A stretch of DNA of 64,000 nucleotides. Source: a virus. The notes beneath the pieces were generated by a model. The model was not told the DNA's origin and ran no database searches. It saw nothing but the letters and a program-made list of their open reading frames with translations. Positions 1 to 64,000 of the stretch are shown here, one piece after another (within the stretch, counting starts at the first letter, position 1; each line of letters starts with the position of its first letter). The position numbers were made by a program, and so were the translations under genes. The stretch is from the IMG/VR virus record IMGVR_UViG_3300034102_001739, positions 1-64,000 of that record, one strand, 5' to 3'.

Positions 1-706
1 TTAATCCAGCACCATCATTATCGAATGCTGAATATACAGTTTTGTACTCCGAAATTTTTTCTGCTTGCCAACTACTAATATCTGCTCCCAATACTGCTAC
101 ACAATTAAATCCTAATTGAGTTAGTCTCATACAATCTGAATAACCCTCTACGACAATTATGTAATCTTCATCCTTTGTGTGATCTTGATTATACAAGTAA
201 ACCTCTTTCCGAAAATCTACTGAATTGACTGTTATCCTCTCCGGAAAATCTTTTCGCTTTTGGAAACCTACTAACTCACCATTACTATAAAATGGAATTA
301 TTACCCATCCATCGTCCGTAACTCCTAACCGAAATATCCGTAACGTCTCTGTGGTGAACCCTCTATCTAAGAATATCTGTGGAGGTTTTTCCTCCCACAT
401 TATATCCAACTCAAAGTGTTTAGTTTTCTTCTTGTACTCTGTCAGCTTTACTAACTTTACAGCCTCGAAATAATTTACTCCAAAATGAGTAGTCAGTAGT
501 TTTATGAGACTTCCTTTAGCTCCGCAACTGAAACAGTGATACGCTCCAATATCGGGTGACATGAAAAAGGACATCTGCCCATCCCCTTTCTTATGGTTGT
601 CTCTAAACGGACACATCATTCGTATCTGTCCTTTGTTGACCTCCTTTGGACTATACTCCCTCAGTATTGTTAGTAACTCCTTTTCTTCTGATTTCTTCCT
701 TGGCAT
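1..706 (-). CDS. DNA primase, DnaG type (partial, runs off the left edge)
   Basis: About 235 N-terminal residues are visible and the C-terminus lies outside the window. It would make RNA primers for phage DNA replication. Near residues 30-36 a Cys and a His (CPFRDNH) and near residue 57 the motif HCFSCG form a CHC2-type zinc finger. Further on, VEGYSD and FDNDGAG match the glutamate and DxD metal-binding motifs of a Toprim domain. ATG at 706 is chosen because it gives a short leader before the zinc finger. It overlaps the upstream membrane-protein gene by 56 nt. It follows the DnaB-type helicase and loader genes, so primase and helicase are co-transcribed. Confidence 0.9.
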   Translation of the reverse strand, partial: MPRKKSEEKELLTILREYSPKEVNKGQIRMMCPFRDNHKKGDGQMSFFMSPDIGAYHCFSCGAKGSLIKLLTTHFGVNYFEAVKLVKLTEYKKKTKHFELDIMWEEKPPQIFLDRGFTTETLRIFRLGVTDDGWVIIPFYSNGELVGFQKRKDFPERITVNSVDFRKEVYLYNQDHTKDEDYIIVVEGYSDCMRLTQLGFNCVAVLGADISSWQAEKISEYKTVYSAFDNDGAGL

Positions 707-1052
707 CTTCTATGACTTTTGATAGTTGACTAGACTGCTTTGTATTTTTATTTACTGCCTCCGAAAAACTCCCCATAGAATCCTTTACGTCTTTAGCCGA
801 CCTATCTATGGAGGGTAAACTTCTTCTAAACAATTCCACTGACTCCCGCAATTTTATTAGGAACCTAGTGTTATTTACAACCGCATTAAATACTCTCAAA
901 ACTCCTAGAGTTCCAATTAAAAACAGTACTATAAACGCTCTTAGGTAAAAGAAAATCTCTCTTTCTCCTCCCTCAATCAGAGGTTTAAAAACCCAGTATA
1001 GTGGGAATAGCCCTACTAATACGATTATCGCTATAAAATACTTAGTACCCAT
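651..1052 (-). CDS. Small membrane protein with cytoplasmic coiled-coil-like tail
   Basis: This 133-residue protein is not recognised. Residues 5-22 and about 37-55 are strongly hydrophobic and look like two membrane segments. The rest, about residues 60-133, is polar and helical with heptad-like spacing and ends in a charged tail. It lies between the helicase and primase genes and overlaps both neighbours, which suggests translational coupling in the replication operon. Anchoring replication proteins at the membrane is only a guess. Confidence 0.6.
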   Translation of the reverse strand: MGTKYFIAIIVLVGLFPLYWVFKPLIEGGEREIFFYLRAFIVLFLIGTLGVLRVFNAVVNNTRFLIKLRESVELFRRSLPSIDRSAKDVKDSMGSFSEAVNKNTKQSSQLSKVIEDAKEEIRRKGVTNNTEGV

Positions 1053-1366
1053 AATTCTATACCTCGATTTAGTTTTCTTGAAATTACTCTCTTAAAGTCC
1101 TCCACATAGTGGGACATCTCAAATCGTTTATCTTTTACAGTGTCCTTAAAAATCTCCAATAATTTTTCCGGAGATTTTTTGGTGTCGTTAAAGAAAGCCT
1201 TTGCTCCAGTCTCGCACTCGTAGATACTTTTATCTCCGACTACAAACTTAACTCCTTGGTAAACGAAAGAACTCTTGTAAGGAATTTCCACTTCCCTAAT
1301 TTCTTCATCGTATCCAATTAGTATGCTTTTTATAGTGCCTTTTTCTTTTACTAATGTTATATCCAT
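1031..1366 (-). CDS. Hypothetical protein, replication operon
   Basis: This 111-residue protein is not recognised. The N-terminal half is rich in beta-type alternation (short charged strands with IPYKS and KFVVGDKSIYEC). The C-terminal half is helical and basic. It overlaps the upstream gene by 10 nt and the downstream membrane-protein gene by 22 nt. Its tight packing inside the helicase-primase operon is the only functional hint. Confidence 0.6.
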   Translation of the reverse strand: MDITLVKEKGTIKSILIGYDEEIREVEIPYKSSFVYQGVKFVVGDKSIYECETGAKAFFNDTKKSPEKLLEIFKDTVKDKRFEMSHYVEDFKRVISRKLNRGIELWVLSIL

Positions 1367-1743
1367 AAGAAAGTGTTTAAAGGTAATACTTCTCGGTTTC
1401 TTTTATTTAGATTGGTTTGTGTCTGTACTAATTTATTACCAATGACTGTAGCCAAATGTAGTCTCTTAGCTTCTAACAATCCTACCGCTTTTATGTACGC
1501 CTCCTCCACGGTCTCGTAACAATAATCTAGGATACTATTACCTGTGGAACTCTCGCTTACCATAAAATAGTCCGGATATGTTATGTCTTGATGAATAATA
1601 AATCTTCTTTTGTAAGCGTCAAAATATCCTACTATGAATACATCCTCCGTTTTTAGGTTGGTTAACATGACTGTGCCCATTCCCTCTGCGTAAACTAGCT
1701 CTGAGAAGTCGCTAATAATCGGTTTTTCGTTCAGGTTCTTCAT
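1357..1743 (-). CDS. Hypothetical protein, replication operon
   Basis: This 128-residue protein is not recognised. It has a predicted beta-rich middle (GTVMLTNLKTEDVFIVGYF) and a helical, basic C-terminus. It overlaps the end of the DnaB-type helicase gene by 32 nt and the next gene by 10 nt, so it is probably translated by coupling with the helicase. There are no membrane segments or cysteine clusters. Confidence 0.6.
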   Translation of the reverse strand: MKNLNEKPIISDFSELVYAEGMGTVMLTNLKTEDVFIVGYFDAYKRRFIIHQDITYPDYFMVSESSTGNSILDYCYETVEEAYIKAVGLLEAKRLHLATVIGNKLVQTQTNLNKRNREVLPLNTFLWI

Positions 1744-4012
1744 GCTCTGTTGGTAATGTTATTGAATGACAAACATTTTCTAAATCATTTTGGAACATAA
1801 GGACAGTTCCAGCTTTTACACGTCTTCCCTTAGCTACTTCCATCCCAACTAAATCGTGGAATTTCATATCCGGGTCTTGGAACATTCTCATTGCTATGTC
1901 CGAATCTTGTACATAGGAATTTGAGTACGCAAAATCATCTTGACTATCTGCTGCCGTTTTAGAACCTCCTTTACCTGCCCCTCTTTTTAACTGGGTGGTA
2001 TTTATGATAGGAACTTTAAACGCCTTTGCTACCCGTTTTAAATTTCTAGTCACGTACACAATCTTTTCCCATCCCTCTGCCATTTTTGGTTCCATCAAAT
2101 AAGAACCGTCTATAAAAACTACTGACGGCTTGTACATACCTATGTGGGTAGTGAGGTCTTCTATTGTTTGACAGCTTTCAAGTATTCTAATTTTGGACCT
2201 GTTTTCCTTTAAGGAATCTAGCCCTTTATAATAGCGTAACTTTTCTCGCTCGGTTAATTTTCCAGACAAAAATCTCTCGTATGGTAGTTTGAAAGTTAAA
2301 CAGTCTATACGTTCTTTGATTTCCTCCTCTCCCATTTCGTTTGAAATAAAGAGTATCTCTCCGAAAGTATCTCCCATTAACTCCCTCTCCTTTAGTACTT
2401 TATCCAAAAGAAACGCCAAATAAACTAGGTACCACGTGTTATGGGTAACTGTAAAATCCGCGAGACAGAATAAGTGGTCTCCGTCTATAGTGAACCCATA
2501 GTAAGTATCTACGACATCCTTTTCTACGGTAACACCTGTATGGTTAGCGTTTTTTATTTGTTTTCTCTCTGAAGCTTTCTTTCTAGGTATCCTAGTAGGT
2601 ATTTCGTCCGTGTTGCCATATATATTAGCCTTATAATACAGTACTCCATTTACCAGTTTAATACTAGTAGAAACGGCTAACCCTAGAGTACGACATAGTA
2701 ACACTAAATTCTCGTGTAACTCTTTCAATTTGAAAGTAACCTCGAAAGAGTTCTGCCCCAAGTATCCATCAGAGTCTATTAACCCTGCTAAAAGCTGAAG
2801 TCTATTCTCTCTGGAGGTTTTTATGTACTCCATAGGGATATGTTTTCTACCTGTATGTTTTTTATACCTACCCTTTATAAGTTTTAGAGAATCCATAATT
2901 TCACGTAGTCTCCCACAACCTTTCATCCTATAGATTATAGGTGAACTAGGGCAATTTTCAAAACTACCTCCAAAGCTCTCCGCATATTTAGCGCAGTAAT
3001 CCAATATCTCAGAATCTATGTTAGTGATACATAATTCTCTTGAGTGCCCATCGCCTAACCATATACCTAGGAAATAGGGGTCTATCTCTAAGGTACTATC
3101 CGGAAACTCCATCCCAAAAGATTTGTACCCCTTTGCTGCCTTTTTAAAACTTTTTGGCCTCGTTAGGTACTCTCTTACAGAGAGGTTTTCCGTACTCCAA
3201 GTAGTCTCACAACTTTGGTACACCCTCTTACCATTTATAGTAGCCCTATGCGCCTTTGTCTTAGGGACTCTTAATGATAGAATATGGCTTTCGTTGACTC
3301 TATAATCCTCCCCCCTTACTTGTCTCACCCAGTACATTTGTTCTGTACCCGTAGCCACGTTAAGGACGTTTCTTACGTTACCATCTGGACCCATTAGTCT
3401 ATCCCCTACCACTACATCCTCTACGTTTTTAGTGGTTAAGTCGTACATGAGTACTTTAGTTCCTTTACCTAGACATTTGCCCTGCCCTGCACGACCTCCT
3501 ATTGTTATTAGGTCTTGTTTACGATAGCCGTAGAAAGTAGAGTCCATTACTTCTGAACCCATACTTAGATATGTAACCCCACGGGATTTCATTCTATCCT
3601 CGTACTCCGATTTTCTTAGATCTATATCATCCGAATAAAGTACATCTTTACTCTCTACGGAATCTACCATTAACTCCGAAACTACTTCCTGCAGTTCTGA
3701 TAGTTTACCTCTTGGGTCTTTTTCTATCCCACGTACTAACTTTGGGATTTTATCCGACAATGTGGCGAATATAAATCGCTCTTTTACTTTGTTTAAGTAA
3801 TACGTAGGTCTAGCATCGACACTCTCTGGTAATTTGAATTTTTCGCAAAAAGTTTTTACTCCTACAAGTTCACCATAGTCCTTATAGTAATCATGTACGA
3901 AATTATGCTGTAATAACTCTTCTCCATCGAGCCATTTTCTCTGTATCTTGGAGAAATTCTTTCCATCCTTTTTAGACAGACACGCTACGAATAATTGTTC
4001 TGCTACTGTCAT
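1712..4012 (-). CDS. Replicative DNA helicase, DnaB/RecA-fold type, interrupted by an intein
   Basis: The 766-residue precursor comprises a helicase of about 420 residues (1-179 and 526-766) and an intein at residues 180-525. The helicase would unwind DNA at the phage fork. The N-terminal extein ends in GGRAGQGK and the C-terminal extein begins with T, so splicing rebuilds the Walker A motif GRAGQGKT. Later motifs include EILFISNEMG, the Walker B-like region VVFIDGSYLM, and TTQLKRGAG typical of the RecA fold of DnaB-family helicases. At 420 residues it resembles phage DnaB proteins with a reduced N-terminal domain. It overlaps the helicase loader gene by one base, and the two probably work as a pair. 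Confidence 0.93.
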   Translation of the reverse strand: MTVAEQLFVACLSKKDGKNFSKIQRKWLDGEELLQHNFVHDYYKDYGELVGVKTFCEKFKLPESVDARPTYYLNKVKERFIFATLSDKIPKLVRGIEKDPRGKLSELQEVVSELMVDSVESKDVLYSDDIDLRKSEYEDRMKSRGVTYLSMGSEVMDSTFYGYRKQDLITIGGRAGQGKCLGKGTKVLMYDLTTKNVEDVVVGDRLMGPDGNVRNVLNVATGTEQMYWVRQVRGEDYRVNESHILSLRVPKTKAHRATINGKRVYQSCETTWSTENLSVREYLTRPKSFKKAAKGYKSFGMEFPDSTLEIDPYFLGIWLGDGHSRELCITNIDSEILDYCAKYAESFGGSFENCPSSPIIYRMKGCGRLREIMDSLKLIKGRYKKHTGRKHIPMEYIKTSRENRLQLLAGLIDSDGYLGQNSFEVTFKLKELHENLVLLCRTLGLAVSTSIKLVNGVLYYKANIYGNTDEIPTRIPRKKASERKQIKNANHTGVTVEKDVVDTYYGFTIDGDHLFCLADFTVTHNTWYLVYLAFLLDKVLKERELMGDTFGEILFISNEMGEEEIKERIDCLTFKLPYERFLSGKLTEREKLRYYKGLDSLKENRSKIRILESCQTIEDLTTHIGMYKPSVVFIDGSYLMEPKMAEGWEKIVYVTRNLKRVAKAFKVPIINTTQLKRGAGKGGSKTAADSQDDFAYSNSYVQDSDIAMRMFQDPDMKFHDLVGMEVAKGRRVKAGTVLMFQNDLENVCHSITLPTEHEEPERKTDY
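2438..3475 (-). mobile_element. In-frame intein with LAGLIDADG homing endonuclease inside the helicase gene
   Basis: The intein covers residues 180-525 (346 aa). It starts with Cys180 directly after the Walker A lysine and ends with His524-Asn525 followed by Thr526, the usual splice-junction residues. The C-terminal block DTYYGFTIDGDHLFCLADF is the classic intein F/G block, and NESHIL matches block B. Two LAGLIDADG helices are visible: YFLGIWLGDG near 313 and LLAGLIDSDG near 407. All splicing and endonuclease motifs look intact, so both splicing and homing may be active. Insertion in the P-loop means the unspliced helicase cannot bind ATP normally. Confidence 0.95.
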
Positions 4013-4629
4013 TAGGTAAATCTTAATTTATTTTCACTAAGGATTTTTCTCCTATAATCGTCTCCCTTTACAAGTACTGGAATTACCCCCTCTCTAAGTA
4101 GTGAAGCTACGTCTTCAGAGAATACATCTTTTACGAATTTTGGGTCCGTGTTTGAAGCGAACCAAATGGGTTTACACATCTGCACTCTATACCTAATTAC
4201 GGATTCCATAACTCTCTTTACTAAGTCTGGTAGGTATTTTGGTTTCCCATTTTCGTCCACATTTTTACCGAACTCGTCTATGCCCAAAAAGTCTATAGTT
4301 CGGAGGATTCTATCTAGTTCTACTTTTTCCTCCTCTGAATACCATGAAGATGTAAACTTATCCACTATTTCGTCCATAGTGTACACTCTTACCCGGTATT
4401 TTTCTGAGATTAATTGGATGAAAGCCGTATTCATTAAGTGGGATTTTCCTGTACCGTTTGCTCCCCATAGATACAAACCTACTCCTCTATCTAAAGCCTC
4501 CTTAGATTTACCTAGATACTCGTTTACAGATTTTAATGCCTGTTTATCATTTCGATACTCTGCTAGAGTTTTCTTGTGCCACGATTTTTTTATGCCACAA
4601 GAAATGTAGTAATCCTCTGTTTTGCCCAT
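4012..4629 (-). CDS. DnaC/IstB-like helicase loader ATPase
   Basis: This 205-residue AAA+ protein probably loads the DnaB-type helicase encoded directly downstream. Walker A is GANGTGKS near residues 55-62 and Walker B is FLGIDEFG near residue 113. FASNTD further on resembles the sensor-1 strand of DnaC/IstB ATPases. The stop codon overlaps the helicase start by one base. The length is close to phage DnaC-like loaders, which are usually 200-250 residues. An IstB transposition helper is unlikely because no transposase is nearby. Confidence 0.88.
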   Translation of the reverse strand: MGKTEDYYISCGIKKSWHKKTLAEYRNDKQALKSVNEYLGKSKEALDRGVGLYLWGANGTGKSHLMNTAFIQLISEKYRVRVYTMDEIVDKFTSSWYSEEEKVELDRILRTIDFLGIDEFGKNVDENGKPKYLPDLVKRVMESVIRYRVQMCKPIWFASNTDPKFVKDVFSEDVASLLREGVIPVLVKGDDYRRKILSENKLRFT

Positions 4630-4631
4630 AA

Positions 4632-5399
4632 TTAAAAATCCTCCGACTCTGTTAGTTCTTCCCTCATGTACTCTTTACTTCCATCGGGTCTTGTTAGTTT
4701 AGCCAAAACTTCATCCTTTACGAATGCTACATTTACTAACGTAGGAAGCCCATTTCTGTAATCATGGTAGTTTAAGACAGCCTCCACCATAATAGAAAAT
4801 AACGTAGTTCTATCAAAAGCCTTTAACATATTGTTAGTTTGGTAATACTCTACTTTATTTCTAATGATATACTGCTCCCCTCCTGTGTATAACTCGTACA
4901 GTATTCCGTGTAACTCCGTAAATTTTTGTGGTTGCCAATTTTCTACTCCGTCATCCAATAAATCTTGAAACTCTTTGTGTAGATATTTAGCTCTTGATTT
5001 GGCCAATGTGGATTTGTGTTTACCATACTCCTTTATTTGAGTCATTACTTTTTCCACCGCTTTATCCACTAAAGGGCTTTCTAGCTCGAACGGAAAAAAC
5101 TTTCTGCCTCTTAGTTCACCTACATAAACGGTATCCGAGTCCTCGAAACCGAAGAGGATTAACCCCTCCGATTCCAATTCTTCTAAAGCCTCGTCAAATA
5201 GATTATTTTTTGGACTACTACTAAAATCTCCCCACAAGTCTTTTAGGTGGGATACATCTTTACTATACTTTACATACCTAGAACCGTCTTCCATTTCCTC
5301 TGCCACGGTATCTGACAACAATGTACAATACAATAAATACTTTAGCTGTACTAACCCCAATATGGGCATTTCCTTTCTTAACCTATTTAAGATATTCAT
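4632..5399 (-). CDS. Putative replication initiation or accessory protein
   Basis: This 255-residue protein is not recognised by motif. It is mostly helical, with a winged-helix-like N-terminal stretch (about residues 1-110, containing FDEALEELESEGLILFGF). It sits two bases upstream of the helicase loader, the position often held by phage replisome organisers (O or DnaD-like proteins). The role is inferred from position only. Confidence 0.5.
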   Translation of the reverse strand: MNILNRLRKEMPILGLVQLKYLLYCTLLSDTVAEEMEDGSRYVKYSKDVSHLKDLWGDFSSSPKNNLFDEALEELESEGLILFGFEDSDTVYVGELRGRKFFPFELESPLVDKAVEKVMTQIKEYGKHKSTLAKSRAKYLHKEFQDLLDDGVENWQPQKFTELHGILYELYTGGEQYIIRNKVEYYQTNNMLKAFDRTTLFSIMVEAVLNYHDYRNGLPTLVNVAFVKDEVLAKLTRPDGSKEYMREELTESEDF

Positions 5400-5401
5400 A
5401 A

Positions 5402-5662
5402 TTACTCTGTGATTTCTTTAACTTGAATTTCCAACTCTCCGGTAACTAAATCATCGGCTATCTCTAAAGCCGTTTGTACAGCTCCTTTGTATAAATGTGG
5501 ATTTTCCAATGGTAGAGAAACACCAACGGTTATTTTCGCACTCTCGTAATTCCCCAAATTTTTAGTTAGGGATTTCTCGTAGTAAATATAACCTTTCTCT
5601 GCTAAATCCTTTGGAGCTAATTCCTCTGGACTATCCGACTTCTTCGTCTTTACTGGTGGCAT
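5402..5662 (-). CDS. Small conserved phage protein
   Basis: This 86-residue protein begins MPPVKTKKS, almost the same start as the gene at 5954-6379. Its core reads KNLGNYESAKITVGVSLPLE, a pattern I recall from small phage proteins in replication regions, but I cannot assign a function. The start overlaps the upstream HTH gene by 32 nt. Confidence 0.55.
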   Translation of the reverse strand: MPPVKTKKSDSPEELAPKDLAEKGYIYYEKSLTKNLGNYESAKITVGVSLPLENPHLYKGAVQTALEIADDLVTGELEIQVKEITE

Positions 5663-5951
5663 GATCTACTTCTTTTTTAAATAGTTTATTAATCTCTACA
5701 ATCAAGTTGTCTGAGGGTCTCCTTGCTCCATCGAATTTATTTACTATGGGAACTAACCCCTTAGCCAACCTTATTGGGTAATATCTTACCCCATTGGATA
5801 CTAGTGGTGCTGAGGGAAAGATACCTTTCTTTTCGTAACTTAATATAGAGTCCTTTGATTTACCTACTATTAAGGCAAGACCTGCTATTGTTACAGCCTC
5901 TATTAGTTTACCATTTACGGTAAGTCTAAAGATATGTTTTGCCCTCCTCAT
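5631..5951 (-). CDS. MerR/excisionase-like helix-turn-helix protein
   Basis: This 106-residue protein is a probable DNA-binding protein. Residues 20-70 read as a MerR-type winged helix: LALIVGKSKDSILSYEKKG gives the helix-turn-helix, and FPSAPLVSNGVRYYPI resembles the wing. The C-terminus is acidic. It lies two bases downstream of the 5954 gene and overlaps the next gene, so it belongs to the replication operon. It could be a regulator of that operon or a replication accessory protein. Confidence 0.65.
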   Translation of the reverse strand: MRRAKHIFRLTVNGKLIEAVTIAGLALIVGKSKDSILSYEKKGIFPSAPLVSNGVRYYPIRLAKGLVPIVNKFDGARRPSDNLIVEINKLFKKEVDHATSKDEEVG

Positions 5952-5953
5952 AG

Positions 5954-6379
5954 TTAGTCAATTTTTACAGAAAACACTTTGGACACTTTCTCCTCGAAAA
6001 GTTCTTCAACAACTTCTATCGGAATTTTTCCGGCTTCGTACATTGACTCGAAAACGTCCTCTCTGAATACGAGAACACTTTCCAGACATTCCTTCAACCC
6101 GTGTTTTTGAAGAATCTCCTCGTAGGTTGGAACCATTGTCTTTGACACTCGATTGCTGTGTAGAATGTTCACCTGTTTACCTGCGTGGGTAACAGAAACC
6201 ATTTCCCCTTTTTCCCAAGGCTTACCATTGGTTTTTAGGTACTCTTCCAAAGACTTCCTAGTGTTCTCCAAACCTTTCTTCAGTTCTTTCTCGGAGTCTT
6301 TTAATTTTAGGTAGCTGATACCCAATAACGCTATCTCTTCTTGAGATAACTCACCCTTATTTTTCTTTACTGGTGGCAT
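5954..6379 (-). CDS. Hypothetical helical protein
   Basis: This 141-residue protein is not recognised. Residues 15-55 form a charged helix, possibly a coiled coil (LKLKDSEKELKKGLENTRKS). The C-terminal half also looks helical. The first residues MPPVKKNKG resemble the start of the gene at 5402-5662. It is the first gene after the terminator at 6391-6426, so its expression depends on read-through or on a promoter I cannot see. Confidence 0.55.
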   Translation of the reverse strand: MPPVKKNKGELSQEEIALLGISYLKLKDSEKELKKGLENTRKSLEEYLKTNGKPWEKGEMVSVTHAGKQVNILHSNRVSKTMVPTYEEILQKHGLKECLESVLVFREDVFESMYEAGKIPIEVVEELFEEKVSKVFSVKID

Positions 6380-6390
6380 AAATTTTAGGT

Positions 6391-6426
6391 TAAAAATGGG
6401 AGTCCTTTATTTAAGAACCCCCATTC
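6391..6426 (-). terminator. Intrinsic terminator after the Tudor-like gene
   Basis: On the minus strand an 11-bp stem (AATGGGGGTTC paired with GGACTCCCATT, two G-T pairs) with a 9-nt loop is followed by a run of T. It lies 25 nt after the stop of the 302-aa acidic protein gene. Replication genes lie further downstream, so it probably lowers rather than stops their transcription. Confidence 0.75.
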
Positions 6427-6450
6427 TAGTTATTTACTTATTTCCTGTGA

Positions 6451-7359
6451 TTAGCCCAAGAACTTAATCTTAGTGTTGTTGTCATCCAACTCGTAGGAAG
6501 TTTCGTCTGTGTAAAGAACGGTAACTTCATCACCATCTACGGACTCTACTACACCTGTGAACCACTCTTCTTCTTCCTCCCAATAAACAGATACTTTGTC
6601 TCCCTCTTCAAGGTCTTCTTTGGCTACGACTTTACCCGCTTTTTTAGTGGATTTTGCTGTCTCCTTTTTGGCTTCTCCCTTTGAGGGTTTGGCTGCCTTT
6701 TTGGTTTTTCCCTCCAAAAGATTTACGATATTTTCAGCTACCGCTTTTACATCCGCACTGGCATCATCATCGAAACCATCCAAAATGTCTCCAAGTTTAT
6801 CCGCATCGAAACCGTCTTCTCCCATCGCCGTAACTTTCGCTATGAATTTTTTACGTGCCAACTCACCTGCTTCGTACGCTTCCAATAGTTCTACCACGTC
6901 AGAAACTTTTGAACTTTCTTTTGGTGACTCTTGTTCGTCGTCATCGTCGTCATCGTCCTCTTCAGAACTTCCTGCTGATGTTGGTGCGTTCAAGATTAGT
7001 AGGCGGAGTTTTTTGTTGGTGTTTTTACCCTCAGTGTCATCGGGGTCGATTCCCAAGCCTTTTAGGATTTTGGTTAACTCCTTAACGTCTTTTTCCATCA
7101 GCTCCTCTTCTGTGTAGGTAGCTACTTTTTTGGTAGGCTCTTCCTTAGCTGTCTTCTTAGACGTTTTTTCTTCTGAGGTTGAAACTGATTCCTCTTTTGC
7201 TACTGTCGATTTTTTGAGGGGCTCGTCGTTGGTTGTAAAACTTCCTAGAGACATTACGGGCAAAAAGATTTTCCCATTGTGTTGAATAGCTTCAACTTCT
7301 ACGTTTGCTGCAAACTGTGCTACGATACTAGCCACTGGCTTAATTTTTCCTTCAGTCAT
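6451..7359 (-). CDS. Acidic, lysine/alanine-rich protein with C-terminal Tudor-like SH3 domain
   Basis: This 302-residue protein has a mosaic composition. Residues 1-38 are an ordered N-terminal strand region. Then come Lys/Glu-rich linkers, a run of seven aspartates near residue 137, a helical domain (about 148-215), a Lys/Ala-rich linker like histone H1 tails, and a C-terminal 50-residue module EGDKVSVYWEEEEEWFTGVV with VTVLYTDE. The last module reads as a Tudor/chromo-barrel-like SH3 fold. It is the first gene behind the promoter at 7411-7442. Nucleic-acid or protein binding is inferred, and nothing in the sequence suggests catalysis. Confidence 0.6.
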   Translation of the reverse strand: MTEGKIKPVASIVAQFAANVEVEAIQHNGKIFLPVMSLGSFTTNDEPLKKSTVAKEESVSTSEEKTSKKTAKEEPTKKVATYTEEELMEKDVKELTKILKGLGIDPDDTEGKNTNKKLRLLILNAPTSAGSSEEDDDDDDDEQESPKESSKVSDVVELLEAYEAGELARKKFIAKVTAMGEDGFDADKLGDILDGFDDDASADVKAVAENIVNLLEGKTKKAAKPSKGEAKKETAKSTKKAGKVVAKEDLEEGDKVSVYWEEEEEWFTGVVESVDGDEVTVLYTDETSYELDDNNTKIKFLG

Positions 7360-7410
7360 ACGATTTTAATTTAAAAGTGATTATTTGTTTGTGTTAATTT
7401 GAATGAGGTT

Positions 7411-7442
7411 TAAATATAATAAAAGTTTTTGAAACTTCCAAA
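7411..7442 (-). promoter_or_regulatory. Bacteroidetes-type promoter, copy 1 of a repeated cassette
   Basis: The minus strand has TTG, 20 bp, then TATATTTA, one mismatch from the TAnnTTTG -7 box. The start of transcription would lie near 7404, about 45 nt before the gene at 6451-7359. The spacer contains AAGTTT-CAA-AAACTT, an inverted repeat. The block beginning GTAAGTAGCTC at the preceding stop codon is repeated almost exactly at 53122-53174. Confidence 0.8.
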
Positions 7443-7460
7443 TAGTTCATTTAGAGCTAC

Positions 7461-7694
7461 TTACAAAGTCTCGTTAACTGTTACAATAGCATGGTCTGGC
7501 CCATACTCTGTGAATAGACTTGTACCCACAGTAATTGGGTACGCCTCAAAGGTCTGTCCATCCGGAATTGTCTCCTCTATACGTCTCATTACTGTCTCGT
7601 AGTTAGCCGTAATTTTAAAAACATACCCTACTGGCTTAGTTAGTAGCTCTACGTATTGAGCCTCTGCCGTATTTTTATCGAAATATAGTCTCAT
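7461..7694 (-). CDS. Hypothetical protein
   Basis: This 77-residue protein is not recognised. It alternates short beta-like strands (LYFDKNTAEAQYVELL, YVFKITANY, YPITVGTSLFTEYG) without membrane segments or cysteines. It overlaps the stop of the HERIH-motif membrane protein by 4 nt. Its own stop codon begins the promoter cassette 1 region. Confidence 0.5.
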   Translation of the reverse strand: MRLYFDKNTAEAQYVELLTKPVGYVFKITANYETVMRRIEETIPDGQTFEAYPITVGTSLFTEYGPDHAIVTVNETL

Positions 7695-8260
7695 ACGTAA
7701 TTTATAAAGTTAAACGCTTTTCTGTGTATAATGTAACCCGGATTCCTAGAACAGTTTACAGCCTCTTGCTCGAAACAAGTTTTCTCTCTGTACTTCTGTA
7801 AGGGTAGTACTCTGCGATTTTTAATTACGTCCTCAGTAATAACTCTTGCCATATCCAATAAATACAAATAGCTAGGTATAAATGGAAGCATCACGAGGTA
7901 CGAAAAACTCTGATAGTAAATACATCCCATTAATAAAGGAATACCAAATAGTAGTATTGTCTCCAACTGTTGCTTAGCATGTATTCTCTCGTGGTTAAGT
8001 ACATCGATAGCTTTACCGATATTTATATCCCTCCTTACGAAAAAGAAAGGATACATAGCCCATGCCTGATACCATAACACTGGAACTACTATTGGAAAAC
8101 CATTCATCAACCCACCGATAATAAAGTTCCATAGAGACGACAATTTGGCTGCCCATTTATGGTCGTATTCTATCCCCTTGTTATCTACATAGATTTCCCC
8201 CAAATTTTTGGTACCTCCTTTTCTGAGTAGGTATCTCCTTGTTCTCCTATTTTCGCTCAT
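7691..8260 (-). CDS. Membrane protein with HExxH (HERIH) metalloprotease-like motif
   Basis: This 189-residue protein has hydrophobic stretches near residues 45-75 and 100-140, consistent with two to four membrane segments. Residues 90-97 read NHERIHAK, an HExxH zinc-binding signature, and a second conserved-looking site FEQEA lies near residue 168. I recall Bacteroidetes proteins with the pattern HERIH, QQ and FExEA, but none with a proven function. It may be an intramembrane or membrane-attached peptidase, or an inactive relative. It overlaps the small membrane-protein gene upstream by 14 nt. Confidence 0.6.
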   Translation of the reverse strand: MSENRRTRRYLLRKGGTKNLGEIYVDNKGIEYDHKWAAKLSSLWNFIIGGLMNGFPIVVPVLWYQAWAMYPFFFVRRDINIGKAIDVLNHERIHAKQQLETILLFGIPLLMGCIYYQSFSYLVMLPFIPSYLYLLDMARVITEDVIKNRRVLPLQKYREKTCFEQEAVNCSRNPGYIIHRKAFNFINYV

Positions 8261-8459
8261 TCTCTTTTGGATCTACTAATTTATTTGTTCCGTCTATTAT
8301 CTCTAAATCCTCATAATGCCCGAAAACTAAAAACGAGGCAAAGATGCTAATGAAAATTAGTAATAGATACCACGCTCCATGTAGGTGAGCCATTATAAAT
8401 GGTGTAGCCCATACTACTGTAAAAAGAATTACTTTTGAGATTTCTCTGATTGCTTTCAT
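8247..8459 (-). CDS. Small membrane protein
   Basis: This 70-residue protein has hydrophobic stretches at about residues 8-25 and 28-47, then a charged, acidic C-terminus. It overlaps the helicase gene upstream by 4 nt (ATGA-type) and the HERIH protein downstream by 14 nt. The two membrane proteins are therefore probably made together and may form a complex. It is not a recognised family. Confidence 0.6.
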   Translation of the reverse strand: MKAIREISKVILFTVVWATPFIMAHLHGAWYLLLIFISIFASFLVFGHYEDLEIIDGTNKLVDPKENERK

Positions 8460-10006
8460 GTGTTACTTGTTTTTAATAATTGTACTGCTTCTTTTATGGT
8501 TAACTCCTTTTTAAAGTCTCCGTTTATTTTTACAAAGGTTCTAGTCTTGGTATAAACGGAATACATTATCGGATTTGTATCTCTAAATATAAACGCCATT
8601 GGTTGTTTCTTACCCTCTTTAAGACGAGAAATTCTTCCCAACGCTTGTTCTGTGTCTTTCATAGGTAAGTGGATGAACATAGTGTCCAACCTATCAATGT
8701 CTAACCCCTCCTTGGCTAACTGTACTACTCCTAAGACTAATCTACACTCTTCTTGGATATACCTTTCTTCTTCCTCTGACCTCTTACCGTTTTCTGCTAT
8801 TATTACCGCTGGCCTCCATTCCGCAAAATACTTACCCAATTTTTTTAAAGTATCCTTACGCTTGGACAACACTATGACCGTTCTTCCCGATTCTAGTGCC
8901 TTAGTAATAGCTGACATTAAAATTTTTAATCGTTTGGGGTGGTTATTAAGGAACGAATCCATAGTAGTGTAGGGAGTGTTCATCAATCTCCTGTGGAGTG
9001 TTCTGAATCTTCTAAGAGTAGTAACATTTATTTGTTTCTCCTCATAGCTATCCTCTATGTCTTTTATGAACCCTTTATTAAAATTTAGATACCCACCGAT
9101 TTTTTCGTGTGGGATTTCTCTAAGAGACAAAAACTCCAAAAAGTCTTTACCTGCTTCCTCTATCGGTAATAGATAAGTAAATTCTATACCTGTCTTAATG
9201 GTGTACACAAAGGGTTTAGGGAATTTGTTTTCCATTTCTAGTAATTTACCAAAATGGAATCCTAAGATTTTATCCGCTTTATCTGCTCTCCTAAATGTTG
9301 CAGACAATGCTGTTCTACGTTTGGCTGGTAATAGATCTATAATCGGTAGGTAAGTTTCTGCTCCCACTCTATGTGCTTCATCAAGTACTGTATGACCTAT
9401 ATTTTTAAGTAAACCCTGTGGAAGTTCCCTCGCCAAAAAAAGTTCCATTACGATAATAGTGAAGTCCCTATCTAACGGAATTTGTTTATCAGTAGATTGG
9501 CAAATAAAAACGGTAGCATTTGTAGTGGCTTTGATAGCCTTAGCCCATTGGTTAGCCAAATAATATGTTGGGACTAAGACTAAGGTTTGCCTACCGATTC
9601 TATGAGATAGATAAATAGCCATGATAGTTTTACCATGACCACAAGGGACGTTAAAGATTAGCCCTGTCTCCTCTTCTATAACGATTTTGTTTTTCTCGAA
9701 AAATTCGCTTTGGTATTCTCTAGGGATTATTGTAGTGGTAAAAGATATTTTCCTACCTAGAGTAGTTTTATCTGTGTAGTCTTTGGTATCGAAGTAGTAC
9801 CTTGGTACTTTATAAACACCTTTTACTGGAGCTTCTAAGAAACAGATATTTTGTGGTTCTTTTGAGAAGAATCTTTTTTTGCCGAAAGTTTTAGCTGCAT
9901 TAAATTTCGGATTAGGTATTGACAAGTCTTTTGTCAACTTATCGACAGACGAACCCAATAGTATTATTTCTTCTTCCGTAACTTTTAAACAACTTGCTAA
10001 CTCCAT
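8456..10006 (-). CDS. SF2 DNA helicase, UvsW-like
   Basis: This 516-residue protein carries the superfamily 2 motifs in order: PREYQ (Q-like) near 95, Walker A VPCGHGKT near 117-124, DEAH near 210, SATFRR (motif III) near 234, EGLDI (motif V) near 430, and QALGRISR (motif VI) near 455. The closest familiar group is UvsW/ComF-like helicases that remodel forks and recombination intermediates. It starts a gene run after the intergenic control region 10007-10217 and probably supports replication or recombination. Confidence 0.85.
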   Translation of the reverse strand: MELASCLKVTEEEIILLGSSVDKLTKDLSIPNPKFNAAKTFGKKRFFSKEPQNICFLEAPVKGVYKVPRYYFDTKDYTDKTTLGRKISFTTTIIPREYQSEFFEKNKIVIEEETGLIFNVPCGHGKTIMAIYLSHRIGRQTLVLVPTYYLANQWAKAIKATTNATVFICQSTDKQIPLDRDFTIIVMELFLARELPQGLLKNIGHTVLDEAHRVGAETYLPIIDLLPAKRRTALSATFRRADKADKILGFHFGKLLEMENKFPKPFVYTIKTGIEFTYLLPIEEAGKDFLEFLSLREIPHEKIGGYLNFNKGFIKDIEDSYEEKQINVTTLRRFRTLHRRLMNTPYTTMDSFLNNHPKRLKILMSAITKALESGRTVIVLSKRKDTLKKLGKYFAEWRPAVIIAENGKRSEEEERYIQEECRLVLGVVQLAKEGLDIDRLDTMFIHLPMKDTEQALGRISRLKEGKKQPMAFIFRDTNPIMYSVYTKTRTFVKINGDFKKELTIKEAVQLLKTSNT

Positions 10007-10017
10007 ATCCTTGGCTG

Positions 10018-10095
10018 TGTCCGGACAATAAAACTTTTATATTTAAACTAATCTCTTATTATTAATATAATATATATAAGTATTATTGTCCGAGG
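10018..10095. promoter_or_regulatory. Long-arm inverted repeat in the control region of the SF2 helicase gene
   Basis: CGGACAATAA at 10022-10031 and TTATTGTCCG at 10083-10092 are perfect 10-bp inverted copies. They are separated by 51 very AT-rich bases. They sit between the helicase start (10006) and promoter cassette 3. They could be paired operator sites for a looped repressor or a long stem in the leader RNA. Apart from this repeat and the promoter at 10157-10188 I see nothing else in 10007-10217. Confidence 0.55.
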
Positions 10096-10156
10096 GTTTC
10101 TTTTACCTAATCTATTTTCGCTAGTGAAATTCTAGTTTACTATTACGAAATAGACA

Positions 10157-10188
10157 CATAGATACGAAAAAATTTTTACACTTCCAAA
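10157..10188 (-). promoter_or_regulatory. Promoter-like cassette, copy 3 (diverged)
   Basis: The minus strand has ACTATTTGGAAGT, the same upstream element as the cassettes at 7.4 and 53.1 kb, then the same 20-bp spacing to TATCTATG. The -7 box is a poorer match to TAnnTTTG. It follows the end of the tail operon and precedes the helicase gene by about 150 nt. Confidence 0.6.
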
Positions 10189-10217
10189 TAGTTTATAACT
10201 CTATGGTTTATAGGGTA

Positions 10218-11666
10218 TTAGAACAAACATTCATCTATAAAAATATCCACTGAATCACCCGGATTTGCACAGGTTACTTCAAATCTTTTATCCCCAGTGT
10301 TTACAATAGTTGGGAGTGGTGTTCCGCCAGCTCCATCGAGAGCCATAATCCTATGTGCCCTCCTATCTAGTGTGTAAGGGATAGTCTTAGCCACATCTAG
10401 GAATAAATATATATAGTACTTTTCTGCATCTGCCACTACTGTTGTAGCCTTAATTTTAGCGTAACCGTTAATGAGGATATTTGTCAAATTTCCTCTAGCT
10501 ATACATTGGATACCACTATGCCAAAGTATTAAATTATCTACGTATCCTTTATTAGTTAAGTCGTCATTGTCTGAGGGGGTTGTATTTCTCTTTATATCCG
10601 AGAAAGTCTTCTCCCCATTAATAGTCAGGTCTCCTGATGTCCTTACAAAGTTATTAGTATTCTCCGTAGTTACTTTTTTATTTGTATCGAGAACCATAAT
10701 ACCGCTACTACTCTTGGGTAAATATACGCCCTCTCCGGCTGGTGCTTCAGAGTCTCCAGCTATATAAACATCTAATACATCCGTTCCTACTGGTGGTCCT
10801 ATACCTAAAAATCTTCCTGTAATTTTCGGGATTACGTACGCTGCGAATTGAGATTTTCTCCAAAAATCGTAGAAAGAAACTGCCAATTTCCATATAGCCG
10901 TACTAAAAGAATCCGAGGCTATTGGTAGGGGAAACTCCGTCATGTCATCAAGTGTACCCGTATAGGAATCCCCACCTATTGCAGTGTCCCTAACCGTACT
11001 TATCTGGTTTAACTGAGCCTGTGAATATACTGCCAATGTTCTATCCTCTGCAATAGAGTAATAAGGATACGACATCCTTTGGCATAATTGTAATCTATGT
11101 ACTATAAATAGCCCCACGTAACCTGATGGTATGTTTTGAAAAGGTTCTCCTATCGTCATTATGACTTGTTCCTCTTCATACACTATATGGTCTGCTGCAT
11201 CTTTGATAGTTCCATCCGAAAATTTTGCCCCCGAAATTAAGTAATCCGGTGCATCTGTTGCTCTAGTATGTAGCACCTCCTTAGCTATCACTATGAAATT
11301 AACCTCTACACCAACCGCTAAGTTTTGAGTGCCTGAGAATACCTTTTGTGGGATAACAAATTGCGCCCCATTGTAGCTAACCAAAATATCTGAGATTGTT
11401 ATATTACCCAGTACTAAATACTCCGCCCCTGCCAGTGGTGAATATTCTCCAGAGGCTACTTGAGTAGCGTTCTCCACAGTATAGGAAACTATCCCTCCAC
11501 CGCCTATAAGCTTTGAGGTTCTTTGTACATCTGAAGTAGCTGAAGCCATAATATCCAAAGACCTGTTATAGTCTGGAGCTGTTACGAGGTTAGGGGAACC
11601 TCTGAAAATAGCTTTCTTAATTTTCTGTAATGCGTCATACGGTTTATTGTTAATTACTCCACTCAT
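10218..11666 (-). CDS. Tail fibre / baseplate-attached fibre protein
   Basis: This 482-residue protein is the last gene of the tail operon, right after the gpI-like gene, the usual place of a fibre gene. Near residues 345-385 it has the phage fibre phrase GDLTINGEKTFSDI followed by DDLTNKGYVDN. The N-terminal part is glycine- and beta-rich. The C-terminus reads as a small beta domain (FEVTCANPGDSVDIFID). It would attach to the baseplate and help in host contact. The receptor cannot be told from the sequence. Confidence 0.65.
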   Translation of the reverse strand: MSGVINNKPYDALQKIKKAIFRGSPNLVTAPDYNRSLDIMASATSDVQRTSKLIGGGGIVSYTVENATQVASGEYSPLAGAEYLVLGNITISDILVSYNGAQFVIPQKVFSGTQNLAVGVEVNFIVIAKEVLHTRATDAPDYLISGAKFSDGTIKDAADHIVYEEEQVIMTIGEPFQNIPSGYVGLFIVHRLQLCQRMSYPYYSIAEDRTLAVYSQAQLNQISTVRDTAIGGDSYTGTLDDMTEFPLPIASDSFSTAIWKLAVSFYDFWRKSQFAAYVIPKITGRFLGIGPPVGTDVLDVYIAGDSEAPAGEGVYLPKSSSGIMVLDTNKKVTTENTNNFVRTSGDLTINGEKTFSDIKRNTTPSDNDDLTNKGYVDNLILWHSGIQCIARGNLTNILINGYAKIKATTVVADAEKYYIYLFLDVAKTIPYTLDRRAHRIMALDGAGGTPLPTIVNTGDKRFEVTCANPGDSVDIFIDECLF

Positions 11667-12316
11667 ACAAAATAAGGATTTAATAAGTTATGATAATAAA
11701 AATCTGTTCTAGGGGTGAAAGTGAAAATATTCTGTACGTCTAATAACGGACAGAATGGTAGCCACTCTTTTATATTATTAATTAGAAATGCCTTGATAGC
11801 CGTTTCCTCTAATGGGTAGTTTCCGTCGAAAAATTTACTCTGTATTGAAATGCTAAGAATAGGAATATCTCCAAAATCTTCTGTCTCTGTTACCATAAAC
11901 AGTTCTAAGTCATCCGTAGAATCCACGATAACACCTTGACGAATACTATCGAATAATAAATGGGAAGACCTACTATAAAAATCTGAATCATTTACGGCAA
12001 CTAACCCTAGAGACATCACGCTACAAAAAAATTCTACCCCGATTTTACTTCCCTTTAGCCCCGTAAAAAATTCGGCGTTGAGAATAACCTGCTGCATTAC
12101 CTGTACGGGAATATCATAGGGAAATTGGGGAAAACCTAGTTCAGCTAGGTACCTTAGTAATACTTTCTTATCCATACATAATAATGGATTCCACGTATTA
12201 AGAGCTGTACCTATAAGAGATTTCTCGTATTGGTACAACCCATCAAGTACATTTACCAAAGAAACCACATTGGGATTCTCGAATAATTTTTCTGGTATTC
12301 TCCTTTTAAACGACAT
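11663..12316 (-). CDS. Baseplate protein, phage tail protein I (gpI)-like
   Basis: This 217-residue protein starts with a helical N-terminal domain and contains the stretch VILNAEFFTGLKGSKIGVEFFCSVMSLG, whose layout resembles P2 gpI-family baseplate wedge proteins. It overlaps the gpJ/gp6-like gene upstream by 11 nt and the fibre gene by 4 nt. The order J, I, fibre is the standard contractile-tail order and supports the call. Sequence similarity alone is modest. Confidence 0.65.
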   Translation of the reverse strand: MSFKRRIPEKLFENPNVVSLVNVLDGLYQYEKSLIGTALNTWNPLLCMDKKVLLRYLAELGFPQFPYDIPVQVMQQVILNAEFFTGLKGSKIGVEFFCSVMSLGLVAVNDSDFYSRSSHLLFDSIRQGVIVDSTDDLELFMVTETEDFGDIPILSISIQSKFFDGNYPLEETAIKAFLINNIKEWLPFCPLLDVQNIFTFTPRTDFYYHNLLNPYFV

Positions 12317-13811
12317 CTATATTAATTGTAACGTCTGACTCATTGATAATTGAAAATATCTCCCTCTCTTGGATACTTAAATCTGTCATCTGAACATCTA
12401 CACCATTTTCTCTAACTAGAAAATTCACGCTTCGAGTACCCTGTACAAGTGCCCTCAACTGTGTTTCCATGTATGAGGGCGAGAACCCTGCTCCATACTG
12501 TGCATTTCTTAGTGGCCCAGTTACATCTTTTAGTACTTCTATGATCTGACTTCTTACAGTATTTTGGTTATATCCGGAAAATATAATAACCTCTAAGGTC
12601 AAATGAGACCTACTAGGAAAACTACTACTCACCAATGGAATGTAAACAGTGCCTAAAACCTGTGGGTAATAGCCCAATAAAATTTTTGGTGTAAGGTTAC
12701 TCTCTATCTCCGCAATTTCTAAAGCTGAGAGTTGTAATTGCCCTGAACTACTAATAGCCACATAGGTTAAATCTCTTCCCTCTATGACTACCTTTGTTTT
12801 TTTGACAAAAGAATTTTCTAAGATGTTAGCCTCACAAGCTACCTCATTGTAACAAGTACGTTTACTTCTAAAATATGTTGGGGCTTTTTGTTTTATACTG
12901 TTAAGAGATTCCGCAGTACTTCCTCCAGTTGCCGAAGATAGCATTACTACCCCCGTAGCCTTTCTACCGTCGTTACTTTCCGACACACTACAAGATTGAA
13001 TATCTGTATTAGCCACGTCTCCAACACAAGTTCTATAAGTTATCTGAATAGGTGTTCCGATTGTAGGATATGCTCCGAACTCCCCATTACCGAAAAATAC
13101 AGTGGCTCTACCATCTTCTTCAGGTATTACTATGTAATGAGTACTTTCTGCTGAAGATTCCCCAAAGTTACCCACCCTAGACCATACCACATCATTGACT
13201 ACCACCGCCAAACTATCCACGGAAATATTCTTATTGAACATCACCACTTGGTAGCCATTAAAAGTGTATTCTTCTGATTGGATTTCTCCCTCTTTTAGAG
13301 TTATTGTTTGGGCTGTCTCGCTACTTTGTACCACGGTAAAATCTGAATCATTTACGAAGATATTACCTCCTACCGAAACTTTTAGTGTTCCCCGTCTATA
13401 CAAGAAATTAGCCTGTCCAGCTTCGAATGTTACAGAAAATTCGGCTGAAGAACCTGTATATATTTTTGGTGAGTATCCAAATGTCGAGGATTTAGTAAAA
13501 GCATTACTATACCTCTTGGTCTTTAATAAGTTACCCTCGTTACCGTGAGCGTTTATGTACCAAAAGTTTTTTTCCGCAAATAAAGCCATGAGTTCCACTA
13601 AGAACTCACCAAAGTCTGATTTACTTCTATCCTGCCACTCTGGAAATAAACTGTCGGCTAGTAGATGCGCCTTTTCCACCATCTGAATCATAGTAACATC
13701 GCTTACTAAGTCTTCATCGGGAATAATAATGTACTTTGAATACTTGTACAATTTGTCCAAAGTACTCAAGGGTAGTAACGATAGCTCGTTTAGTAATTCT
13801 TGTTTTTCCAT
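12306..13811 (-). CDS. Baseplate wedge protein, gpJ/T4 gp6-like
   Basis: This 501-residue protein is a baseplate wedge component that links the hub to the outer baseplate. The N-terminal region (residues 50-110, FPEWQDRSKSDFGEFLVELMALFAEK) matches the opening of gpJ/gp6-type wedge proteins. Later regions carry VFFGNGEFGAYPTIG and ITYRTCVGDVANTD, also typical of this family. It lies between the gp25-like and gpI-like genes, the canonical position, and overlaps the gp25-like gene by one base. Confidence 0.85.
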   Translation of the reverse strand: MEKQELLNELSLLPLSTLDKLYKYSKYIIIPDEDLVSDVTMIQMVEKAHLLADSLFPEWQDRSKSDFGEFLVELMALFAEKNFWYINAHGNEGNLLKTKRYSNAFTKSSTFGYSPKIYTGSSAEFSVTFEAGQANFLYRRGTLKVSVGGNIFVNDSDFTVVQSSETAQTITLKEGEIQSEEYTFNGYQVVMFNKNISVDSLAVVVNDVVWSRVGNFGESSAESTHYIVIPEEDGRATVFFGNGEFGAYPTIGTPIQITYRTCVGDVANTDIQSCSVSESNDGRKATGVVMLSSATGGSTAESLNSIKQKAPTYFRSKRTCYNEVACEANILENSFVKKTKVVIEGRDLTYVAISSSGQLQLSALEIAEIESNLTPKILLGYYPQVLGTVYIPLVSSSFPSRSHLTLEVIIFSGYNQNTVRSQIIEVLKDVTGPLRNAQYGAGFSPSYMETQLRALVQGTRSVNFLVRENGVDVQMTDLSIQEREIFSIINESDVTINIDVV

Positions 13812-14173
13812 TACACAAAGATAACTGATTTCACTTTATTATTTGTATCATCCACCGATACATATTCTAATTTAACTACCGTAGTAGTTCTGTCCGTAGG
13901 GAAAATACCTATGTCCACGCTTAATAATTCTACTGATGGTACGTATTTCTCTACTCCCGTTTTTATGTTATTCTGAATGATACTCTTGCTGACTACTAAA
14001 AAACTTGTGGGCTTTTGAATCAGGTTATTAAAGTTACCTCCAAAATCCGGTAGATAGATTCTCTTTCTATCGAAGACAGAAAAAAACCATATAGAGTCAG
14101 TGGATTTCTCCACTCCTGTTGACAACTGGAATTTACCATTGTCCAAATTAAATCTTGTTGATAACCCTTTCAT
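13811..14173 (-). CDS. Baseplate wedge protein, GpW/gp25-like
   Basis: This 120-residue protein has the length, position and strand-helix pattern of gp25/GpW-family wedge proteins, which start sheath polymerisation at the baseplate. The middle reads NNLIQKPTSFLVVSKSIIQN and VEKYVPSVELLSVDI, like the gp25 core where a short helix precedes the edge strands. The classic EPR triplet of gp25 is not obvious here. Confidence 0.7.
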   Translation of the reverse strand: MKGLSTRFNLDNGKFQLSTGVEKSTDSIWFFSVFDRKRIYLPDFGGNFNNLIQKPTSFLVVSKSIIQNNIKTGVEKYVPSVELLSVDIGIFPTDRTTTVVKLEYVSVDDTNNKVKSVIFV

Positions 14174-14174
14174 A

Positions 14175-14450
14175 TCATGTTAATTTTGCTGGTGCGCCTG
14201 TTACTATAAGTACTTGTCCGGGGGCTGTTGTTACAGACCCAGCCACATTAGTTGGACCTACTAGTACATCCGCTGTTTTCAAGTACTTATCTACCTCTGT
14301 ACAGATTACTTCCGCCAATTTTTCGGTTACTTTATCTATTGTGAAAGTAGTTTCCGACCCCTCTTGTGAAGCCTCCTCACTTAACTGTTGGAAAGCTGTT
14401 GATAAGCTATTCTTCATAGCTTCTTTGAACGTACCTATTACTAGTGGCAT
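14175..14450 (-). CDS. Small baseplate-region protein
   Basis: This 91-residue protein is not recognised. The first 60 residues are helical and the last 30 are glycine- and beta-rich (VAGSVTTAPGQVLIVTGAPA). The C-terminal part could form a small beta tip, so a PAAR-like spike tip or spike-associated role is possible, but the PAAR motif itself is absent. It lies in the hub-wedge gene run. Confidence 0.45.
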   Translation of the reverse strand: MPLVIGTFKEAMKNSLSTAFQQLSEEASQEGSETTFTIDKVTEKLAEVICTEVDKYLKTADVLVGPTNVAGSVTTAPGQVLIVTGAPAKLT

Positions 14451-14451
14451 A

Positions 14452-14874
14452 CTATATGGTTATTGAATTAATACTCTCCTTGATTTTATCCAAATTTGTT
14501 TTTAGGTCTCCTAATTTAGTCAGGGTATCCGGCATAAAAGGCTGTGGACCTATTGAAGTAGCCACCTTGGCTTCTTGTAGAGCCTGTGTCAGTTCTGTGC
14601 AAGCCTTTAAAAGTTGTTCAAAGATATTAAATTCCGTTGAAGATGCCCCTGCAACTGGATAAAATCCTATCAAAACTGGTGTAGGGGATATAGTCTCCTC
14701 TGTAAGTATAACCGCTAAGAATTTATCCTTGTTATCCGTAATCCATTTTTCTGATGGAAGAGGTGCCGCTGGATTGCTTATTACAATAGGTAATACAAAT
14801 TCAAATCCTGTACGAGATTTAACTCTTACAGTATTCTTTGGCTCACTCCCTATGATTTTAAAAAATTCCCACAT
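14452..14874 (-). CDS. Hypothetical baseplate-region protein
   Basis: This 140-residue protein is not recognised. The N-terminal half is beta-like and the C-terminal half is helical with heptad spacing. It sits one base from both neighbours between the hub gene and the small gene at 14175-14450. Position makes a virion or baseplate-assembly role likely. Confidence 0.5.
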   Translation of the reverse strand: MWEFFKIIGSEPKNTVRVKSRTGFEFVLPIVISNPAAPLPSEKWITDNKDKFLAVILTEETISPTPVLIGFYPVAGASSTEFNIFEQLLKACTELTQALQEAKVATSIGPQPFMPDTLTKLGDLKTNLDKIKESINSITI

Positions 14875-14875
14875 A

Positions 14876-16240
14876 CTACATGATTAAGTCTAGTTCCGTG
14901 GTAGCTCCATCTACCCCCCAAATATGTTTAAGCCCTCTTAGAAAATACTTTCCTATGGTGTCATTAGAGGAATACCTTAGAATACCTCTTACTGAATAAT
15001 ACCTCTGCGATTTTATATCCAAATCCTGATTGACTGTTGCCGTAAGAAAAATTCCGTAGAAAGCCTTATCGAATACAGCCACATTTTCATCCGTTAGTTT
15101 CGTAGTCTTGTAGTAGTACCTAGTACAAGTAGGGTCATCTTTCGTAATATCGTCATCGTAACTCCATCGCTCTAGTCCTCCCCCATTTCTTATTTGTCTA
15201 GCTAGTGTAGGGTTTGTCTTCTCCACTTGCTTAACTCTATCTTCATCCAATGTTAGTAAATACCTATAAGACTTATTTGTCTTTGGGTCTTTCATAGTCA
15301 TCATAAGTGTATCCACATACTCCCCCGTTTTTTTATCGAAGTACTGAGCTGACCTAGACACTGCGTAAGCCATTGAAATATCCTCTGTTAAGGAAACGTT
15401 CCTAATTATTCTAGGTCTTGACCACACAGCTTCCTTTTCTCTATGAATTTCACTCTCCTTTAGATTTCCTATTGAGATTTCTCCCTGTCTTGGGTATAAG
15501 AAACTAATCTTATTACTTACAAGTCCCGAAGATTCCTTTACTGCTTCTACTTTATCTACGAAGTAAAGCTCCTCTCTTGTACCGTTAGTTTCCGTCCATA
15601 GGTAACAAGAGTAAGCATCTGCCAATTCGCTTAAAAATGCCCAATCAGATAAACCATTTTGTGACCTAACATTATCCTCTGTAAATGTTTGTAGTCTCTT
15701 CTCTACTTCAGGTATTTTTATATTGCCGATAAACATACCATTTTCATCCGCGATTCCTTTTACTATATCTGTTAGTGTGATACTAGTTTTTCCTTTACAG
15801 AACTTTCTCTGACTGTTCTTATCAGGGTAATTAAAAAATCGGGTATTGTCTTTTCCCATTTTTACAAACCCATAAGACATAGCTTCTACACTAAACTGGA
15901 CAACTCCATCATCTGGAAACATAGTTCTAATACGAGTAATAGTGCCTGAGAATACTTTTCTAGTACCTCCACCGTTCTCGTCATAGTAGCCACCGTATAA
16001 GATAACGGATTGTCCCATGCCAAACTGTCTTAGTAAGACATCTGCATCTTTCCCTATGGTAAAAGAAAGTGTGTTCAATAGACTAGCTTGTTCCTCGTAG
16101 ATTACATCACCCACGATTACTTTCTCCACGTCCATGTACCTATTAGAATCCGAATCCGAACTATTGCTATCTGTACTTTTTGGGGTCATCCCCATCTTAT
16201 ATACCCGGATTTTAAAACTGGGCTGTAGTGGGCTTATCAT
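14876..16240 (-). CDS. Baseplate hub protein, gpD/gp27-like
   Basis: This 454-residue protein starts with a beta-barrel-like domain. Residues 40-130 contain EEQASLLNTLSFTIGKDAD and FSGTITRIRTMFP, the pattern of gpD/gp27-type hub domains. A second domain follows, with GLSDWAFLSELADAYSCYLW near 195, typical of hub proteins. It would form the trimeric hub under the tail tube and hold the spike. It overlaps the LysM-domain gene by 4 nt. No lysozyme domain is visible in it. Confidence 0.8.
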   Translation of the reverse strand: MISPLQPSFKIRVYKMGMTPKSTDSNSSDSDSNRYMDVEKVIVGDVIYEEQASLLNTLSFTIGKDADVLLRQFGMGQSVILYGGYYDENGGGTRKVFSGTITRIRTMFPDDGVVQFSVEAMSYGFVKMGKDNTRFFNYPDKNSQRKFCKGKTSITLTDIVKGIADENGMFIGNIKIPEVEKRLQTFTEDNVRSQNGLSDWAFLSELADAYSCYLWTETNGTREELYFVDKVEAVKESSGLVSNKISFLYPRQGEISIGNLKESEIHREKEAVWSRPRIIRNVSLTEDISMAYAVSRSAQYFDKKTGEYVDTLMMTMKDPKTNKSYRYLLTLDEDRVKQVEKTNPTLARQIRNGGGLERWSYDDDITKDDPTCTRYYYKTTKLTDENVAVFDKAFYGIFLTATVNQDLDIKSQRYYSVRGILRYSSNDTIGKYFLRGLKHIWGVDGATTELDLIM

Positions 16241-16533
16241 AATGGCTGTACCTCCGTATCTCTAAGTAAAATTTTTGGTAATAGGATTACGTCACCTGCT
16301 TTCCATTCATCTAAATCTCTCAACATATTTATATCGGCTATGTACGTCCAAAAATCGTCATAGTCCTTACCGAATAATTTTGCTGCTAAAGTGTAAACAT
16401 CCTCCTGTGCTTTTAGAGTGTACTCCTCTACCTCTAAAGCTACACTAGATTCTTTTATCTGATAGTGCCCAATTTTTCCTCCAAGAAACTCTTTGACCAC
16501 CCTCTCTTTTGCGTAGAATAATGGATTTATCAT
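16237..16533 (-). CDS. LysM-domain baseplate protein (gp53/gpX-like)
   Basis: This 98-residue protein consists almost wholly of a LysM-like module at residues 37-92 (VYTLAAKLFGKDYDDFWTYI, then WKAGDVILLP). Small LysM proteins of this kind connect wedge and hub in contractile tails. It overlaps both neighbours by 4 nt, between the tube-initiator-like and hub genes, which fits that role. Confidence 0.75.
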   Translation of the reverse strand: MINPLFYAKERVVKEFLGGKIGHYQIKESSVALEVEEYTLKAQEDVYTLAAKLFGKDYDDFWTYIADINMLRDLDEWKAGDVILLPKILLRDTEVQPL

Positions 16534-17378
16534 TGTTTGATTTTTCTTACAGTGTTAATAAATTGGTAAACAGCGAACTCTATGTCCACTGTGGCTCTTA
16601 TAGGGGTCAAGTCCTTATCGAATAGTGTATAGTTAGCTGGGGCTCTTTTAATAACTCCCTCTAAATAAAAAGGTCCGTAAGCGAATACCACCGTAGCTGG
16701 AGGTCTGAACTGTTCTAACTCCATAAACCCTCCCTCCGCAAAATTAGGTCTCCCTTTTTTTGATGCTGGATACATAAAGGACTGTAAAAATTCTACCTCG
16801 TCCAATACTCCTCTCTCACTAATCCTAGTTAAAGAAAATGCGCCGGAATTAGAATACTGTACAGATGGAGGTGTCAATGACCTATCAGATAAAACTGGAA
16901 TAGGATACCTAGGGTCTAAAGTAGGATTATTACTTCCATTCTGATGCTTCACCACCTTACCATCTAGTAACGGTAATTTTGATTCCTTATGGTTTCTCCT
17001 TTCCGGCCCAAAATGAGCTGTATGACTTTGGGGGGTGTTATCCAAAAACAACTGAAAGGACATTACCCTTTCACCACCTCCTGTCCAGATATAGTCCTCG
17101 TATGATACACCCGTGTAATTTCTAGTAGTATAGTTTACCGTTTTGTCGTCCGACAAAGTTTGTGGGTTGAATTGAAACACATACCCCTTACTTAAATCAT
17201 CCACATCGTCCTTGGCTATGATTACACCTCTTGACTTTGTGGTCTTAGTAATTTCTGCGTATTCCCCTCCCTCCGTAGCCTTTAATGGGGCTGAAGCACC
17301 CGGATTAAAAAAGGATTGGAATTTTTCCGCTCCGATTCTAGCCCCGGTGTTTATTGGATGCATTACGTCTAGTATCAT
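16530..17378 (-). CDS. Baseplate tube-initiator / CIS tube-like protein
   Basis: This 282-residue protein resembles the baseplate-to-tube adaptor of contractile injection systems. Near residues 67-75 it has VFQFNPQTLS and near 100-110 WTGGGERVMSFQLFLD, both typical of Afp7/CIS-tube-type proteins. The C-terminus gives FYLEGVIKRAPANYTLFDKD and the strand IRATVDIEFAVYQ, also usual in this family. Its place between tape measure and LysM gene matches gp48/gp54-type functions. Confidence 0.7.
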   Translation of the reverse strand: MILDVMHPINTGARIGAEKFQSFFNPGASAPLKATEGGEYAEITKTTKSRGVIIAKDDVDDLSKGYVFQFNPQTLSDDKTVNYTTRNYTGVSYEDYIWTGGGERVMSFQLFLDNTPQSHTAHFGPERRNHKESKLPLLDGKVVKHQNGSNNPTLDPRYPIPVLSDRSLTPPSVQYSNSGAFSLTRISERGVLDEVEFLQSFMYPASKKGRPNFAEGGFMELEQFRPPATVVFAYGPFYLEGVIKRAPANYTLFDKDLTPIRATVDIEFAVYQFINTVRKIKQ

Positions 17379-19534
17379 GTTCTACCCTTTCTTATATTTT
17401 CTGTTCTAGTAACCTCTTGAAGTACCTCTCTAATTTTCTTAGCCATTTTATTTTCGTCCCAACCGTCCGCTTTATTTACATTTATCACCACTGCTCCGGG
17501 TTGTACCGTTACATTACTAGTGTTATTTGTAGCTTGCTCCGATTTTCCAGTATTACCAAACGCTGCGGTTACCTCCTGTTGAGGTGTTGACTGTTTCTTA
17601 GCCTCCGTTGCCGATTTAATTGGTACCGTTCCATTAGGTGATTGTGGCTTTGGAGTAGGTTGTTTTCCCATCCAGTAGTCAGTATTAGCGTTTACTTTGT
17701 CTGCTTCTGCGTTTATGTAATCGCTACCTTTGTTTACAAAACTAGATGCTAAATCGTAGAATTTGGCGAAAAAATCGAAAACACTTGTAAAGCTAGAAAA
17801 GAATTTGGACATAGGGTCAAAGAAATTCTCTTTTAACCATTTAACGGCTGAAGAATTTTTAATACTGTCCCATACTTTGGATATTCCCTCTGATAGTTTA
17901 TCCCACCATCCGCCTTTTCCGCCTCCTAGTGAATTGTAAAGTGCCTCTCCTATAAGACTACCTAGTTGTTTAAATTCTCTCCATGCGTCGGAGATCCATG
18001 TTTTTAATCCTACCCACGCTTGTACGAATCCATTTTTAATATTAGCCCAAAGTAAATTAAAAACCGCCCCCAAAAATTTAACTAGTGACCAAATAAATCC
18101 GAATAAGGACTTTAACGCCTTACCGAAGTCCTTTATGTTTTGGTTTACTGTATTTCTAAACCACTCCCATTTATAGTACAATACTACAATAGCCGCTACT
18201 GCTAGTAGTATCCATCCAGCCACAGGAATAGCCGCTAACGCTGCGCTAATCGCCGGTAAACTAGCCGTGAACACTCCTACAAATAAATCCGCAAGGGCTG
18301 TCCCCATAGCTGTAAAAAATCCGGGTAAGGCTAATGTGAAGAAATCCATTACTCCGTTGAGTATTCCAAATAGTAAATGTCTTATATTACTAATCCCTAA
18401 AGCTCTTAGTAGTTGTCTGCTGGACGCACTAGATAACGCTCTCATAGATAATGCGTCCACAATCATAGTACCTAGTCCTCTTCTTGTTACAAGTCTTATT
18501 AGGTTCATAAATTCTCTACGGTACCTAATTACTGAACCTATTGCGTCTTTACTAATTGACCAACCCAATTTTAATCCCATGTAAGATAGGATTAACGCTG
18601 CGATTGTTTTTATCGCCGTTTTATGTTCTCTAAGAAAATTCAGAATATGATTTTTCCAAAACTCCAATCTTACAATCATCGCATAGGTTCTCTCTTGAAA
18701 ATCGGATTGGAGAATATCAAGGTGCCCAAATAATTTTTTAAATTGATGTCCTACCCATAGAGACACATTGCCTACTTGCCTGAATACCCATCCAAGTACT
18801 TTACCTATTACGAATCCCGCTCTTTTTATCATCTCCACATTACGACTAAACGCCTCTGCTAATCTTTTTAGCGTTCCAGTTATTTGCCCGTAAAGTCCCG
18901 TAGGGTCTTTGGGGTCTCCCATAACCGCTTTAAGGAAACTTTCCCAAACTCCCTTTAGACGTACGAGCTGGTCTTCCATGGTCTCGAAGTCATTCTTAAT
19001 CATGGACAAGATACCTTTATGATTTTTAAGAAACGACATTACAGCCTGTTCCCTCATTACGGTATTTGCCTCATACTTATCGAACATTCTAGCCGCCCTT
19101 TGTGTCATAACCCCCATAGAGATTAATCCCTGCATGTTACCTGATATGGCTGAAGCTACTGCTCCAGACATTGAGGTAAAATCTGTTCCCATAGCGTGGG
19201 CTGTTTTACTTAGGAACTCGAAATTTTTCTGAACATCTACTCCCACAGACCTTAACTGGTTCATCCCATTTAGTTGGTCTTTCATGGAAAACGTAGTCAT
19301 CCCTTGTAATAGTCTGTCTTGTGCCTCCTGCATACTTTGGATAGTTTTTAAGTACCCTCCGAAATATACTGCCTCCATCTTGAGCGTTTTTACATACTCC
19401 TTAGAAAATGTATTAATTGCGTACATAGCTGAAGCTAGGGATAAAGATACCCCTGCTAGTCTAGTAACACTTGCTATCGCTTGCTGTGAGATAGCTATAC
19501 CGAAATCGTATGTAAATTGTGAAGCTTCACTCAT
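17375..19534 (-). CDS. Tail tape measure protein
   Basis: This 719-residue protein sets tail length and travels with the DNA on ejection. It is mainly helical, with a long hydrophobic stretch near residues 385-450 (alanine- and leucine-rich, LPAISAALAAIPVAGWILLAV), aromatic helices (WSLVKFLGAV) and a Thr/Asn-rich linker before a short C-terminal helix. It is the largest gene of the tail run and directly follows the two chaperone genes, as in most tailed phages. It is fairly short, so the tail is probably short to medium. Confidence 0.9.
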   Translation of the reverse strand: MSEASQFTYDFGIAISQQAIASVTRLAGVSLSLASAMYAINTFSKEYVKTLKMEAVYFGGYLKTIQSMQEAQDRLLQGMTTFSMKDQLNGMNQLRSVGVDVQKNFEFLSKTAHAMGTDFTSMSGAVASAISGNMQGLISMGVMTQRAARMFDKYEANTVMREQAVMSFLKNHKGILSMIKNDFETMEDQLVRLKGVWESFLKAVMGDPKDPTGLYGQITGTLKRLAEAFSRNVEMIKRAGFVIGKVLGWVFRQVGNVSLWVGHQFKKLFGHLDILQSDFQERTYAMIVRLEFWKNHILNFLREHKTAIKTIAALILSYMGLKLGWSISKDAIGSVIRYRREFMNLIRLVTRRGLGTMIVDALSMRALSSASSRQLLRALGISNIRHLLFGILNGVMDFFTLALPGFFTAMGTALADLFVGVFTASLPAISAALAAIPVAGWILLAVAAIVVLYYKWEWFRNTVNQNIKDFGKALKSLFGFIWSLVKFLGAVFNLLWANIKNGFVQAWVGLKTWISDAWREFKQLGSLIGEALYNSLGGGKGGWWDKLSEGISKVWDSIKNSSAVKWLKENFFDPMSKFFSSFTSVFDFFAKFYDLASSFVNKGSDYINAEADKVNANTDYWMGKQPTPKPQSPNGTVPIKSATEAKKQSTPQQEVTAAFGNTGKSEQATNNTSNVTVQPGAVVINVNKADGWDENKMAKKIREVLQEVTRTENIRKGRT

Positions 19535-19818
19535 AGTGTATTATTTTTTGAGTTCTCCATATCTTTCTGTTCCTTTTTAATCATTTCCAGTTCTATATTG
19601 AAAAACTCGTCCAACTCTTCAGAATCCATAGACATCAATGTATGGTAATCCTGTCTGAGTCTTTTCATTAATAAATAAACTTTTGACGTTAAACTATTTC
19701 CTTGTTCTTCCTCTGAATACTCTTTCGGAATAAAAAGAATATCCTTCTGTAAAGCCCATTGGGTAAACATAGGATATTCTTTCCACCAAAAATTGTAGTC
19801 GCTGGGGTTTAACGTCAT
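19531..19818 (-). CDS. Tail assembly chaperone, T part
   Basis: This 95-residue, Glu/Lys-rich helical protein lies between the 293-aa gene and the tape measure, the position of the T segment of tail chaperones. It overlaps the tape measure start by 4 nt and the upstream stop by 4 nt. Its reading frame is -1 relative to the upstream gene, and a run of eight T lies just before that gene's stop. It may therefore also be made as the tail of a G-T frameshift fusion. Confidence 0.6.
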   Translation of the reverse strand: MTLNPSDYNFWWKEYPMFTQWALQKDILFIPKEYSEEEQGNSLTSKVYLLMKRLRQDYHTLMSMDSEELDEFFNIELEMIKKEQKDMENSKNNTL

Positions 19819-20696
19819 TCCGAAAAAAAATTGCTGGCTTCCATAATCATTGGAATGTCCAACTGTCTATCACATCCACATGGCTCGTAATAAGCAAATG
19901 GGAGTGTAGGTAAATGCTCTTGAAGAGCCGTACGAATACTTCTTAGATCCACACCTGACAAGTACTCGTTGAATATCTTTAGTCCATAGTAGGTAAAAAA
20001 TTCGGTAGGTAATGTTCCTACTACTTCACCATCTACTACTTCATCAATAGAGACTAAACAGTCCATAGCTACTCTACGCCAAAATCCAATACTGTCAGAA
20101 AAATACGCCTCGTTTTTGATAGCGTCCTCTAGTAGTGGTTGTCTGAAAACAAACTTAGTGAATACAGTATCCGTTAATCCTGCATACTCTGGTTTATCAG
20201 AAATTTTTGGGATATGTACTGGCTGAAAACCATCACCTAATACGACCTCTATTTTTGAGTAATCCGTAATAGCCTCCATAGCCTCTTTTACTTCAGGTAA
20301 GAAGTCTATTTTGTCTAGGTCAATATCCACCATTAATTTTTTACCACAATACTTACACCCGATTTCTTGTTTAGGTATAAATGACACCCAACATCTTCGG
20401 TGTATCTCTACTAGGGCTGAATTTACGTCTGCTAGAGTTAGTTTTTTAATTACCATCGGGATTGTTACAACTCCATTTTGTTGGTAATCTTTACGACATT
20501 CTACCCCTACTTCGTACTCGCCAATACTTTTAATGGCTACTGACAAAATGTTACCCTGCCATGTAAATGGTTTCTCCGACAATTTTTTTACAAATACTTT
20601 CTCTGCAACTCCATTGGTCTTTAATAACTCTACGTTTTTGCTTACTTCTCCGTTTAGGTGTAATCCTACGGCTAATTCAAAATTTAGTTCTTTCAT
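19815..20696 (-). CDS. Tail assembly chaperone G-like / T4-type baseplate protein with Cys pair
   Basis: This 293-residue protein lies between the tube gene and the second chaperone gene. Cys114 and Cys117 (CKYC) and a CGC near residue 275 could bind zinc, a feature also seen in T4-type baseplate hub proteins of the gp26 kind. Two readings remain: the long form of a tail chaperone pair, or a gp26-like hub assembly protein. It is preceded by 155 nt holding the tube gene terminator, with no clear promoter of the phage type. Confidence 0.5.
   Translation of the reverse strand: MKELNFELAVGLHLNGEVSKNVELLKTNGVAEKVFVKKLSEKPFTWQGNILSVAIKSIGEYEVGVECRKDYQQNGVVTIPMVIKKLTLADVNSALVEIHRRCWVSFIPKQEIGCKYCGKKLMVDIDLDKIDFLPEVKEAMEAITDYSKIEVVLGDGFQPVHIPKISDKPEYAGLTDTVFTKFVFRQPLLEDAIKNEAYFSDSIGFWRRVAMDCLVSIDEVVDGEVVGTLPTEFFTYYGLKIFNEYLSGVDLRSIRTALQEHLPTLPFAYYEPCGCDRQLDIPMIMEASNFFSE
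19823..19830 (-). promoter_or_regulatory. Probable -1 ribosomal frameshift site (T8 slippery run)
   Basis: Near the end of the 293-aa gene the codons read AAT TTT TTT TCG GAA TGA, so the ribosome meets T-TTT-TTT in frame. A -1 slip continues into GGA ATG and the 95-aa gene without a stop. Tail chaperone pairs of many phages use this mechanism at this gene position. Confidence 0.6.
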
Positions 20697-20820
20697 TTCT
20701 ACTATGTTTGGGGTTGTTTAAAACTATGGAATAAGGACATAAAACGCTGATTTTAAGCAGGTTTTTAGACACTTTTAACATAGTTGAGTACATTTATACT
20801 ACTTTGATACTTTTAAAGGA

Positions 20821-20850
20821 AAAATGGGAGGGTATAACCCCTCCCTTTTA
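20821..20850 (-). terminator. Intrinsic terminator after the tail tube gene
   Basis: The minus strand has GGGAGGG, loop GTTATA, CCCTCCC, then a short A and T run (ATTTTT). It begins a few bases after the tube gene stop at 20852. It would reduce read-through from head and sheath genes into the tail genes. The rest of 20697-20820 has no phage-type promoter and contains no gene that I can see. Confidence 0.85.
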
Positions 20851-20851
20851 A

Positions 20852-21313
20852 TTATAGTGCCACTGGTACGATAGCCCAATCATCACAACTAGCTGTGTAG
20901 GTAGCCGTAAATTTTTCTGAACTAGCGGTATCGAAGTTAGGCATAGTAACACTGTGGAAAGCGAAGCCCTCGAATACTACTGTGAATACTTCTCTACCTT
21001 GGTGCATCTTGATAGCCGTAACTGGAAGTTTCAATCCTGTAGCCACCATTGTTGATACTAGTAACTCCATCGCTCTGTCAGTAGCATTCGCCTGATAAGA
21101 ACGTGTTAGGGTCATTTCACCGAAATCTATAAGTTGGTCTGTGAACTTATATTTCTTGTTTGTACCCGCATCTACTACCTCAACAGTACCCGATTGTTTT
21201 TGTACGCCTGTGAGTGTCTCAAATAGACCATCACTGCCAATACCCGGAAATGGAATGTTCAAGTACCACCCATTTGCCACCATTATATCTTGTGGTTTTT
21301 TTGGTTTTGCCAT
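20852..21313 (-). CDS. Tail tube protein, T4 gp19-like
   Basis: This 153-residue protein is the inner tube of the contractile tail. Its length, its position directly after the sheath gene and its beta-rich pattern (FGEMTLTRSYQANATDRAM, VFTVVFEGFAFHSV, FTATYTASCDDW) fit gp19/FII-type tube proteins. The stop is followed at once by a strong terminator, as expected for a highly expressed structural gene. Confidence 0.85.
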   Translation of the reverse strand: MAKPKKPQDIMVANGWYLNIPFPGIGSDGLFETLTGVQKQSGTVEVVDAGTNKKYKFTDQLIDFGEMTLTRSYQANATDRAMELLVSTMVATGLKLPVTAIKMHQGREVFTVVFEGFAFHSVTMPNFDTASSEKFTATYTASCDDWAIVPVAL

Positions 21314-21315
21314 GA

Positions 21316-23022
21316 TTATTTTTCTGTTACTGTTAATACTCCGTCATTTCTGTTTAGGTTAATTTTAACCCCCTCTACTACTTCAGTAGGTATCCATTGA
21401 GCCTCGATGTTAAGGTCTTTTCTATCTTGGGTAGCTGGATTATTTGAACTATCACAGATACCTACAAAAGCCTCCTCGAAAGGAACTGATGTTTCCAATG
21501 CTCCATTGTCGTATTCCAATTTGAAGAATGATCTTAGGTTAACAAGAGCCTCTCTACGCAATTCCACGGTATTTGGTTTTTGCTCCAAATACTTAAACAA
21601 GTTGGTCAACTGTCTAATGTAGAAAGATGTTTGTTGTCTAATATGAACACTTTGGTACAAACTATTTGTAGAGTAAGTCCTAGAAGTGCCTACATAGAAT
21701 CCTACGTTTTCCACACTCTGAATAATGTTACAAGTGAACTCTCTAACCACCTTGTTAATGGTAGATTGTTGTAAATTTTTCGGGTAAACATCTACGACTC
21801 TACTGAACATAGAATCTATACCTGCAGGTGGTATGTGAATATAGTTACCGTTGATATATGGAGTTCTAAGATACCCTGCGCCCAATACAGCCCCGATAGC
21901 CGGAATGAATTGTGAGTTACCTTGCGAATCCAATACTTTAACCCAACCCAAAATTCCGGTTAAGAAACTTTTGTCGGCTGTTTGTAATTCAATAGCGAAT
22001 AACTCTGCTGTACCCTCGTCAGATACAAAAGGTAGGTTGATTAATCCAATAGCTACTTTTTTAGTTTGTACGTAGTCATTCATTACTTTTGCCATTGACA
22101 AAGAATGAAATTCTGTACAAGCCAATAACTGTACATCCACACCGTTAAAGGTAGCTAAACCTTTAGGCTCTGCTCCCTCTACTGGATAGAAATCTGATTC
22201 TACTACTGCTTCATCTGTACCACCTACTAGAGTTCCCTCATAGGTAACATCTAACCGTTTTTTCATTGTTGCTGCAGTTTCACCTACAAAGGCTTTACTT
22301 TTCAATACTGCATGAGTATCGTCTGTAATTGAATCCACAGTACCTACAATTTTATCGCCGAAATAAATTACGTTACCCGGTAGTAAACTAGTCAAGAAAT
22401 CTGTCCCCACACCTACTAAGGTATTTGAGCTTGTAGAGCTGGTAATAGTACCATCCAAATCCGAAAAATTTAGTTTGGTAATTTCACCACTGAAATCCAC
22501 AGATACATACTTACTAACTCTGTTTACAGAATCTTGGATAAGTGCCAATGTACTATCTGCGAAAGCCTCTACTTGTGATCCGTTTTTCAATACTTTAAAA
22601 TAGAAAGCATCTTTTACCGCCGAACCAAAAGAGTAGAGAATTACTTTGATAGAATTTCCCCATGTGCCGGGGTCTTCTACACCGTGGTACGCCGCTCTTA
22701 CATCCACAGTCTCACCACCTGAAAGTGTGATTACTTTTGATGCCACTGCCGAACCCTCTCCGACTACCCTAGACAAATAAAGGGTCACTGGTGCATTACC
22801 TGCTTCGTCAAAGATACTCTTAACTACGGCTGGTCCGTAAAAACTAGAGTTTGCCCCACCAAAAAGGACGTTGAACTCTTCCAATGAGGAAATTTTCACC
22901 GCCGTACCCGGAATACCTCTATTACTCTGTAAGAGTAGTCCGATATTTCTTTTTGAGGGTTCTTTAAATGGTGAAGCTCCGTTAGAAACTCCCTCCACTA
23001 TTGATAATCCTACGTTGTTCAT
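21316..23022 (-). CDS. Tail sheath protein
   Basis: This 568-residue protein forms the contractile sheath. It starts with the typical self-assembly arm (MNNVGLSIVEGVSNGASPF), has PATQDRKDLNIEAQWIPTEVVEGV in the C-terminal domain, and lies two bases upstream of the tube gene. Phage sheath proteins of 450-700 residues followed by the tube gene are diagnostic for myoviruses. The N-terminal domain includes a variable insertion, common in the family. Confidence 0.92.
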   Translation of the reverse strand: MNNVGLSIVEGVSNGASPFKEPSKRNIGLLLQSNRGIPGTAVKISSLEEFNVLFGGANSSFYGPAVVKSIFDEAGNAPVTLYLSRVVGEGSAVASKVITLSGGETVDVRAAYHGVEDPGTWGNSIKVILYSFGSAVKDAFYFKVLKNGSQVEAFADSTLALIQDSVNRVSKYVSVDFSGEITKLNFSDLDGTITSSTSSNTLVGVGTDFLTSLLPGNVIYFGDKIVGTVDSITDDTHAVLKSKAFVGETAATMKKRLDVTYEGTLVGGTDEAVVESDFYPVEGAEPKGLATFNGVDVQLLACTEFHSLSMAKVMNDYVQTKKVAIGLINLPFVSDEGTAELFAIELQTADKSFLTGILGWVKVLDSQGNSQFIPAIGAVLGAGYLRTPYINGNYIHIPPAGIDSMFSRVVDVYPKNLQQSTINKVVREFTCNIIQSVENVGFYVGTSRTYSTNSLYQSVHIRQQTSFYIRQLTNLFKYLEQKPNTVELRREALVNLRSFFKLEYDNGALETSVPFEEAFVGICDSSNNPATQDRKDLNIEAQWIPTEVVEGVKINLNRNDGVLTVTEK

Positions 23023-23049
23023 TAATTAATAATTTTTTTGTTTAACCCC

Positions 23050-23469
23050 TTATTTTATTAGAACGGTAAGTAGGATACCTAGTAGGACACCTCCCGAACC
23101 GTATAGAATCTTATTTATGTTGTTTGACGCTTCTTTCTTTACAATGGCATCCTTTAAATCGCCATTTATTTTTTCCACGCCTTTAAGTTTTTTGTTTAGC
23201 TCCTCGAAGCGTTCCTCCTGTTTTACTAGTCCTACCACTAAAACATTGTTTAGAGAATCTCCAGTAATTAAGAGCCTTTTGTTTACCCTATTTACGGAGT
23301 CCATTTCTTCCATTCTGTTAAAGACTCTGTTTACTCTTACTACCGTTTTTTTATCTAGTACTACTACTGTATCCTTTCCGTCTAACTGAATCTTCGGATA
23401 ACACTCTTGTGAAAAAATCGAGTTGATACTTCCAACTACCATTAACAATAACAGAATCCCTTTTTTCAT
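23050..23469 (-). CDS. Exported protein with C-terminal membrane anchor, spanin-like candidate
   Basis: This 139-residue protein has a signal-peptide-like N-terminus (MKKGILLLLMVVGS), a polar helical middle with heptads (RFEELNKKLKGVEKINGDLK) and a hydrophobic C-terminus (residues 120-138). It overlaps the upstream coiled-coil membrane gene by 119 nt in another frame. Such embedded pairs resemble Rz/Rz1 or single-protein spanins that fuse inner and outer membranes at lysis. The lipobox is weak (SQEC), so the call is tentative. It lies far from the endolysin genes. Confidence 0.5.
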   Translation of the reverse strand: MKKGILLLLMVVGSINSIFSQECYPKIQLDGKDTVVVLDKKTVVRVNRVFNRMEEMDSVNRVNKRLLITGDSLNNVLVVGLVKQEERFEELNKKLKGVEKINGDLKDAIVKKEASNNINKILYGSGGVLLGILLTVLIK

Positions 23470-23710
23470 ACGCTTTACTGATTACTTTGACTTCTACTTT
23501 AATTTTTTCTTTTTTTGCCTTTAGTGTGTCCGCTAACACACTATTTCTCCTTATGTCGTTGGTCAACTCTACGATGTTATCGTTTGTGTCCTGAAGTTCC
23601 GAAATCCTTTGTCTTAACTCCCTAACCTCTTGACATTTCTTATTTATAAATACCCCCACAAATATACTTATAAATACCAAAATTCCTACTAATAAAATAT
23701 ACTTTTTCAT
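23351..23710 (-). CDS. Membrane-anchored coiled-coil protein, inner spanin-like candidate
   Basis: The ATG at 23710 (MKKYILLV) is preferred to a TTG at 23728. The protein has one N-terminal membrane segment (about residues 4-22) and then a charged coiled coil (VRELRQRISELQDTNDNIVEL). This is the layout of an i-spanin (Rz). The gene overlaps the downstream exported-protein gene by 119 nt, as in embedded Rz/Rz1 pairs. Its place between tail completion and sheath genes is unusual for lysis genes, so a virion role is also possible. Confidence 0.5.
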   Translation of the reverse strand: MKKYILLVGILVFISIFVGVFINKKCQEVRELRQRISELQDTNDNIVELTNDIRRNSVLADTLKAKKEKIKVEVKVISKAYEKRDSVIVNGSWKYQLDFFTRVLSEDSVRRKGYSSSTR

Positions 23711-23715
23711 TTTTT

Positions 23716-24174
23716 CTAGTCCTCCCAATACTTAGAATCTATCCAATAATCCAAATCTTTCCATACTCCCCCCGAAAGAATCCACCGTATCCCCTCACCA
23801 TTTGATGAAAGCATCTTGATTAAACCCTGTTTTACATAGGTAGTAAAATCTCCCTCCATACGAGTAGGTACTCTTAGGTATCCAGATGGTTCTAGTCTGT
23901 GAGAACTACCTCCTAAATCTAGTTCCACCATAAAGTTTACGATAGACACTAAAAGAGTTTCTCCGTCATCTAATGTGATTGGTGCTACTGGAAAAGGTAC
24001 AGCGTCCAAATCTTCTAAGGTTACTTTCTGAGTGAACACATTTATGTTCCTACCTGCCGAAATTATGTTGTCGGCTATGTCGGAAGATTTCACAAAGGTT
24101 CTGGCCAGAATAAAATTTCTGACTTCCTCCTCGTACCCGGATGGGTCTATTATCGTAAATCCACAGAGTACCAT
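23716..24174 (-). CDS. Hypothetical head-tail region protein
   Basis: This 152-residue protein is not recognised. It is alpha-beta mixed, with VAPITLDDGETLLVSIVNFMVEL in the middle and two tryptophans near the C-terminus. It sits in the neck and tail-completion gene run between small proteins. A structural or assembly role is inferred from position. Confidence 0.5.
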   Translation of the reverse strand: MVLCGFTIIDPSGYEEEVRNFILARTFVKSSDIADNIISAGRNINVFTQKVTLEDLDAVPFPVAPITLDDGETLLVSIVNFMVELDLGGSSHRLEPSGYLRVPTRMEGDFTTYVKQGLIKMLSSNGEGIRWILSGGVWKDLDYWIDSKYWED

Positions 24175-24176
24175 TA

Positions 24177-24347
24177 CTATTTTACTATTAAGCCCAAACC
24201 TTTTGGAATTGTAGTGTCCTTTGGAACACTCATGCTTTCTCCCCTACTTAATGGAAACACTTTTCCATCTACTACTATCTCTACTTTTCCTGTCCCCGTA
24301 TTTTTTACGGTGATATTTTCTACGACAATTTTTCTCTGTTTTTTCAT
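24177..24347 (-). CDS. Small hypothetical protein, 56 aa
   Basis: ATG at 24347 overlaps the stop of the upstream gene by 4 nt (ATGA-type), and the TAG stop lies two bases before the next start, so the frame fits the operon exactly. The protein is basic at the N-terminus (MKKQRKIVVENITVKNTGTG) and looks like a small beta hairpin domain. The function is unknown. Confidence 0.6.
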   Translation of the reverse strand: MKKQRKIVVENITVKNTGTGKVEIVVDGKVFPLSRGESMSVPKDTTIPKGLGLIVK

Positions 24348-24922
24348 ACCTCTGATGCCTTTAGTATTATGTTTGTGATAACGTCAACCTCTTTTGGTTC
24401 ATGTAGGTCAACCCATACGCTTAACTTGAACTCATAGTTTACTTCCTGTACACCATCCATTCTAGGAATGTCCGTTGGTGATACCTTAATAGGAATTACT
24501 TCTCCTACTTCGTTATCTCCAGTGAGTCTTTTGTCCAGTAGTAAATACGTTTCAAAAAGAAATTTGCGGGTGAATAATTCCTTTAGAGCCGTAATCTCAA
24601 AATAGCTCTTAGAAGCTATACTAACATCATAGGAAAATTCCATCCACACTGGTCTCCTGTAAACTCTAGCTTGTGTACCGTCTAAAGAAATTCCGTCAGA
24701 ATACTCCTTATAGTCTATGAACCATTCAGGTTTTACAGTAGGTACATGGTCATACACTGTAATACATGGGTACTTCACAGTCTCAGATTCCACAAAGTCT
24801 TTACCTGACTTTCTAGCATAGACAAAAGGGACAGCTACCACTACCCCTCCATCTACAGTTATCTCGATATTATTGAATACCTTGAAAAACTCCTCGTTTA
24901 CTTTTGACAATGAATTGAACAT
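24344..24922 (-). CDS. Putative tail terminator / neck protein
   Basis: This 192-residue protein is alpha-beta mixed. Its sequence includes YPCITVYDHVP early, a central region with RPVWMEFSYDVSI, and VNYEFKLSVWVDL near the end. The strand order resembles tail terminator (gp15- or gpU-like) proteins, and it directly follows an HK97-gp10-like gene, as expected for a neck module. The evidence is by position and pattern only. Confidence 0.5.
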   Translation of the reverse strand: MFNSLSKVNEEFFKVFNNIEITVDGGVVVAVPFVYARKSGKDFVESETVKYPCITVYDHVPTVKPEWFIDYKEYSDGISLDGTQARVYRRPVWMEFSYDVSIASKSYFEITALKELFTRKFLFETYLLLDKRLTGDNEVGEVIPIKVSPTDIPRMDGVQEVNYEFKLSVWVDLHEPKEVDVITNIILKASEV

Positions 24923-24923
24923 C

Positions 24924-25367
24924 CTATTTTTTTCTCTTTAGAGATTCTCGAACTTTACTAGTTGCCTCCTCCCGATAATCTTTCCAAGTACTTCTCCATA
25001 CTGGTCTAGGAGGAACTCCTCTATCTTTTATCCCATACTCATGGACAATGGCTAACTGTTTATTGGTTAACGGTGAATCTTCTCTTACTTCGTCATTTAC
25101 CGAAACTTTTGTACCCTCTCGATAAATAGCGTCTAGTAACTGCCCACTGTCCACTAATGGTATGTTAGACCCCTTTCTTTTTATTGTTTCCTGTTTTAGT
25201 GAGTACCCGTACTTGTTAGTCTCTATGTTACTTTTTACAGTATCCATAAATTCCTCTGCTACTTGTTCTCCAACTGATAAAAGTTCCTTGCGCATTTTTT
25301 TAGCGTCTGGAAGTTTCAACCCTTTTGGCTTCTTCAGAAAACTTTGTGGTAGTCTAGGGAATATCAT
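24924..25367 (-). CDS. Neck / tail completion protein, HK97 gp10-like
   Basis: This 147-residue protein has the pattern of the gp10/virion-morphogenesis group: a helical N-terminus, VDSGQLLDAIYRE near residue 80, IVHEYGIKDRGVPPRPVWRST near 110, and a basic C-terminal helix. In this family HEYG followed by PPRPF is a recurring phrase. It would close or join the head and tail. Confidence 0.75.
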   Translation of the reverse strand: MIFPRLPQSFLKKPKGLKLPDAKKMRKELLSVGEQVAEEFMDTVKSNIETNKYGYSLKQETIKRKGSNIPLVDSGQLLDAIYREGTKVSVNDEVREDSPLTNKQLAIVHEYGIKDRGVPPRPVWRSTWKDYREEATSKVRESLKRKK

Positions 25368-25681
25368 CTTTGATGTGATTTTAGAACTGACTTATTTCTG
25401 CCCAGTTGTTTCATAGCTATCGCATAAGCTAGATTTTTATTTACACCCTTGTCCGATTTTTTCATTCCGGCCATAATGTCTGTGGCTCTTTTGTGAAACT
25501 CTACCGTGTGTTCTCCTTTACCTACTGGTCTGGATACTCCAGCTTCGTCATACATAGACATTATTTTAGCGTGTCTTTTGGCTTTGAACTCTGAACCTTT
25601 ACTAGATCCACAATCCTTACCACGCATATAGGTTACACTCTTACCGCTTTTGGTTTTTCTCGTTACCTTGTGCCTTTTCAT
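25364..25681 (-). CDS. Basic virion-region protein with KSGK motif
   Basis: This 105-residue, lysine- and arginine-rich protein starts MKRHKVTRKTKSGKSV, a motif shared with the genes at 25678-25842, 33712-34455 and 34669-35355. The rest is helical and very basic. It overlaps both neighbours by 4 nt. The basic nature suggests DNA or capsid binding, but the function is unknown. Confidence 0.55.
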   Translation of the reverse strand: MKRHKVTRKTKSGKSVTYMRGKDCGSSKGSEFKAKRHAKIMSMYDEAGVSRPVGKGEHTVEFHKRATDIMAGMKKSDKGVNKNLAYAIAMKQLGRNKSVLKSHQR

Positions 25682-25842
25682 TTTTTACAAGACTTTTTAG
25701 CTTTCACAGCCTCCATTTCCTTGCCTTTGTTTTTACTGCTTCCGCAGCCTTTCTTAGAACCGCAACTTTTTGAGTGACTCTTTACAGTAGTTACCTTTCC
25801 ACTTTTAGTGGTTCTTTTGTGAGATTTTACGGGTGCTTTCAT
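25678..25842 (-). CDS. Tiny Lys/Cys-rich protein with KSGK motif, 54 aa
   Basis: ATG at 25842 gives a 54-residue protein whose TGA overlaps the next start by 4 nt (ATGA). It is mostly Lys, Ser, Gly and Cys, with two CGS repeats and KRTTKSGKVTTVKSH. It is too short for most automatic gene lists, but the exact coupling to both neighbours supports it. It could be a DNA-condensing or capsid-lining peptide. Confidence 0.6.
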   Translation of the reverse strand: MKAPVKSHKRTTKSGKVTTVKSHSKSCGSKKGCGSSKNKGKEMEAVKAKKSCKK

Positions 25843-25844
25843 AG

Positions 25845-26015
25845 CTAGTATTCGTTGTGTTGATAAAATTCGTACATATCTCTGTATATCGTTCCCGTAG
25901 AGACAGGCTTCTTGCCCATTTTTTCTACGTCCTCTACCTCGTTTTTATTCCGGAAATCCTTTGGGACTTCCGCCCTTACGATTTTCACGTTCTCCGCTCT
26001 TGGTATAACTCCCAT
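25845..26015 (-). CDS. Small hypothetical protein, 56 aa
   Basis: ATG at 26015 is preceded by GGAGG, one of the few Shine-Dalgarno-like sites here, ten bases upstream. The 56-residue product is charged (MGVIPRAENVKIVRAE) and ends in an aromatic helix (YRDMYEFYQHNEY). The stop is two bases before the next gene start. The function is unknown. Confidence 0.6.
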   Translation of the reverse strand: MGVIPRAENVKIVRAEVPKDFRNKNEVEDVEKMGKKPVSTGTIYRDMYEFYQHNEY

Positions 26016-26018
26016 AAC

Positions 26019-26450
26019 TTAACCTCCTTTTAAATCGTCCTTTACAAATAATTGAACACCTATACAGCTATTGTATAGAGGTTCTAGGTATTCTATTTTC
26101 TGTATGACCTGTATTTTCCCTGCGAAATGTACTTTGGTCTTGTCCCAATCTAATACCTCTACGCCTAGTTTTTGTTTTAGACTTATTGGGGATAGGTAAA
26201 CTACACCGTTCACTTCCTTTGGAAGACCATACTTTTCTCTAACCCTTATAGGAATTTCTCTTTCGTATAGGGCTGGAAAATTGTACAACTTTGTTTCTCT
26301 TGGTCTTTCCCCGACAAATTCAGCCATAAAAGAACTTGGAACAGTTCCGTCTATACTGACTATCTCTAAGGATACCTCAAAAGGAACGCTAAGGAGTTTT
26401 CGATAGAATACCTCTTGATAATGGCGAAAGCGTGAATGGGTAAGAATCAT
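26019..26450 (-). CDS. Putative neck protein
   Basis: This 143-residue protein is beta-rich (EVSLEIVSIDG, REIPIRVREKYG, KVHFAGKIQVIQKIEY). It overlaps the upstream head-completion gene by 62 nt. The position between capsid-proximal and tail-completion genes points to a neck or head-tail connector. It is not matched to a specific family. Confidence 0.5.
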   Translation of the reverse strand: MILTHSRFRHYQEVFYRKLLSVPFEVSLEIVSIDGTVPSSFMAEFVGERPRETKLYNFPALYEREIPIRVREKYGLPKEVNGVVYLSPISLKQKLGVEVLDWDKTKVHFAGKIQVIQKIEYLEPLYNSCIGVQLFVKDDLKGG

Positions 26451-27330
26451 AATAACTTCTAAAATCTAAATCTCTGACTAACTCTACACTGCCCATGAAC
26501 ACATTATTCTTCCTCAACGAATAATCACCGAAATTTTCCTCTAGTAAACCTCTTAAATACATAAGAAGTTTATACCAAAATGAATATCTGTCTCCCCATG
26601 TGTTGTCTGAACCTACTCGATTGAAATCTTCTTGGAAATATCCCTCCGTTGGATTTTCTGAAATTGAAAAAACCGAACCTATTTGAACGGACGTAACTTC
26701 TGGACCCATTACAATACCTGAACCCATATAATCTGAACCGTCTGTGTAGGATTGACTAATTGCTCCTGCTGCATTCTCGTATAACCGTCTTTTATCTACT
26801 AACTGATAAGCAACCCAAATAGCCAAATGTTTTTCTGAGGGTCTTTTTAATTTCCCCACTATTGAATCTGTAACCTCTACGTCATTAAGTTGTAGTACCC
26901 TACAATAATACCAACTAATTGTTTCTAGTATCTCCTCGTCAGAGAAGAAAAATCTGCGATAAGCTGTAAATGGTGTATCAAGGGGTTTGTCTGCCTTTAT
27001 TAATGCGCTGGTAGGTTCTGTACCTCTAAAGTATGGAGTGTATGCTACTACGATATTGTCTTCTATTAGTGCGTCCATTAGTTCTTCGAGCGTTTTCACG
27101 TCCTTGAACAAATACTTTTTTGTGAGCAATGGTTCTGTTGTACTCTTTACTTCTAGGTATCCATAATCATCATCTACTGGTGGATCAGGAATTTCTTTTT
27201 TTGGAGGTGTTACAGAAACAGTGAATCCCGCTTTCTCCTTTATTGAAAAAGCGGGAATTATAAAGCGGTCGAAAGTCAACTCTCTAACCGCTGTTATAAT
27301 CTCTGATACTGTTACTGGACTTTGAGCCAT
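26389..27330 (-). CDS. Putative head completion / connector protein
   Basis: This 313-residue protein follows the major capsid and a small head gene. The central half is helical with aromatic clusters (EILETISWYYCRVLQL, IWVAYQLVDKRRLYENAAG). An internal stretch is Gly/Ser-rich. These features are like large head completion or adaptor proteins, but I cannot name a family. Its start follows the upstream stop by two bases. Confidence 0.5.
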   Translation of the reverse strand: MAQSPVTVSEIITAVRELTFDRFIIPAFSIKEKAGFTVSVTPPKKEIPDPPVDDDYGYLEVKSTTEPLLTKKYLFKDVKTLEELMDALIEDNIVVAYTPYFRGTEPTSALIKADKPLDTPFTAYRRFFFSDEEILETISWYYCRVLQLNDVEVTDSIVGKLKRPSEKHLAIWVAYQLVDKRRLYENAAGAISQSYTDGSDYMGSGIVMGPEVTSVQIGSVFSISENPTEGYFQEDFNRVGSDNTWGDRYSFWYKLLMYLRGLLEENFGDYSLRKNNVFMGSVELVRDLDFRSYYDSYPFTLSPLSRGILSKTP

Positions 27331-27332
27331 TA

Positions 27333-27632
27333 TTACAATTTTATAACTTTTCCACTATTTGCAAGTACACAAGCTACTGACTCAGGTATTGACACTTCGA
27401 TGCCTTTCTTTAGGTCATAGTTAACGCCTCCAATGTTGCTGGAAACTTCTGTTACGACCTTAACTTTTACTTTTTTCACCTCAGTGGCTACTGATGCCTC
27501 CTTAACGATAGCTGCCTTTTTTGCTTTAGGACCTACTGGTGTTGCCTCCACTGGAGCTACCTCTACGGAATTTTCTTTAACTTCTGGAGCAGGATTTACT
27601 TCTGCATCTACGATTTTTTCTGCGTCTGACAT
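27333..27632 (-). CDS. Small head-associated protein with low-complexity N-terminus
   Basis: This 99-residue protein has an N-terminal 65 residues rich in Ala, Glu, Lys, Pro and Val, followed by a compact C-terminal module (NIGGVNYDLKKGIEVSIPES) ending in ANSGKVIKL. Such a module directly after the capsid gene could be a decoration or capsid-cementing protein. The capsid terminator lies just before this gene, so its level is probably lower than that of the capsid protein. Confidence 0.55.
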   Translation of the reverse strand: MSDAEKIVDAEVNPAPEVKENSVEVAPVEATPVGPKAKKAAIVKEASVATEVKKVKVKVVTEVSSNIGGVNYDLKKGIEVSIPESVACVLANSGKVIKL

Positions 27633-27655
27633 ATCTTTAAATTGTATTAAGTTAT

Positions 27656-27695
27656 TATAAAAAGGCTAAAGCCTGACTTACGCAGTCAAGGCTTT
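27656..27695 (-). terminator. Hairpin terminator spanning the capsid gene stop codon
   Basis: The minus strand has AAAGCCTTGACT paired with AGTCAGGCTTT (one bulged base) around loop GCGTA. The capsid TAA stop lies in the loop region. A second small hairpin (AGGCTTTAGCCT) and five T follow. It would end or weaken transcription after the capsid gene. Confidence 0.7.
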
Positions 27696-28661
27696 AACGA
27701 TATTTTTTTCTTCTATGATACCTGTTCCCCAAATACCATACCATCCTAACGTGTGTTTACGTCCCAACTCTACTACACCGTCATCACGCAATTCTACGTC
27801 TAGGGCTACACCCCATGCGTAAGCATTTTCGCCAAAGAATACTGCCTCATAACCGTTGGTCGCTGAATGGCCTGCACCGTATTGAGTAGTGATTTGACCT
27901 GCTGTTAATTTAGGCATTTGTGTAGATTCGATGAAAATACATCCCTCATACATACCTACTTCACCGATATACAATTGGCGACGACCCATGTAGGTGTTAG
28001 CGTTAATCCACGCTGAATCATCACGTAATTGGCGCAATTGGTGTGGGTGAGCGATACATACATAATAGTCACCGTTAACTCTAGGGGCATTGTTGGTAGC
28101 TAGTACTTCAATAGCATCCTTTACAGTTTTTGTATTGAATACGCTAGTATCATCGAACCCGGTGATTACAGTTTCTCCATTACCGAAAACTACATTAGTA
28201 GTACCCAATACTGTATCTCTAAATTGTTTGTCCAAAGTAGTAGCCATGTTATTAGCCAATAGTTTAGAAGCATCACCTAGAACATCCAATAGAGAGGTAC
28301 GCAATAGGTACTCTGTTACTTGGATTGAGTTAGCTTGCTCTTTAACTGCTACGATTACTTCTGAAGTTGTCATACCCTCTGGGGTTAGAACATCGTCTTC
28401 ATCCAATGATCCACCACCTGTTAAGTTACCGTACTTAACGAATACGATTGACTTACCACGTACCGCTTGTAAATCTCTTTTTACTTTAGCGAATTGTAAG
28501 AAACGTAGTCTAGGCTGTGCTTGGAAAAGAACTTCCCGTGAATAAAAATCACGTACTGCTTGTGGGATAGCTGTGTATCCGCCTGCGTTAGCTACTGCTG
28601 ATGTAGTTTCTCCGAAAGAGAAAGCCATAAACAAAGCTGATAAAATTGATAGAATCAACAT
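27678..28661 (-). CDS. Major capsid protein, N4-gp56 family type
   Basis: This HK97-fold capsid protein (327 residues from the first ATG) carries the family phrases TSEVIVAVKEQANSIQVTEY near residue 105, LLANNMATTLDKQFRDTVL near 140, and YYVCIAHPHQLRQLRDD near 205. The length fits the N4-gp56 group. A second ATG at 28628 (MAFSFGETTS) gives a more typical capsid start, because the first 11 residues are an odd hydrophobic stretch. I think 28628 is as likely as 28661. The gene is preceded by the scaffold gene and followed by a hairpin terminator. Confidence 0.9.
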   Translation of the reverse strand: MLILSILSALFMAFSFGETTSAVANAGGYTAIPQAVRDFYSREVLFQAQPRLRFLQFAKVKRDLQAVRGKSIVFVKYGNLTGGGSLDEDDVLTPEGMTTSEVIVAVKEQANSIQVTEYLLRTSLLDVLGDASKLLANNMATTLDKQFRDTVLGTTNVVFGNGETVITGFDDTSVFNTKTVKDAIEVLATNNAPRVNGDYYVCIAHPHQLRQLRDDSAWINANTYMGRRQLYIGEVGMYEGCIFIESTQMPKLTAGQITTQYGAGHSATNGYEAVFFGENAYAWGVALDVELRDDGVVELGRKHTLGWYGIWGTGIIEEKNIVKALTA

Positions 28662-28682
28662 AAATTTTTAGGTTTTTGATTG

Positions 28683-29381
28683 TTATTTAAACATACTATT
28701 TAAGTCTGCCAATAGAGCTTCTCTTCGATTAGAGAACTCTTCCATTGACATACCTTTTGTGTTTGGTGTTGTCACCTCTGAAGCTGGTATCTTTGGTACC
28801 GCAGGAATAACTGGAACATTCCTAGTGATTTCTTCTTGCTCCGCCAATTGTTTTTTAATTAGTGGGTCTTCTACCTTACCTGTTGGGTTGGTAGAGTTTG
28901 CTGATGGGTATTGAGCCCGCAAACGAATACTTTCGGCTAGAGTTTGGTCTAACTCTTCCTTAGAATTACCTTTTACCAAATCTGGAATACACGCTCCCAA
29001 ATTGTTGTTTATAATTTTCTCCCTATACGCTGTCAATTCGTCTTGGATACTTTTACTAGTAGCCGCTGCTACTGGTGCAACCATATCTCTGAGTTCTTTA
29101 ATAGCCGGAGATAACTCTTGGACAATTTCCGATTTTAATTTCGAGATTGCTTCCGTATCCAAAGGGGCTGAAGATGGAAGCTGAACTGAACTTAATTCTG
29201 AAATTTGACCTTTTAGTTTCTCGAATTGAGAATACAATTTGTTCTTCTCAACTTTGGAAACGGCTTGAATGAAAGATAATAGTTCTGGAGTATCCTTTAC
29301 GGTAAATACTTGCCCGTTTAGAGTAATTGACTCAGGGATTCCTACTACGTTCTGTGCTACTGTGGTTTGTTCTACTAACAT
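28683..29381 (-). CDS. Capsid scaffold protein
   Basis: This 232-residue, largely helical and acidic protein lies directly upstream of the capsid gene, the standard place for a scaffold. The middle has coiled-coil character (EKNKLYSQFEKLKGQISEL), and the C-terminus ends in a short helix (MSMEEFSNRREALLADL), which in scaffolds binds capsid subunits. No protease domain is visible, so a separate protease, if any, lies elsewhere. Confidence 0.75.
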   Translation of the reverse strand: MLVEQTTVAQNVVGIPESITLNGQVFTVKDTPELLSFIQAVSKVEKNKLYSQFEKLKGQISELSSVQLPSSAPLDTEAISKLKSEIVQELSPAIKELRDMVAPVAAATSKSIQDELTAYREKIINNNLGACIPDLVKGNSKEELDQTLAESIRLRAQYPSANSTNPTGKVEDPLIKKQLAEQEEITRNVPVIPAVPKIPASEVTTPNTKGMSMEEFSNRREALLADLNSMFK

Positions 29382-29413
29382 TTTCTTCGATTTTTTAGTT
29401 ATAAACTTTTTTC

Positions 29414-29596
29414 TTACTTAATAAGATTGCCTACAATAGTTGCGTTGTCCGCTCCTTTGATTGTGGCTTGTGTCATTTGCTCTCTCGATACTAGAGCTTT
29501 GTCAGGTGTTCCGGGATTAACGAAACCTGCGCCTACTTTGATTGCCTTGTCTTGGGCCACATCATGTAGAGCTTCTGGATTTTGATTAGTGTCCAT
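29414..29596 (-). CDS. Small hypothetical protein, first gene of the capsid transcript
   Basis: This 60-residue protein is not recognised. It has neither membrane segments nor cysteines and reads as a flexible N-terminus followed by a short helix. It is the first gene behind the strong promoter at 29650-29681 and precedes the scaffold gene by 32 nt, so it is likely to be abundant late in infection. Confidence 0.55.
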   Translation of the reverse strand: MDTNQNPEALHDVAQDKAIKVGAGFVNPGTPDKALVSREQMTQATIKGADNATIVGNLIK

Positions 29597-29649
29597 AAAT
29601 CTGGTGTTAAAAATTAGTGATTAAAAAATTTATTGTTTTATACAGAGTC

Positions 29650-29681
29650 CAAAAGTACTCTATACTATCTTATTTTCCAAA
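29650..29681 (-). promoter_or_regulatory. Late promoter for scaffold and capsid genes
   Basis: The minus strand has TTG, exactly 20 bp, then TACTTTTG, a perfect TAnnTTTG box. Transcription would begin near 29643, about 47 nt before the small gene at 29414-29596. The whole gap 29597-29700 between portal and that gene is otherwise featureless. Confidence 0.85.
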
Positions 29682-29700
29682 TTTTTGAGTTACTTTTTTA

Positions 29701-31206
29701 TTATGGTGCCGGATTCTCCCCTGCCATACTATTAGCTATGTCGTTTACTTGTACCTGTAATATTGCCTGATTGATAGTCTCTGCGTCAATTTCTTTCAGT
29801 AAATCTGGGATATTTTCTTTCCCTAACCTAGCCATAATTTCTCTCCTAGAGACAATTTTCAGATTATTCTCCATAGTGGCTCTATTTAGTTCCTCCGTTT
29901 TATCTTTAGGGAATCCAAAACTAAATGTAGGTACGATTCTCATTTCCGAAATAAACTCTTCGTTCAATTTCTTTAGTTTTACTAATCTAGTGTTTTTAGA
30001 ATCTACTTTTTCTAGTATTTTTAGAATCATGGTATTGATTTTGGCTATCCCCTCACCATAAGTTACCGCCTTTAAATTTGCCTGTTGGATAAGTGGTTGG
30101 TAAGTAATCTGTAACGCCGCCGCTGATGTATTACTAATAGCCTGAATTTTCCCCAATGCGTTTTCCGGAACATCTGAAAGTTCGTGCATACTAGTTTTCA
30201 AATCCTTTAGAAAATTTACGGTGGAGGATAAATCTGCATCCAACCCTAGATTAAATACGTTAGCCTCAGCAGGGAGACCTGACCATATTTGACCCAAACC
30301 TCTTTTTAGAGATTTTGCGGAAGCTCCAGTAATTACGGTTGTAGGTGTGGCGTGATAGTCTATGATTGCCTTAACCTGTTGGGTAATCTCGTTATAGACT
30401 TTGTTTATCTTCAGAATATCATTTGCATCAGATTTTCCGTAAAAACTAGCCGAATTAGGTTTGTTCTTTATGTGAACCACTGGAATAAATCCGTACTCGT
30501 TTTTGTTCTTTACTTGCACATACTTTGAAGTTGAACCCTCGTCCAAATTTGCATCCTTTTGATACCATGTTTCTATGGATTCGTTTGTAAATTTGGTTAC
30601 AAATAATTTGTACGGCTGTTTAGTAGTAGGGGTTATTGCCTGTCTAACTAAGAAAGATTCCATATCATTGTAGTCCCCATTTTTAAACTGTGGAAAACAT
30701 TGCCTACTATCGTAAACATTTATCTTACAGAATTTCTCCTCTGCCCTATCTTTCCAGTCTATCCCTACCCATGCGTCTCCTGTAACACCTCCCATTTGTA
30801 ATAACTCATAAGACACCTCCATCTTGTTAGATTTATTCCAATGGTACATAATTAACTCCTCCGCCAATTTTTCCACTTCACTTTCCACTTGGGAACTGTA
30901 ATAGCTGGTTACTTTAAACGTAAAAGCCTCGCTACCCAATAAGAACATATTAACCTTATCTATAAAGGCTCTGATGTAATTAAAGGCTAACATGCCATCA
31001 TTGAAATCCTTATAGTGGAGACCGTCATAGAATTTCCAAAATAGATAGTACCTAGTTATCCTATCCAGTTCCCACTGGTTATCCTGTACTATATTTGTAA
31101 GAACAAATGACCTTAGTACATTTGTTGATTCTGAAAGTGGTCTGCTGTCTGGAGACCAATGTTCTGATCCGGGGTATCCCCCGTAACCTCCTAGTGTATT
31201 ATCCAT
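29701..31206 (-). CDS. Portal protein
   Basis: This 501-residue protein follows the large terminase by 9 nt and has the layout of SPP1-like portals. The N-terminal helical part includes YYLFWKFYDGLHYKDF. The wing and stem region includes IVHIKN-like strands (IPVVHIKNKPNSASFYGKSD), and the C-terminal helical crown includes ISNTSAAALQITYQPLIQQ. The phrase FYGKSDANDILKINKVYNEI is typical of SPP1/phi29-type dodecameric portals. It is the channel for DNA entry and exit. Confidence 0.88.
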   Translation of the reverse strand: MDNTLGGYGGYPGSEHWSPDSRPLSESTNVLRSFVLTNIVQDNQWELDRITRYYLFWKFYDGLHYKDFNDGMLAFNYIRAFIDKVNMFLLGSEAFTFKVTSYYSSQVESEVEKLAEELIMYHWNKSNKMEVSYELLQMGGVTGDAWVGIDWKDRAEEKFCKINVYDSRQCFPQFKNGDYNDMESFLVRQAITPTTKQPYKLFVTKFTNESIETWYQKDANLDEGSTSKYVQVKNKNEYGFIPVVHIKNKPNSASFYGKSDANDILKINKVYNEITQQVKAIIDYHATPTTVITGASAKSLKRGLGQIWSGLPAEANVFNLGLDADLSSTVNFLKDLKTSMHELSDVPENALGKIQAISNTSAAALQITYQPLIQQANLKAVTYGEGIAKINTMILKILEKVDSKNTRLVKLKKLNEEFISEMRIVPTFSFGFPKDKTEELNRATMENNLKIVSRREIMARLGKENIPDLLKEIDAETINQAILQVQVNDIANSMAGENPAP

Positions 31207-31215
31207 GCTTTTTTA

Positions 31216-32865
31216 TTAATATGAGTTTCTTTTAGACATACTTACCGCTGATTGTATTCCCTCGTATAACGGATTTTCCAATACTTCTATTTCGTACCCG
31301 GTTTCTTGTTCTTGATTAGCTGCTAAACAACAAAGGGCTAAACTATCCACGTAGTCATCAAAATGTCCCTCCATCTTATGACAAACTAAATAAGGTCCAT
31401 TGAAATACTTTAAACAGTTTTTCATTTGTTCCTCGAACTTAGTAAATTCTGTTGTACCCCTAACTCTACTACTGGCCGGAATTTTTATCCGCTTACAAGT
31501 AATGTCTGATGTTAGATTATACCACATATCCGACTTACTTTGTGCTGTAAAAGTATAGGGTTCTATGTTTACGTATTCTCCACAAGCATAGATTAACCTA
31601 TCTACAACCGCTTTTCCAACACCTGTATAATCCGCAAAAATGGTGGAAACATTGTATTGGGCTATTGCGTCTAGTATCGCATGATGTTGAGTCTCGTAGT
31701 CCAACTCCCCCAAATCTATCCACGTTAGTATCTCCTTAAAAGGTTTATCGAATACGTCCTCTCCTTTGTAAACTCTCGCTATGGTTAAGATAGTACTCGC
31801 AGGACTTTTCGCAATATCCAATCCGGCAACGACATAATCCGAATCTTTCGCCATTTGAAATCCTTTTGAACGATTAAGCAGATTGTTGAACTCTGTATCT
31901 GTAATGAGCATACCACTCTCCAAGTCCCAAGTGAGGGCGTACGCCAATTTAAACGCCTGTGAGTCTTCTCCCCATCTTTCTCTTTTCCTAAGGACATCCG
32001 ATTCGTAGTTTAGGTGAAACCTATTGCCATCCCTGTTGTAGGCTTCCCTACGAGCTCTTATGATATGTTTGTACTCGTATTCAAAATGATTACGTATTCT
32101 TTCATCCGAATTTTTTCTATCTATTGACCTGTTACGTTGAATTTCATCCCAAAAGTGATTTTTTACAGTACCCGTAGTACCTACTTTAAGCATAGTTCCA
32201 GCCGTAGCTGATAACATAGGTTCTATGGATTTGGTTACGATAAAATCGTCCACATCCTGTGCCTCTTCCACTATTACTAAGTCGTATGTCTTAGATTCTA
32301 TTTTAGACTGCTTACTCGCTACCTGTCCTGCCAAATATGACCCATTGGTGAGCGATAATTTCGCTGAACTAGTTAGGTACGATTCTATGTCTGGGTCTGA
32401 CATTATTATCTCCGCATTTGCCGAATTTAACCTAGTCATAGCCCTCGAATATGTGGTACTAACTTGGTCTGACTGGGGAGCGAATAACCCAATTCTGAAA
32501 CCGCTCTCGAACTGTTTTAATTCCGGAATAACTTTTGATAACGCCGGTAGTATTACAGTTAGAGTATCTATGATAAAAGCCATGGTCTCTGATTTACCTG
32601 ACTGCCTAGATAATAGTACTGTTTTTATATCCCCTCTAAAAGTAATTACCGAATGAATAACCGCATAAGCTATATCCACTTGGTACTGATATAAAGATAA
32701 TCCGGTTAACGCCTTACCGAACTCTACGATTTTTTCACACACAAAATGCTCGTCAAAAGTTACCGACTTACCTACTAGTTCATCGGTACTTATGTCTGAC
32801 ATACTTTCTCCAGTAGCCTTAAAGACTACCCCCTCTTCTAAGGGTTTACTTTTTTTCTTTGCCAT
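31216..32865 (-). CDS. Terminase large subunit
   Basis: This 549-residue packaging motor has Walker A SRQSGKSE near residues 86-93 and Walker B YDLVIVEEAQD near 200. The C-terminal nuclease has acidic sites in VAGLDIAKSP (near 348), FADYTG (near 413) and DDYVDSLALCC (near 520). All motifs look intact. The gene start overlaps the end of queD by 20 nt. No small terminase is recognisable; the genes just upstream (33397-35693) include candidates by position. Confidence 0.93.
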   Translation of the reverse strand: MAKKKSKPLEEGVVFKATGESMSDISTDELVGKSVTFDEHFVCEKIVEFGKALTGLSLYQYQVDIAYAVIHSVITFRGDIKTVLLSRQSGKSETMAFIIDTLTVILPALSKVIPELKQFESGFRIGLFAPQSDQVSTTYSRAMTRLNSANAEIIMSDPDIESYLTSSAKLSLTNGSYLAGQVASKQSKIESKTYDLVIVEEAQDVDDFIVTKSIEPMLSATAGTMLKVGTTGTVKNHFWDEIQRNRSIDRKNSDERIRNHFEYEYKHIIRARREAYNRDGNRFHLNYESDVLRKRERWGEDSQAFKLAYALTWDLESGMLITDTEFNNLLNRSKGFQMAKDSDYVVAGLDIAKSPASTILTIARVYKGEDVFDKPFKEILTWIDLGELDYETQHHAILDAIAQYNVSTIFADYTGVGKAVVDRLIYACGEYVNIEPYTFTAQSKSDMWYNLTSDITCKRIKIPASSRVRGTTEFTKFEEQMKNCLKYFNGPYLVCHKMEGHFDDYVDSLALCCLAANQEQETGYEIEVLENPLYEGIQSAVSMSKRNSY

Positions 32866-33391
32866 CTAGCCTACAATCGTAATTCATTTCACCTTTATAC
32901 TTTCTCCATAGGTCAAGACTTCTAGCGAAATCTTCCGTAGCCTCATATCTGGCTTCCTTACAGTCTACCCAACAATTTGGGGTCTCGAATAACCTTATGT
33001 TTACTAATTTTATTCCGTCTAAGTCCTTACGGAAAAAACGGTTAAAGATATAGAATAACTCTGAAGCTATATTTTCAGCAGAGGGATTATAGTCTCCTTT
33101 ATTGTCGAGACCCATAACCCAAAGTTTCCACTTATTTTCCTCTGTAAGATTAATTAAATCTTTGTCCAGAGGATTAAGCATTACTCCATGGTCTAGGAAC
33201 TCGTCTATAAACTCAAAAGCTACCCTCTTTATTTCTTTAAAGTCTATAGCGTATCCGATTGCTGCTAATTCATCATACTCAAAAGTAGTTTCCACCTCGA
33301 ATCTATGCCCGTGTAGATTGAAACACTTTACTTTCTCATTCATTACTCTGTGAGCTGTGTCGAAAGGATGTCTTCTTGTAATTGTACCCAT
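32846..33391 (-). CDS. queD: 6-carboxy-tetrahydropterin synthase (QueD)
   Basis: This 181-residue enzyme converts dihydroneopterin triphosphate to 6-carboxy-tetrahydropterin, the second step to preQ0. The zinc ligands are His14 (DTAHR) and His27/His29 (LHGHR), the catalytic Cys23 lies just before them, and FLDHGVMLNP and PSAENIA match the PTPS/QueD fold. It lies between a KTSC-domain gene and the terminase, far from queC and queE, but shares the pathway with folE. The 20-nt overlap with terminase suggests coupled expression with packaging. Confidence 0.9.
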   Translation of the reverse strand: MGTITRRHPFDTAHRVMNEKVKCFNLHGHRFEVETTFEYDELAAIGYAIDFKEIKRVAFEFIDEFLDHGVMLNPLDKDLINLTEENKWKLWVMGLDNKGDYNPSAENIASELFYIFNRFFRKDLDGIKLVNIRLFETPNCWVDCKEARYEATEDFARSLDLWRKYKGEMNYDCRLDGKEKK

Positions 33392-33396
33392 GTTCT

Positions 33397-33621
33397 TTAA
33401 GTTTTACGATTAATTGTTTTACGATATTGATACACATCTCTTATGAAATTGTAGAAAAACTCTCCCTTACTTTCCGCCTTTAATAATTTGGTCCAAGTTC
33501 TGTATTCTACATTGGAATATGAGTATAACCACGTTGGTCTATTCACAAAGATTATCTGAAGAACTCTCGTTCTTTTGTTGTAATCAATTTTTAATAAATT
33601 GGATGAACCTACGTGTCTCAT
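33397..33621 (-). CDS. KTSC-domain protein
   Basis: The 74-residue product starts at ATG 33621 (MRHVGSSNLLKIDY). A GTG at 33645 lies inside a terminator hairpin and is unlikely. SSNLLKIDY, LYSYSNVEYRTW and ESKGEFFYNFIRD match the KTSC pattern: short beta sheet, then a helix with the A-x-S-x-G-x-Y/F-F signature. The biochemical role of KTSC is unknown; in other phages it occurs with lysyl-tRNA synthetase or alone. A second KTSC protein is encoded at 42392-42616. Confidence 0.7.
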   Translation of the reverse strand: MRHVGSSNLLKIDYNKRTRVLQIIFVNRPTWLYSYSNVEYRTWTKLLKAESKGEFFYNFIRDVYQYRKTINRKT

Positions 33622-33629
33622 ATAATCAC

Positions 33630-33661
33630 AAAAATAGGGGAACACCTATAAGATGTTCCCC
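33630..33661 (-). terminator. Terminator hairpin overlapping a promoter start region
   Basis: GGGGAACA and TGTTCCCC (8 bp, 9-nt loop) are followed on the minus strand by TATTTTT. It ends transcripts of the gene at 33712-34455. The first arm lies just downstream of the -7 box of the promoter at 33663-33694. RNA starting at that promoter may lack part of the stem and escape termination. Confidence 0.8.
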
Positions 33662-33662
33662 G

Positions 33663-33694
33663 CAAATATAACGCTATTTACTTTAAAAACCAAA
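33663..33694 (-). promoter_or_regulatory. Bacteroidetes-type promoter for the KTSC-queD-terminase run
   Basis: The minus strand has TTG, 20 bp, TATATTTG, a perfect match to the TTG/TAnnTTTG pair. It lies in the gap 33646-33711 just behind the stop of the gene at 33712. Transcription would start near 33656 and give a short leader to the KTSC gene at 33621. Confidence 0.85.
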
Positions 33695-33711
33695 AAGTAT
33701 TATCTGTTTCT

Positions 33712-34455
33712 TTATAAGGCTAATAAGGCCGCAGCTATTGTAGCCCATTTAGAGTATTTCTTTAACAAATCTCTAGTCCGTAGTTTCCTCTTGTTAGCTA
33801 GGTCTGAAACTATCTTATTAGCCGACGCTCTTTGACTCTTAGTAACGAGAGATTTCTCTTTTGATGCCGGTTTCTTTTCCTCTGGAGTTACTACCGTCTG
33901 TTTTGGTTGTTCTGTACTCGCTGTCTTTCCAGTATTCCTTTTTTGCCATTGACCGTTTTTGAATAAGTATCTACCATCCTGTGAAACTGTGCCCTCTTGA
34001 AACGCCGATTTTTTATTTTCCGACTTAGGTTGACTTCCAGTAGTTCCTCCGGGCTTTGGATTTTTATTTACTTTTGGACCTGTACTACCTGTGGTACTTT
34101 TTGCGCTTTGAGAATGTTTGGCCAATAATCCCGATAAAGTTTTTGCGTCTTTAACTGGGGTAGCTTTTACTCCCGATTTTTTAAACGCTTCATGTTCCTT
34201 GCTTCCTTTTAAAAACGCTTTAGGTTTACCATTCTCCATTACATAGATATGATACTTATCTAAGGCTTGCTGTAATTTAGGATCTACTGTCTGAGTTTTA
34301 CTTTTAAATTCTGCTCCTGCTCCAGTTCTACTTTTAATCGCCTCCTTAGCCATGTCATTAGCCGACGTATAAGAAGCTGAATGCTCTTTTACATCGACTA
34401 TTTTACCTGACTTTGTACGTCGTTTACTCGCCTTTATGTTTTTAATTTTCTGCAT
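33712..34455 (-). CDS. Basic Lys/Thr-rich protein with KSGK N-terminus
   Basis: This 247-residue protein has an N-terminal 50 residues (ASKRRTKSGKIVDVKEHSAS, DMAKEAIKSR, GAGAEF) nearly the same as in the gene at 34669-35355. A long low-complexity linker rich in Lys, Thr, Ser and Pro follows, then a short aromatic phrase GRYLFKNGQWQKR and a C-terminal hydrophobic helix (WATIAAALLAL). The composition suggests a virion or DNA-associated protein. The function is unknown. Confidence 0.5.
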   Translation of the reverse strand: MQKIKNIKASKRRTKSGKIVDVKEHSASYTSANDMAKEAIKSRTGAGAEFKSKTQTVDPKLQQALDKYHIYVMENGKPKAFLKGSKEHEAFKKSGVKATPVKDAKTLSGLLAKHSQSAKSTTGSTGPKVNKNPKPGGTTGSQPKSENKKSAFQEGTVSQDGRYLFKNGQWQKRNTGKTASTEQPKQTVVTPEEKKPASKEKSLVTKSQRASANKIVSDLANKRKLRTRDLLKKYSKWATIAAALLAL

Positions 34456-34631
34456 TATCTACCGTTTCTTAATAGCGCTGCTTCGTACTCGGAGATAGTT
34501 CCCTGCTCCGCTTCGTGGTCGTAATTACTAGTAGCCAATTTAGTTTTCGGACGATATTTTTTAACGCCCTTATTAACTAGTACTTTCTTACCCTTTACTG
34601 TACGATAATGTTCACATGCCTTTTTACGCAT
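34455..34631 (-). CDS. Small basic protein, 58 aa
   Basis: ATG at 34631 gives 58 residues ending in TAA, whose last A is the first base of the next ATG (TAATG). The start MRKKACEHYRTVKGKKV is basic and the C-terminus ends in a helix (ISEYEAALLRNGR). The exact coupling to the next gene supports it. The function is unknown. Confidence 0.6.
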   Translation of the reverse strand: MRKKACEHYRTVKGKKVLVNKGVKKYRPKTKLATSNYDHEAEQGTISEYEAALLRNGR

Positions 34632-34668
34632 AGTCTTTTAATTATTTGTAAGTATTTTTTATAAGAGA

Positions 34669-35355
34669 TTACTCTAGGTATGACTTGTCTTTAGCTCCGT
34701 AGCTATTACCTTTAGGTGCTCTCTTAATTCTTCCTCTAGTACCCGTTGGTTTTGTAGCCGTTTTGGGAGACTTCTCGAATCCGGGAACTTTTACTCCCTT
34801 TGAATGTTCCGCTGTTTTCTTTTTTGCTGATGCCTGTATAGGGTCTTCTGAAGAAGCTACCTGAGTTCTTGACTTAGTACTTGTTGGTTTTGTAGCCGTT
34901 TCTTTGGTCTTAGGAGAAGTCACTAGATCCTCACCTTTTGTGTACGGGTCTATATGAAGATGACCACTAGGGGTGCTGATATGTAGTAATCTCTTCCCCT
35001 TACCGCCTACTGTTCTCGTTGAAAAGCCTAATACCTTAGCCGACTCGACTTCCCCCTTAGAATTTTTATACCCTATATCTTGTCCTGCTTTTAACTTCCA
35101 CACACCTGAGTCCTTTTGTTGAAAGCCACCCTCATGTTCTGATGGAAGTCTATCGTCCTCTAAGTCTTGATCAGGGTGGAACTTGTTTGGATGTCTGATT
35201 GAGGACAATTCGCTTCCTGCACCTTTACGTTTCTTGATAGCCTCTTTAGCCATATCTTCTGATGAATCGTACTTAGCCGAATATCCTTTTACAGCCACAG
35301 TTTTTCCTGTTTTTGTTTTTCTCTGTGTGGCTTTTACTGTCTTAGTTTTTTGCAT
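34669..35355 (-). CDS. Basic Lys/Thr-rich protein, paralogue of the 33712 gene
   Basis: This 228-residue protein shares its first 45 residues with the protein at 33712-34455 (RKTKTGKTVAVKGYSAKY, then DMAKEAIKKRKGAG). A middle beta-type domain (residues 85-135: WKLKAGQDIGYKNSKGEV, LLHISTPSGHLHI) is followed by a Lys/Thr/Ser-rich tail. The paralogues have different middle domains, which suggests a common targeting or DNA-binding head with variable cargo. This is an inference. Confidence 0.5.
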   Translation of the reverse strand: MQKTKTVKATQRKTKTGKTVAVKGYSAKYDSSEDMAKEAIKKRKGAGSELSSIRHPNKFHPDQDLEDDRLPSEHEGGFQQKDSGVWKLKAGQDIGYKNSKGEVESAKVLGFSTRTVGGKGKRLLHISTPSGHLHIDPYTKGEDLVTSPKTKETATKPTSTKSRTQVASSEDPIQASAKKKTAEHSKGVKVPGFEKSPKTATKPTGTRGRIKRAPKGNSYGAKDKSYLE

Positions 35356-35366
35356 GATAGTATTTT

Positions 35367-35693
35367 TTAATTATTCCCCTTGTCCGACAAAGATACATCC
35401 TTATCCGTATTATTCAAAATCTTTTTCGGACTTTTTCTAACGGTTTTATCTGTTAGTGTGTAAGTTACTTCTCTTCTCACTACAACTGTCCTACCTAGAT
35501 TACCTATCCCGAAATGTTTACACAGACTTTTCAGTATGGGTAAACTGATTGCTCCACTAGGATATAGATAATGTCTAACATTACTCCCCAATGATTTTCC
35601 AAAGGGAGTATTTAAGAAGTTATCCACTGTTTCGTGTTTCTTGATAATCTCCTCGCAAATTTTCTCCTTTACTTTTATTATGGTTACTTCCAT
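35367..35693 (-). CDS. Hypothetical protein
   Basis: This 108-residue protein is not recognised. The first two thirds are helical (EKICEEIIKKHETVDNFL, then LPILKSLCKHFGI), possibly a small HTH domain. The C-terminus is a charged linker. By position just before the packaging genes it could be a small terminase or regulator, but no family signature confirms this. Confidence 0.45.
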   Translation of the reverse strand: MEVTIIKVKEKICEEIIKKHETVDNFLNTPFGKSLGSNVRHYLYPSGAISLPILKSLCKHFGIGNLGRTVVVRREVTYTLTDKTVRKSPKKILNNTDKDVSLSDKGNN

Positions 35694-35695
35694 TT

Positions 35696-36262
35696 TTATA
35701 CTTTTCTAATTATTGTTTTATCCGTTAATTTTCCGTCAAAGGTAAGAATTTTAATTTTCTCTCCCAATAGAACAAGCATTCTAACCACCTGAAGATATGG
35801 TGTCCACTGTTCACCATCTAACCTAGTGTGTAACATATTCATAGGTAAATCCGTTGGTAGTTGCCCTACCATATCCTTTATATGAGGTATCCATATCCTT
35901 AGGTAATTTTTGAACACGCCTATTTCTCCGGCTACCTCGCAAAGAACACACTCTCGGTAGGCTCTTCTAACCGTTGAACTTCTTAGCTCCGTAGTGGTTA
36001 CTTTCAGCACTTCGTCCATTCTATAGCTTTCATCTACTACCGCAAAATGCGCTAGAGTTTGCCCATAGTGTGAATTTTCCCTATTACTACAATGAGTAAC
36101 CCCTATAAACTCTACCTTACTCTCCAAATCCCTTATCACCTTGTAGTGATTTGTTTTGGAGTCTCCTATCTTGTACACTACTATGTTCTCTTTGTCCGAA
36201 TTTTGACTTACCGAGAGCTTTGTTGCCCCATTTGGGAGCCAAATTTTTATAAATTTCGTCAT
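35696..36262 (-). CDS. Hypothetical protein
   Basis: This 188-residue protein is not recognised. It is alpha-beta mixed with four cysteines not arranged as a zinc site (HCSN, RECVLCEV). The N-terminus reads KIWLPNGATKLSV and the C-terminus LLGEKIKILTFDGKLT. It lies in a run of small genes between the topoisomerase block and the packaging genes. Confidence 0.5.
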   Translation of the reverse strand: MTKFIKIWLPNGATKLSVSQNSDKENIVVYKIGDSKTNHYKVIRDLESKVEFIGVTHCSNRENSHYGQTLAHFAVVDESYRMDEVLKVTTTELRSSTVRRAYRECVLCEVAGEIGVFKNYLRIWIPHIKDMVGQLPTDLPMNMLHTRLDGEQWTPYLQVVRMLVLLGEKIKILTFDGKLTDKTIIRKV

Positions 36263-36275
36263 ACGATTTTCTGTA

Positions 36276-36662
36276 TTATTTATTACTATTTTCTACTGGG
36301 TAGTCCGGATACACGTCTAGCGAACCGTCATAAGTATCCTTAACAATAATAGTTAGATTTCCCGTACATTTTTCACCTAGATGAAAAGTACTCTTAATCC
36401 TTACGGCGCAAATAAAGCATCCGTTGGGGGTGTTATTATCCGCGAAATAGTAGTCCCAATCCCCCTCCTTTACCTTATGAATCTTAGGAAACCTTTCGTT
36501 TCTTAGAAATTTAGATAGGGGTGGGAAACCTTTCCGGACTAATCTTTTATCTACTGCCTCATCTACTGAAGCTATTACCCTCCTTATATATTCCTCCTCG
36601 ACAGTGTGGATTTCCATGCAGCTAGTTATTACTACTGGTAAGTCTGTGAATTTCTCTAACAT
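36276..36662 (-). CDS. Hypothetical protein
   Basis: This 128-residue protein is not recognised. It has a helical N-terminal half (EEEYIRRVIASVDEAVDK) and a beta-type C-terminal half with NGCFICAVRIKS. It overlaps the upstream zinc-ribbon gene by 7 nt, so the two are probably co-translated. Confidence 0.5.
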   Translation of the reverse strand: MLEKFTDLPVVITSCMEIHTVEEEYIRRVIASVDEAVDKRLVRKGFPPLSKFLRNERFPKIHKVKEGDWDYYFADNNTPNGCFICAVRIKSTFHLGEKCTGNLTIIVKDTYDGSLDVYPDYPVENSNK

Positions 36663-36889
36663 AGTTTATTTAATTTTGCGTTTAAAAATGAGATTGCCTT
36701 ATTATGGATATACGTCATGTGGAATAGTTGACCACACTCACATTTAATCCTAGCGCAACCGTTTTGATTTCTGTTACACCTATCCAGATATTTTTCATCT
36801 GTATCTGAATATGTTTTTCCGCATTTAGGACAAAGGAATACTATATTGCCCATACAAAGTATTCCTCCATTAATTTTAGTGCAAGTCAT
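36656..36889 (-). CDS. Zinc-ribbon protein
   Basis: This 77-residue protein has CPKC near residue 20, a cysteine pair in DRCNRNQNGC, and CECG near 50, which gives up to three zinc-binding corners. A second start (MGNIVFLCPKCG) lies 12 residues in. Small zinc-ribbon proteins of phages often bind nucleic acid or host RNA polymerase, but no specific role can be assigned. Confidence 0.6.
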   Translation of the reverse strand: MTCTKINGGILCMGNIVFLCPKCGKTYSDTDEKYLDRCNRNQNGCARIKCECGQLFHMTYIHNKAISFLNAKLNKLC

Positions 36890-36902
36890 ATTCCCGTTTT
36901 AT

Positions 36903-37175
36903 TTATATGTCCACTTCCCTTACAATGTTTCTTAGTACTTCCGAAATTTCGGGATACTTCTCTGCCAACCTTTCTAGCCTACTGATGTCCGATTTAGAGA
37001 GTACAAAGATTTGTAACTCCATTCTTGTAGAATGAGTATCCTCTTCTATCACTTCTGTAAATACATCGTGTTTGGCTATCTCTGCTGCCGTCGCATAAGT
37101 TAATTCCCTTTTTAATGCCTCTGGGTACTTATCGAACACCTCTCTAGCTACTCTTGCTCTTGTTATTACTTTCAT
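36903..37175 (-). CDS. Hypothetical protein
   Basis: This 90-residue protein is not recognised. It is helical throughout, with charged termini (VITRARVAREVFDKY, RLERLAEKYPEISEVL). It contains no membrane segment and no cysteine. It lies 21 nt before the next small gene in this run. Confidence 0.5.
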   Translation of the reverse strand: MKVITRARVAREVFDKYPEALKRELTYATAAEIAKHDVFTEVIEEDTHSTRMELQIFVLSKSDISRLERLAEKYPEISEVLRNIVREVDI

Positions 37176-37196
37176 TTTCGCCTATTTTTATTTGGT

Positions 37197-37361
37197 TTAT
37201 ACTATTTTCTCTACTTCTTCGGGATGCCGTTGAAAGTAACTAACGACCTCACTCCAGTGTTTTCTATCTACGATTACATGCTCATTATCTAACCCTAGAG
37301 AATACTCTGTCTTAGGGTGTCTGTGTAGGTAGTTTATTCCTACGTTCTTTGGTTTTTCCAT
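37197..37361 (-). CDS. Small hypothetical protein, 54 aa
   Basis: ATG at 37361 and TAA at 37197-37199 give 54 residues, MEKPKNVGINYLHRH onwards, with an RHPKTEY phrase early and QRHPEEV late, two similar RHP-containing segments. It fills the gap between two genes neatly, which supports it. The function is unknown. Confidence 0.5.
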   Translation of the reverse strand: MEKPKNVGINYLHRHPKTEYSLGLDNEHVIVDRKHWSEVVSYFQRHPEEVEKIV

Positions 37362-37403
37362 TATGTTTGACTCTTTAATTTTGTTAAGTTCTAATCTCCA
37401 TCG

Positions 37404-37634
37404 TTAGGCACAATTATAAGTGCGTAACTCGTCAATTAAACCTTTTTTATTAATATTGTCTTCGATATAGTGTAAATTTACACGATAACCTATATTTGAA
37501 TAAGACATTGCTTTTCCCGTACACTTATCACTGTTCTTTTCGATAAATGTTAAAATCTCTGCTTTCAAATCCTCAGAGCAAACAATGTCTTTTAATCGTT
37601 GTTCTAAATTCCAAGATGAGTCTAATTGTGTCAT
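37404..37634 (-). CDS. Hypothetical protein
   Basis: The start at 37634 (MTQLDSSWNLEQRL) is chosen because upstream codons encode an AT-driven hydrophobic run unlike the rest. The 76-residue product is helical with a few cysteines (IVCSEDL, KCTGK). The function is unknown. Confidence 0.45.
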   Translation of the reverse strand: MTQLDSSWNLEQRLKDIVCSEDLKAEILTFIEKNSDKCTGKAMSYSNIGYRVNLHYIEDNINKKGLIDELRTYNCA

Positions 37635-37693
37635 AAATATAAGTATTAAAGAATTAAAAATCCTTCCAAAAAAAATCATTGATTGATGTTTTA

Positions 37694-37894
37694 TTAGTGA
37701 ATTACTGGTTCATATAGCCAACTGCTCATATTTTCTCCTTTGGCTCTCCCTGTCCAGCTTCCACGTTCAAAATTTTTAGTTTTAGCGTCGTACCATTTAT
37801 GTGACCAACATCCATTATCTCTCTGATAATCCTGTCCAATCAATTTGCCGTTGTTATAGATATTTAATCTTTCAAGTTTTTGTTCTGTTGCCAT
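37694..37894 (-). CDS. Hypothetical protein
   Basis: This 66-residue protein is rich in Trp and Gly (NGCWSHKWYDAKTK, GSWTGRAKG), which suggests a small beta-sheet fold. It has no recognised family. It is one of a run of short leftward genes with short A-rich gaps. Confidence 0.5.
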   Translation of the reverse strand: MATEQKLERLNIYNNGKLIGQDYQRDNGCWSHKWYDAKTKNFERGSWTGRAKGENMSSWLYEPVIH

Positions 37895-37920
37895 ATCAAA
37901 TATTATTTTTGGTTGTTGGT

Positions 37921-38190
37921 TTATTGGTTGTTTTCTTCAAGAGCAATTAAAATAGCATCTGCCATGTCAACCGACCATTTTGCTATCATTTCGTATGGCA
38001 TTTGATTTGTATATTCTCCTCCGCAAAACCCCTGCATAGCTTTTGCGACGAAATATTCTCGTTTTGTCAATCCGCCAAATTTTACCTCGTAGCCTGTTTT
38101 TTGACCATCATTTAGAGGTTTGAAATCGTCTTCACCATCTCCACATCTAGTGTACATTGTTGGTGTAATAGGTTGTTTCCCGTTATTCAT
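37921..38190 (-). CDS. Hypothetical protein
   Basis: This 89-residue protein has a central phrase GLTKREYFVAKAMQGFCGG and an acidic C-terminal helix (DMADAILIALEENNQ). I recall similar phage proteins that begin with LTKREYFA and end in ADALI, commonly called hypothetical. Its function is unknown. Confidence 0.55.
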   Translation of the reverse strand: MNNGKQPITPTMYTRCGDGEDDFKPLNDGQKTGYEVKFGGLTKREYFVAKAMQGFCGGEYTNQMPYEMIAKWSVDMADAILIALEENNQ

Positions 38191-38200
38191 ATTTCTGTTT

Positions 38201-38536
38201 TTACTGTTTACTTAACTTATCTTTCTTTTGAGAATCCTGTAGCATCATTTGGTGTTCTATTGCCTTTGGTATTTCTTTCATCGGGATTTCGTACAATGCC
38301 AATTTTAGCATCAATATGTTTAACTGTGGATCATTTAATTCCGTGGCTCTTTGTGCCACCTCCGCTAAAATATTCTTAAATACGTTTAGGGGTATTTTTA
38401 ATACTCCCATACTTCTTGGTAATCCACAATCCGCAATTTCCGTCAGTAACTCCATAGTATGTACCCTAAATCCTACGTTCAAAGAAGAGTATATCTTATC
38501 TCCTGTTTGTTCTGTGTTTGACTGTTTCTTTTTCAT
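38201..38536 (-). CDS. Hypothetical protein
   Basis: This 111-residue protein is helical (FKNILAEVAQRATELND, LNILMLKLALYEIPM) with polar ends. No motif is recognised. It is followed by a short membrane-protein gene. Confidence 0.5.
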   Translation of the reverse strand: MKKKQSNTEQTGDKIYSSLNVGFRVHTMELLTEIADCGLPRSMGVLKIPLNVFKNILAEVAQRATELNDPQLNILMLKLALYEIPMKEIPKAIEHQMMLQDSQKKDKLSKQ

Positions 38537-38551
38537 ATTGTCAATTTTTAA

Positions 38552-38710
38552 TTACTTAACTAATTCCATTAAGCCACCAACAATGAGTAGCCCTATGACC
38601 ATTATTATAAATGTAATCTTGATGTGTGCTACCTGCATAGGTTCGTCTGCGAACCATGTCCAAATTGTTTCTTTTACTAGCTGTTTAGCTTCTTTGAGTA
38701 GTCTTTTCAT
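38552..38710 (-). CDS. Small single-span membrane protein, 52 aa
   Basis: ATG at 38710 is followed by a basic amphipathic helix (MKRLLKEAKQLVKE) and a hydrophobic span at about residues 32-48. The upstream gene stop is at 38712, directly before it. It could be a small membrane effector or moron. The function is unknown. Confidence 0.55.
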   Translation of the reverse strand: MKRLLKEAKQLVKETIWTWFADEPMQVAHIKITFIIMVIGLLIVGGLMELVK

Positions 38711-38711
38711 A

Positions 38712-39038
38712 TTATTTTTGTATTAATGATAAATCTAAAGATATTGTTTGCATTGCTTTCCCACTTCTATTCATTGAATAAGGATATTTCTTATCCTCTG
38801 GTAGTGATAATGGCATATTTTCATTTATGTGCTGACTCAGTGTTTGTATTGTTATTAGCATTATTGTTACACATAAATCATACTGAGATTTTGCGCTCAT
38901 ATTTATAAAAAATATGTGGGTATTGTTCAGATTTTCCCTTATGTTTGTCATATTCAATATAATATCGTCGTAAGATTTATGTTGCCCATATTTTGAGAAT
39001 ATTAGGGCTTTAAACTTTTTAGTTTTTCTGTTTTCCAT
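38712..39038 (-). CDS. Hypothetical protein
   Basis: This 108-residue protein is not recognised. It begins with a basic segment (KTKKFKALIFSKYG). The middle (VTIMLITIQTLSQH) could be a buried helix. It overlaps the upstream small gene by 37 nt. Confidence 0.45.
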   Translation of the reverse strand: MENRKTKKFKALIFSKYGQHKSYDDIILNMTNIRENLNNTHIFFINMSAKSQYDLCVTIMLITIQTLSQHINENMPLSLPEDKKYPYSMNRSGKAMQTISLDLSLIQK

Positions 39039-39184
39039 GCCTTTAGTCTTGAAATTAAATTGCGCTTGTTTTGACTGTGTTTTATTAATAACTTATTTCC
39101 GAACTCGTCTTTAGCCTCTAAATATCTAAAGTGCCAGTGGACTAGCTCGTAGTGCTTGCCGTTGTGTAGGATAGTTCGTTTCAT
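39002..39184 (-). CDS. Small basic hypothetical protein
   Basis: This 60-residue protein is strongly basic (LKAWKTEKLKSLKP). The N-terminus (TILHNGKHYELVHWHF) looks like two short strands. It is packed directly between its neighbours, one base from the gene at 39185. Confidence 0.45.
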   Translation of the reverse strand: MKRTILHNGKHYELVHWHFRYLEAKDEFGNKLLIKHSQNKRNLISRLKAWKTEKLKSLKP

Positions 39185-39469
39185 TTATTCGGTTGCTTTT
39201 TTGATTGCTTTATGTATAATTGATAAAATACCATTTCCGATTACTGGACATCCTTTATCCGCACATCTTTTTTCAAAAGCTAAAACCTCGTTAAGTGCTT
39301 CCAATAGTTCAGGTGCTGCAGCTATAAGTTTGGCGTTAGCCAACCCATCATGTCCTCCGTATACAGTTGCAATACCTAGTGGAAACTTGGGTGTAGATAT
39401 CACTATACTATGGGCGGGATTCTCTTTATTTTCAAACGTCCATTCTCCTTTAGTGTGTTTTGTTTTCAT
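39185..39469 (-). CDS. Conserved phage protein, AAPELLEAL type
   Basis: This 94-residue protein has the well-known small-phage-protein phrase NAKLIAAAPELLEALN in the middle and ends in a helix (ILSIIHKAIKKATE). The N-terminal GEWTFENKE precedes it in the same way as in many phage and prophage proteins. The family is common in tailed phages but its function is not known. Confidence 0.7.
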   Translation of the reverse strand: MKTKHTKGEWTFENKENPAHSIVISTPKFPLGIATVYGGHDGLANAKLIAAAPELLEALNEVLAFEKRCADKGCPVIGNGILSIIHKAIKKATE

Positions 39470-39500
39470 AATTCAATCGGTTAACCACCACCGAAAGTTT

Positions 39501-39968
39501 CTAGTCTATATACTTTGTAAGCATTCCATGTTCCTCGAAAGAAAAATAACTGTAGTCTGGACCTATGATAATATGGTCTACTACTTTTATACCGAACAAC
39601 TCTAACGCCTTTGTAATTCTGTGGGTGATGTTCTCGTCTTCCTTACTTGGTCTAGTCTCTCCACTTGGGTGGTTATGTGCCAATATGACCCCTGCCGATA
39701 AACTTTCTACCGCATATTTTGCTACGATTTTTACGTCCACTACTGTTCCAGCCGTTCCACCTTGTGAAATTTTTACGTAACCCGTAGTGATGTTTGCTCT
39801 GTTCAATAGGACTAAGAAAAAGCTCTCGTATATCTCCAAATCGTCTCCGTAGAACTTTCTAACGAACTCTACTGCGTCAATGCTTTTAGTTATCTTGACT
39901 TTTGGAAAATCGCTTTTCTCTGCTTTCAGTGATAGGTTACTGACTGTACTCTTATACTTTTTGACCAT
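39501..39968 (-). CDS. RadC-like JAB/MPN-domain protein
   Basis: This 155-residue protein matches the RadC C-terminal domain. AGVILAHNHPSGETRPSKED supplies the H-x-H-P-S-G and Asp metal-binding (JAMM) signature, and HIIIGPDYSYFSFEEHGML is the usual C-terminal phrase. The N-terminal HhH region of full RadC is missing, as is usual for phage and plasmid forms. Its role is uncertain; RadC is not proven to repair DNA. Confidence 0.88.
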   Translation of the reverse strand: MVKKYKSTVSNLSLKAEKSDFPKVKITKSIDAVEFVRKFYGDDLEIYESFFLVLLNRANITTGYVKISQGGTAGTVVDVKIVAKYAVESLSAGVILAHNHPSGETRPSKEDENITHRITKALELFGIKVVDHIIIGPDYSYFSFEEHGMLTKYID

Positions 39969-39969
39969 A

Positions 39970-40164
39970 CTATTCCGTTTTTTCTTTGTTGATAAAATGT
40001 TTACATAAGGTTCTACAACTAGTACCTAGATAGTTTTCTACCTTAGTAGATTTTACACCGTTTCTTACATCTTCGTACCATTGTTGAAGTCTTGCGCAAT
40101 AACATCCGGTAGGACAGTCTGTACATTCGCATCTTGTTTCCTCGGCTGATAGATACTTACTCAT
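39970..40164 (-). CDS. Small Cys-rich protein
   Basis: ATG at 40164 overlaps the upstream stop as ATGAGTAA and is preferred to one at 40188. The 64-residue protein has eight cysteines, six in CECTDCPTGCYC and pairs further on (SCRTLCKH), consistent with a zinc or iron-sulfur site. No family is recognised. Confidence 0.55.
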   Translation of the reverse strand: MSKYLSAEETRCECTDCPTGCYCARLQQWYEDVRNGVKSTKVENYLGTSCRTLCKHFINKEKTE

Positions 40165-40372
40165 GCTCTTCCTCCTTAACTTCTCCATCGATAATTTCTA
40201 TTTCCTCCATAGAGGACATCCAACAGATATTACTCAATAGGTGATCCGTATTATTTACAATCCAGCTTTCTGCATCAAAGGATTCTTTTACTTTCTGAAA
40301 CTTTATCTCCTTGTACATTGTAACAGTATTACAACTGTAATCCATTACCACGATATTCCATATCTCTTCCAT
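40157..40372 (-). CDS. Hypothetical protein
   Basis: This 71-residue acidic protein begins with a beta-type N-terminus (WNIVVMDYSCNTVTMYKE). The C-terminal half is acidic (EEIEIIDGEVKEEEHE). It overlaps the Cys-rich gene by 8 nt. The function is unknown. Confidence 0.5.
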   Translation of the reverse strand: MEEIWNIVVMDYSCNTVTMYKEIKFQKVKESFDAESWIVNNTDHLLSNICWMSSMEEIEIIDGEVKEEEHE

Positions 40373-40384
40373 GGCTTTTTACTT

Positions 40385-40705
40385 TTAAGGTTTAGTTATC
40401 TTGAACTGTGTCTCTGGTTTCCCCAAAGCCTCTACTAACTTTGAGAATCGAGATATGCTTCTGAGTTCCGTGGTAAAAGGAATTGTCGGCTTATAAGGGT
40501 TGACATCCTTTTCATATCTTGTTATGATATCCACCACACTTTCCTCTGAGGGAATTTCCGACTGAATAAAAGATATGTAATCTGTACTAGTTGTCCCACC
40601 CTTAACTCTTTTTCTTTGTACTCTGACAACATGAATATTCCCTACCGTTGCCTTATCTTTTAACGCATAAGTTACTTTTGCGCCTAACCATTTGTCTCTA
40701 GCCAT
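40385..40705 (-). CDS. Hypothetical protein
   Basis: This 106-residue protein is beta-rich and basic (KVTYALKDKATVGNIHVVRV). It overlaps the upstream gene by 8 nt. No motif is recognised. Confidence 0.5.
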   Translation of the reverse strand: MARDKWLGAKVTYALKDKATVGNIHVVRVQRKRVKGGTTSTDYISFIQSEIPSEESVVDIITRYEKDVNPYKPTIPFTTELRSISRFSKLVEALGKPETQFKITKP

Positions 40706-40964
40706 AGATTAAATCGTTTAAAAAGTTTGATTCCTCTTCTGTTATCTCTTTCCACTTTGCTATTTCGCAGGTTAACTCCCCATCGAACCAACAATGTTTA
40801 TCTTTTCTGCTTTCTCTGTACCCATATCCCCAATAACTAAATTGGTAGTACAATACTGCAAATTCTAAACTCTCGCAATTGGTAGAAAATACAGTTCTGT
40901 GATTGTGTTCTCTCTCCCCATCATGTATGAGTAGGTCGATGTAAATGTGTCTTGTTCTTGCCAT
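40698..40964 (-). CDS. Hypothetical protein
   Basis: This 88-residue protein is rich in His, Tyr and Trp (HNHRTVFSTNCESLEFAV, YQFSYWGYGYRES). It overlaps the gene at 40385 by 8 nt. It is not recognised. Confidence 0.5.
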   Translation of the reverse strand: MARTRHIYIDLLIHDGEREHNHRTVFSTNCESLEFAVLYYQFSYWGYGYRESRKDKHCWFDGELTCEIAKWKEITEEESNFLNDLIYG

Positions 40965-40969
40965 GATTT

Positions 40970-41197
40970 CTAATTTTCTTTATGACTGGTTATTCTAAAT
41001 TTTCCGTTATCTATTACAATGTTTTTTACTTCTGAATCCTTCCATTCTGCCATTTCTTTGATTTTAGTAAGGAGTTTGACCTCTCCAATATCCTTATGGA
41101 TTTTGAACACTACTGTATTCTCGTAGTAGCCTACTAGGGACAATTCCTTATCCCTTAGTAGTGCCACTTCTATTTCTGCTCTTACGCTCTTACCCAT
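40970..41197 (-). CDS. Hypothetical protein
   Basis: This 75-residue protein is not recognised. It alternates short strands (VALLRDKELSLVGYYENTVVFKI) and a helix. It overlaps the large gene upstream by 16 nt and is probably coupled to it. Confidence 0.5.
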   Translation of the reverse strand: MGKSVRAEIEVALLRDKELSLVGYYENTVVFKIHKDIGEVKLLTKIKEMAEWKDSEVKNIVIDNGKFRITSHKEN

Positions 41198-42351
41198 TTG
41201 TCTGTTTTTAAAAGTCCTATTCCACCTCTAACTGTTACACCTCCCTCTACCTCAGTGATTTTTGTGTACTTCCATTCCACACCGTTAAACAGTAGTATTC
41301 TTTCTCCTACCTCAAATCCTCCGTAGATTAAATCCTGTGGCGCATTATAGTTTACACTGCCAAACAGTGCTGTTAATAATTCCGCATTCTCGATGTTGTT
41401 CTCCAACACTCTTTCCTCATACACTACTGACAAGTCCGATACAATTGGATTCCGTAATAGACTAACTTTGTCAATCTCCCCCTTAGCGAATTTCATTAAC
41501 TGTGGCATCGCTTTTGGTACTAATGCTAACAGATAGTTAGTCAAAAATGGTACCGCTGGGGTAAGTTCTCCATCCACTTGAATTTTATCGCCCACTAGGT
41601 CTCCCACATACTCGAACTCTGGCATCTGTGTTCCAACAAACTTGTAAGGGGCTTTCTTTACTGTTTCCTCGAATGTTTCCGTAACGGTAATCTCCTCTAT
41701 CAAGTTTAGTAATTTGTTGTAACGGATTCTCTTTTCTTTCCAATCTTTTACTACCGCATTTACTTTGCGTTTCCATTTTTTGAACGGTATCATATCCGGA
41801 AAAGTAGTTGGGTCAAACTTACTATCAACCCCCTCCTTGACTTGGCTAATCTTGTGGAGTACTTTCTTTTGAAGTTTTTTGTAGTCCACTTCCACTGTCT
41901 CCACCTCTTCAGCTTTTACTTTTTCGATAAACTTTGACGACCTAGCTTCTGCTAATGCCTTGCCCAACTCTGTTGCTGCCACAAGCTCCTCACTAGTGTG
42001 TTGTTTGATAGGTTTCTTGAAAAACTCGACCAACTCCTTTGGTGTAGGAACACAATCAAACTCTGTTTCCACTACTTTGTATTTGTTGTTGGTATCCTCA
42101 ATCATAAAACCTCCCTCGTGTGTGAATGAGATTCTGTAACCTCTGAACATTAGCTTTCCCTTTTTAATTGGAGCATCTTCCTCGAACTTATCCTTTAAAT
42201 GTCTTTGGTAGGTAGTTAGTGGAATACTCAAATCTCCTAGGTCGATATTAATATCTGAGAAGTCTCTCATAACCTTTTTGCACTTGTTTGTTTTTACGTC
42301 GATAGTGTAAAGGTCTCCGTTAGCTGATGTTTGTACGTTTAAAGTTTCCAT
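41182..42351 (-). CDS. Hypothetical protein, 389 aa
   Basis: This is the largest unassigned protein of the 36-44 kb run. It appears to have a beta-type N-terminal domain (residues 1-110), a long charged helical middle (about 120-235, Lys- and Glu-rich), and a C-terminal beta part with GGFEVGERILLFNGVEWKYT that resembles an SH3-like end. No catalytic motif is seen. The gene lies downstream of topoisomerase IB and KTSC. Confidence 0.55.
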   Translation of the reverse strand: METLNVQTSANGDLYTIDVKTNKCKKVMRDFSDINIDLGDLSIPLTTYQRHLKDKFEEDAPIKKGKLMFRGYRISFTHEGGFMIEDTNNKYKVVETEFDCVPTPKELVEFFKKPIKQHTSEELVAATELGKALAEARSSKFIEKVKAEEVETVEVDYKKLQKKVLHKISQVKEGVDSKFDPTTFPDMIPFKKWKRKVNAVVKDWKEKRIRYNKLLNLIEEITVTETFEETVKKAPYKFVGTQMPEFEYVGDLVGDKIQVDGELTPAVPFLTNYLLALVPKAMPQLMKFAKGEIDKVSLLRNPIVSDLSVVYEERVLENNIENAELLTALFGSVNYNAPQDLIYGGFEVGERILLFNGVEWKYTKITEVEGGVTVRGGIGLLKTDKWVRA

Positions 42352-42391
42352 GGTGTTTACGGTTTTAATGTGGTTTATTGTTGTTTTTGTA

Positions 42392-42616
42392 TTACTTTCT
42401 GATTGGTTGTTTACGTTTAGTCACTGGGTACTTTCCTTTGATATATTTACTGAAATATCTACCCATACTTACTGCTTTTTTCAATCTACTAACTTTCTGT
42501 CTGGTTATTCCCTCATAGTAGTAGAACATTCCGTTAATTGTGATCCGTAGTTTATTAGTTTCTGCCTCGAATTTTATATCAGTTATGAAACTGCTGTTTG
42601 TTGTTATTGTTTCCAT
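42392..42616 (-). CDS. KTSC-domain protein (second copy in the window)
   Basis: This 74-residue protein has TNSSFITDIKFEAETNKLRI, then MFYYYEGITRQKVSRLKKA and SMGRYFSKYIKGKY, which is the KTSC plan with a helix and a GRYF ending. It differs strongly from the KTSC protein at 33397-33621, so they are not a recent duplication. It lies four bases downstream of topoisomerase IB. The function is unknown. Confidence 0.7.
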   Translation of the reverse strand: METITTNSSFITDIKFEAETNKLRITINGMFYYYEGITRQKVSRLKKAVSMGRYFSKYIKGKYPVTKRKQPIRK

Positions 42617-42620
42617 ATTC

Positions 42621-43367
42621 CTATCCGTTTAATCTTTCTGTGGTAAAATACTCCCAAATTCTTTCGTCGATATAGCTTTTCTTACAAACTCCGACTGTAT
42701 TATTCAAATGATTTGATACTTCCTCCGCTATTTCTCTAACCTCTGCATTCAACTCTCTTTTTGTACTGGGGACTTCCCGTTCCATGACCGACTGTAATTT
42801 GTCCCATGCGACCATATTCGCTTTCAGTGTCCTAAAATCCTTTGGTGTAAACTGTTTCCCGACTGTTTTCCCAACAAACTTACTTAGCTGATAATCTGTT
42901 ATCCCAAATAAAGTATCCTCTCCTACTCTGTCCTTAGCCACTTTACGTAACTGCCGACACAACTCCCCATATACTTTAAAACTATTCTCAACTTGTTTTT
43001 TACCCAAAAAATACAAACTTCCACTTCTGCTGGTAAACGAAACGTGTTCCACTTTCAAGGTAGTCAGTCCATAAGTTTGTACGAACATCGGTTCTGCTTT
43101 ACTGTTTGGATGTGGTTTTGTGATATATCCCTCTGCGCTTCCCTCATTCCCAATCCGTATCCCTGTCCACATCATCAATTTCAATCCTAGTGCCAATCTA
43201 GCTTGTTCAGAACAATAATTCCCTCTTACTATGAATCCATCCAACTTTTCATCCAAACTTTCGAACATTCTAGCCAATTTTACAACTCGGTTGAATTTCG
43301 AGGTATTGCTACCTCTACTCTTCCCGAAGAAACCATACTCGGTTCCATTGATAATTACAGTTTCCAT
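42621..43367 (-). CDS. DNA topoisomerase IB, poxvirus/bacterial type
   Basis: This enzyme of about 248 residues relaxes supercoils by a 3'-phosphotyrosine link. All catalytic residues are visible: Arg71 (WTGIRIGNE), the beta-hairpin lysine near 123 (FLGKKQ), Arg178 (PKDFRTLKAN) and Tyr231 (CKKSYIDER). YGLTTLKVEHV at about 99-109 is a family hallmark. It matches the catalytic domain and is shorter than bacterial TopIB because the N-terminal domain is reduced. It may support DNA replication or relieve torsion next to the origin-like region. Confidence 0.9.
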   Translation of the reverse strand: METVIINGTEYGFFGKSRGSNTSKFNRVVKLARMFESLDEKLDGFIVRGNYCSEQARLALGLKLMMWTGIRIGNEGSAEGYITKPHPNSKAEPMFVQTYGLTTLKVEHVSFTSRSGSLYFLGKKQVENSFKVYGELCRQLRKVAKDRVGEDTLFGITDYQLSKFVGKTVGKQFTPKDFRTLKANMVAWDKLQSVMEREVPSTKRELNAEVREIAEEVSNHLNNTVGVCKKSYIDERIWEYFTTERLNG

Positions 43368-43819
43368 TATCTTATAGTTGCTCCACTGACAAATCTTTGC
43401 GCTCTCTCTGTAATTTCCTCTACATCCTCACTGTAATCAATACATGAGTCCAAATCTCCGTAACAGTAAGTGTCATCTTCTCTGTCCACCCAAACTCTGC
43501 GTACTTCCAAACCTCTGAATGTTTCTGCTGACATATTAAAAAACGTTCCGTCCCATTCTGCAGCAACTTTCATTTTTCTAAGAGTACGTTGAAGTTTAGC
43601 CACCATCCGAATATACTTAGATTCTGCTTTCCCAACATAATTAGAAATCTTATGACTACTTTCTCCGATGTATTCCGGGTCAAAAGGTTCTAGTACTTCT
43701 TTCTCTACTTCTTTCTCCTTTCTAATTCTGTAACTGATTTTTTGCCCTCTAGTAGTGTAATCACTGTTATCTGTAATGATAACGATTTTCTCTCCATTTA
43801 CGATTCTAGTTGTTTTCAT
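43367..43819 (-). CDS. Hypothetical protein
   Basis: This 150-residue protein is not recognised. The first 20 residues are beta-type, then come charged helices (KEVEKEVLEPFDPEY, ESKYIRMVAKLQRTLRKMK), and near the end a short acidic region with YCYGDLDSC. It overlaps the topoisomerase start by one base. Confidence 0.5.
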   Translation of the reverse strand: MKTTRIVNGEKIVIITDNSDYTTRGQKISYRIRKEKEVEKEVLEPFDPEYIGESSHKISNYVGKAESKYIRMVAKLQRTLRKMKVAAEWDGTFFNMSAETFRGLEVRRVWVDREDDTYCYGDLDSCIDYSEDVEEITERAQRFVSGATIR

Positions 43820-43845
43820 GTTTTTAGCGGTTTTAGTGTTGTATT

Positions 43846-44103
43846 TTATAGGTTAATTGCTACTGGATTTTGCTCCATGATGTAAAGAGCTACAAAAGCT
43901 ATGTTTTCGGGCTTTGTTCTACCCACAGTACACCAATTTTGTTTTTGTTTACCATCTTTTGTTTGTACTACTACCAAAATAGTATTGCATACGTGTTTTC
44001 TAGTGAAGTCATTAAACATTCTAGTAATGTTATTATTAATCTCTCTAACTCTCTTTGAGTCAAAAACTCCACTGAATAATTCTGTTGGTTTTGGGGTTTT
44101 CAT
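43846..44103 (-). CDS. Hypothetical protein, early run
   Basis: This 85-residue protein is not recognised. Its first 50 residues are helical (DSKRVREINNNITRMFNDF). The rest is beta-type (TILVVVQTKDG). It is the second gene behind the operator-containing promoter at 44279-44308, so it is likely early. Confidence 0.5.
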   Translation of the reverse strand: MKTPKPTELFSGVFDSKRVREINNNITRMFNDFTRKHVCNTILVVVQTKDGKQKQNWCTVGRTKPENIAFVALYIMEQNPVAINL

Positions 44104-44130
44104 AATCTTACGGTTTTTAAATTATTTCTT

Positions 44131-44232
44131 TCACGCTGGCATATCATCGAAATGAGTAGTTAAGTCTATTTTCTTTGCTGCTGTTGATTCGCAAGGAGCT
44201 GAATCTAACTCGTCATAACTTATTGTTTTCAT
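44131..44232 (-). CDS. Tiny first gene behind the origin-side promoter, 33 aa
   Basis: ATG at 44232 and TGA at 44131-44133 give 33 residues starting MKTISYDELDSAPCES and ending in DDMPA. It is the first reading frame behind the promoter, about 45 nt from the expected RNA start, and is acidic. A regulatory peptide or a leader are both possible. Confidence 0.45.
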   Translation of the reverse strand: MKTISYDELDSAPCESTAAKKIDLTTHFDDMPA

Positions 44233-44278
44233 AATCTTGTGGTTTTAGTTGTTTTTATTGTTGTTATTTAAACATACA

Positions 44279-44308
44279 CAAAGATAAGTATTGTAATTAC
44301 AATAACAA
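44279..44308 (-). promoter_or_regulatory. Promoter with a perfect 16-bp operator palindrome in its spacer
   Basis: The minus strand has TTG, 19 bp, then TATCTTTG, a perfect -7 box. The spacer holds TATTGTAATTACAATA at 44289-44304, a perfect palindrome that would place a repressor over the polymerase contact. The related TTGTTATAACAA at 44539-44550 and TTGTTATCACAA at 45446-45457 may be further sites. This promoter would drive the small-gene run to the left. Confidence 0.85.
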
Positions 44309-45035
44309 TACATATTCAGTTAAAATTTCACTGTAAATATGTTAAAAATACTGTTTTTACACACAGTTACGGACTGTTTTACATACGGGGAACACCTCAT
44401 AGATACTTACTATAACCACCCACATACTGATAGACACCCGCTATACTACATAACTACAACTCCCACCCGTACTCCCCACCGATTTTTAGCCCCCACACAC
44501 TACCCACACGTACACAACTACACACACAATCTCGTGTATTGTTATAACAACAATTATGTCCGGTCTTTTAAATTCCATTTTTACTTATACGTACTACCCC
44601 AAGCAACACCCAATAAAAATCGCATTTAAGGGGCGGGGGTCTCTACTCTCTATACTACTTACTAATAACATCACACTCCACTCCTGCGCAAAATTATTTT
44701 CCTAGCTAGTTATTTCTAGTTACTCCTCCCGCTTATTTTTATTTTATTTTATTACTTTCTCCTAATTCTAATTTGTGCATTTTAATTTTCCCAATCTAAT
44801 TTCTAATTTAATTTTTGCGCCGTTTAGATTTCTAATTAGTTATTTCTAATTTTCTAAAATCTAATTAGCAATTTTCTAATCTAAAAAATCGCTGAGTAAT
44901 TTTCTAATTAGAATTTCTAGTTACAGTAAATAAGAATCTAATCAGAATAATCTAATTTCTAATTTGCGGGGAAAATAAAATTAGCTTATCAGTTATATAG
45001 TATGTAGGTAATAGGGAATACTACACAACTCTACC

Positions 45036-45108
45036 GCTAATTTAATTCTAACTAGCTAATTTAATTCTAGCTACGCTTATTTAATTCTAGTTACTGCTAA
45101 TTACTAAT
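45036..45108. repeat. Tandem repeat of about 20 bp (three units plus a partial)
   Basis: Units begin at 45036, 45055, 45075 and (partial) 45096. The best unit is GCTAATTTAATTCTAGCTAC, with units of 19, 20 and 21 bp and few changes. The spacing resembles iterons, which bind a replication initiator. It lies in the middle of the gene-free region. Confidence 0.75.
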
Positions 45109-45650
45109 TAAAATCAAATTATCATTTTGATAGTTCGATTTTCTACTTTTTTATATATCCTCGGGAAAAAACCGTGCCTTTTTCTAATTAGAACAAATTA
45201 GAATCTAATTTTCTGACACTTTGAAAGCAAAACGTTACGTGCGTGACAAAATGTCAAATCGTAAAGCCCAAATCCTTGAGATATTTTGCGCTAAACAAGG
45301 AAAATGCCCGTAAAATTAAAATCTAATCAATTATAATAGTAAATTCTTATCAGTAATAGTAGTAATATAACACGCAGTATAAGTAATTAATCTCTCTGCG
45401 TAGCGTAATTTAATTTCTAATTAGCCAATTCTAGTTAGCCAGTTGTTGTTATCACAATACTTGTAGCTTCATAACTAGCTGAATATCAATAAATTCTAAT
45501 TTTACTTCTCTCTGCGTGTGCTAGCTGTAGCTAATTTTTCTAATTCTGTCAACTCTGTCTAGCTTAGCTGAGTTAATAGTTTCACACACTTATTACTCCA
45601 TATACATACTACTCCTATTACATACATATACTTATACTATTATACAATAC

Positions 45651-45659
45651 TTATCCACA
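45651..45659 (+). promoter_or_regulatory. DnaA box
   Basis: TTATCCACA is a perfect match to the 9-base DnaA consensus. It sits in the gene-free region, 110 nt from the tip of the CTAATT-rich block. A single box could occur by chance, but the location supports host DnaA binding at an origin. Confidence 0.5.
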
Positions 45660-45847
45660 ATTACTGCCCGTTTTCTTGTTTCCGTTTTCTAGTTACTGAC
45701 TACTTACTCCTATAACCGCCTTTATACCTACCTACTACTTTGGTTTATCCTAGATACTACTACCTTATTCTACTTCTTACTATCCTTTATAATACTAGCT
45801 TTACATAGTATTTTTACCCCTCCGCCCGATTTTTTATTTTTGGGTAC

Positions 45848-45889
45848 GAAAAAAGGGACTTCCTAGAACCGAAATTCTAGGTTGCCCCC
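45848..45889 (-). terminator. Intrinsic terminator closing the 53-46 kb gene run
   Basis: On the minus strand CCTAGAA and TTCTAGG (7 bp, loop TTTCGG) lie inside an outer GGG/CCC pair with an internal loop, followed by six T. It is 64 nt after the stop of the small membrane gene at 45953. It isolates the origin-like region from incoming transcription. Confidence 0.85.
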
Positions 45890-45952
45890 ACTTATCAGTA
45901 CTTTTATTAGTACTTTATCATTTTCCTGACATCGGGAATATGATACTTCCCT

Positions 45953-46102
45953 CTACTTTTTCGTTATAAAGAATACCCAGCTACTTACATTGGGGTGTTC
46001 CCACCGCCAAATTTTATACTTCAGATATCCTCCACCAAATGTAATTAGTAATAATATCCCCACTGCTAACCACAGATTAAGTATTTCCTTGTCTTTTTTC
46101 AT
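45953..46102 (-). CDS. Small membrane protein, 49 aa
   Basis: The ATG at 46102 overlaps the upstream stop by 4 nt and is preferred to a start at 46171. The protein has a single hydrophobic span (about residues 8-25, LWLAVGILLLITFGGGYL) and a Trp-rich tail (KIWRWEHPNVSSWVF). The function is unknown. Confidence 0.6.
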   Translation of the reverse strand: MKKDKEILNLWLAVGILLLITFGGGYLKYKIWRWEHPNVSSWVFFITKK

Positions 46103-46389
46103 AGTTGTATATCGCTGAAATCTGGTTCTACCTCCGTAACTGACAACTGCGCAGGGAATACTTTTTTCCACAAACTGATGAAGACTTCTCTCTTCATACT
46201 GTTTAGTTTATTATTCCCATCGTATAATCTACTCTCGTACACATTTATGCTATTTCCATCCTCAAAATATAAGGTGTATCTTTGCCACGCTGGTTCTCCG
46301 AATATCGCTGATACTCTTACTACTCTGAATAGATTGATTGTATCTTCTCCCAAATCTACTATGGGATTTCTTTCATTTACTTCTGTCAT
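46099..46389 (-). CDS. Hypothetical protein
   Basis: This 96-residue protein is not recognised. It is beta-rich in the middle (WQRYTLYFEDGNSINVYESRL) with an acidic C-terminus (VEPDFSDIQL). It is coupled by a 4-nt overlap to the small membrane-protein gene. Confidence 0.5.
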   Translation of the reverse strand: MTEVNERNPIVDLGEDTINLFRVVRVSAIFGEPAWQRYTLYFEDGNSINVYESRLYDGNNKLNSMKREVFISLWKKVFPAQLSVTEVEPDFSDIQL

Positions 46390-46391
46390 AA

Positions 46392-46607
46392 TTACATCAT
46401 TTTACAAGTATTACATACGCAACTTTTTAAAACTAGATCATGTTCCTCCGGCATTTGTGCCAAAGCATTTCCCTCCGAAATTTTTGCTAGGAAGAACTGT
46501 AACATATTACTCTGAGATTCTGTTAACCCTATTTGTAGTATTCTACCATTGGGTTGTTGTTGGATTAGCCCTATTACTCCGGGCTTTAAATTTTCGTGGT
46601 AACTCAT
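46392..46607 (-). CDS. Hypothetical protein
   Basis: The start at 46607 (MSYHENLKPGVIGL) is chosen because a longer start at 46688 would run through the tRNA-like gene. The 71-residue product ends with CVCNTCKMM, a possible metal site. The start lies 22 nt after the end of the tRNA-like gene. Confidence 0.5.
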   Translation of the reverse strand: MSYHENLKPGVIGLIQQQPNGRILQIGLTESQSNMLQFFLAKISEGNALAQMPEEHDLVLKSCVCNTCKMM

Positions 46608-46628
46608 ACGCTTTTTTATTTTAGTGTG

Positions 46629-46734
46629 AAGTCGGTACAGGATTCGAACCTGTAAGTTTTCTGTAGAAGAAAACAGCTCGTAAGCCAAAAAGATTATTTG
46701 CGTCTTATTATTTTGCCAATTTCGCCAACCGACT
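46629..46734 (-). tRNA. tRNA-like gene with unusual core (identity uncertain)
   Basis: The ends are convincing: the 7-bp acceptor stem AGTCGGT/ACCGACT is perfect, and the T arm has ACAGG, loop TTCGAAT and CCTGT. At 106 nt it is longer than any normal tRNA. GTTTTC-TTCTACA-GAAAAC next to the T arm could be a long variable arm or the anticodon arm (CTA or TCT triplets in the loop). A TGGCGAAATTGGC D-arm-like start points to a leucine-type tRNA, but no clean anticodon arm follows. CCA is not encoded. It could be a decayed tRNA, a tRNA with inserted bases, or a tRNA-like element. Confidence 0.6.
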
Positions 46735-46747
46735 AACTAGTTAGGAA

Positions 46748-46970
46748 AAACCAATCTCAGTCCTTGCAGTGGAATAATAGATATTTTTATCCTTACTTCC
46801 TCATGACGATAAGTTCAATGCTTACAACAAATCGACCTCCATAATATTATTATAGCTATTACATCTAACAAAAATGACCTACTGCATTAGGTCGAGTAAC
46901 TACGCTTACTGGAGGTTATCCTGTGGAAACCATTACATAGCTACCTATTGCTTCAATCTGAGATTGGTTT
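46748..46970 (-). ncRNA. Predicted 223-nt structured RNA next to the tRNA-like gene
   Basis: A perfect 13-bp closing helix (ends AAACCAATCTCAG and CTGAGATTGGTTT) joins 46748-46760 with 46958-46970. Inside, ACCTCCA (46835-46841) pairs with TGGAGGT (46910-46916). Between them lie a 6-bp hairpin, GACCTA with loop CTGCAT and TAGGTC (46876-46893), and a 5-bp stem AGTAA/TTACT. There is no open frame of useful length. Terminator-like TTTTT follows the closing helix on the minus strand. Large structured phage RNAs are known beside tRNA genes, but I do not recognise this family. Confidence 0.65.
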
Positions 46971-46981
46971 ATTTATGTCTA

Positions 46982-47389
46982 CTACTTTTGCGCTTTTTCT
47001 AAAATACTTAACGCTTCTGTTATTGCAGCTAAACGAGCCTGTGGGTATGTTTCGCTTACTCCTTTATTCCTAACCTCCCGCAAATTTTCAAGAGTTATTG
47101 CCCCGAAATTGTATAACCATCCCTCTAGTATTCCTCCCCCGAAAATGGGTAGAATTATGAAACGAAGACTATGTTTCTCTCTTAACCAATCTTCTACCTG
47201 TTGCCAAAGAGGGATAGCCACACTGTACTTACCACAAGCTGAATTAGCCATCGGTTTTTGTATAATTCCTGAGCTGTTTGGGCTATAAGGTTTTTCTTCC
47301 CTTATGAGGTTTACCATTAAACAAGGTTCATCAAACCCTAATTTTTTAGCTCTTAAAGCTACCTCTAATGTTACAAATTCTTTTTCCAT
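46982..47389 (-). CDS. Conserved Bacteroidetes-phage protein (LKxxGFDE type)
   Basis: This 135-residue protein starts EFVTLEVALRAKKLGFDEPC and carries IPLWQQVEDWLREKHSLRFI. I recall the pattern 'F, V or T, E-x-A, KxLGF(D/N)EPC ... Q-x-x-x-WLREKH' from many Bacteroidetes phage and prophage proteins, always without a function. A C-terminal helix (TYPQARLAAITEALSIL) follows. It is the last gene before the structured RNA. Confidence 0.7.
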   Translation of the reverse strand: MEKEFVTLEVALRAKKLGFDEPCLMVNLIREEKPYSPNSSGIIQKPMANSACGKYSVAIPLWQQVEDWLREKHSLRFIILPIFGGGILEGWLYNFGAITLENLREVRNKGVSETYPQARLAAITEALSILEKAQK

Positions 47390-47396
47390 GCTCCTA

Positions 47397-48449
47397 TTAC
47401 TTTTTAAAAGTGTGGTTTGAAAATACTGCCCTTAACTCGTTCGCAAAAATCTCTTTGGAACGACTTCTAAAAAGAGCTATTGCCTCCGTACACATACCCA
47501 ATCCTTGATAGTTTACATCTTTATAATCTTCCGCTCGTAGAGTAATCCATCCCACCACTCTATCTCCATCATAGATGTTATATAGGTATCCCTCCACATC
47601 CTTAGAACTTGTTGCTCTCTTTCCTAAGTTGATTACCTGAGCTCTTAGATGTATTCCTGTTGGGTATCTCTCTTTATACCTACGTACTGCCTCCTCCGCA
47701 AATTGCTCGTGGGTAGGTGTGACACCATCGCCTAAAAAGTTACTTGGTACATCTTGATGCCCAACTGTATTGAACATCCCTTGTAGAATACGAAATTTAT
47801 AGACTATAACATCTTCTTTCTCCTCCTTACAAGTGTCCTCCTTTAGTTCTTCTCGTTTATTTAACACACAATCCTCTACCCAACCCTGTGCGTCTATTAG
47901 GGTAGCTTTTACTTTTTCCCTATTGACTGTATTTGGAGTAACCTTTATGTAATGATTTACTGCTGCTTCTTCTAATGATTTATCTGGGCAATAATTTTCG
48001 TCTAAGATTCTTACAGTTACGGTTACATTTCTTATGTACTTACCCTCCTCTGTGATACGGTAAGTGTAATACCTAACATCTTTAAGTTCCTCCTCCGTAG
48101 GGTCTCTATGAAGTATTTCATACTTTATCTTCTCCTCGGTAGCATCTTCGATAACTACTTTGTCCCAATATTTCTCGTTGTAATAGTGGGCGTAGAACAT
48201 GGCATTACACAGTACGTGCCCGATGTGGTGAAGTCCAGACTCTTTATCAAATTCCTCTCCGTTATTTAGAGCTACTACGTGACGCATCATGGAATCCAAT
48301 AACTCGTTTTGTGGTAAACCTTTCTTCCAATTATGTGCGCCGTATTTTTCTGCTCCAAACATGAGTACTTTCACCAACCACTCTAGTGCCGAGAATGAAA
48401 CTAAACTCCATCTCAGTTTTCCTTTGTTGAATCTCTTTGCCTGTTCCAT
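47397..48449 (-). CDS. dATP/dGTP diphosphohydrolase-like protein with C-terminal extension
   Basis: The first 95 residues match the MazG-like all-alpha dATP/dGTP diphosphohydrolase N-terminal family: RFNKGKLRWSLVSFSALEWL, VLMFGAEKYGAHNWKKGL, MRHVVALNNGEEFDKESGLHHIGH. The Glu, Asp and His residues are as expected for metal binding. The remaining 250 residues are unknown; they contain a beta-rich part (TYRITEEGKYIRNVTVTVRI) and a stretch with HEQFAEEAVRRYKERYP. The fusion is unusual, as the enzyme is usually about 150 residues or less. A role in dGTP or dATP pool control fits a phage with modified guanines. Confidence 0.75.
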   Translation of the reverse strand: MEQAKRFNKGKLRWSLVSFSALEWLVKVLMFGAEKYGAHNWKKGLPQNELLDSMMRHVVALNNGEEFDKESGLHHIGHVLCNAMFYAHYYNEKYWDKVVIEDATEEKIKYEILHRDPTEEELKDVRYYTYRITEEGKYIRNVTVTVRILDENYCPDKSLEEAAVNHYIKVTPNTVNREKVKATLIDAQGWVEDCVLNKREELKEDTCKEEKEDVIVYKFRILQGMFNTVGHQDVPSNFLGDGVTPTHEQFAEEAVRRYKERYPTGIHLRAQVINLGKRATSSKDVEGYLYNIYDGDRVVGWITLRAEDYKDVNYQGLGMCTEAIALFRSRSKEIFANELRAVFSNHTFKK

Positions 48450-48451
48450 AG

Positions 48452-48799
48452 TTATAACGACATTATCATTTTTGACGCCATTTCTTTTTGTGTTTCGGAG
48501 GATATTTCCCCATTGAAACTAACTACCGCTACCCAATTTTTGTCCGTAGGGGTTATAGCCTCTACTACAAATTGATTTGCTTCTTCACCATTACTACTTA
48601 CAAATTTTGGTGTACTGAATGAACCCTCTACTGCTTCGGCGAATAAATCATCTACCAAATTAATGTACTCCTCAAATACTTTTTCGGGAAGTCTGTTCTC
48701 GATCATTGATTCGATAGTATTTACTCTAGCTATACGAGTGTCTGTGTTGTAATCTTTCAAGTTCCTCTCTAGGAAACTCCACAATTTACTTTTTTCCAT
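48452..48799 (-). CDS. Hypothetical protein
   Basis: This 115-residue protein is not recognised. It is helical at the N-terminus (LWSFLERNLKDYNTDTR) and acidic (LVDDLFAEAVEGS). It overlaps the methyltransferase gene by 14 nt, so it may be an adapter of that gene, but this is only inferred. Confidence 0.5.
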   Translation of the reverse strand: MEKSKLWSFLERNLKDYNTDTRIARVNTIESMIENRLPEKVFEEYINLVDDLFAEAVEGSFSTPKFVSSNGEEANQFVVEAITPTDKNWVAVVSFNGEISSETQKEMASKMIMSL

Positions 48800-50369
48800 T
48801 TCTACTTTTTTTGTTGTGTACTAATACATTTTTCCAGCCCCTTACTTCGGCCACTCTTTGATTAAACTTTAGCCACACGTCTTCATCTAAAAATTCTACG
48901 TGTAGAGTACCTTTCTTATGCCCCTTTACTCTGAAGAACCCCCACTCTACCCATTGTCCCCACGAATTATCTATTTCTAGTAACTCATAAAGTGTTTCCT
49001 CCGAATTTAGTTTCTGTACTTTATCCAGTATGTAATTTTTACTATTGCCGTAGAAATCATACCCTGACAATATCTCATTTGTGTGGATATTTCTCACATG
49101 GTACTTGTATTCCACGAAAGAGGTCATCGAGGGGATACTCTCATACCTAGTTCCAGTTAACTGACACAATGCTTTCACAATGTCATCCATTACTCCATGT
49201 AGTCTTCCACCAACTTCAAATCTTATCGCATTATCTCTGTAATAAGATTCCCATCTGCAAACACTTGGAAGTATGAATTTTTTGTTTACCGTGAAATCTG
49301 TATTGGTCTTCCAACCCTCTCCCGCCGAACTATTTTCTTTAGATAAAGAACAGATTAAATCGAATGCCTCTACGATAACTTTATCCATTCTCCCACTGTG
49401 TGTTCCGGCTATGGTATAAATCATTTTGTAAACATTCCTAACGGTAAAGGGGACTACTTCCTGTCTCTCGACGAATTTATTTATCTGCTCTCTAACTCCC
49501 CTAGTAAGGAATTTCTCCATATCCATTTTACTGAACAAAGTATTCCATGCTTCCTTACGGAGGGTTTTCTTGAACATTCCTCTTTCGATTCGTTGGAGGT
49601 CTCCCCTATCACCCTTGTACATTACTCCACAAGAAACTCTCGAATGTGGATTGATACCCATTACGATATTTCTCATGTTATCGCTGAGGGCTGCCACTTC
49701 ATCGAATTTACTTACTGCTTCTACATACCTAGATACTATATCTTGTACGAAATCGTATTTTACAATCCCCGATTTTTCAATAGTGTCTTGTTCGTAGTCG
49801 TGTAAATCGAAGTAACCTGTGAACTCATCTTCATCAGTACCCTCTTTGGTTAGGTAAACGCAACCAACATCTACTAGTGTACCCACTTCTGCGTTTTTGA
49901 AACACTCACCGAAGTCTTCTGTACGTCCATGTAGGTTGATTAACTCTTTTAGGTACTCTCTCTTCTTGCTCCACGAATTTTTGTACATTGTAGCGTTACA
50001 CAGACAGATTATAGTACATCCGACTGGAGCTATATCCCATGCGTGGCTCAAATGTTCTTCCTGTTTAGAAAACGGAGGATTCATTACGATTAAATCCACA
50101 TGCGATACTCTATCCCTAGTTAGATCTAGGAAATCGCTTTCTATGACAAAGTATTTCCCATCTAATAACTGACGTAATCTATCTGAAATTTCGCATACGA
50201 TTACCTCTGCGCCATTTTCTTTACAGAAATCGGCCATGTTACCGAAACCTGCTGAGGGTTCTAATACAGTCTTCCCTTGAAGTTCCACGTCCAACAACAT
50301 ATCCTCTATTACGAACCTAGGTGTTGGGTATAGTTCAAAATTAGAAAACTCCCAAATTTCTTTTCCCAT
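48786..50369 (-). CDS. N6-adenine DNA methyltransferase with DUF4942-type C-terminus
   Basis: This 527-residue protein has an N-terminal SAM-binding domain: VLEPSAGFGNMADFC (motif I) near residue 35-50 and IVMNPPFS (catalytic N/DPPY/F motif IV) near 95. The C-terminal two thirds contain the helical pattern of DUF4942-type proteins (GMFKKTLRKEAWNTLFSKMD, VRNVYKMIYT). It likely methylates adenine in phage DNA and could protect against host restriction alongside the deazaguanine pathway. No restriction endonuclease gene is next to it, so an orphan enzyme is likely. Confidence 0.85.
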   Translation of the reverse strand: MGKEIWEFSNFELYPTPRFVIEDMLLDVELQGKTVLEPSAGFGNMADFCKENGAEVIVCEISDRLRQLLDGKYFVIESDFLDLTRDRVSHVDLIVMNPPFSKQEEHLSHAWDIAPVGCTIICLCNATMYKNSWSKKREYLKELINLHGRTEDFGECFKNAEVGTLVDVGCVYLTKEGTDEDEFTGYFDLHDYEQDTIEKSGIVKYDFVQDIVSRYVEAVSKFDEVAALSDNMRNIVMGINPHSRVSCGVMYKGDRGDLQRIERGMFKKTLRKEAWNTLFSKMDMEKFLTRGVREQINKFVERQEVVPFTVRNVYKMIYTIAGTHSGRMDKVIVEAFDLICSLSKENSSAGEGWKTNTDFTVNKKFILPSVCRWESYYRDNAIRFEVGGRLHGVMDDIVKALCQLTGTRYESIPSMTSFVEYKYHVRNIHTNEILSGYDFYGNSKNYILDKVQKLNSEETLYELLEIDNSWGQWVEWGFFRVKGHKKGTLHVEFLDEDVWLKFNQRVAEVRGWKNVLVHNKKSRNGKK

Positions 50370-50370
50370 A

Positions 50371-50541
50371 CTACAAGTATTTATTGGCGCAAAATATCGC
50401 CCAAATTAAGGTAAACCCCATGAAGTGAACTGTCTCGTCACTCTCATTCCAAATAGACACAGTCTCGAATAATGGTAGGGCTAATGATAGTCCTAAAAGA
50501 AATAGGACTACTGTACTAAGTAAAGCTCTTTTTTTGTTCAT
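50371..50541 (-). CDS. Small membrane protein, 56 aa
   Basis: ATG at 50541 gives a 56-residue protein with two hydrophobic stretches (residues 7-25, VVLFLLGLSLAL, and 43-53). The TAG stop lies one base before the methyltransferase start. The upstream lipoprotein gene stop is two bases before it. The tight fit supports it. The function is unknown. Confidence 0.6.
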   Translation of the reverse strand: MNKKRALLSTVVLFLLGLSLALPLFETVSIWNESDETVHFMGFTLIWAIFCANKYL

Positions 50542-50543
50542 GG

Positions 50544-51023
50544 TTAGTATAGGTTTTTATAGTCTTTTCTTAGGTCGACTTGGGTTAATTTTATAGTCCT
50601 TTCTAGGGTTCTTGTCATTACACTATCCTTGGTGTCACTTATGGAGAAACTGGCTGTCATTGTTAGAGTGACACGCTTAAATTCTTCCCTATTGTATAAA
50701 ACGACTAACACGGAATCTATTTGGTACTGTGTCATATTCTTATAGGAAATATCCTTAGCTAGGTATGCCCCTCTGAAGTTGGATGAAGGTGCTGCCAAAA
50801 GCACCCTTCGTGGCATACCATCTACATACACCATATAAAGGGTGTCCAACCTGTAACTCAATAGGTAATTACATTTGTAACTCCTTTGAGCTATTATGGA
50901 ATCTTGACTAGTCATTACAACTCCAGCGTCTTTTAACGCCTTTTTTAGTTGTTCTTCGTTTTGGTTTTCGCAAGCCGATAATGTTACTACGGCTAAAATT
51001 AGAAATAAAATTGTCTTTTTCAT
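50544..51023 (-). CDS. Lipoprotein
   Basis: This 159-residue protein starts with a signal peptide and lipobox (MKKTILFLILAVVTLSAC), so Cys18 would be lipidated. The rest is polar and mainly beta. A phage lipoprotein on the cell surface or in the periplasm could act in superinfection exclusion or be a moron. Outer-membrane location is not certain. Confidence 0.7.
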   Translation of the reverse strand: MKKTILFLILAVVTLSACENQNEEQLKKALKDAGVVMTSQDSIIAQRSYKCNYLLSYRLDTLYMVYVDGMPRRVLLAAPSSNFRGAYLAKDISYKNMTQYQIDSVLVVLYNREEFKRVTLTMTASFSISDTKDSVMTRTLERTIKLTQVDLRKDYKNLY

Positions 51024-51026
51024 AAT

Positions 51027-51290
51027 TTAATTTTTATTGGTGAATAATACCCAGTCATAGAAAGGGGATAAATGACCTCCCTCTACAATTGAATTTGGTG
51101 ATAAATCTTTTTTTGCGTTGTATTCTAACTCTGGTTTGTATATCCTTATTGTTAGGTTTCCTTTTACGTAGTCCGTATAGTGCTCACTTTCTTTCCGAGA
51201 CTTTTCGGCCCATAAAAGCCAAAATAAAACACCCACAACCCCTACCACCATGATGTTAGTAATTACTAGGGCTATTAATACTGTTCCCAT
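51027..51290 (-). CDS. Membrane protein with N-terminal span
   Basis: ATG at 51290 (MGTVLIALVITNIMVV) is preferred over one at 51362, which would run deep into the upstream gene. The 87-residue product has one or two hydrophobic segments (residues 3-28) and a polar, basic tail (RKESEHYTDYVK). It lies next to a lipoprotein. The function is unknown. Confidence 0.55.
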   Translation of the reverse strand: MGTVLIALVITNIMVVGVVGVLFWLLWAEKSRKESEHYTDYVKGNLTIRIYKPELEYNAKKDLSPNSIVEGGHLSPFYDWVLFTNKN

Positions 51291-51547
51291 AATTCCAATA
51301 CTTTTTCTATGTTTAACGATTTTCCGGTACTCATTGCTGAATCCATGAAATGAACTACACACTCTTCCAATTCTTTACGGAACGGTTTATCTGAATAGTA
51401 ATTTGCTCCATAAGAAAAGGCTTCCCTTACAGAAGCCCTTAACGTTATTTTCCTACCCGTTTTTACTAAACTAAAACTAAACGCTGCGTCAAATACTTCT
51501 GCTCTTATCTCGTCTTTGAATAGTAAATCCCAATACGTTATCCACAC
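51275..51547 (-). CDS. Hypothetical protein
   Basis: This 90-residue protein is not recognised. It is alpha-beta mixed, with FDAAFSFSLVKTGRKITLRAS and a helical C-terminus (GKSLNIEKVLELWEQY). It overlaps the downstream membrane-protein gene by 16 nt and follows folE with a one-base gap. Confidence 0.5.
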   Translation of the reverse strand: MWITYWDLLFKDEIRAEVFDAAFSFSLVKTGRKITLRASVREAFSYGANYYSDKPFRKELEECVVHFMDSAMSTGKSLNIEKVLELWEQY

Positions 51548-51548
51548 G

Positions 51549-52208
51549 CTACATTCTTATTAATTGTAGGAACTCGTTTCTCAAACTTCCCTCGAAAAAC
51601 TGTCCTCCTAGTTTTGAGGATACCGTGTCACTATTTACATCCTCTACACCTCTTAACTGTACGCAAGCATGCTTTGCTCTGACTAGAACCGCTACGTTAT
51701 CTGTACCCAATAAATGAGTCAATGCGTAGTAGATTTGTTCGACCATTCTCTCTTGTACTTGGGGTCTTCTAGCGAAAAATTCTACGACACGATTTAGTTT
51801 CGAGAGCCCAATTATTTTTTGGTCCGGAATGTACGCTACAAATGCCTCACCAAAGATTGGGACAAAATGGTGCTCACACATTGAAGCCACCTTAATGTTT
51901 CTCTCCAGTAACACATTGGAGTATCCCATCTTATTTTCTATGGTAGTTATCTTTGGGAAATTGTTGTAATCTAAGCCCCAAAATACTTCTTGTGTAAACA
52001 TTTTTGCCACTCTCCGTGGAGTTCCACTTAACGAATCATCAGTTAGTGGAAGACCTAACGCCATCATAATACCTCTGAAGTGGTTTTCAATCACTGGAGC
52101 ATTAGCCTCTAGGTTTACGGAAGTCTCTGTAACTTCTACTCCCTTTCCTACTAAGACATCTCTAATCTCTCTTCCTAAACTTCCGTCTAGTTTACTTTTA
52201 TCTAACAT
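51549..52208 (-). CDS. folE: GTP cyclohydrolase I (FolE)
   Basis: This 219-residue enzyme makes dihydroneopterin triphosphate from GTP, the entry to both folate and preQ0. Zinc ligands are in SMCEHHFVPIFG (Cys and His) and HACVQLRG (Cys). The phrase GLSKLNRVVEFFARRPQVQERM is the family signature. It uses GTP as the source of the phage deazaguanine. It is separated from the other preQ0 genes by 7-20 kb on either side. Confidence 0.93.
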   Translation of the reverse strand: MLDKSKLDGSLGREIRDVLVGKGVEVTETSVNLEANAPVIENHFRGIMMALGLPLTDDSLSGTPRRVAKMFTQEVFWGLDYNNFPKITTIENKMGYSNVLLERNIKVASMCEHHFVPIFGEAFVAYIPDQKIIGLSKLNRVVEFFARRPQVQERMVEQIYYALTHLLGTDNVAVLVRAKHACVQLRGVEDVNSDTVSSKLGGQFFEGSLRNEFLQLIRM

Positions 52209-52211
52209 AAA

Positions 52212-52727
52212 TTAATTTGTTTTGTCCAAAAATCCTTTTACTTCTACGAGAAACCTCTCCATCATTTCATCTGAATTGTCTGCGAAAGTCTCTCTGTATG
52301 ACATACTAGTAGAACCTCCCATAAATTCTACGTGTTTTTTTGCCTCTTTGCCCAATTTTATAATTTGGTCGTACATACTAACTCTGACATCGGGGGAGTA
52401 CTTTTTGACTACCTCGTTTACGTTCATGCTTAGTAGCTCTATCCAATCAGACAACATGGGAATAGCATTTACCCATAAGATACATTTATCTCTGTCTTCG
52501 GGTGACATCTTTGACAATGTTTCTCCGAGATTTGTTTTCTCCTCTACTAATGTAGATTCTAACCCCTGCCTAAGAACGTCCATCCTTTTTGATACTTCCG
52601 CTTTTGTTTGGGTAGCCTGTACAAACATCCCTTTGCTAGTTTCTCTCTTGTACTGACTTACCAAAGCTACTAGAATTGCATCTTTACTGAAAAGCTCGTT
52701 TAGTTGATCTTGTAAAAGTTGTTCCAT
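52212..52727 (-). CDS. Hypothetical protein
   Basis: This 171-residue protein is helical throughout, with coiled-coil-like regions (EVSKRMDVLRQGLESTLVEE) and an acidic N-terminus. It has no motif that I recognise. It lies between folE and the 122-aa gene. Confidence 0.5.
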   Translation of the reverse strand: MEQLLQDQLNELFSKDAILVALVSQYKRETSKGMFVQATQTKAEVSKRMDVLRQGLESTLVEEKTNLGETLSKMSPEDRDKCILWVNAIPMLSDWIELLSMNVNEVVKKYSPDVRVSMYDQIIKLGKEAKKHVEFMGGSTSMSYRETFADNSDEMMERFLVEVKGFLDKTN

Positions 52728-52728
52728 A

Positions 52729-53097
52729 TTAAATCTTAATTGTTACTATTGATATATCTATCTTACTTCTTTTTATGGTTGACTCTATTGTATAGGCTGC
52801 TTCGTCAGATAGGGAAATTAATTTCCGGAAACTATTTGGTCTGAGGGCTACTGTAAACGTATCGAAGTCTTGTACGTATAACTCCGGGTAGTCCCCAAAG
52901 TCCTGTTCGGAAAACATACTACAAAATTCTGTGATTGTCTCCTTTAAATTACCCTCCCTAATTAGTATCTCTCCATCTAAGTTGTCTAAGGGTATTTTAG
53001 AGTCCTTGCAAAAATTGTACTCTTTTTCACCGTACCCTCTAACTAACAACCGTATATTTTCACCCAGTATAAATGGGAGTAACTCTACTTGTAACAT
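52729..53097 (-). CDS. Hypothetical protein
   Basis: This 122-residue protein is not recognised. It is alpha-beta mixed, with EFCSMFSEQDFGDYPELYV in the centre and beta-strands at the ends. It is the first gene behind promoter cassette 2 (53122-53153), about 25 nt from the expected RNA start. Confidence 0.5.
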   Translation of the reverse strand: MLQVELLPFILGENIRLLVRGYGEKEYNFCKDSKIPLDNLDGEILIREGNLKETITEFCSMFSEQDFGDYPELYVQDFDTFTVALRPNSFRKLISLSDEAAYTIESTIKRSKIDISIVTIKI

Positions 53098-53121
53098 ATT
53101 GTGTACTATTTTGAAGTTGTT

Positions 53122-53153
53122 TAAATATACGAAAAGTTTTTGAAACTTCCAAA
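53122..53153 (-). promoter_or_regulatory. Bacteroidetes-type promoter, copy 2 of the repeated cassette
   Basis: The minus strand has TTG, 20 bp, TATATTTA, as at 7411-7442. The first 45 bases of the cassette, starting with GTAAGTAGCTC just after the endolysin stop codon, match copy 1 almost exactly. It drives the 122-aa gene, folE and the genes behind them. Confidence 0.8.
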
Positions 53154-53171
53154 TAGTTTGTTTTGAGCTAC

Positions 53172-53825
53172 TTACAGTCTATTGAGCATCTGTATAAGGT
53201 CTGGGTCGGGGTATAAGTCGGATTTATCTGCTCTAAATGAGGTATGACTAAAGATACCTGCAGTTCCCTCTAAGGCATCCATACGTACTCCAAAGTTTCC
53301 ATCCTTTATCCCGTAACTAGGAATCTTGTAGTATGACATTAATTCCTTTAGTAGTTCCTCTAAGGCTGCTATTTGTTTAGCTGAATACTTTTGAAAATAC
53401 TCGTAACCTCTGTGTGGGATATTTACTACTTCCAAATCCTCCGCAATTAATTTCCCATAGGCATTTACGTAGTTTCCTTTTACGTCACAAGTTAAACCAC
53501 CCCAAGCATCTAATTCTATTGCTATGGATTGTTTGTTCAGTATTTGGTTTTGTTGTCCGAAATTTTTTATGCCTTTACTGCGGAGAAATTCGGCTTTAAC
53601 GCCTAAGTGGTTAGCCCAGCAATTTGAGGGGAATGTCTTGGTAATAGTTCCGTCATAACCTATGATGTACGGAGTGGCTATGTGGTTAGGGTTTGTCCTG
53701 TAAGAATTTACATCTCCACTAGGACTCTTGGGGTCTGATACTGAATGGTGAAGTGCAATCTGTGTCTTCTCACAAATCTCGTTATAGAACTTGTCTGCAG
53801 GTAATGTCATGCTTACTATCTTCAT
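53172..53825 (-). CDS. N-acetylmuramoyl-L-alanine amidase (endolysin)
   Basis: This 217-residue protein carries an Amidase_2-type core: ALHHSVSDP near residue 25 supplies zinc-binding His, NHLGVKAEF lies near 95, and SHTSFRADKSDLYPDP near 195 supplies the last His and Asp. There is no signal peptide, so a holin is required. It is coupled to the holin-like genes at 53822-54605. It would cut the peptide-sugar link of peptidoglycan at lysis. Confidence 0.88.
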   Translation of the reverse strand: MKIVSMTLPADKFYNEICEKTQIALHHSVSDPKSPSGDVNSYRTNPNHIATPYIIGYDGTITKTFPSNCWANHLGVKAEFLRSKGIKNFGQQNQILNKQSIAIELDAWGGLTCDVKGNYVNAYGKLIAEDLEVVNIPHRGYEYFQKYSAKQIAALEELLKELMSYYKIPSYGIKDGNFGVRMDALEGTAGIFSHTSFRADKSDLYPDPDLIQMLNRL

Positions 53826-54085
53826 ACTTCCTCCTTACTGATAGGTTTTTCCTCCACCGAAAATTTTGTAGTTCCGGCTATTCCTACACAGATGGCTATT
53901 CCATATCCGAGAATTTCCATTACATTAGTAGGCAACCCTAGAGATAAAGTTTTATCTGCCACGATTACTGCTGTTAGGGAGCCTCCTATTGAGAAAGCCA
54001 GTTTTCTTAACCCTTTCATAAACTCTGACTCCAAGGATTTATACCTCTCCTTTAGAGTTAACTTTGGTGTTTTCTTCGTCTCCAT
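53822..54085 (-). CDS. Small holin-like membrane protein
   Basis: This 87-residue protein has two hydrophobic stretches (about residues 30-48 and 58-75) and a charged N-terminus and C-terminus, the plan of a class II holin. It overlaps the endolysin start by 4 nt and the next holin-like gene by 47 nt. With a second holin-like gene beside it, the two could be a holin-antiholin pair. Confidence 0.65.
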   Translation of the reverse strand: METKKTPKLTLKERYKSLESEFMKGLRKLAFSIGGSLTAVIVADKTLSLGLPTNVMEILGYGIAICVGIAGTTKFSVEEKPISKEEV

Positions 54086-54605
54086 CTTTTAGTTCTTCGT
54101 TTAAATTAATACCTAACTTTTTTTCTATCTCCGTGGATAACTGCTTCTTTAGAAGTCTTACCACTGGAAAATTCGGTTTTATAATAAGGATATGCCCTAG
54201 TATAGACCATACCTCTGATACTACTAATAACGATGCTGTCAATCTTGTTACGTACCCTGTTGTTTTAAACAGTACTGATTCAGCCATTGCCATCATAGTA
54301 AATATGGTTAAGTAAATAGCTATTTTCATGGGTGTTTTTGCCAGTAGTACACTGACTGTAAATTTTCCGTTTTTGTAGGAAGTTATAGATCCGAATACCA
54401 AATCGAATAGTATCGCTATTAAAATGTAATGTGCGAGAATCATTTCCTCACCTATAAACGTAGAAAGAAAGGTCATAAACGCTAACCATCTACCGCCTAC
54501 GCCTTTTATTGCCGAGAATAACTTACTGCCTAATCCGGGCAACACACTACTTAGTTCTCTTACTACTTCCATATTCAAATTTTCCATTATATCTACTCTC
54601 TCCAA
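54039..54605 (-). CDS. Phage holin family protein (holin 4/lysis-type)
   Basis: This 188-residue protein has a stretch of about four membrane segments (residues 35-135) in the pattern of the toxin secretion/phage lysis holin family: ILIAILFDLVFGSITSYKNGKF, then KTPMKIAIYLTIFTMM, and SEVWSILGHILI. The C-terminus is charged. It would release the endolysin by forming holes in the inner membrane. The first codons are AT-rich and the true start may be a later ATG near 54588 (MENLNM). Confidence 0.72.
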   Translation of the reverse strand: MERVDIMENLNMEVVRELSSVLPGLGSKLFSAIKGVGGRWLAFMTFLSTFIGEEMILAHYILIAILFDLVFGSITSYKNGKFTVSVLLAKTPMKIAIYLTIFTMMAMAESVLFKTTGYVTRLTASLLVVSEVWSILGHILIIKPNFPVVRLLKKQLSTEIEKKLGINLNEELKDGDEENTKVNSKGEV

Positions 54606-54900
54606 ACCAGCTTACTCCCATATAATATACTAACGCTAATTGAAACCTATCTGTTTTTAATTGTTTATAAAATAATTTATCTGCTAATTTTCTGTCTATT
54701 GGTGTGTACTCATAGAAAAAATCGTGAATGAGACTTGCCGTATAAGTTCTCTTAGTGTTTACCGCATACGTACATCCGTCCCATTTATAACCCTCCTTTA
54801 TGAATAACCATCCACTGTCTATGAAGCCAGATTCACAACTGAATTGTACTCCTTTTAGTTCCTCAAAATACCCAATGAAATTTTTCTGAAGAACGTACAT
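54547..54900 (-). CDS. DUF1353-type phage protein
   Basis: This 117-residue protein has EGYKWDGCTYAVNTKRTYTASLIHDFFYEYTPIDRKLADKLF-type features, shown here as EGYKWDGCT, ASLIHDFFY and DRKLADKLF. They match the DUF1353 plan, which in many phages lies near lysis or tail genes. Its function is not established. It overlaps the holin gene by 59 nt. Confidence 0.8.
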   Translation of the reverse strand: MYVLQKNFIGYFEELKGVQFSCESGFIDSGWLFIKEGYKWDGCTYAVNTKRTYTASLIHDFFYEYTPIDRKLADKLFYKQLKTDRFQLALVYYMGVSWFGESRYNGKFEYGSSKRTK

Positions 54901-54901
54901 A

Positions 54902-55318
54902 CTACCTCCTTACTATTAAAGCGTCTAAACTTCTAAGTAGGTTCTCTGTATCCGTTGGACTCATTAGTGGGTTTACGAAATCTTCGAACCACATGATTAG
55001 CCCACAATCTGTCTTGTGATTTGGTAAATGGTAACAGTACTCCATTAAAGGTCTCAAACTTGCTGTCATAGCTATCTTAGTAACCGAAGCATCAGGTAAA
55101 AATACGAAAATACCCCTAGTCTCGTAGGGAAAAGTTACCGAGAAACAAGCCTCACGTCCAGTGCTAGATAACGGAGTCACATTGTAAGCCTCGATAGCTT
55201 CCTGTAAGTTTTCAAATTCGTCCCAAGTATCACTTACTGCCTCTGCTGACAGAACATTGAACAAATCTCCATTACTGTTTTTATATATTCCGGGTTCGCT
55301 AATTAATTTAAAGTACAT
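54902..55318 (-). CDS. Hypothetical protein
   Basis: This 138-residue protein is not recognised. It is beta-rich and has a phrase RGIFVFLPDASVTKIAM. It is next to a fibre gene and one base from DUF1353, so a fibre chaperone or assembly protein is possible. Confidence 0.45.
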   Translation of the reverse strand: MYFKLISEPGIYKNSNGDLFNVLSAEAVSDTWDEFENLQEAIEAYNVTPLSSTGREACFSVTFPYETRGIFVFLPDASVTKIAMTASLRPLMEYCYHLPNHKTDCGLIMWFEDFVNPLMSPTDTENLLRSLDALIVRR

Positions 55319-55324
55319 AGTATT

Positions 55325-57022
55325 TTATTGTGTTACGGTGAAACCTTTATGAATAACGATAGACCTATCTAAATTTGAAGCCACTACTGTTACACTGCCA
55401 TTTCCTTTACAATGAGCATCTAAAGTTATAGAAGTATTCGGAACAATAGAAATTATCTTCGGAACTGTCCTCATTGTAGCTGTGCCATTACTTACTAAAT
55501 CTATGATAGCCCCGTCAGAAGTTAAAGATATTTGGAACGTGTTGTTAGTGCTGTTTCTAACATAGTATGGTGTATTAATAGTGATTCCTGTAGTTCCAGT
55601 TATAGCCGAAAATGATATTATCTTTCCATCTACCAAATCGTGATTGTTTTCAGTTACTATATCGTTAGTATCCGTCAAAGTTACAGTGTGTAATCCTACA
55701 ACATTAGTCCCTGTACAAGTCATACCTACTGATAATCCTGTTGTGTTGGTAACTGCTACTACTGTGGAGTTCATAGAGATTGTCATGCTCCTTGAAATGT
55801 AGTCACTACCTGTGGAGTTTGTTACATTTATTACTTTTCCCGATGGCAACCCTGTAGGGATGTCTGAAAATACGGTCTCTAATGCCAGTTTTGGAAATAA
55901 AGCATAACTCAAATTAAGTTGTGGAGAACCCCCATCAAACGTACTTAGTTGGTTCATTAGTCTTAGTCCCGTAATTCTACTTTTGGCTGATGGATAGGAT
56001 TGACCATTACAGCCAAATGAAGCCAAACGTCCTATCAATGTAAGTGTCTGTCCTGCTAGCATCATCTCACAGTATTGGAATATGGATTGCGCATTCACTT
56101 GGTTGCTTGAATTTAACATTGCTGTAACCCTGTCCGCATCGGCTGTAGCTTGAGTACACAAATGCATAAACTCAATAGCTGATGAAATGTTGGACGATGC
56201 TTCAGTAGGTAAACCTACATACTCTAGCGAGGGATTATTCCTTAACATCCTATCTACGACATTAGCCCCTCCCCATGAAGTAGGAAGTATCAAACGGCGT
56301 AGTTTCTTTCCATCCGCAAACATATAGTGGGCTGTAAAAGAAGAAGCTGTACCGAAACTTTCTAATGTGAAATCCACCATACCCGTGTTCTGGAAAGCGT
56401 TGTCCCAATTTGTAACGGGGCCGATTTGTGACCCTATGTTTACAAACTGTAAATCAGGACAGTCCCTACAAAACCCCCAAGCAGATGTTATGTTTAACAA
56501 GGTAGCTCCTTGAGAGCACATATTCAGTTTCCTTAACCAAGGAAATATGGTGTATGGGAAGCTGTCGCCATAAGTTGTCCAGTTAATGTCTATCAGAGTA
56601 TTTACACCGCTCTCTATCCATAAAATTGGACTGACTTGTGCTGCTCCAAAATCTCCACTTCTTCCTGCTCGATGTTTCTGTATGTTTTGAGTTGCTCCGT
56701 AAATCTTTACGATGAAAGTAGTATAACCTTCTACGCAAGGTCTTCCCGAACCTTTCACATATTGCTTACTGAAAGTTACGAATGAAGTTCCTGTAGCTGT
56801 GTACTGTACATGAGGTTCTCCTGTACCGTAATCTACCATAAATGTCCCTGCTCCTGCTAAGGACACTTTATATGAGAACTCGTTCGACATATCGCCTACA
56901 AGCATAACAATTTCGTTTATGCCTGCAGTATTTGATATGTTGGGCCAGTCAGACACAATGGCAGAACCATCACCTGTAGCTCCGCCTTTGTTTTTATAGT
57001 TTATGAATTTTCCTACTCCCAT
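55325..57022 (-). CDS. Tail-fibre-like protein with BspA-type leucine-rich repeats
   Basis: This 565-residue protein has a middle region of about 250 residues with repeats that resemble BspA-like leucine-rich repeats (WAFCRDCPDLQFVN-type, DNAFQNTGMVDFTLESF, RMLRNNPSLEYVGLP). Nearer the C-terminus is an FCCH-like segment (NHDLVDGKIISFSAITGTTG, then YYVRNSTNNTFQI) and a short beta tail. BspA-like surface proteins bind host or surface ligands, so this is probably an adhesion fibre. No collagen-like repeats are seen. Confidence 0.65.
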   Translation of the reverse strand: MGVGKFINYKNKGGATGDGSAIVSDWPNISNTAGINEIVMLVGDMSNEFSYKVSLAGAGTFMVDYGTGEPHVQYTATGTSFVTFSKQYVKGSGRPCVEGYTTFIVKIYGATQNIQKHRAGRSGDFGAAQVSPILWIESGVNTLIDINWTTYGDSFPYTIFPWLRKLNMCSQGATLLNITSAWGFCRDCPDLQFVNIGSQIGPVTNWDNAFQNTGMVDFTLESFGTASSFTAHYMFADGKKLRRLILPTSWGGANVVDRMLRNNPSLEYVGLPTEASSNISSAIEFMHLCTQATADADRVTAMLNSSNQVNAQSIFQYCEMMLAGQTLTLIGRLASFGCNGQSYPSAKSRITGLRLMNQLSTFDGGSPQLNLSYALFPKLALETVFSDIPTGLPSGKVINVTNSTGSDYISRSMTISMNSTVVAVTNTTGLSVGMTCTGTNVVGLHTVTLTDTNDIVTENNHDLVDGKIISFSAITGTTGITINTPYYVRNSTNNTFQISLTSDGAIIDLVSNGTATMRTVPKIISIVPNTSITLDAHCKGNGSVTVVASNLDRSIVIHKGFTVTQ

Positions 57023-57025
57023 ATC

Positions 57026-57073
57026 TTAATCAGCTTCAGGTGGAATTACCACCACTATTGGTTCTTTTTCCAT
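57026..57073 (-). CDS. Very short frame between two fibre genes, 15 aa
   Basis: ATG at 57073 to TAA at 57026-57028 gives MEKEPIVVVIPPEAD. It lies with one base to the upstream fibre stop (57075) and three bases before the next start. The spacing is as tight as for real genes here, but it may be chance. It could serve as a coupling leader. Confidence 0.3.
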   Translation of the reverse strand: MEKEPIVVVIPPEAD

Positions 57074-57074
57074 A

Positions 57075-59282
57075 CTATTCTTTTAATAAAATTGTTACTA
57101 GAAAGTCCGCACTAGGTTTGTAGTTAGCTTGTAATACAATGCTTCCATTGCTAACAATGCTGTACGGTTGAATATCTGCAGCTAGTACAACGCTTTCTTG
57201 ATTCATTGGAATTATGTCAGCATTGTGATTTTCTTTGATTTTTACATTACTGATAGTATAAACCCACACAGAACCGTTCCAAGTCCACCCTGCAGATGCT
57301 ATTGTTAACGATGCTAGAGTTATGGTCTTTGACGCTACTGTTTCAAAACTGATTGTTGGGGCGTTTTTTATACTGAAATAATCCAACATCTTGTTATCTC
57401 TAGGCTCTACTAAGTTTGGGTCGTTATAGATTCCATCCACCACACCTCTTGACCTTTTCCAATACTTAGGGTCGAATGTAGGGTAGTTAGTAGCTATGTA
57501 TGAGTTAAGGATTGACCAATCAGCCAGTGTAAATACTCTCCAACCTCCTGAATTAATCAAACCTGCGTTTGACACCACCCAAGATGAATAATGGTAACCA
57601 TACATTCTTACAGCCGTGTATTCTGAAGTAATTGTCGATGGTTGGGGCAACGCTCTATCTATGGGATTAACTATTCTACCGAACAAATACCCAGTACCTG
57701 CAGGTGTTCCCCATGAAGCATAAGGAATTAGTGGGATATCAGTTCCATCTTCTAACCTAGTAGTCATAAGATTTTCCCTCATCCACATTTGTGTACCTAT
57801 TTTTGTCCCTGAATACCAATTTCCGTCTACATCTTTCCATACTTTTTGGAAAATGGTGCCGTCTGGTAACATCATTTCTTCCGCAGTGGCCGCTCTTATA
57901 CCTCTAGTACCGCTACCGTTTCTAGGTGCACTGTTTGTTGTAGTGAATTCCTGGTTATCGAATCCTCCAACAGCTTTTTTAAACTCTGCAGTCCACAGAT
58001 AAAAACCATACCCTAAAGGAGGTTCATAATATGGAGTTTTCCCTGTCACAAAACCGTTAGCGCACAAATTAAAGTTCAAATTGTCTGCATTAGGTCTTAC
58101 TGTGTTGAAGTGTAAATTGTATGCTGGTTCATCCCAAGTATAGCACCAATGAGGGTGGGCTGTGGTATTCTTGGCTTTGAAGTCCTGCATTTTCAAGTCT
58201 GCAAGTTTTCTAAAGTAATTTCCGTCTTCTATTACTGGTTTAGGATTTATATTAGTAGCTATGAAATTACCCATAACAACATAAGGTATTCCATCGTTAG
58301 TGAATACGTCGTTTATTTTTATTTCCCCCTCTGTAAAGGCTTCGTACTCCCCCCGATTTCTAAGTCTCTCAGATAAGTCATCCACGTACCAACTAGTCCA
58401 ACCATCCAATACTGTATATTTTCTTCTATAACTTACTCCAGCCGAATTTACTCCCTCTTGATAATATGTTCCCCCATTTCCAGCGTTTTCTGCTACGAAT
58501 ACTCTGACAATGGTTCTGTTAGGAGCCCCGAAATATGTTGTCATAGAGGGAACACTTTTAGCTACCACTATACCGTTGCTTACTTGAAAACTGTCTAACT
58601 CTTCGTCCGTGGTAACTATGGTACACACCTCAAAATCCGTTAGTGTCTCTTCTTCAGAGTTGTACATAGAGTATAACTTGACACCTTGTGGTGTTGTTAC
58701 CTCGTAAATCATATCCTCCGAAGTCTCTAAAGAAGCTCTATACGCTTTGACAACATAAACAAGTTCCTCTCCCAATGCTGTTACTAAACCCGGTTCACTA
58801 CCTGTAACGATTAAGGCTGTTGCTGAGTTACTAGATATAAATCGGGCGTTTAATATTTTCAAATGGAATCCTACTAAATCGTCGTAGCTACCTATGATTG
58901 GAATTGGGGAGTTTACCACGACTTTTGATAAGTCTGCTTCGTCCATCACAATAGTAGTACCATTCCACCAATAGTCAGGAACATCTGTTTCCTCTAACAG
59001 AAATTTATCTCCTACAAGGAGTGTCTCCACATTTTCGGGAATAGCCAGCCAGTCTAACATGTCTTGTTCTGTTACAAATGGTCTGTTTGTAGTTTTTCCG
59101 GAAGCGATCCGTAGAACCTCGTTAATAGCGTCCACTATATTCTTAGACAATGTTTCCAAATCTTGAGAACTGGAATACTGCATTAAGTCTAGTTCCGCTA
59201 TAATAGCATTTATTGTATTGTTCAGGTTTTCCCTTACAACACTTCCCCTATCTAAATTTTGTATCTCTGTAAATGGTATCAT
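57075..59282 (-). CDS. Receptor-binding fibre protein with FISUMP domain
   Basis: The start at ATG 59282 (MIPFTEIQ) is chosen because a TTG at 59306 lies inside the promoter. The 735-residue product begins with a helical stem (LRIASGKTT), then long fibre regions. Near the C-terminal third it has DVDGNWYSGTKIGTQMWMREN followed by GWRVFTLADWSIL, which is the Fibrobacter succinogenes major paralogous domain. In phages this domain sits at the fibre tip and is thought to bind surface sugars. It is the first gene behind a strong promoter. Confidence 0.8.
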   Translation of the reverse strand: MIPFTEIQNLDRGSVVRENLNNTINAIIAELDLMQYSSSQDLETLSKNIVDAINEVLRIASGKTTNRPFVTEQDMLDWLAIPENVETLLVGDKFLLEETDVPDYWWNGTTIVMDEADLSKVVVNSPIPIIGSYDDLVGFHLKILNARFISSNSATALIVTGSEPGLVTALGEELVYVVKAYRASLETSEDMIYEVTTPQGVKLYSMYNSEEETLTDFEVCTIVTTDEELDSFQVSNGIVVAKSVPSMTTYFGAPNRTIVRVFVAENAGNGGTYYQEGVNSAGVSYRRKYTVLDGWTSWYVDDLSERLRNRGEYEAFTEGEIKINDVFTNDGIPYVVMGNFIATNINPKPVIEDGNYFRKLADLKMQDFKAKNTTAHPHWCYTWDEPAYNLHFNTVRPNADNLNFNLCANGFVTGKTPYYEPPLGYGFYLWTAEFKKAVGGFDNQEFTTTNSAPRNGSGTRGIRAATAEEMMLPDGTIFQKVWKDVDGNWYSGTKIGTQMWMRENLMTTRLEDGTDIPLIPYASWGTPAGTGYLFGRIVNPIDRALPQPSTITSEYTAVRMYGYHYSSWVVSNAGLINSGGWRVFTLADWSILNSYIATNYPTFDPKYWKRSRGVVDGIYNDPNLVEPRDNKMLDYFSIKNAPTISFETVASKTITLASLTIASAGWTWNGSVWVYTISNVKIKENHNADIIPMNQESVVLAADIQPYSIVSNGSIVLQANYKPSADFLVTILLKE

Positions 59283-59303
59283 ACGATTAGTATTTATTCG
59301 CTT

Positions 59304-59335
59304 CAAAGGTAATAAATTATTTACCTAATTACAAG
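59304..59335 (-). promoter_or_regulatory. Promoter for the fibre genes
   Basis: The minus strand has TTG, 20 bp, TACCTTTG, a perfect TAnnTTTG box. RNA would start near 59297, about 15 nt before the chosen ATG at 59282. It lies just downstream of the queE terminator, which isolates it from the queuosine-type run. Confidence 0.85.
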
Positions 59336-59353
59336 TGTAATAACCTTAAAATA

Positions 59354-59390
59354 GAAAAAGGACGAACCCAATTTTTGGGAACGCCCTTTC
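59354..59390 (-). terminator. Intrinsic terminator after queE
   Basis: The minus strand has AAAGG-GCG, then CCC and GGG arms around loop AAAAATT, followed by CCTTTTT. The stem has an internal T-T mismatch and a G-T pair. It is 27 nt after the queE stop codon, which ends the queC to queE run. Confidence 0.75.
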
Positions 59391-59416
59391 TACCGAAAGT
59401 TGTAGAGTCTGTCAAC

Positions 59417-60124
59417 CTACAAATTTTTTGGAATTGTCATTTCTTTGATGATGTCTTTAGCCTTATCCTGTAACATCATAAACTTATGAGTCTGCATATT
59501 TACATACCCGGTAAATTTTCTTTCTCTTAGAGTTTTTAGAAAATCTACTGTACTAATTTTAGAACCCCAATATAGTCCAAGGGCTATGTTTACTCTCTTA
59601 TTAGGAATACTCTCTATAAGAGTAAAGGCTTCCTCTAAGTCTTCCTCCGAATTTACCACGAATTTTATGAAGTCTTTGTCGTTTAGGATTCCTACGTTTT
59701 TGTTTAGGAAACTTCCTCCCTCTCCAGTACTTGCCAATTTGTAATCTACTACAAAACTGACATTTTCTAAATCCCTATACGGAGAAACGTCCATACTTCC
59801 ATTTGTTTCTACTACGACTTTAAATCCTAAATTGGATAATCTTTGTAGTAACTCCGTAGGTCTAAACATAAGAGGTTCTCCTCCAGTTAGACAAATTACA
59901 TCGTTACCATAGTCTTCCAATTTATCTATGATTTCGTTAAGGGTTAGACTGTCTCCTTGATGTTTTTCTAAAGACTCTGGAGTATCACATAAAGTACCCA
60001 TTGTGTCTAGGTAACATCTTAAATTACACCCGGCTAGCCTTACGAAAGTACAAGCTACTCCTATTCCGTATGTGTTTACCTCTCCCATGAAAGATGGGTA
60101 AATCGTATTTACTTTAAAATCCAT
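59417..60124 (-). CDS. queE: 7-carboxy-7-deazaguanine synthase (QueE), radical SAM
   Basis: This 235-residue enzyme turns 6-carboxy-tetrahydropterin into 7-carboxy-7-deazaguanine. Cys33, Cys37 and Cys46 would hold the 4Fe-4S cluster. The last gap is eight residues (CYLDTMGTLC) rather than the usual two, so the cluster loop is longer. GGEPLM (LTGGEP) binds SAM. The gene overlaps the unknown upstream gene by 11 nt and ends at a terminator. Confidence 0.88.
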   Translation of the reverse strand: MDFKVNTIYPSFMGEVNTYGIGVACTFVRLAGCNLRCYLDTMGTLCDTPESLEKHQGDSLTLNEIIDKLEDYGNDVICLTGGEPLMFRPTELLQRLSNLGFKVVVETNGSMDVSPYRDLENVSFVVDYKLASTGEGGSFLNKNVGILNDKDFIKFVVNSEEDLEEAFTLIESIPNKRVNIALGLYWGSKISTVDFLKTLRERKFTGYVNMQTHKFMMLQDKAKDIIKEMTIPKNL

Positions 60125-60572
60125 TTCTTACTTCTTCTTTAGTTATGTATTTATTGACTATTACTCTCTCCCTAAACTCCGGATAACTCTTAACGAAAAG
60201 GGCTAGGCTTTTTATTAATACCTCCCTCTCTAATGGGTCTTTTGGTTTAAATGCTTTTGTAGGTAGTAACATTCCCTCTAGTGCCGATAGACGTTCTATC
60301 TTACCCATTGCTAGGTATCTTTGGGACAGTAATTTTATTCTACCATAACCGTCTAAACTACATCTTACTACTGAATAATACGTCTGCTTCTTGTAGTAAG
60401 AGGTTAGCTCCGCCATCAATACTGCTGCTAACTCTGGATGTACTTTTCTACACATACTTTTAGTACCCTCGATGTACTCCCTTGTCGCTTTTAAATCCAG
60501 TTCCGATACTACTCCTTTGACTTTGTGTTCTACGTTAGACCCTACTAGGAATCTGTAACTACTTTCTGCCAT
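60114..60572 (-). CDS. Unknown protein in the deazaguanine run, 152 aa
   Basis: This 152-residue protein is not recognised. It is mixed helical and beta, with MCRKVHPELAAVLMAELTS in the centre and basic C-terminal helices (YPEFRERVIVNKYI). It overlaps queE by 11 nt, so it is translated with it. Its position between DpdA-like and QueE genes suggests a partner in base modification, such as a DpdA accessory subunit. Confidence 0.5.
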   Translation of the reverse strand: MAESSYRFLVGSNVEHKVKGVVSELDLKATREYIEGTKSMCRKVHPELAAVLMAELTSYYKKQTYYSVVRCSLDGYGRIKLLSQRYLAMGKIERLSALEGMLLPTKAFKPKDPLEREVLIKSLALFVKSYPEFRERVIVNKYITKEEVRNGF

Positions 60573-60575
60573 TTT

Positions 60576-61271
60576 TTATTCTTTTTTAGGTTTCTTTCTA
60601 GGAGACGCTGAAGCTATAACAACTGCTTCCTCTATTTGTTTTTGGGGCTCTTCTTTAGGGGGTGTTGGGGCAAATAATTTTGCTAGAATACCTCCTCCAC
60701 TTCCTCCTGCTGGTGAAGAAGCATCTATTTTTAAAGAGAAATGTTCTCTCCCCGCATTTACTTTGGACATTACCAAATTACTAAGTCTATCTAGTTCCCC
60801 CGATAGATTAGCATCCGGTACTCCTCCGTCTATTTTCTCGTACACAGACGCTCTTTTTACCCTCTCGTATTGTACCTCTACTAAGAACGTATAAAAATCG
60901 TCAGGTGTTTCAGGTGTCTGCCCTCCCCATTCTATACCACAAACGAACCCTGATTTAAACGAGGGGCATTTGTCGTACATATAACACGAGTCACAATTTA
61001 CGCCTATTCCGACTACTTCCCTCATAGGAATTTTTGGACGTTCTTTGACTATGAGTTGTTCAAAAGTCTCGTCCCAAATATCCATTGGATTTCCTACTAT
61101 CCTAGATAGGTAATACTCCTTACATTCCTCTAGGTCACTGTCTGATTGTTTACAAGTAATACACTCAGGATATTCTCCTGTTATAAAAAACGGACAAAGG
61201 TGTTTCTTTAGAGTAGTACTCTCCTCCGCCATTTTTATAATCTGTATTCTCGACTTAACGCTTTCTTTCAT
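60576..61271 (-). CDS. Unknown Cys-rich protein in the deazaguanine run, 231 aa
   Basis: This 231-residue protein has two Cys groups in the first 120 residues, CPFFITGEYPECITC and NCDSCYMYDKCPSF followed by VCGIEWGG. They could hold iron-sulfur or zinc sites. The C-terminus is Pro/Lys-rich and disordered. It overlaps the DpdA gene by 17 nt. An electron carrier or a modifying enzyme acting on inserted preQ0 would fit the context, but no family match is known to me. Confidence 0.5.
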   Translation of the reverse strand: MKESVKSRIQIIKMAEESTTLKKHLCPFFITGEYPECITCKQSDSDLEECKEYYLSRIVGNPMDIWDETFEQLIVKERPKIPMREVVGIGVNCDSCYMYDKCPSFKSGFVCGIEWGGQTPETPDDFYTFLVEVQYERVKRASVYEKIDGGVPDANLSGELDRLSNLVMSKVNAGREHFSLKIDASSPAGGSGGGILAKLFAPTPPKEEPQKQIEEAVVIASASPRKKPKKE

Positions 61272-62190
61272 ATTTACCTGCCTCTTTATTTGTTAGTAAC
61301 AAATTAGCTATTTTTATGTACTCTTTTCTGAACCCTAACCATGCCAATAAGTTCATTCTATTAACATCGTCTCTGTGATCCTTTTTCGTTACTTTTGAGA
61401 AATCTACTCCAGCCTCCTCGTATTTTATTCTCTGCCCCTTACGCCGAAATTTTTGTTTGGTATCCCAACTCTTGAAATTTTTACCGTCGTAATTAAAAGT
61501 AGTTCCGTATCGTACTCCACTTAACCAAGACGTAGAATCCACGCTAAAAAATGGATACCTCCGTAATATTCTTATCTCTGTCCATGCGAATCCATGTACT
61601 CTTACCTTGTATTTTTTGGCCAGTAGAAAGAATCTGTGGGCGAATTTCTTTTGACTTTGATTTATACCTACGTATTTATACTTTTTACAGTACTCTTCAA
61701 AATGTTCGATACCGTGTGGGTCTATGCTCTCGTCCTCGTGTGCTACATAAACTACGTCAACTATTTTTTCTAGGGGCTCAAAGTATTTTTTATTCCACTT
61801 TCTTACTATCTCCCTACCCACGATTTTATCTAAGTCTAGGTTAGCGACTACGTAGATATACTCACTATGCGCTCTAACCCATGCGACATACTCCTCCAAG
61901 TAGGGAATCCAATACTCTTCTTTGCGCATTTCCTCCACGAATCCTGTCGCCATAAAGGAGAACGCTCCAGAGTCCGTCATAAACAAACCACCCTCCGATT
62001 TTAAAAACGGTAGTACTTCATCATAGTAGGTTAGACCTTTTCTAATGTAGAAGTAAGAAACTAATATCTCCCTAATACCAAACGCTACTAATTGTTTAGT
62101 ATCTCCTACTGACGACGCTGAAAAGAACATTACTCCTTTGTTTTTATTCTTATCGTAGTAACCCTCTTGCTCTTTTAACTTCTTCAACAT
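61255..62190 (-). CDS. dpdA: DpdA-like DNA-guanine transglycosylase
   Basis: This 311-residue protein has the TGT-type barrel signatures. MTDSGAFSF near residues 71-79 supplies the general acid-base Asp73, and ANLDLD near 117 gives an Asp119 at the nucleophile position. VHGFAWTEIRILRRYPF then SVDSTSWLSG (about 198-225) matches phage DpdA and archaeal-like TGT ends. It would swap guanine in DNA for preQ0 or a derivative. The Cys-x-Cys zinc site of bacterial TGT is not visible. The start overlaps queC by 41 nt; a later start at residue 21 (MFFSASS) is possible. Confidence 0.8.
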   Translation of the reverse strand: MLKKLKEQEGYYDKNKNKGVMFFSASSVGDTKQLVAFGIREILVSYFYIRKGLTYYDEVLPFLKSEGGLFMTDSGAFSFMATGFVEEMRKEEYWIPYLEEYVAWVRAHSEYIYVVANLDLDKIVGREIVRKWNKKYFEPLEKIVDVVYVAHEDESIDPHGIEHFEEYCKKYKYVGINQSQKKFAHRFFLLAKKYKVRVHGFAWTEIRILRRYPFFSVDSTSWLSGVRYGTTFNYDGKNFKSWDTKQKFRRKGQRIKYEEAGVDFSKVTKKDHRDDVNRMNLLAWLGFRKEYIKIANLLLTNKEAGKYERKR

Positions 62191-62875
62191 ACTTTACTGG
62201 TAATTTTCCACCGTATTTAATTCTCTCTAAAACCTCTTTTTGTAACGACTGGATACTTTTACTTGTTATCCGTTCCTCGAATAATTCGGGGTCAAATATG
62301 TTATTATTAACTAGTGCTACGGCTTTATTTAAACAAGGACGACATTTTCCGCATCCTTTGTGACTTTTTGAATCGTAGCAAGAACGTATCTGTTGTACCT
62401 TAGGGATAGGCATTCCTCTCTCAATTACTTCTTTTACCATTTCCGATTTTGTCAAGTCTCTGAAAGGTACTAGAAAGCTAAAGTTTTTACTCTCCCAACC
62501 CATGTCTGCCTCACAGTTACTATTTAGATGCCTAAACAACGTCATTGTCCGTTTAATAAACGTATCGTCCTTATCAGGAGCATCATCAGAGGCGTTTAGT
62601 CCTAAATATACGTGTTGCCCATACTGCATAGCTATAGTTAACAGTAGTAAATTTCTATAAGGTAGATATTTACTTTCTCTCTCATACTCACCTATTGGTA
62701 ACTCTTTTATGAGTAACCTGTCTTGGTAGTGTTTAGGTAAAGTCTTTAGGAAAGCTATCTCTACTTCTGAGTAAGATGTCTTCATATCTACGTATAGTAA
62801 AACGTCAGGACTTATTAGAAATTCTTGTAGTGTGGAGTCAAATCCTCCAGAAAATAATAATACTTTTTTCTCCAT
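62150..62875 (-). CDS. queC: 7-cyano-7-deazaguanine synthase (QueC)
   Basis: This 241-residue enzyme makes preQ0 from 7-carboxy-7-deazaguanine with ATP and ammonia. SGGFDS (residues 9-14) is the PP-loop. Cys166, Cys175, Cys178 and Cys181 form the C-terminal zinc site (HKGCGKCRPC). YLPYRNLLLL is also family-typical. It begins the run to queE. A palindromic terminator lies 18 nt upstream, so the run may rely on read-through or on a promoter I cannot identify. Confidence 0.92.
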   Translation of the reverse strand: MEKKVLLFSGGFDSTLQEFLISPDVLLYVDMKTSYSEVEIAFLKTLPKHYQDRLLIKELPIGEYERESKYLPYRNLLLLTIAMQYGQHVYLGLNASDDAPDKDDTFIKRTMTLFRHLNSNCEADMGWESKNFSFLVPFRDLTKSEMVKEVIERGMPIPKVQQIRSCYDSKSHKGCGKCRPCLNKAVALVNNNIFDPELFEERITSKSIQSLQKEVLERIKYGGKLPVKYVEEVKRARGLLR

Positions 62876-62892
62876 AGTTAACTTAATATAAT

Positions 62893-62918
62893 AAAAGCTC
62901 CCTAATTAGGGAGCTTTT
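62893..62918. terminator. Perfect palindromic terminator upstream of queC
   Basis: AAAAGCTCCCTA is followed by its exact inverted copy, giving a 26-bp palindrome with A and T runs on both sides. It can act in both directions. It ends transcripts of the tiny basic gene at 62943-63053. Confidence 0.85.
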
Positions 62919-62942
62919 CAAAATCTGACTTCTTTCTGAATC

Positions 62943-63053
62943 TTACGATTTAGAGCCTGTCTTTGGTGTTGCGGCTGCTGGAGCAGTAGCTTTTCCACCT
63001 TTTCCACCTTTTCCAGTAGCTACGGCTGCTGTTTCTTTTTTACCTTTTGGCAT
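62943..63053 (-). CDS. Tiny Lys/Gly/Ala-rich protein, 36 aa
   Basis: ATG at 63053 and TAA at 62943-62945 give MPKGKKETAAVATGKGG and a second GKGGKATAPAAA-type stretch. It has its own strong promoter (63126-63157) and its own terminator, so it is a one-gene transcript. The composition resembles basic tails that bind DNA or ribosomes. The function is unknown. Confidence 0.65.
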   Translation of the reverse strand: MPKGKKETAAVATGKGGKGGKATAPAAATPKTGSKS

Positions 63054-63125
63054 GGTCTTAAAGTATTAAAAATTTTTAGGCAGTATTATTTTATAATCGA
63101 TTAGCCTTTATAACCGAAAGCGAAA

Positions 63126-63157
63126 CAAAGATAACGTGTCCGTATCTTATTTGCAAA
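63126..63157 (-). promoter_or_regulatory. Promoter for the tiny basic gene
   Basis: The minus strand has TTTG, a 20-bp gap from TTG and TATCTTTG, a perfect match. RNA would start near 63118 with a leader of about 65 nt. There is no other feature in 63054-63173. Confidence 0.85.
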
Positions 63158-63173
63158 TTTTTCAGCTTCTTTT

Positions 63174-63455
63174 TTACGTAGAAAGTAAAAGAATTTTTAA
63201 TTCTATTGCCGTCATTTCCCCATCTGCCTCTTGGAATGAGGGGTTTAGTAGTACATGAGTACCCTTTCGAGAGAAAAATTTGTTACTAATAATTGACGCT
63301 TTTACGGCTTGGTTAAGTGCCCCTGCGCCAATTACTCTAAGAATAACCACTTTATTTGGGTTATCTTGAAAGGCTGAGTTGATACTTCCTGCTAATTTGT
63401 TAGCGTCTGTCGATGACTTACATCTTAATACGATTGGATTGTTTCCGGTTTCCAT
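63174..63455 (-). CDS. SpoVS-like protein
   Basis: This 93-residue protein matches the SpoVS family plan: KSSTDANKLAGSINSAF, then VVILRVIGAGALNQAVKAS and LNPSFQEADGEMTAIELK. The GAGA-x-NQAVKA phrase is characteristic. SpoVS proteins are small Alba-like nucleic-acid-binding proteins of sporulating bacteria and some others; a phage copy may bind phage DNA or RNA. Confidence 0.8.
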   Translation of the reverse strand: METGNNPIVLRCKSSTDANKLAGSINSAFQDNPNKVVILRVIGAGALNQAVKASIISNKFFSRKGTHVLLNPSFQEADGEMTAIELKILLLST

Positions 63456-63489
63456 TGTAGATACTTTTTAATTTTTGCCCCTTATTCCG

Positions 63490-63497
63490 CAAATATA
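63490..63497 (-). promoter_or_regulatory. Weak promoter candidate before the SpoVS-like gene
   Basis: The minus strand has TATATTTG, a perfect -7 box, but no TTG lies 19-21 bp upstream. It is 35 nt before the SpoVS-like start, in the only gap between it and the nuclease gene. Confidence 0.4.
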
Positions 63498-63508
63498 ACT
63501 ACAAATCT

Positions 63509-63916
63509 TTATAACTCCTCGTATTCTCTTTTTATTTTTACTAATTTCTCCAAATCTTCGGGTCTTACTACAATTAAATACCCTTTTTCGCCTTTTTGTT
63601 TTATAGCTACTACGGGAATTTTTTTCTCCTGCCTAGCCTTATCCTCCGTGTCCTTGAATAAAGACCACAGAGAAAATTTATTTCTAACCTTACACTCGAT
63701 GTAAATTTTTGGGTGTAGTGAGTCACTATTAGTAGAGTGCCCACTATTACTACCTGATAAGGGTACTCGTCTAGTCCCAAAAAATTTGGCTACTACTCTC
63801 TCGAAACCTTTCCAACAATTTTTAGAGGTAGGATTTTTCACTACCACGTTATTCTTACGAATTTGTTCTCTGGTTACTTTTACCCTTTTTAGTACTTTCC
63901 CTGTTCTAATTGGCAT
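63509..63916 (-). CDS. PD-(D/E)XK-type nuclease (resolvase-like)
   Basis: This 135-residue protein has a plan like small phage PD-(D/E)XK enzymes: FERVVAKFFGTRRVPLSG, then SDSLHPKIYIECKVRNKF with Asp, Glu and Lys of the active site, and IPVVAIKQKGEKGYLIVV. It is likely an endonuclease or Holliday junction resolvase used in recombination or packaging. The start overlaps the upstream stop. Confidence 0.7.
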   Translation of the reverse strand: MPIRTGKVLKRVKVTREQIRKNNVVVKNPTSKNCWKGFERVVAKFFGTRRVPLSGSNSGHSTNSDSLHPKIYIECKVRNKFSLWSLFKDTEDKARQEKKIPVVAIKQKGEKGYLIVVRPEDLEKLVKIKREYEEL

Positions 63917-64000
63917 CTTCTAATAAGTGAGGGGGAATATTTTCTTTGAACATTGGACAGCTAGGTGTTATTCCTTGGAAGTATCCCATGGCTTCCTCGA
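63906..64000 (-). CDS. Partial gene at the right edge (C-terminus only)
   Basis: Only the last 30 or so residues are visible, ending ENIPPHLLEDAN before TAG at 63906-63908. It overlaps the nuclease start by 11 nt. Too little is seen for identification. Confidence 0.5.
   Translation of the reverse strand, partial: EEAMGYFQGITPSCPMFKENIPPHLLEDAN

Follow-up and report, generated by a model that had tools for sequence, protein, structure and literature searches.

A gene-free block in a relative of Bacteroides phage BS162P1 as a probable replication origin fused to an early-gene control region

A gut-phage genome densely packed with genes on one strand is interrupted by a single long stretch without genes, which raises the question of what function this stretch serves. 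The DNA analysed here, called the window, covers positions 1-64,000 of a virus record 64,740 bases long, and nearly all of its genes are located on the minus strand. A first-pass annotation had described about 1.5 kb without a gene at 44340-45848 and had interpreted this interval as a replication origin or a partition-like centre. The lack of genes was confirmed: no supported gene is present there, and the interval is part of a wider coding-strand gap, which is by far the largest in the interior of the record.

44104-45952, no strand assigned: gene-free block between two minus-strand operons, with no minus-strand ORF of at least 50 aa

The sole ORF inside the block (44339-44629, plus strand, 96 aa) runs opposite to all genes, and the alignment with the phage BS162P1 over this ORF has gaps of 1-3 bases. 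The block was also correctly described as AT-rich, its G+C content being 31-32% versus 38%.

The window is collinear, in inverted orientation, with Bacteroides phage BS162P1 (OP172706, 88.9 kb); identities of 30-80% are found for most conserved genes, and their order is kept. About 12 kb of BS162P1 gene content is missing at the ends of the window's record. The BS162P1 record overlaps itself by 55 bp, which indicates a circular assembly. Further relatives are the IMG/VR contig 3300034684_000292 (G003), of which L005 is a near copy, the contigs L007 and L008, and MT835482, with G001 and G002 being more distant. A scan of viral contigs with a single topoisomerase sequence gave no match; the relatives were found with two- and five-row topoisomerase alignments as scan queries. 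The topoisomerases IB of BS162P1, G003, L007, and L008 have 57-58% identity to that of the window, so that the comparisons are independent and do not concern strains of one phage. Contigs L009-L024, with topoisomerases of 24-38% identity, were set aside as other phages, and the motif was found in none of the nine examined. BLAST searches with the DNA of the block against phages and plasmids gave no match; synteny and a sequence model were used because the block diverges too fast for BLAST at the DNA level.

The position of the block is conserved in this group. Just upstream of the topoisomerase operon, about 1-2 kb are free of genes in BS162P1, G003, and L008; the L007 contig starts within the block, and at the corresponding position MT835482 and G001 have stretches without genes that are broken by small ORFs. 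The topoisomerase IB that had been reported next to the block is indeed present:

42621-43367, minus strand: topoisomerase IB in the early operon downstream of the block (Pfam Topoisom_I, 2.5e-18)

In MT835482, the conserved element is present and topoisomerase IB is not detectable at this place, which indicates that the arrangement of the block is independent of that gene. The early region of the window also encodes a RadC-like JAB-domain protein (39501-39968, minus strand). In circular BS162P1, the two halves of the block are the only coding-strand gaps of more than 400 bp, which makes the block the sole intergenic origin candidate of that size in this phage. Phage origins can sit inside genes too. 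A common layout consisting of AT-rich repeats, a single copy of the element, and a Bacteroides-type promoter is found in the window, BS162P1, G003, L007, L008, and MT835482. The comparison with relatives that had been proposed as a check thus turned out positive for the block, since its place, its layout, and an element of about 75 bp are kept.

Several kinds of repeats are located in the block.

44700-45560, no strand assigned: AT-rich repeat field with 20 CTAATT, 7 AATTAG, and CTAGTTA variants (motif counts, G+C windows)
45035-45102, plus strand: tandem array with a period of 19-20 and about 3.4 copies (TRF score 99, the best in the window)
45120-45132, no strand assigned: 13-bp palindrome TATCATTTTGATA (sequence)
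45244-45256, no strand assigned: 13-bp palindrome TGACAAAATGTCA, related to TATCATTTTGATA (sequence)

The earlier count of about 20 CTAATT motifs is exact for the plus strand, compared with a mean of 2.04 (sd 1.43, maximum 7) in 500 dinucleotide shuffles. AATTAG is counted seven times, and the 1.5-kb windows richest in CTAATT all overlap the block. The 150-bp windows of the repeat field with 21-25% G+C, among them 44701-44976, rank with those of lowest G+C in the record. No clear helical phasing was apparent in the spacing of CTAATT. The three tandem units described before are located at 45036-45054, 45055-45073, and 45075-45093. A repeat array enriched beyond chance and an adjacent AT-rich unwinding region are two of the features by which an iteron-type theta origin was judged, and both are present. 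The repeat field is a candidate region for initiator binding and unwinding.

The repeats themselves vary among the phages, with CTAATTA/AATTAGA in the window and BS162P1, TGCGGAA/AATTGCG/ATTCTTA in G003, and CTAGTTA/GCGTAGC in L008; CTAATT repeats are clearly common only to the window and BS162P1. Two mixed versions of the 13-bp palindrome, TGACAAAATGATA and TATCATTTTGTCA, are found in the block of L008, and in this phage and the window the palindromes are a possible further binding site. That the repeats differ and their position stays is counted in favor of an origin. In PLEs, the DNA-binding domain of the initiator and the origin vary together while the place is kept (PMC7145576, PMC8263062). 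The PLE satellite origin with its RepA iterons is also a non-coding region with several repeat types (PMC7145576, PMC8263062), but no RepA_N protein was found in the window, and its repeats are short and scattered whereas PLE iterons are semi-palindromic and about 30 bp long. The previously reported DnaA box exists as a single TTATCCACA at 45651-45659, but it is not conserved, TTATNCACA being absent from the blocks of BS162P1, G003, L007, and L008. A DnaA-dependent origin, which needs several conserved boxes, was therefore rejected.

A terminator and a regulated promoter had been placed on opposite borders of the block, and both are present.

45845-45890, minus strand: intrinsic terminator closing the upstream operon (hairpin of -19.5 kcal/mol, then TTTTTT)
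44279-44308, minus strand: Bacteroides-type promoter TTG-N19-TATCTTTG of the early operon (consensus match)
44289-44304, no strand assigned: perfect 16-bp operator palindrome TATTGTAATTACAATA in the promoter spacer (sequence)
44400-44530, minus strand: GT-rich stretch of the coding strand, downstream of the conserved element (G+T fraction)

The hairpin at about 45890-45845 was missed by a generic terminator scanner; comparable terminator hairpins open the block in BS162P1 and L008. On the minus strand, the promoter is composed of TTG (44308-44306), 19 nt, and TATCTTTG (44286-44279), following the TAnnTTTG promoter consensus (PMC7366714), and a TAnnTTTG box closes the block in the window, BS162P1, G003, L007, L008, and MT835482. 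Near-perfect copies of TATTGTAATTACAATA are located at 44537-44552 and 45444-45459, and no other matches with 0-1 mismatches occur in the record, so all of them lie inside the block. In the segment 100-200 bp past the core of the element, the G+T fraction is 0.76 in the window, 0.69 in BS162P1, and 0.70 in L008; no such peak is found in G003 and L007. A possible 33-aa ORF, MKTISYDELDSAPCESTAAKKIDLTTHFDDMPA (44132-44233, minus strand), would head the early operon. The start of this ORF and the next gene have the common leader AAGATTATGAAAAC, and a 17-bp tandem repeat is located at 44213-44246.

These signals are the basis of the main rival explanation, according to which the block serves transcriptional control only: the early promoter would be insulated, would have operators at a distance, and would be preceded by an array to which a regulator of the phage or the host binds. 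The operator evidence for a purely regulatory region is good, as the block holds the operator in the spacer and also both near-perfect copies, at distances of 250 and 1150 bp, and the promoter is of the sigma-ABfr type in a conserved neighbourhood. However, a gene-free field of 1.5-2 kb far exceeds the need of one promoter in compact genomes, and the conserved element is located some 330-640 bp upstream of the promoter box. Moreover, the operators are conserved only in L008, the promoter of which has a perfect copy of TATTGTAATTACAATA, and not in BS162P1, G003, or MT835482. Control of transcription as the only function is thus considered unlikely. The block of BS162P1 agrees with that of the window in its place, the element, the promoter type, and the CTAATTA/AATTAGA repeats; it differs in being unannotated, in that the record is cut inside it, and in having the operator palindrome GGTTATTGCAATAACC.

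The most conserved part of the block lies within the interval of the first-pass annotation but was absent from it.

44560-44648, minus strand: conserved bipartite element CC.TTAAATG-N~20-GG.TA-N7-TAGGTAAGAA (alignments, shuffles, sequence model)

In the window, this single-copy element of about 75 bp consists of the core CCCTTAAATG (44632-44623), about 20 bp, GGGTA, 7 bp, and TAGGTAAGAA; in the alignment of the blocks, the part after the 7 bp is TA and a GTAAGAA-like end. Its alignment is nearly gap-free across five phages. In pairwise alignments, the core segment mostly scores above all shuffles or nearly all of them, and these alignments fall on one diagonal; the pair L007/L008 is an exception. 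When 9-mers were required to have three or more G/C letters, only CCCTTAAAT was present in four of the five blocks, and any such 9-mer was present in four of five blocks in 9 of 1000 dinucleotide shuffles of all blocks. Both the GC-containing 9-mers and the restriction to core segments were chosen after the motif had been seen, and because the 9-mer threshold was set post hoc, the alignments and the sequence model are the stronger evidence. A k-mer test over whole blocks did not reach significance on its own, since blocks have AT-rich 9-mers in common by chance; with the restriction to GC-containing 9-mers and the core segment, the result was significant. Applied to 438 kb, the five-phage sequence model finds those five phages and then MT835482 (E 1.1e-4), which had been left out when the model was built. 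The copy in MT835482 is located in the gene-free gap at the equivalent position, and about 400 bp downstream of it there is a TATATTTG box. In L007, the model finds another copy with a weaker score (E 0.012). In the more distant G001 and G002 there is no significant copy under the model, and a CCCCCCTTGTAAATG seen by eye in G002 and a C-tract in G001 were discarded as not significant under it. We did not find an earlier description of the element.

A long gene-free stretch with one conserved segment could also be a gene for a long non-coding RNA. Against this, the block has no Rfam match at gathering thresholds, the element has no conserved base pairing and unremarkable folding, and the conserved promoter downstream points away, so that an RNA gene is very improbable. 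An RNA structure in the element was rejected on the evidence of pairing and folding, and the lack of conserved pairing favours a DNA site bound by a protein.

Such a site might be recognized by a terminase, in which case the element would mark a pac site or genome end, possibly together with a late rolling-circle origin. The element is short, single-copy, and conserved, it is located at the junction of a one-directional gene map, and two sequences, the record of BS162P1 and contig L007, have their breaks within the block; in ICP1, a link between pac and a late rolling-circle origin has been suggested (PMC7145576). In contrast, the contigs of the window, G003, and L008 run through the block, and together with the self-overlap of BS162P1 this makes fixed ends at the element unlikely. 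A cos-type site, at which records end and which none spans, does not agree with the three contigs spanning the element. The two breaks are 338 and 561 bp from the element and have no common point. A pac site would be expected in or beside the terminase genes, but the large terminase is encoded about 11 kb away (31216-32865), and the small terminase was not identified. Packaging as the function of the element is therefore regarded as improbable.

An origin would further require proteins acting on it, and candidate genes for these are located near the start of the window.

1712-4012, minus strand: DnaB-type replicative helicase with an intein (Pfam DnaB_C, Hom_end_hint, Hom_end)
4012-4629, minus strand: DnaC-like helicase loader (PHROG 50, 9e-29)
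4632-5399, minus strand: candidate initiator of 255 aa (gene order only)

With the loader (PHROG 50) and the helicase (DnaB_C), the phage also has the protein pair that was looked for in an iteron-type theta origin. The protein encoded directly upstream of the loader has 41-47% identity to its homologs in three relatives and no family or PDB match. Two AlphaFold models, for which the BS162P1 and MT835482 sequences had been left out of the input, had mean pLDDT values of 37 and 41, were too poor, and were not used; the genes next upstream of the loader in phages of Gordonia and Mycobacterium are unnamed and were of no help either. In phage lambda, ori consists of O iterons and an AT-rich region and lies inside the O gene. 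The block resembles it in having repeats beside AT-rich DNA and in the dedicated initiator and helicase loader, but it is intergenic and far from the candidate initiator, whereas lambda ori is within the O gene.

A comparison of gene order is offered by Bacillus phage SPP1, the origins of which consist of direct repeats and an AT-rich unwinding region, on which an origin-binding protein acts together with a loader and a DnaB helicase (PMC6316719). By analogy with the gp38-gp39-gp40 order of SPP1, the product of 4632-5399 may be the initiator. Like oriL and oriR, used with gp38, gp39, and gp40 (PMC6316719), the block is an AT-rich island with direct repeats; like oriR, it is one of the longest intergenic regions and bracketed by transcriptional signals, and the set of origin-binding protein, loader, and DnaB helicase is comparable. 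Unlike in SPP1, the initiator of the window is a candidate without sequence match to known families, the block is some 40 kb from the loader genes, and a conserved CCCTTAAATG...GGGTA element is present while the repeats differ among relatives.

The inteins of these phages vary in their location. A stretch of BS162P1 (36399-39005) matching the intein region of the window's DnaB (38.6%) sits inside a DEAD-type helicase gene, which indicates that related inteins occupy different host genes in these related phages. In BS162P1, the large terminase (9334-12057) aligns as two pieces about 1 kb apart in one reading frame, which suggests that it carries an intein and that the terminase of the window is without one. 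Other genes of the window encode 7-deazaguanine DNA modification (59417-62875, 51549-52208, 32846-33391), namely QueC, QueD, QueE, GTP cyclohydrolase I, and a TGT/DpdA-like enzyme. The latter is split across the adjacent ORFs 60576-61271 and 61255-62190, and it is split also in BS162P1 and G003. A protein with an N-terminal dATP/dGTP diphosphohydrolase domain is encoded at 47397-48449 (minus strand).

The partition-like centre of the first reading has little support. Short AT-rich repeat arrays beside a regulated promoter do resemble centromere-like sites, and a parS-like site could serve a plasmid-like state of the phage. However, no ParA/ParB family was found among the scanned proteins, which comprise part of the ORFs of a record from which about 12 kb is missing. 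Scans with two proteins found no relative in 84,980 bacterial species genomes, and there was no plasmid match. A partition function is considered extremely improbable.

Three things are required of an origin, namely an array for binding, a region for unwinding, and protection from transcription, and the block provides each of them. Judged by its anatomy and conservation, it is probably a replication origin joined with the region that controls the early genes. This reading of the first-pass annotation is the best supported one, on grounds that differ from the original ones, since conservation is lacking for the DnaA box, and only BS162P1 clearly has the CTAATT repeats as well; an origin is a plausible interpretation that now has a firmer basis. 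The GC-skew analysis proposed earlier was carried out for three genomes, including third codon positions, and revealed no switch at the block. This neither supports nor excludes an origin, because all genes are on one strand and transcription could hide a switch.

We infer the identity of the initiator, the part of the DNA that it would bind, the opening of the strands, and the start of replication at the block. In the proposed sequence of events, the candidate initiator (4632-5399) would bind the AT-rich repeat field, the CCCTTAAATG...GGGTA element, or both, and would open the AT-rich DNA. The DnaB helicase (1712-4012) would then be placed on the DNA via the DnaC-like loader (4012-4629). The upstream terminator would keep transcripts from entering the block, while the promoter, controlled by a palindrome-binding regulator, would start the early genes and could link their transcription with initiation. 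More tentatively, the element might be the invariant heart of an undescribed type of phage origin, in which a fixed initiator or strand-opening site would be combined with fast-changing AT-rich repeats and with an initiator family, the homologs of 4632-5399, without detectable known relatives.

In the literature searched, which included few subscription journals, no description of a mapped replication origin was found for this group of Bacteroides phages. The candidate defined here is precise and conserved; it comprises a core of 75 bp, a promoter, and an operator, a candidate initiator is named for it, and all of these can be tested in BS162P1, a relative in culture, with its host B. salyersiae. 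If the origin reading is true, it would also provide a portable marker by which origins could be found in uncultured gut phages, as well as a first building block for replicon tools in Bacteroides.

Follow-up and report, generated by a model that had tools for sequence, protein, structure and literature searches.

The DNA analysed here, referred to below as the window, is 64,000 nucleotides long and represents nearly the whole of a 64,740-base IMG/VR record from a tailed phage. By terminase and capsid, this phage is related to, among others, Bacteroides phage BS162P1 and a phage contig from the human gut, and its host probably belongs to the Bacteroidota. Between two genes of the accessory region lies a 223-nt stretch whose coordinates are exact and which a first-pass annotation had marked as gene-free; indeed, no minus-strand open reading frame (ORF) of at least 40 amino acids crosses it. 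The 135-residue ORF upstream, the RNA described below and the tRNA-like gene that follows are all carried on the minus strand (Table 1). IMG/VR protein searches with the neighbouring ORFs returned no relatives, the next gene giving relatives of its N-terminal domain only, and the region around the RNA is not common to the terminase and capsid relatives. No minus-strand promoter is recognisable. From the direction of the genes and from the G-U pairs discussed below, we infer that the minus strand is the one transcribed.

The gene downstream of the RNA had been taken for a tRNA-like gene, and the resemblance holds for two of its parts, a 7-bp acceptor stem (AGUCGGU/ACCGACU) and a T arm (ACAGG-UUCGAAU-CCUGU), which flank an aberrant centre. 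It does not score as a proper tRNA, however: the Rfam tRNA model scores it at 20.8 bits, under the cut-off of 29, and ARAGORN makes no call unless a 12-nt 'intron' is allowed. The most fitting description of 46630-46734 is tRNA-like, or a tRNA in decay.

Elsewhere in the window, positions 44104-45952 form a 1.85-kb AT-rich noncoding stretch, rich in repeats of the TTCTAATTAG type, which may represent an origin of replication or a packaging region; three relatives (G004, at 62614-64308, G005 and G003) have, at the same place, weakly similar noncoding stretches of comparable length. By inspection, ORFs resembling QueD (32846-33391), GTP cyclohydrolase I (51549-52208), QueE (59417-60124), Tgt (61255-62190, with no Pfam match) and QueC (62150-62875) could be recognised, a set that probably constitutes a 7-deazaguanine pathway used for DNA modification. 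A DnaB-like helicase (1712-4012) is split by an intein, which includes a homing endonuclease domain (Pfam). In two of the relatives the terminase match falls into two pieces over about 2.7 kb, which suggests an insertion there.

Table 1. Elements of the RNA and its flanking genes in the window (W, numbering of the window RNA from its 5' end; L066, crAss-like phage contig)
Feature	Positions	Strand	Basis or remark
Upstream ORF, 135 aa	46982..47389	-	phrog_25117 (E 3e-6); no Pfam match; ends 11 nt before RNA
Structured RNA (W), 223 nt, 5' end 46970	46748..46970	-	Fold z -3.4; homologue; no Rfam match
P1 5' strand, AAACCAAUCUCAG, 13 bp, identical in L066	46958..46970	-	Alignment and inverted-repeat scan
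Junction after P1, AUUGAAGCAA identical in L066, then yA	46946..46957	-	Alignment
P2 5' strand, GGUAGCU (GAUAAUC in L066)	46939..46945 (W26-32; L066 26-32)	-	Pair changes and shuffles
P2 3' strand, AGUUACU (GAUUAUC in L066)	46895..46901 (W70-76; L066 91-97)	-	Pair changes and shuffles
P3 hairpin, GACCUA-AUGCAG-UAGGUC, 6 bp, loop AUGCAG, identical in L066	46876..46893	-	Alignment
Linker, GUUAGAUGUA, invariant	46860..46869	-	Alignment
Tentative P4 5' strand, GUAAUAG (GUAGUA in L066)	46856..46862	-	G-U exchanges keep pairs
Tentative P4 3' strand, CUAUUAU (UAUUAC in L066)	46774..46780	-	G-U exchanges keep pairs
P1 3' strand, CUGAGAUUGGUUU	46748..46760	-	Alignment and inverted-repeat scan
Degenerate tRNA-like gene, 13 nt downstream of RNA	46630..46734	-	Acceptor and T arm
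Downstream small ORF, 71 aa, orphan	46392..46607	-	ORF list; no relatives in IMG/VR

Structure of the RNA

The ends of the RNA are joined by P1, a perfect 13-bp inverted repeat (AAACCAATCTCAG/CTGAGATTGGTTT) with 197 nt between its arms. The first-pass annotation had named this closing helix and had considered so long and exact a repeat to be unusual, and both statements hold: the helix is present, and it is the sole perfect, non-palindromic inverted repeat of at least 13 bp with arms less than 400 nt apart in the 64 kb. The perfect 6-bp hairpin that it had also proposed, P3, was found as GACCTA-ATGCAG-TAGGTC at 46893-46876. Two further claims survive in part. The 7-bp inner helix exists as a complementarity (ACCTCCA/TGGAGGT, W55-61/W130-136), but it is lacking in the homologue described below and would cross P2 as a pseudoknot, P2 being a second helix that the annotation had not named. 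The T tract amounts to five T (46750-46746), three of which lie within the closing helix.

The minimum-free-energy fold of the minus strand has an energy of -63.5 kcal/mol, with a z-score of -3.4. Because the plus strand of the same region is no less extreme (z -4.4) and z-scores of -3.38 or lower are reached by 6 of 100 other 223-nt windows, the evidence of structure lies not in the energy but in the 13-bp helix and, above all, in the homologue, whose own fold has a z-score of only -1.4. The Rfam check that had been suggested at the outset found no family matching the 223-nt RNA at the gathering score when the window was searched, and a local search at E 5 returned only the sub-threshold tRNA and two chance matches. 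The possibility that the RNA is a tmRNA was discarded, as neither ARAGORN nor Rfam makes such a call.

A homologue in a second phage lineage

A search of IMG/VR for the closing helix, its arms separated by 175-205 nt, yielded 27 stretches. One of them, in contig L066 (genome G022), is matched by a model (R1) for which the window RNA was the sole source (69 bits, E 2.4e-19). This 59,083-base contig derives from a crAss-like phage, its portal protein being 50-56% identical to portals of the Suoliviridae, and the proteins that it has in common with the window phage are a few of the tail and lysis region together with a dNTP-hydrolase domain of nucleotide metabolism. Its RNA, 210 nt in length, occupies positions 4782-4991 of the plus strand, and no ORF of at least 60 amino acids lies on the RNA strand there. 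The two RNAs begin and end at the same points, with identity running six bases further upstream. P1, the junction AUUGAAGCAA, P3, the linker GUUAGAUGUA and a 3' block, CAAGGACUGAGAUUGGUUU, are the same in the two, and blocks of 28, 21, 13 and 20 nt are identical. The inner part of P2 and the sequence from the linker to the 3' block, in contrast, have drifted apart and show insertions and deletions. Blocks suited to scanning for further members are TAAATAAACCAATCTCAGATTGAAGCAA, CGACCTAATGCAGTAGGTCA and CAAGGACTGAGATTGGTTTT.

Since P1 and P3 are invariant, the two copies do not probe their pairing; the helix that does vary is P2. Of its seven pairs, three differ on both sides between the window and L066 (GC to AU, CG to UA and UA to CG), two differ on one side (GU to GC and GU to AU) and none is broken. 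Its G-U pairs are possible in the minus-strand reading only. In anchored-helix shuffles of the window copy, a helix of at least the 11 pairs observed arose in 0.015% of cases (p 0.00015); for the L066 copy, at least seven pairs arose in 1.8% (p 0.018) and seven Watson-Crick pairs in 0.2% (p 0.002). The comparison among homologues for which the first-pass annotation had called thus shows P2 kept through compensatory changes, on a basis of two sequences and one helix, too few for a formal test of covariation to have any power. Pairing of the tentative P4 does not exceed that of shuffles (p 0.12 in the window, 0.19 in L066). Two other candidates were abandoned: pseudoknot pairing between the P3 loop and the 3' strand (UGCAGU/ACUGCA), which one mismatch breaks in L066, and a likeness of GGAUAACCUCC to the 3' end of 16S rRNA, which is missing from the homologue.

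The equally low folding energy of 6% of windows would suit a leftover intergenic sequence in which the inverted repeat arose by chance and which encodes no functional RNA at all. A homologue in another lineage (E 2e-19), its block-wise identity and the compensatory changes in P2 make this scarcely credible; had neutral DNA been transferred only very recently, the interiors would not have diverged. The RNA is a real, previously undescribed phage RNA, as the first-pass annotation had proposed; with no Rfam match, and with a homologue that keeps the termini, the hairpin and the P2 pairing, it very probably defines a new family of structured RNA.

Genomic context and distribution

The same RNA is present in two distinct phage lineages, in each case beside a tRNA or tRNA-like gene: the L066 copy is preceded, at a distance of about 137 nt, by a proper tRNA-Glu. 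In both phages its orientation is that of the neighbouring genes and tRNAs. The genes that flank it differ, so a role in cis tied to a particular gene is unlikely. Such a role would be that of a structured 5' untranslated region, or of a processing or attenuation element, for the tRNA-like gene or the small ORF, with P3 and a U tract as terminator. The position of the RNA in the window, between the upstream gene and the tRNA-like gene and ORF on the same strand, would fit a leader of this kind, as would the terminator-like score of P3 with AUUUUUGUUA in the window copy. Downstream of the L066 copy, however, the context is wholly different, consisting of a noncoding stretch of about 780 nt with no similar ORF, and the U tract has shrunk to AGUUUGUU, whereas not a base of the loop has changed, a degree of conservation that a terminator would not require.

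One copy of the RNA is present per genome in both the window phage and L066. No similar DNA was found among the INPHARED phages, and no copy was found in plasmids, in the terminase and capsid relatives or, beyond L066, in IMG/VR. Fifteen public phage records (12 portal relatives, Cellulophaga phage phi14:2 and two terminase relatives) held none at the thresholds used, nor did 395, 396 and 390 (about 1,180) sampled Bacteroidota genomes, the filters being strict and the samples partly overlapping. When the closing helix was looked for in about 85,000 genome assemblies, only chance matches appeared. Two shorter patterns were rejected as guides to further members: the core pattern AATGCAGT..TTAGATGTA occurs in 77 further contigs, none of which matches the model and most of whose spacings are divisible by three, which marks coding coincidences, while the loop pattern ACAGGATAACCTCCA gave 45 matches and no homologue. 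The family is rare or fast-evolving among sequenced genomes and, missing as it is from all other relatives searched, the RNA is dispensable.

Termini that are identical over 13 bp in two unrelated phages with different neighbours could also be the terminal inverted repeats of a small mobile DNA element of the MITE type, and TAAAT on both sides of the L066 copy might be a 5-bp target duplication. Several observations render this rather improbable. Each genome has a single copy, the scan of IMG/VR and the genome assemblies for the terminal pattern led to L066 only, the right flank in the window is without TAAAT, and neither compensatory changes in P2 nor an invariant internal hairpin would be expected of such an element.

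Paired 5' and 3' ends that close a multi-hairpin RNA of similar size are likewise a property of retron noncoding RNAs, in which the ends pair as a1 and a2, and the aberrant insertion in the tRNA-like gene could hint at the remnant of a self-splicing intron by an interrupted tRNA. Both readings are very hard to sustain: no reverse transcriptase was detected in the window or in the L066 record by a search that was positive in control genomes, so that a retron would depend on one supplied in trans by the host, no Rfam intron family matches even at E 5, and the RNA lies outside the tRNA-like gene.

A model for the RNA

Our leading explanation, to which we give about an even chance of being correct, is that of a stable, tRNA-linked noncoding RNA of the phage that acts in trans. 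An invariant P1, junction, P3 and linker beside drifting arms are expected of an RNA core that contacts a conserved partner, and a leader specific to one gene is less likely than an RNA acting in trans because the genes downstream differ between the copies. In such a model, the RNA would be co-transcribed with the adjacent tRNA or tRNA-like gene and freed by RNA processing, after which the 13-bp P1, by clamping the 5' to the 3' end, would protect it from exonucleases. P2 and the variable insert that separates the linker from the 3' strand would serve as tolerant spacer arms, whereas P1 with its junction, the hairpin P3 and the linker GUUAGAUGUA would make up the recognition surface for a putative partner. 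The latter may be a protein, of host or phage origin, or else the ribosome, as has been suggested for other phage RNAs that neighbour tRNAs.

Relationship to other phage RNAs

Phage T4 encodes two small stable RNAs, C and D, within its tRNA cluster; set beside the window RNA by description, both are shorter.

GOLLD and ROOL, like the window RNA, are phage RNAs, and they are often found near tRNA islands (PMC12286853). GOLLD has an elaborate structure and ROOL has no known protein partner, and neither has a known function; in one strain ROOL equalled 16S rRNA in abundance, while the level of GOLLD goes up in the course of lysis, and binding of ribosomes to it has been reported from pull-downs (PMC12286853). 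In size and sequence, however, the window RNA stands apart. Many GOLLD members exceed 800 nt and have a conserved 3' region, and the ROOL solved by cryo-EM comprises 659 nt, whereas the window RNA measures 223 nt between flanking genes; its sequence differs from that of GOLLD and it matches neither the GOLLD covariance model (gathering score, E<=5) nor that of ROOL. Structured phage RNAs of this kind can be abundant, and a window RNA in a GOLLD- or ROOL-like role would be expected to be abundantly expressed and to form homo-oligomeric cages.

Directly downstream of the RNA homologue in L066 lies a second, larger noncoding RNA candidate of about 580 nt (4992-5570), which resembles positions 2905-3560 of phage phi14:2 (KC821624.1, locus L214; 76% over 105 nt, database E 3e-8), where only the tiny ORFs gp007-gp009 occur, on the other strand. 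It occupies the same type of locus as the 223-nt RNA but is much longer. Rfam gave no match to the candidate in either phage, and blastn revealed no similarity between it and the 223-nt RNA. After it in L066 (about 5668-5742) sits a tRNA-like sequence that, by eye, has an acceptor and a T arm and is without a normal D arm; ARAGORN makes no call there. In phi14:2, about 0.5 kb from the large candidate, a tmRNA could be recognised at 4031-4500 (ARAGORN, tag GSSVQKLAMVA; Rfam 46 bits, one under the cut-off) that is absent from the annotated features of the record.

Conclusions

The family, whose members measure about 220 nt and have an invariant core in common, is present in a crAss-like and a BS162P1-like phage and represents a smaller and more tractable system than GOLLD or ROOL. 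Its invariant pieces, P1, hairpin P3 and linker GUUAGAUGUA, are directly usable as bait for pull-downs and as probes for further members. We suggest, as a tentative possibility, that unrelated Bacteroidota phage lineages exchange a kit of tRNA-linked structured RNAs, comprising the present one of about 220 nt and the candidate of about 580 nt near tRNA and tmRNA genes, that act on the translation machinery of the host. If true, such a kit would be a functional counterpart of GOLLD and ROOL, unrelated to them in sequence.

Follow-up and report, generated by a model that had tools for sequence, protein, structure and literature searches.

The locus described here encodes two proteins, of 152 and 231 residues, between queE and dpdA, and the question that it raises is what these proteins are and whether they act on the same base as their neighbors. 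The window (the whole stretch of DNA that was analyzed, 64,000 nucleotides in length) takes up all but a small part of a virus record of 64,740 bases, and we assign it to a tailed phage because it contains genes for a large terminase subunit (TerL; 31216–32865, minus strand) and a capsid protein (27678–28661). Hutinet et al. (2019, PMC6884629) showed that preQ0 is inserted in DNA by phage DpdA, and they described several groups of the enzyme. We found no mention of a split DpdA, of its C-terminal domain or of zinc in the text of that paper, and in the literature that we covered we found no explanation for how DpdA is targeted to phage DNA or for the role of its long C-terminal extension.

The cassette and its route to preQ0

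The cassette is transcribed on the minus strand in the order queC (62150–62875, 241 residues), dpdA (61255–62190, 311 residues), the 231-residue ORF (60576–61271), the 152-residue ORF (60114–60572) and queE (59417–60124, 235 residues). The preliminary description had placed two genes between queE and dpdA with overlapping frames at three of the four junctions, and both the coordinates and the homologs of the two ORFs, which occupy the same position in other phages, agree with it: queC and dpdA overlap by 41 nt, dpdA and the 231-residue ORF by 17 nt, and the 152-residue ORF and queE by 11 nt, while a 3-nt gap at the remaining junction separates the 231- and 152-residue ORFs. The reading frames of the cassette are not products of chance, since across the whole window the plus strand contains no ATG-initiated ORF of at least 150 residues and the minus strand contains 45. 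An Rfam search of the cassette returned no RNA.

QueC (Pfam QueC, 1.2e-17; phrog_1550, 3.8e-23) and QueE (Radical_SAM, 8.6e-8; phrog_2076, QueE-like, 1.6e-28) were identified by both Pfam and PHROGs, and DpdA by PHROGs. Outside the cassette, the same record encodes QueD (32846–33391, minus strand, 181 residues; PTPS, 1.3e-28) and FolE (51549–52208, minus strand, 219 residues; GTP_cyclohydroI, 7.8e-58), which completes a route from GTP to preQ0 through FolE, QueD, QueE and QueC. The queD gene shares about 20 nt with the beginning of the gene for the large terminase subunit. Upstream of queC lies a gene for a small SpoVS/Alba-like protein (63174–63455, minus strand; 1.3e-13) that adjoins a PDDEXK/Holliday-junction-resolvase-like gene (63509–63916), and both of these neighbors recur at three of the related loci discussed below (L001, L002 and L032). 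A separate region of the window (42621–43367, minus strand) matches the catalytic core of eukaryotic-type topoisomerase I (2.5e-18), here in a phage.

The dpdA gene of the window encodes only the catalytic (TGT) half of the enzyme. Its product covers positions 5–280 of phrog_887 (2.5e-39), a 509-position family annotated as ‘queuine tRNA-ribosyltransferase’, and these positions correspond to the TGT-like catalytic domain. When aligned with 10 other DpdAs, it retains the aspartate of the DSG motif (Asp 73) and the histidine of the HG motif (His 199). DpdA2 proteins (Vibrio phage nt-1 type) are described as lacking the histidine found at position 196 of the 9g DpdA (PMC6884629); here the HG histidine of the window protein was compared with that of the NP1 and EC151 DpdAs, with which it aligns. 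A search of PDB sequences with the window DpdA gave nothing of note.

The 231-residue protein and the split form of DpdA

The preliminary description knew of no such family. For the 231-residue protein this was mistaken, since it too is a member of phrog_887, matching positions 364–475 (1.4e-13). An independent profile, constructed from 15 fused (single-ORF) DpdAs with all split members excluded, matched the window DpdA at positions 31–282 (3.3e-41) and the 231-residue protein at positions 362–488 (1.5e-25), and among all of the ORFs in the window it found only these two. The other split pairs described below show the same complementary coverage of this profile. The complementary matches indicate that the 231-residue protein represents a detached part of DpdA; judged by sequence comparison, it is the DpdA C-terminal domain plus an added N-terminal part, encoded by a separate gene that immediately follows the one for the catalytic half.

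Residues ∼77–206 make up the C-terminal domain that is conserved in long DpdAs, residues 1–76 form an N-terminal extension of the split clade, and the tail after residue ∼206 contains the short conserved sequence GGGILAKLF and is basic at its end. The two groups of cysteines pointed out earlier in this protein are both real. The second (C93, C96, C102 and C111; 60939–60995, minus strand), located in the conserved domain, has the spacing C-x2-C-x5-CP-x7-C, and all four of its cysteines are invariant in 23 aligned DpdA domains from split and fused forms, as they are in terminase small subunits of Gordonia/Tsukamurella phages. Downstream of this cluster are a helix in which R137 and E145 are invariant, a GG..D..LS.E.DRL motif and, after a loose linker, a hydrophobic tail motif (phi-phi-x-x-[LI]-F) that is conserved and has a nearly invariant F200. 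The first cluster (C26-x10-C37-x2-C40-x9-C50; 61122–61196, minus strand) lies in the N-terminal extension and is limited to the split clade. The extension showed no relation to the linkers of fused proteins in an hhalign comparison (probability 0.1); 13 of the 15 fused linkers are devoid of cysteine, and the other two (L038 and L039) contain three each, which do not fit the pattern of the first cluster. Both of these fused forms adjoin preQ0 genes, yet lack that cluster. At L038, an NADPH-dependent FMN reductase-like gene (5372–5929; 2.8e-21), itself preceded by a FolE-like gene, lies directly upstream of the fused dpdA.

Neither Pfam nor NCBIfam offered a model for the 231- or the 152-residue protein, and scans of viral contigs with either single sequence returned nothing, although alignment-based scans did find relatives. 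A PDB sequence search with the 231-residue protein gave nothing of note, and its AlphaFold model (mean pLDDT 50.6) is too poor to assign a fold or a surface for binding DNA, or to serve as a query in structure searches. Its assignment as a terminase small subunit was considered and rejected, because the match covers only 24 of the 469 profile positions of the small subunit family phrog_6902 and because the gene is located far from terL.

Scanning IMG/VR with patterns for the cysteine domain alone, without requiring a DpdA, identified 15 loci, all of which encode DpdA (14 as a single fused ORF and one in split form, with dpdA just upstream). The split loci L037 and L041/L044, as well as the fused forms L038 and L039 (about 680 residues), came from further scans that used alignments of DpdA, QueC and QueE, and a scan of genome contigs yielded one locus, in Terracoccus. 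The Streptomyces phages GiJojo, BRock, LuckySocke, Alone3 and pSt2308 each carry both parts of DpdA in one ORF of ∼500 residues. A search for QueC and QueD in 13 records of an actinophage-type fused clade found neither protein in any of them, which argues that the C-terminal domain goes with DpdA and not with the genes for preQ0 synthesis. In the actinophage-type fused DpdAs (L003, L005–L008, L022 and L027–L029) the aspartate of the SVDS motif, kept in all other DpdAs compared, is replaced by A, S or L, and these proteins may differ in their chemistry or be inactive. Many DpdAs (those of Queuovirinae-type and Mycobacterium phages, and that of L011) act or are maintained without the C-terminal domain, indicating that it is not required for base exchange as such.

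Six loci display the split form: that of the window and five gut-phage-like ones (L001, L002, L032, L037 and L041). In the DpdA tree their DpdAs group together as a single clade with a support of 98/100, consistent with a split that arose, or became fixed, once. The fused state needs two changes on this tree, and the two forms may be related either by fission of a fused ancestor or by fusion of separate genes. In two of the split loci the dpdA gene is extended to about 730 residues by an intein-like insert of ∼420 residues (L002, 3794–5992; L032, 4819–7017), which interrupts the conserved SxDS(T/S)W sequence at the same site in both and ends with HN before a Thr.

We refer to the pair in the window as a split variant because the two domains lie on overlapping ORFs in different frames rather than on one polypeptide. 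The same 17-nt overlap and change of frame could be taken as a sign that programmed frameshifting joins the two ORFs and that the split is only apparent, an idea to which we give almost no credence: each half has its own start, the halves are 49 nt apart in L001 and 2 nt apart in L002, and in L037 two complete genes intervene between dpdA and the domain gene, which marks the latter as encoding a separate protein instead of a frameshift product. Two separate proteins would be the simplest reading of the split dpdA. As to what the detached protein does, the preliminary description had suggested either a targeting subunit, which comes close to the detached DpdA domain that we find, or an iron-sulfur enzyme that would modify preQ0 once it has been inserted into the DNA. 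The latter suggestion, for which the two Cys4 groups of the split form and the position of the gene within the que/dpdA cassette might speak, is unsupported and in our judgment very unlikely. The conserved part of the protein is a DpdA domain, the first cysteine cluster is missing from fused proteins, the protein has neither the radical-SAM CxxxCxxC spacing nor a Pfam match, the 13 actinophage-type records that lack QueC and QueD carry the domain nonetheless, and the Cys4 module recurs in terminase small subunits (see below).

A paper published in NAR in 2023 reportedly describes further DpdA subfamilies and the 7-deazaguanine tailoring enzymes DpdL, DpdM and DpdN. The long or split form of DpdA could already be mentioned there, and any claim of novelty on our part is limited accordingly.

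The 152-residue protein

Homologs of the 152-residue protein (25–31% identity) are encoded directly upstream of queE in L001, L002, L032 and L041/L044, and one homologous gene occupies 62998–63474 of the record of phage BS162P1 (OP172706), whose host is a Bacteroides. All of the finds of this protein were at split-dpdA loci belonging to a single gut-phage lineage with a common gene order; it is missing from L037, the more distant split locus, and searches of plasmids and of nine other records of DpdA or TerS phages did not find it. The protein has a basic pI of 9.5 and is classed as all-helical, with a mostly helical model of moderate quality (pLDDT 69, pTM 0.70). Comparison with PHROGs, Pfam and NCBIfam gave nothing beyond one chance-level match, and a PDB sequence search with its profile gave nothing of note. 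Against PDB structures, the model reached a best Foldseek E of 1.5 and a best VIA Z of 5.9, the latter within the background for helical proteins; NusB-like matches at E 1.5–6 were rejected as chance. The sole good structural match was to a viral protein, A0A8S5VVF7 (E 5e-4). Fourteen residues are invariant among six sequences (L9, V10, G11, E15, I34, E55, Y65, R70, R78, L87, R94, L102, R116 and E147). Cys, His and Asp are absent from this set, and an enzyme that depends on a metal or a nucleophile is accordingly improbable.

The position of this gene says less about its function than does that of the 231-residue ORF, because the cargo of the neighboring slot varies. Beside the DpdA-domain gene are found a very basic protein of ∼105 residues in L001 (6753–7073), L002 and L041, an N6/N4 DNA methylase in L032 (7662–8399) and a 2OG-Fe(II) oxygenase in L037 (7231–7833). 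Such differing cargo, the fast evolution of the 152-residue protein relative to QueC and QueE (47–68% identity) and its absence from L037 would all suit a moron in a variable cassette slot, unrelated to base modification and perhaps serving in counter-defence. We regard this as a real possibility at somewhat less than even odds, given that the gene is kept directly before queE in all of the split loci except L037 (n = 5). Its position and its lack of conserved catalytic residues most likely reflect, in a reading that we draw only weakly, not an enzyme but a small basic helical accessory that the cassette has in one lineage of gut phages. The earlier suggestion that the two intervening genes act on one and the same base is well supported for the 231-residue protein, and the support is limited to that protein.

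A module shared with terminase small subunits and the proposed role of the domain

A profile of the DpdA domain matches the terminase small subunits (TerS) of phages TIN2, GTE7 and Woes at E-values of 2e-9 to 9e-8, as compared with a best E-value of 0.68 among 600 shuffled controls. The shared Cys4 module is located near the C-terminus of these small subunits of Gordonia/Tsukamurella phages, the genes for which lie directly upstream of an annotated large terminase in TIN2, GTE7 and Woes. No TGT domain was found in these phages, and the DpdA family matches there only through the module. The preliminary description had considered whether the two genes might be widespread in phages without any queuosine-type genes; we did not find this, and only the Cys module occurs by itself, in the TerS phages. 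Because two phage-DNA proteins of different chemistry share it, the module argues for placement on DNA or on a partner and against catalysis, and its presence in TerS favors a docking (targeting) role for the DpdA domain.

Based on these sequence relationships we propose, with a probability of about three in four, that the C-terminal domain of DpdA is encoded here as its own gene, yielding a two-subunit enzyme, and that this domain, with its predicted Cys4 metal site, serves to position the enzyme, either on phage DNA itself or on a partner, and performs no base chemistry. The catalytic half and the 231-residue protein would act together, the latter bringing the former to phage DNA, or to a partner found on that DNA, where guanine would be exchanged for preQ0 supplied by the phage's own FolE, QueD, QueE and QueC. 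The Cys4 pattern suggests that the site binds a metal, most likely a structural zinc.

The similarity to TerS could reflect a common role in docking to proteins rather than in binding DNA. The domain might then be a docking module for a putative partner such as terminase, portal or sliding clamp, and would tie base exchange to DNA packaging or to replication. The sharing of the module with terminase small subunits, the conservation of the hydrophobic tail motif and its phenylalanine, and the location of the NP1 and EC151 dpdA genes, which adjoin or lie close to a gene annotated as a DNA polymerase processivity factor, are consistent with this idea, but the sequence of the tail motif does not include the Gln that is typical of clamp-binding peptides, and the cassette is distant from terL; we consider it an unlikely, if reasonable, alternative to a domain that contacts DNA itself. 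A broader and more doubtful conjecture is that the Cys4 module serves phages in general as a unit for docking to their DNA, such that base exchange and packaging share a recognition step that spares host DNA; in this lineage of gut phages the module would have become a separate targeting subunit, with the 152-residue protein as a third component.

If the domain does direct DpdA to phage DNA, as we propose, then the module shared with TerS offers a concrete lead on how a base-exchange enzyme is recruited there. The natural split also allows the extension to be deleted, restored or swapped while leaving the active site untouched.

The arrangement in the window can be compared with three known systems. 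The long single-ORF DpdAs (such as BRock gp36 and GiJojo gp181) likewise combine a TGT half with a Cys4 domain of the same spacing, the helix and the GG..D..LS.E.DRL motif, whereas the form described here consists of two genes and its detached half has an additional N-terminal Cys4 cluster. The short DpdAs of Queuovirinae-type and Mycobacterium phages (NP1, EC151, CRB2 and Bipper) resemble the window protein in their catalytic half, their DSG and HG motifs and the presence of que genes nearby, but have no Cys4 C-terminal domain in cis, nor in trans within the stretch examined. The terminase small subunits (phrog_6902; GTE7, Woes and TIN2) have in common with the 231-residue protein the C-terminal Cys4 module and the helix that follows it, and differ in that the rest of the protein is unrelated, the gene adjoins terL and no TGT domain accompanies it.
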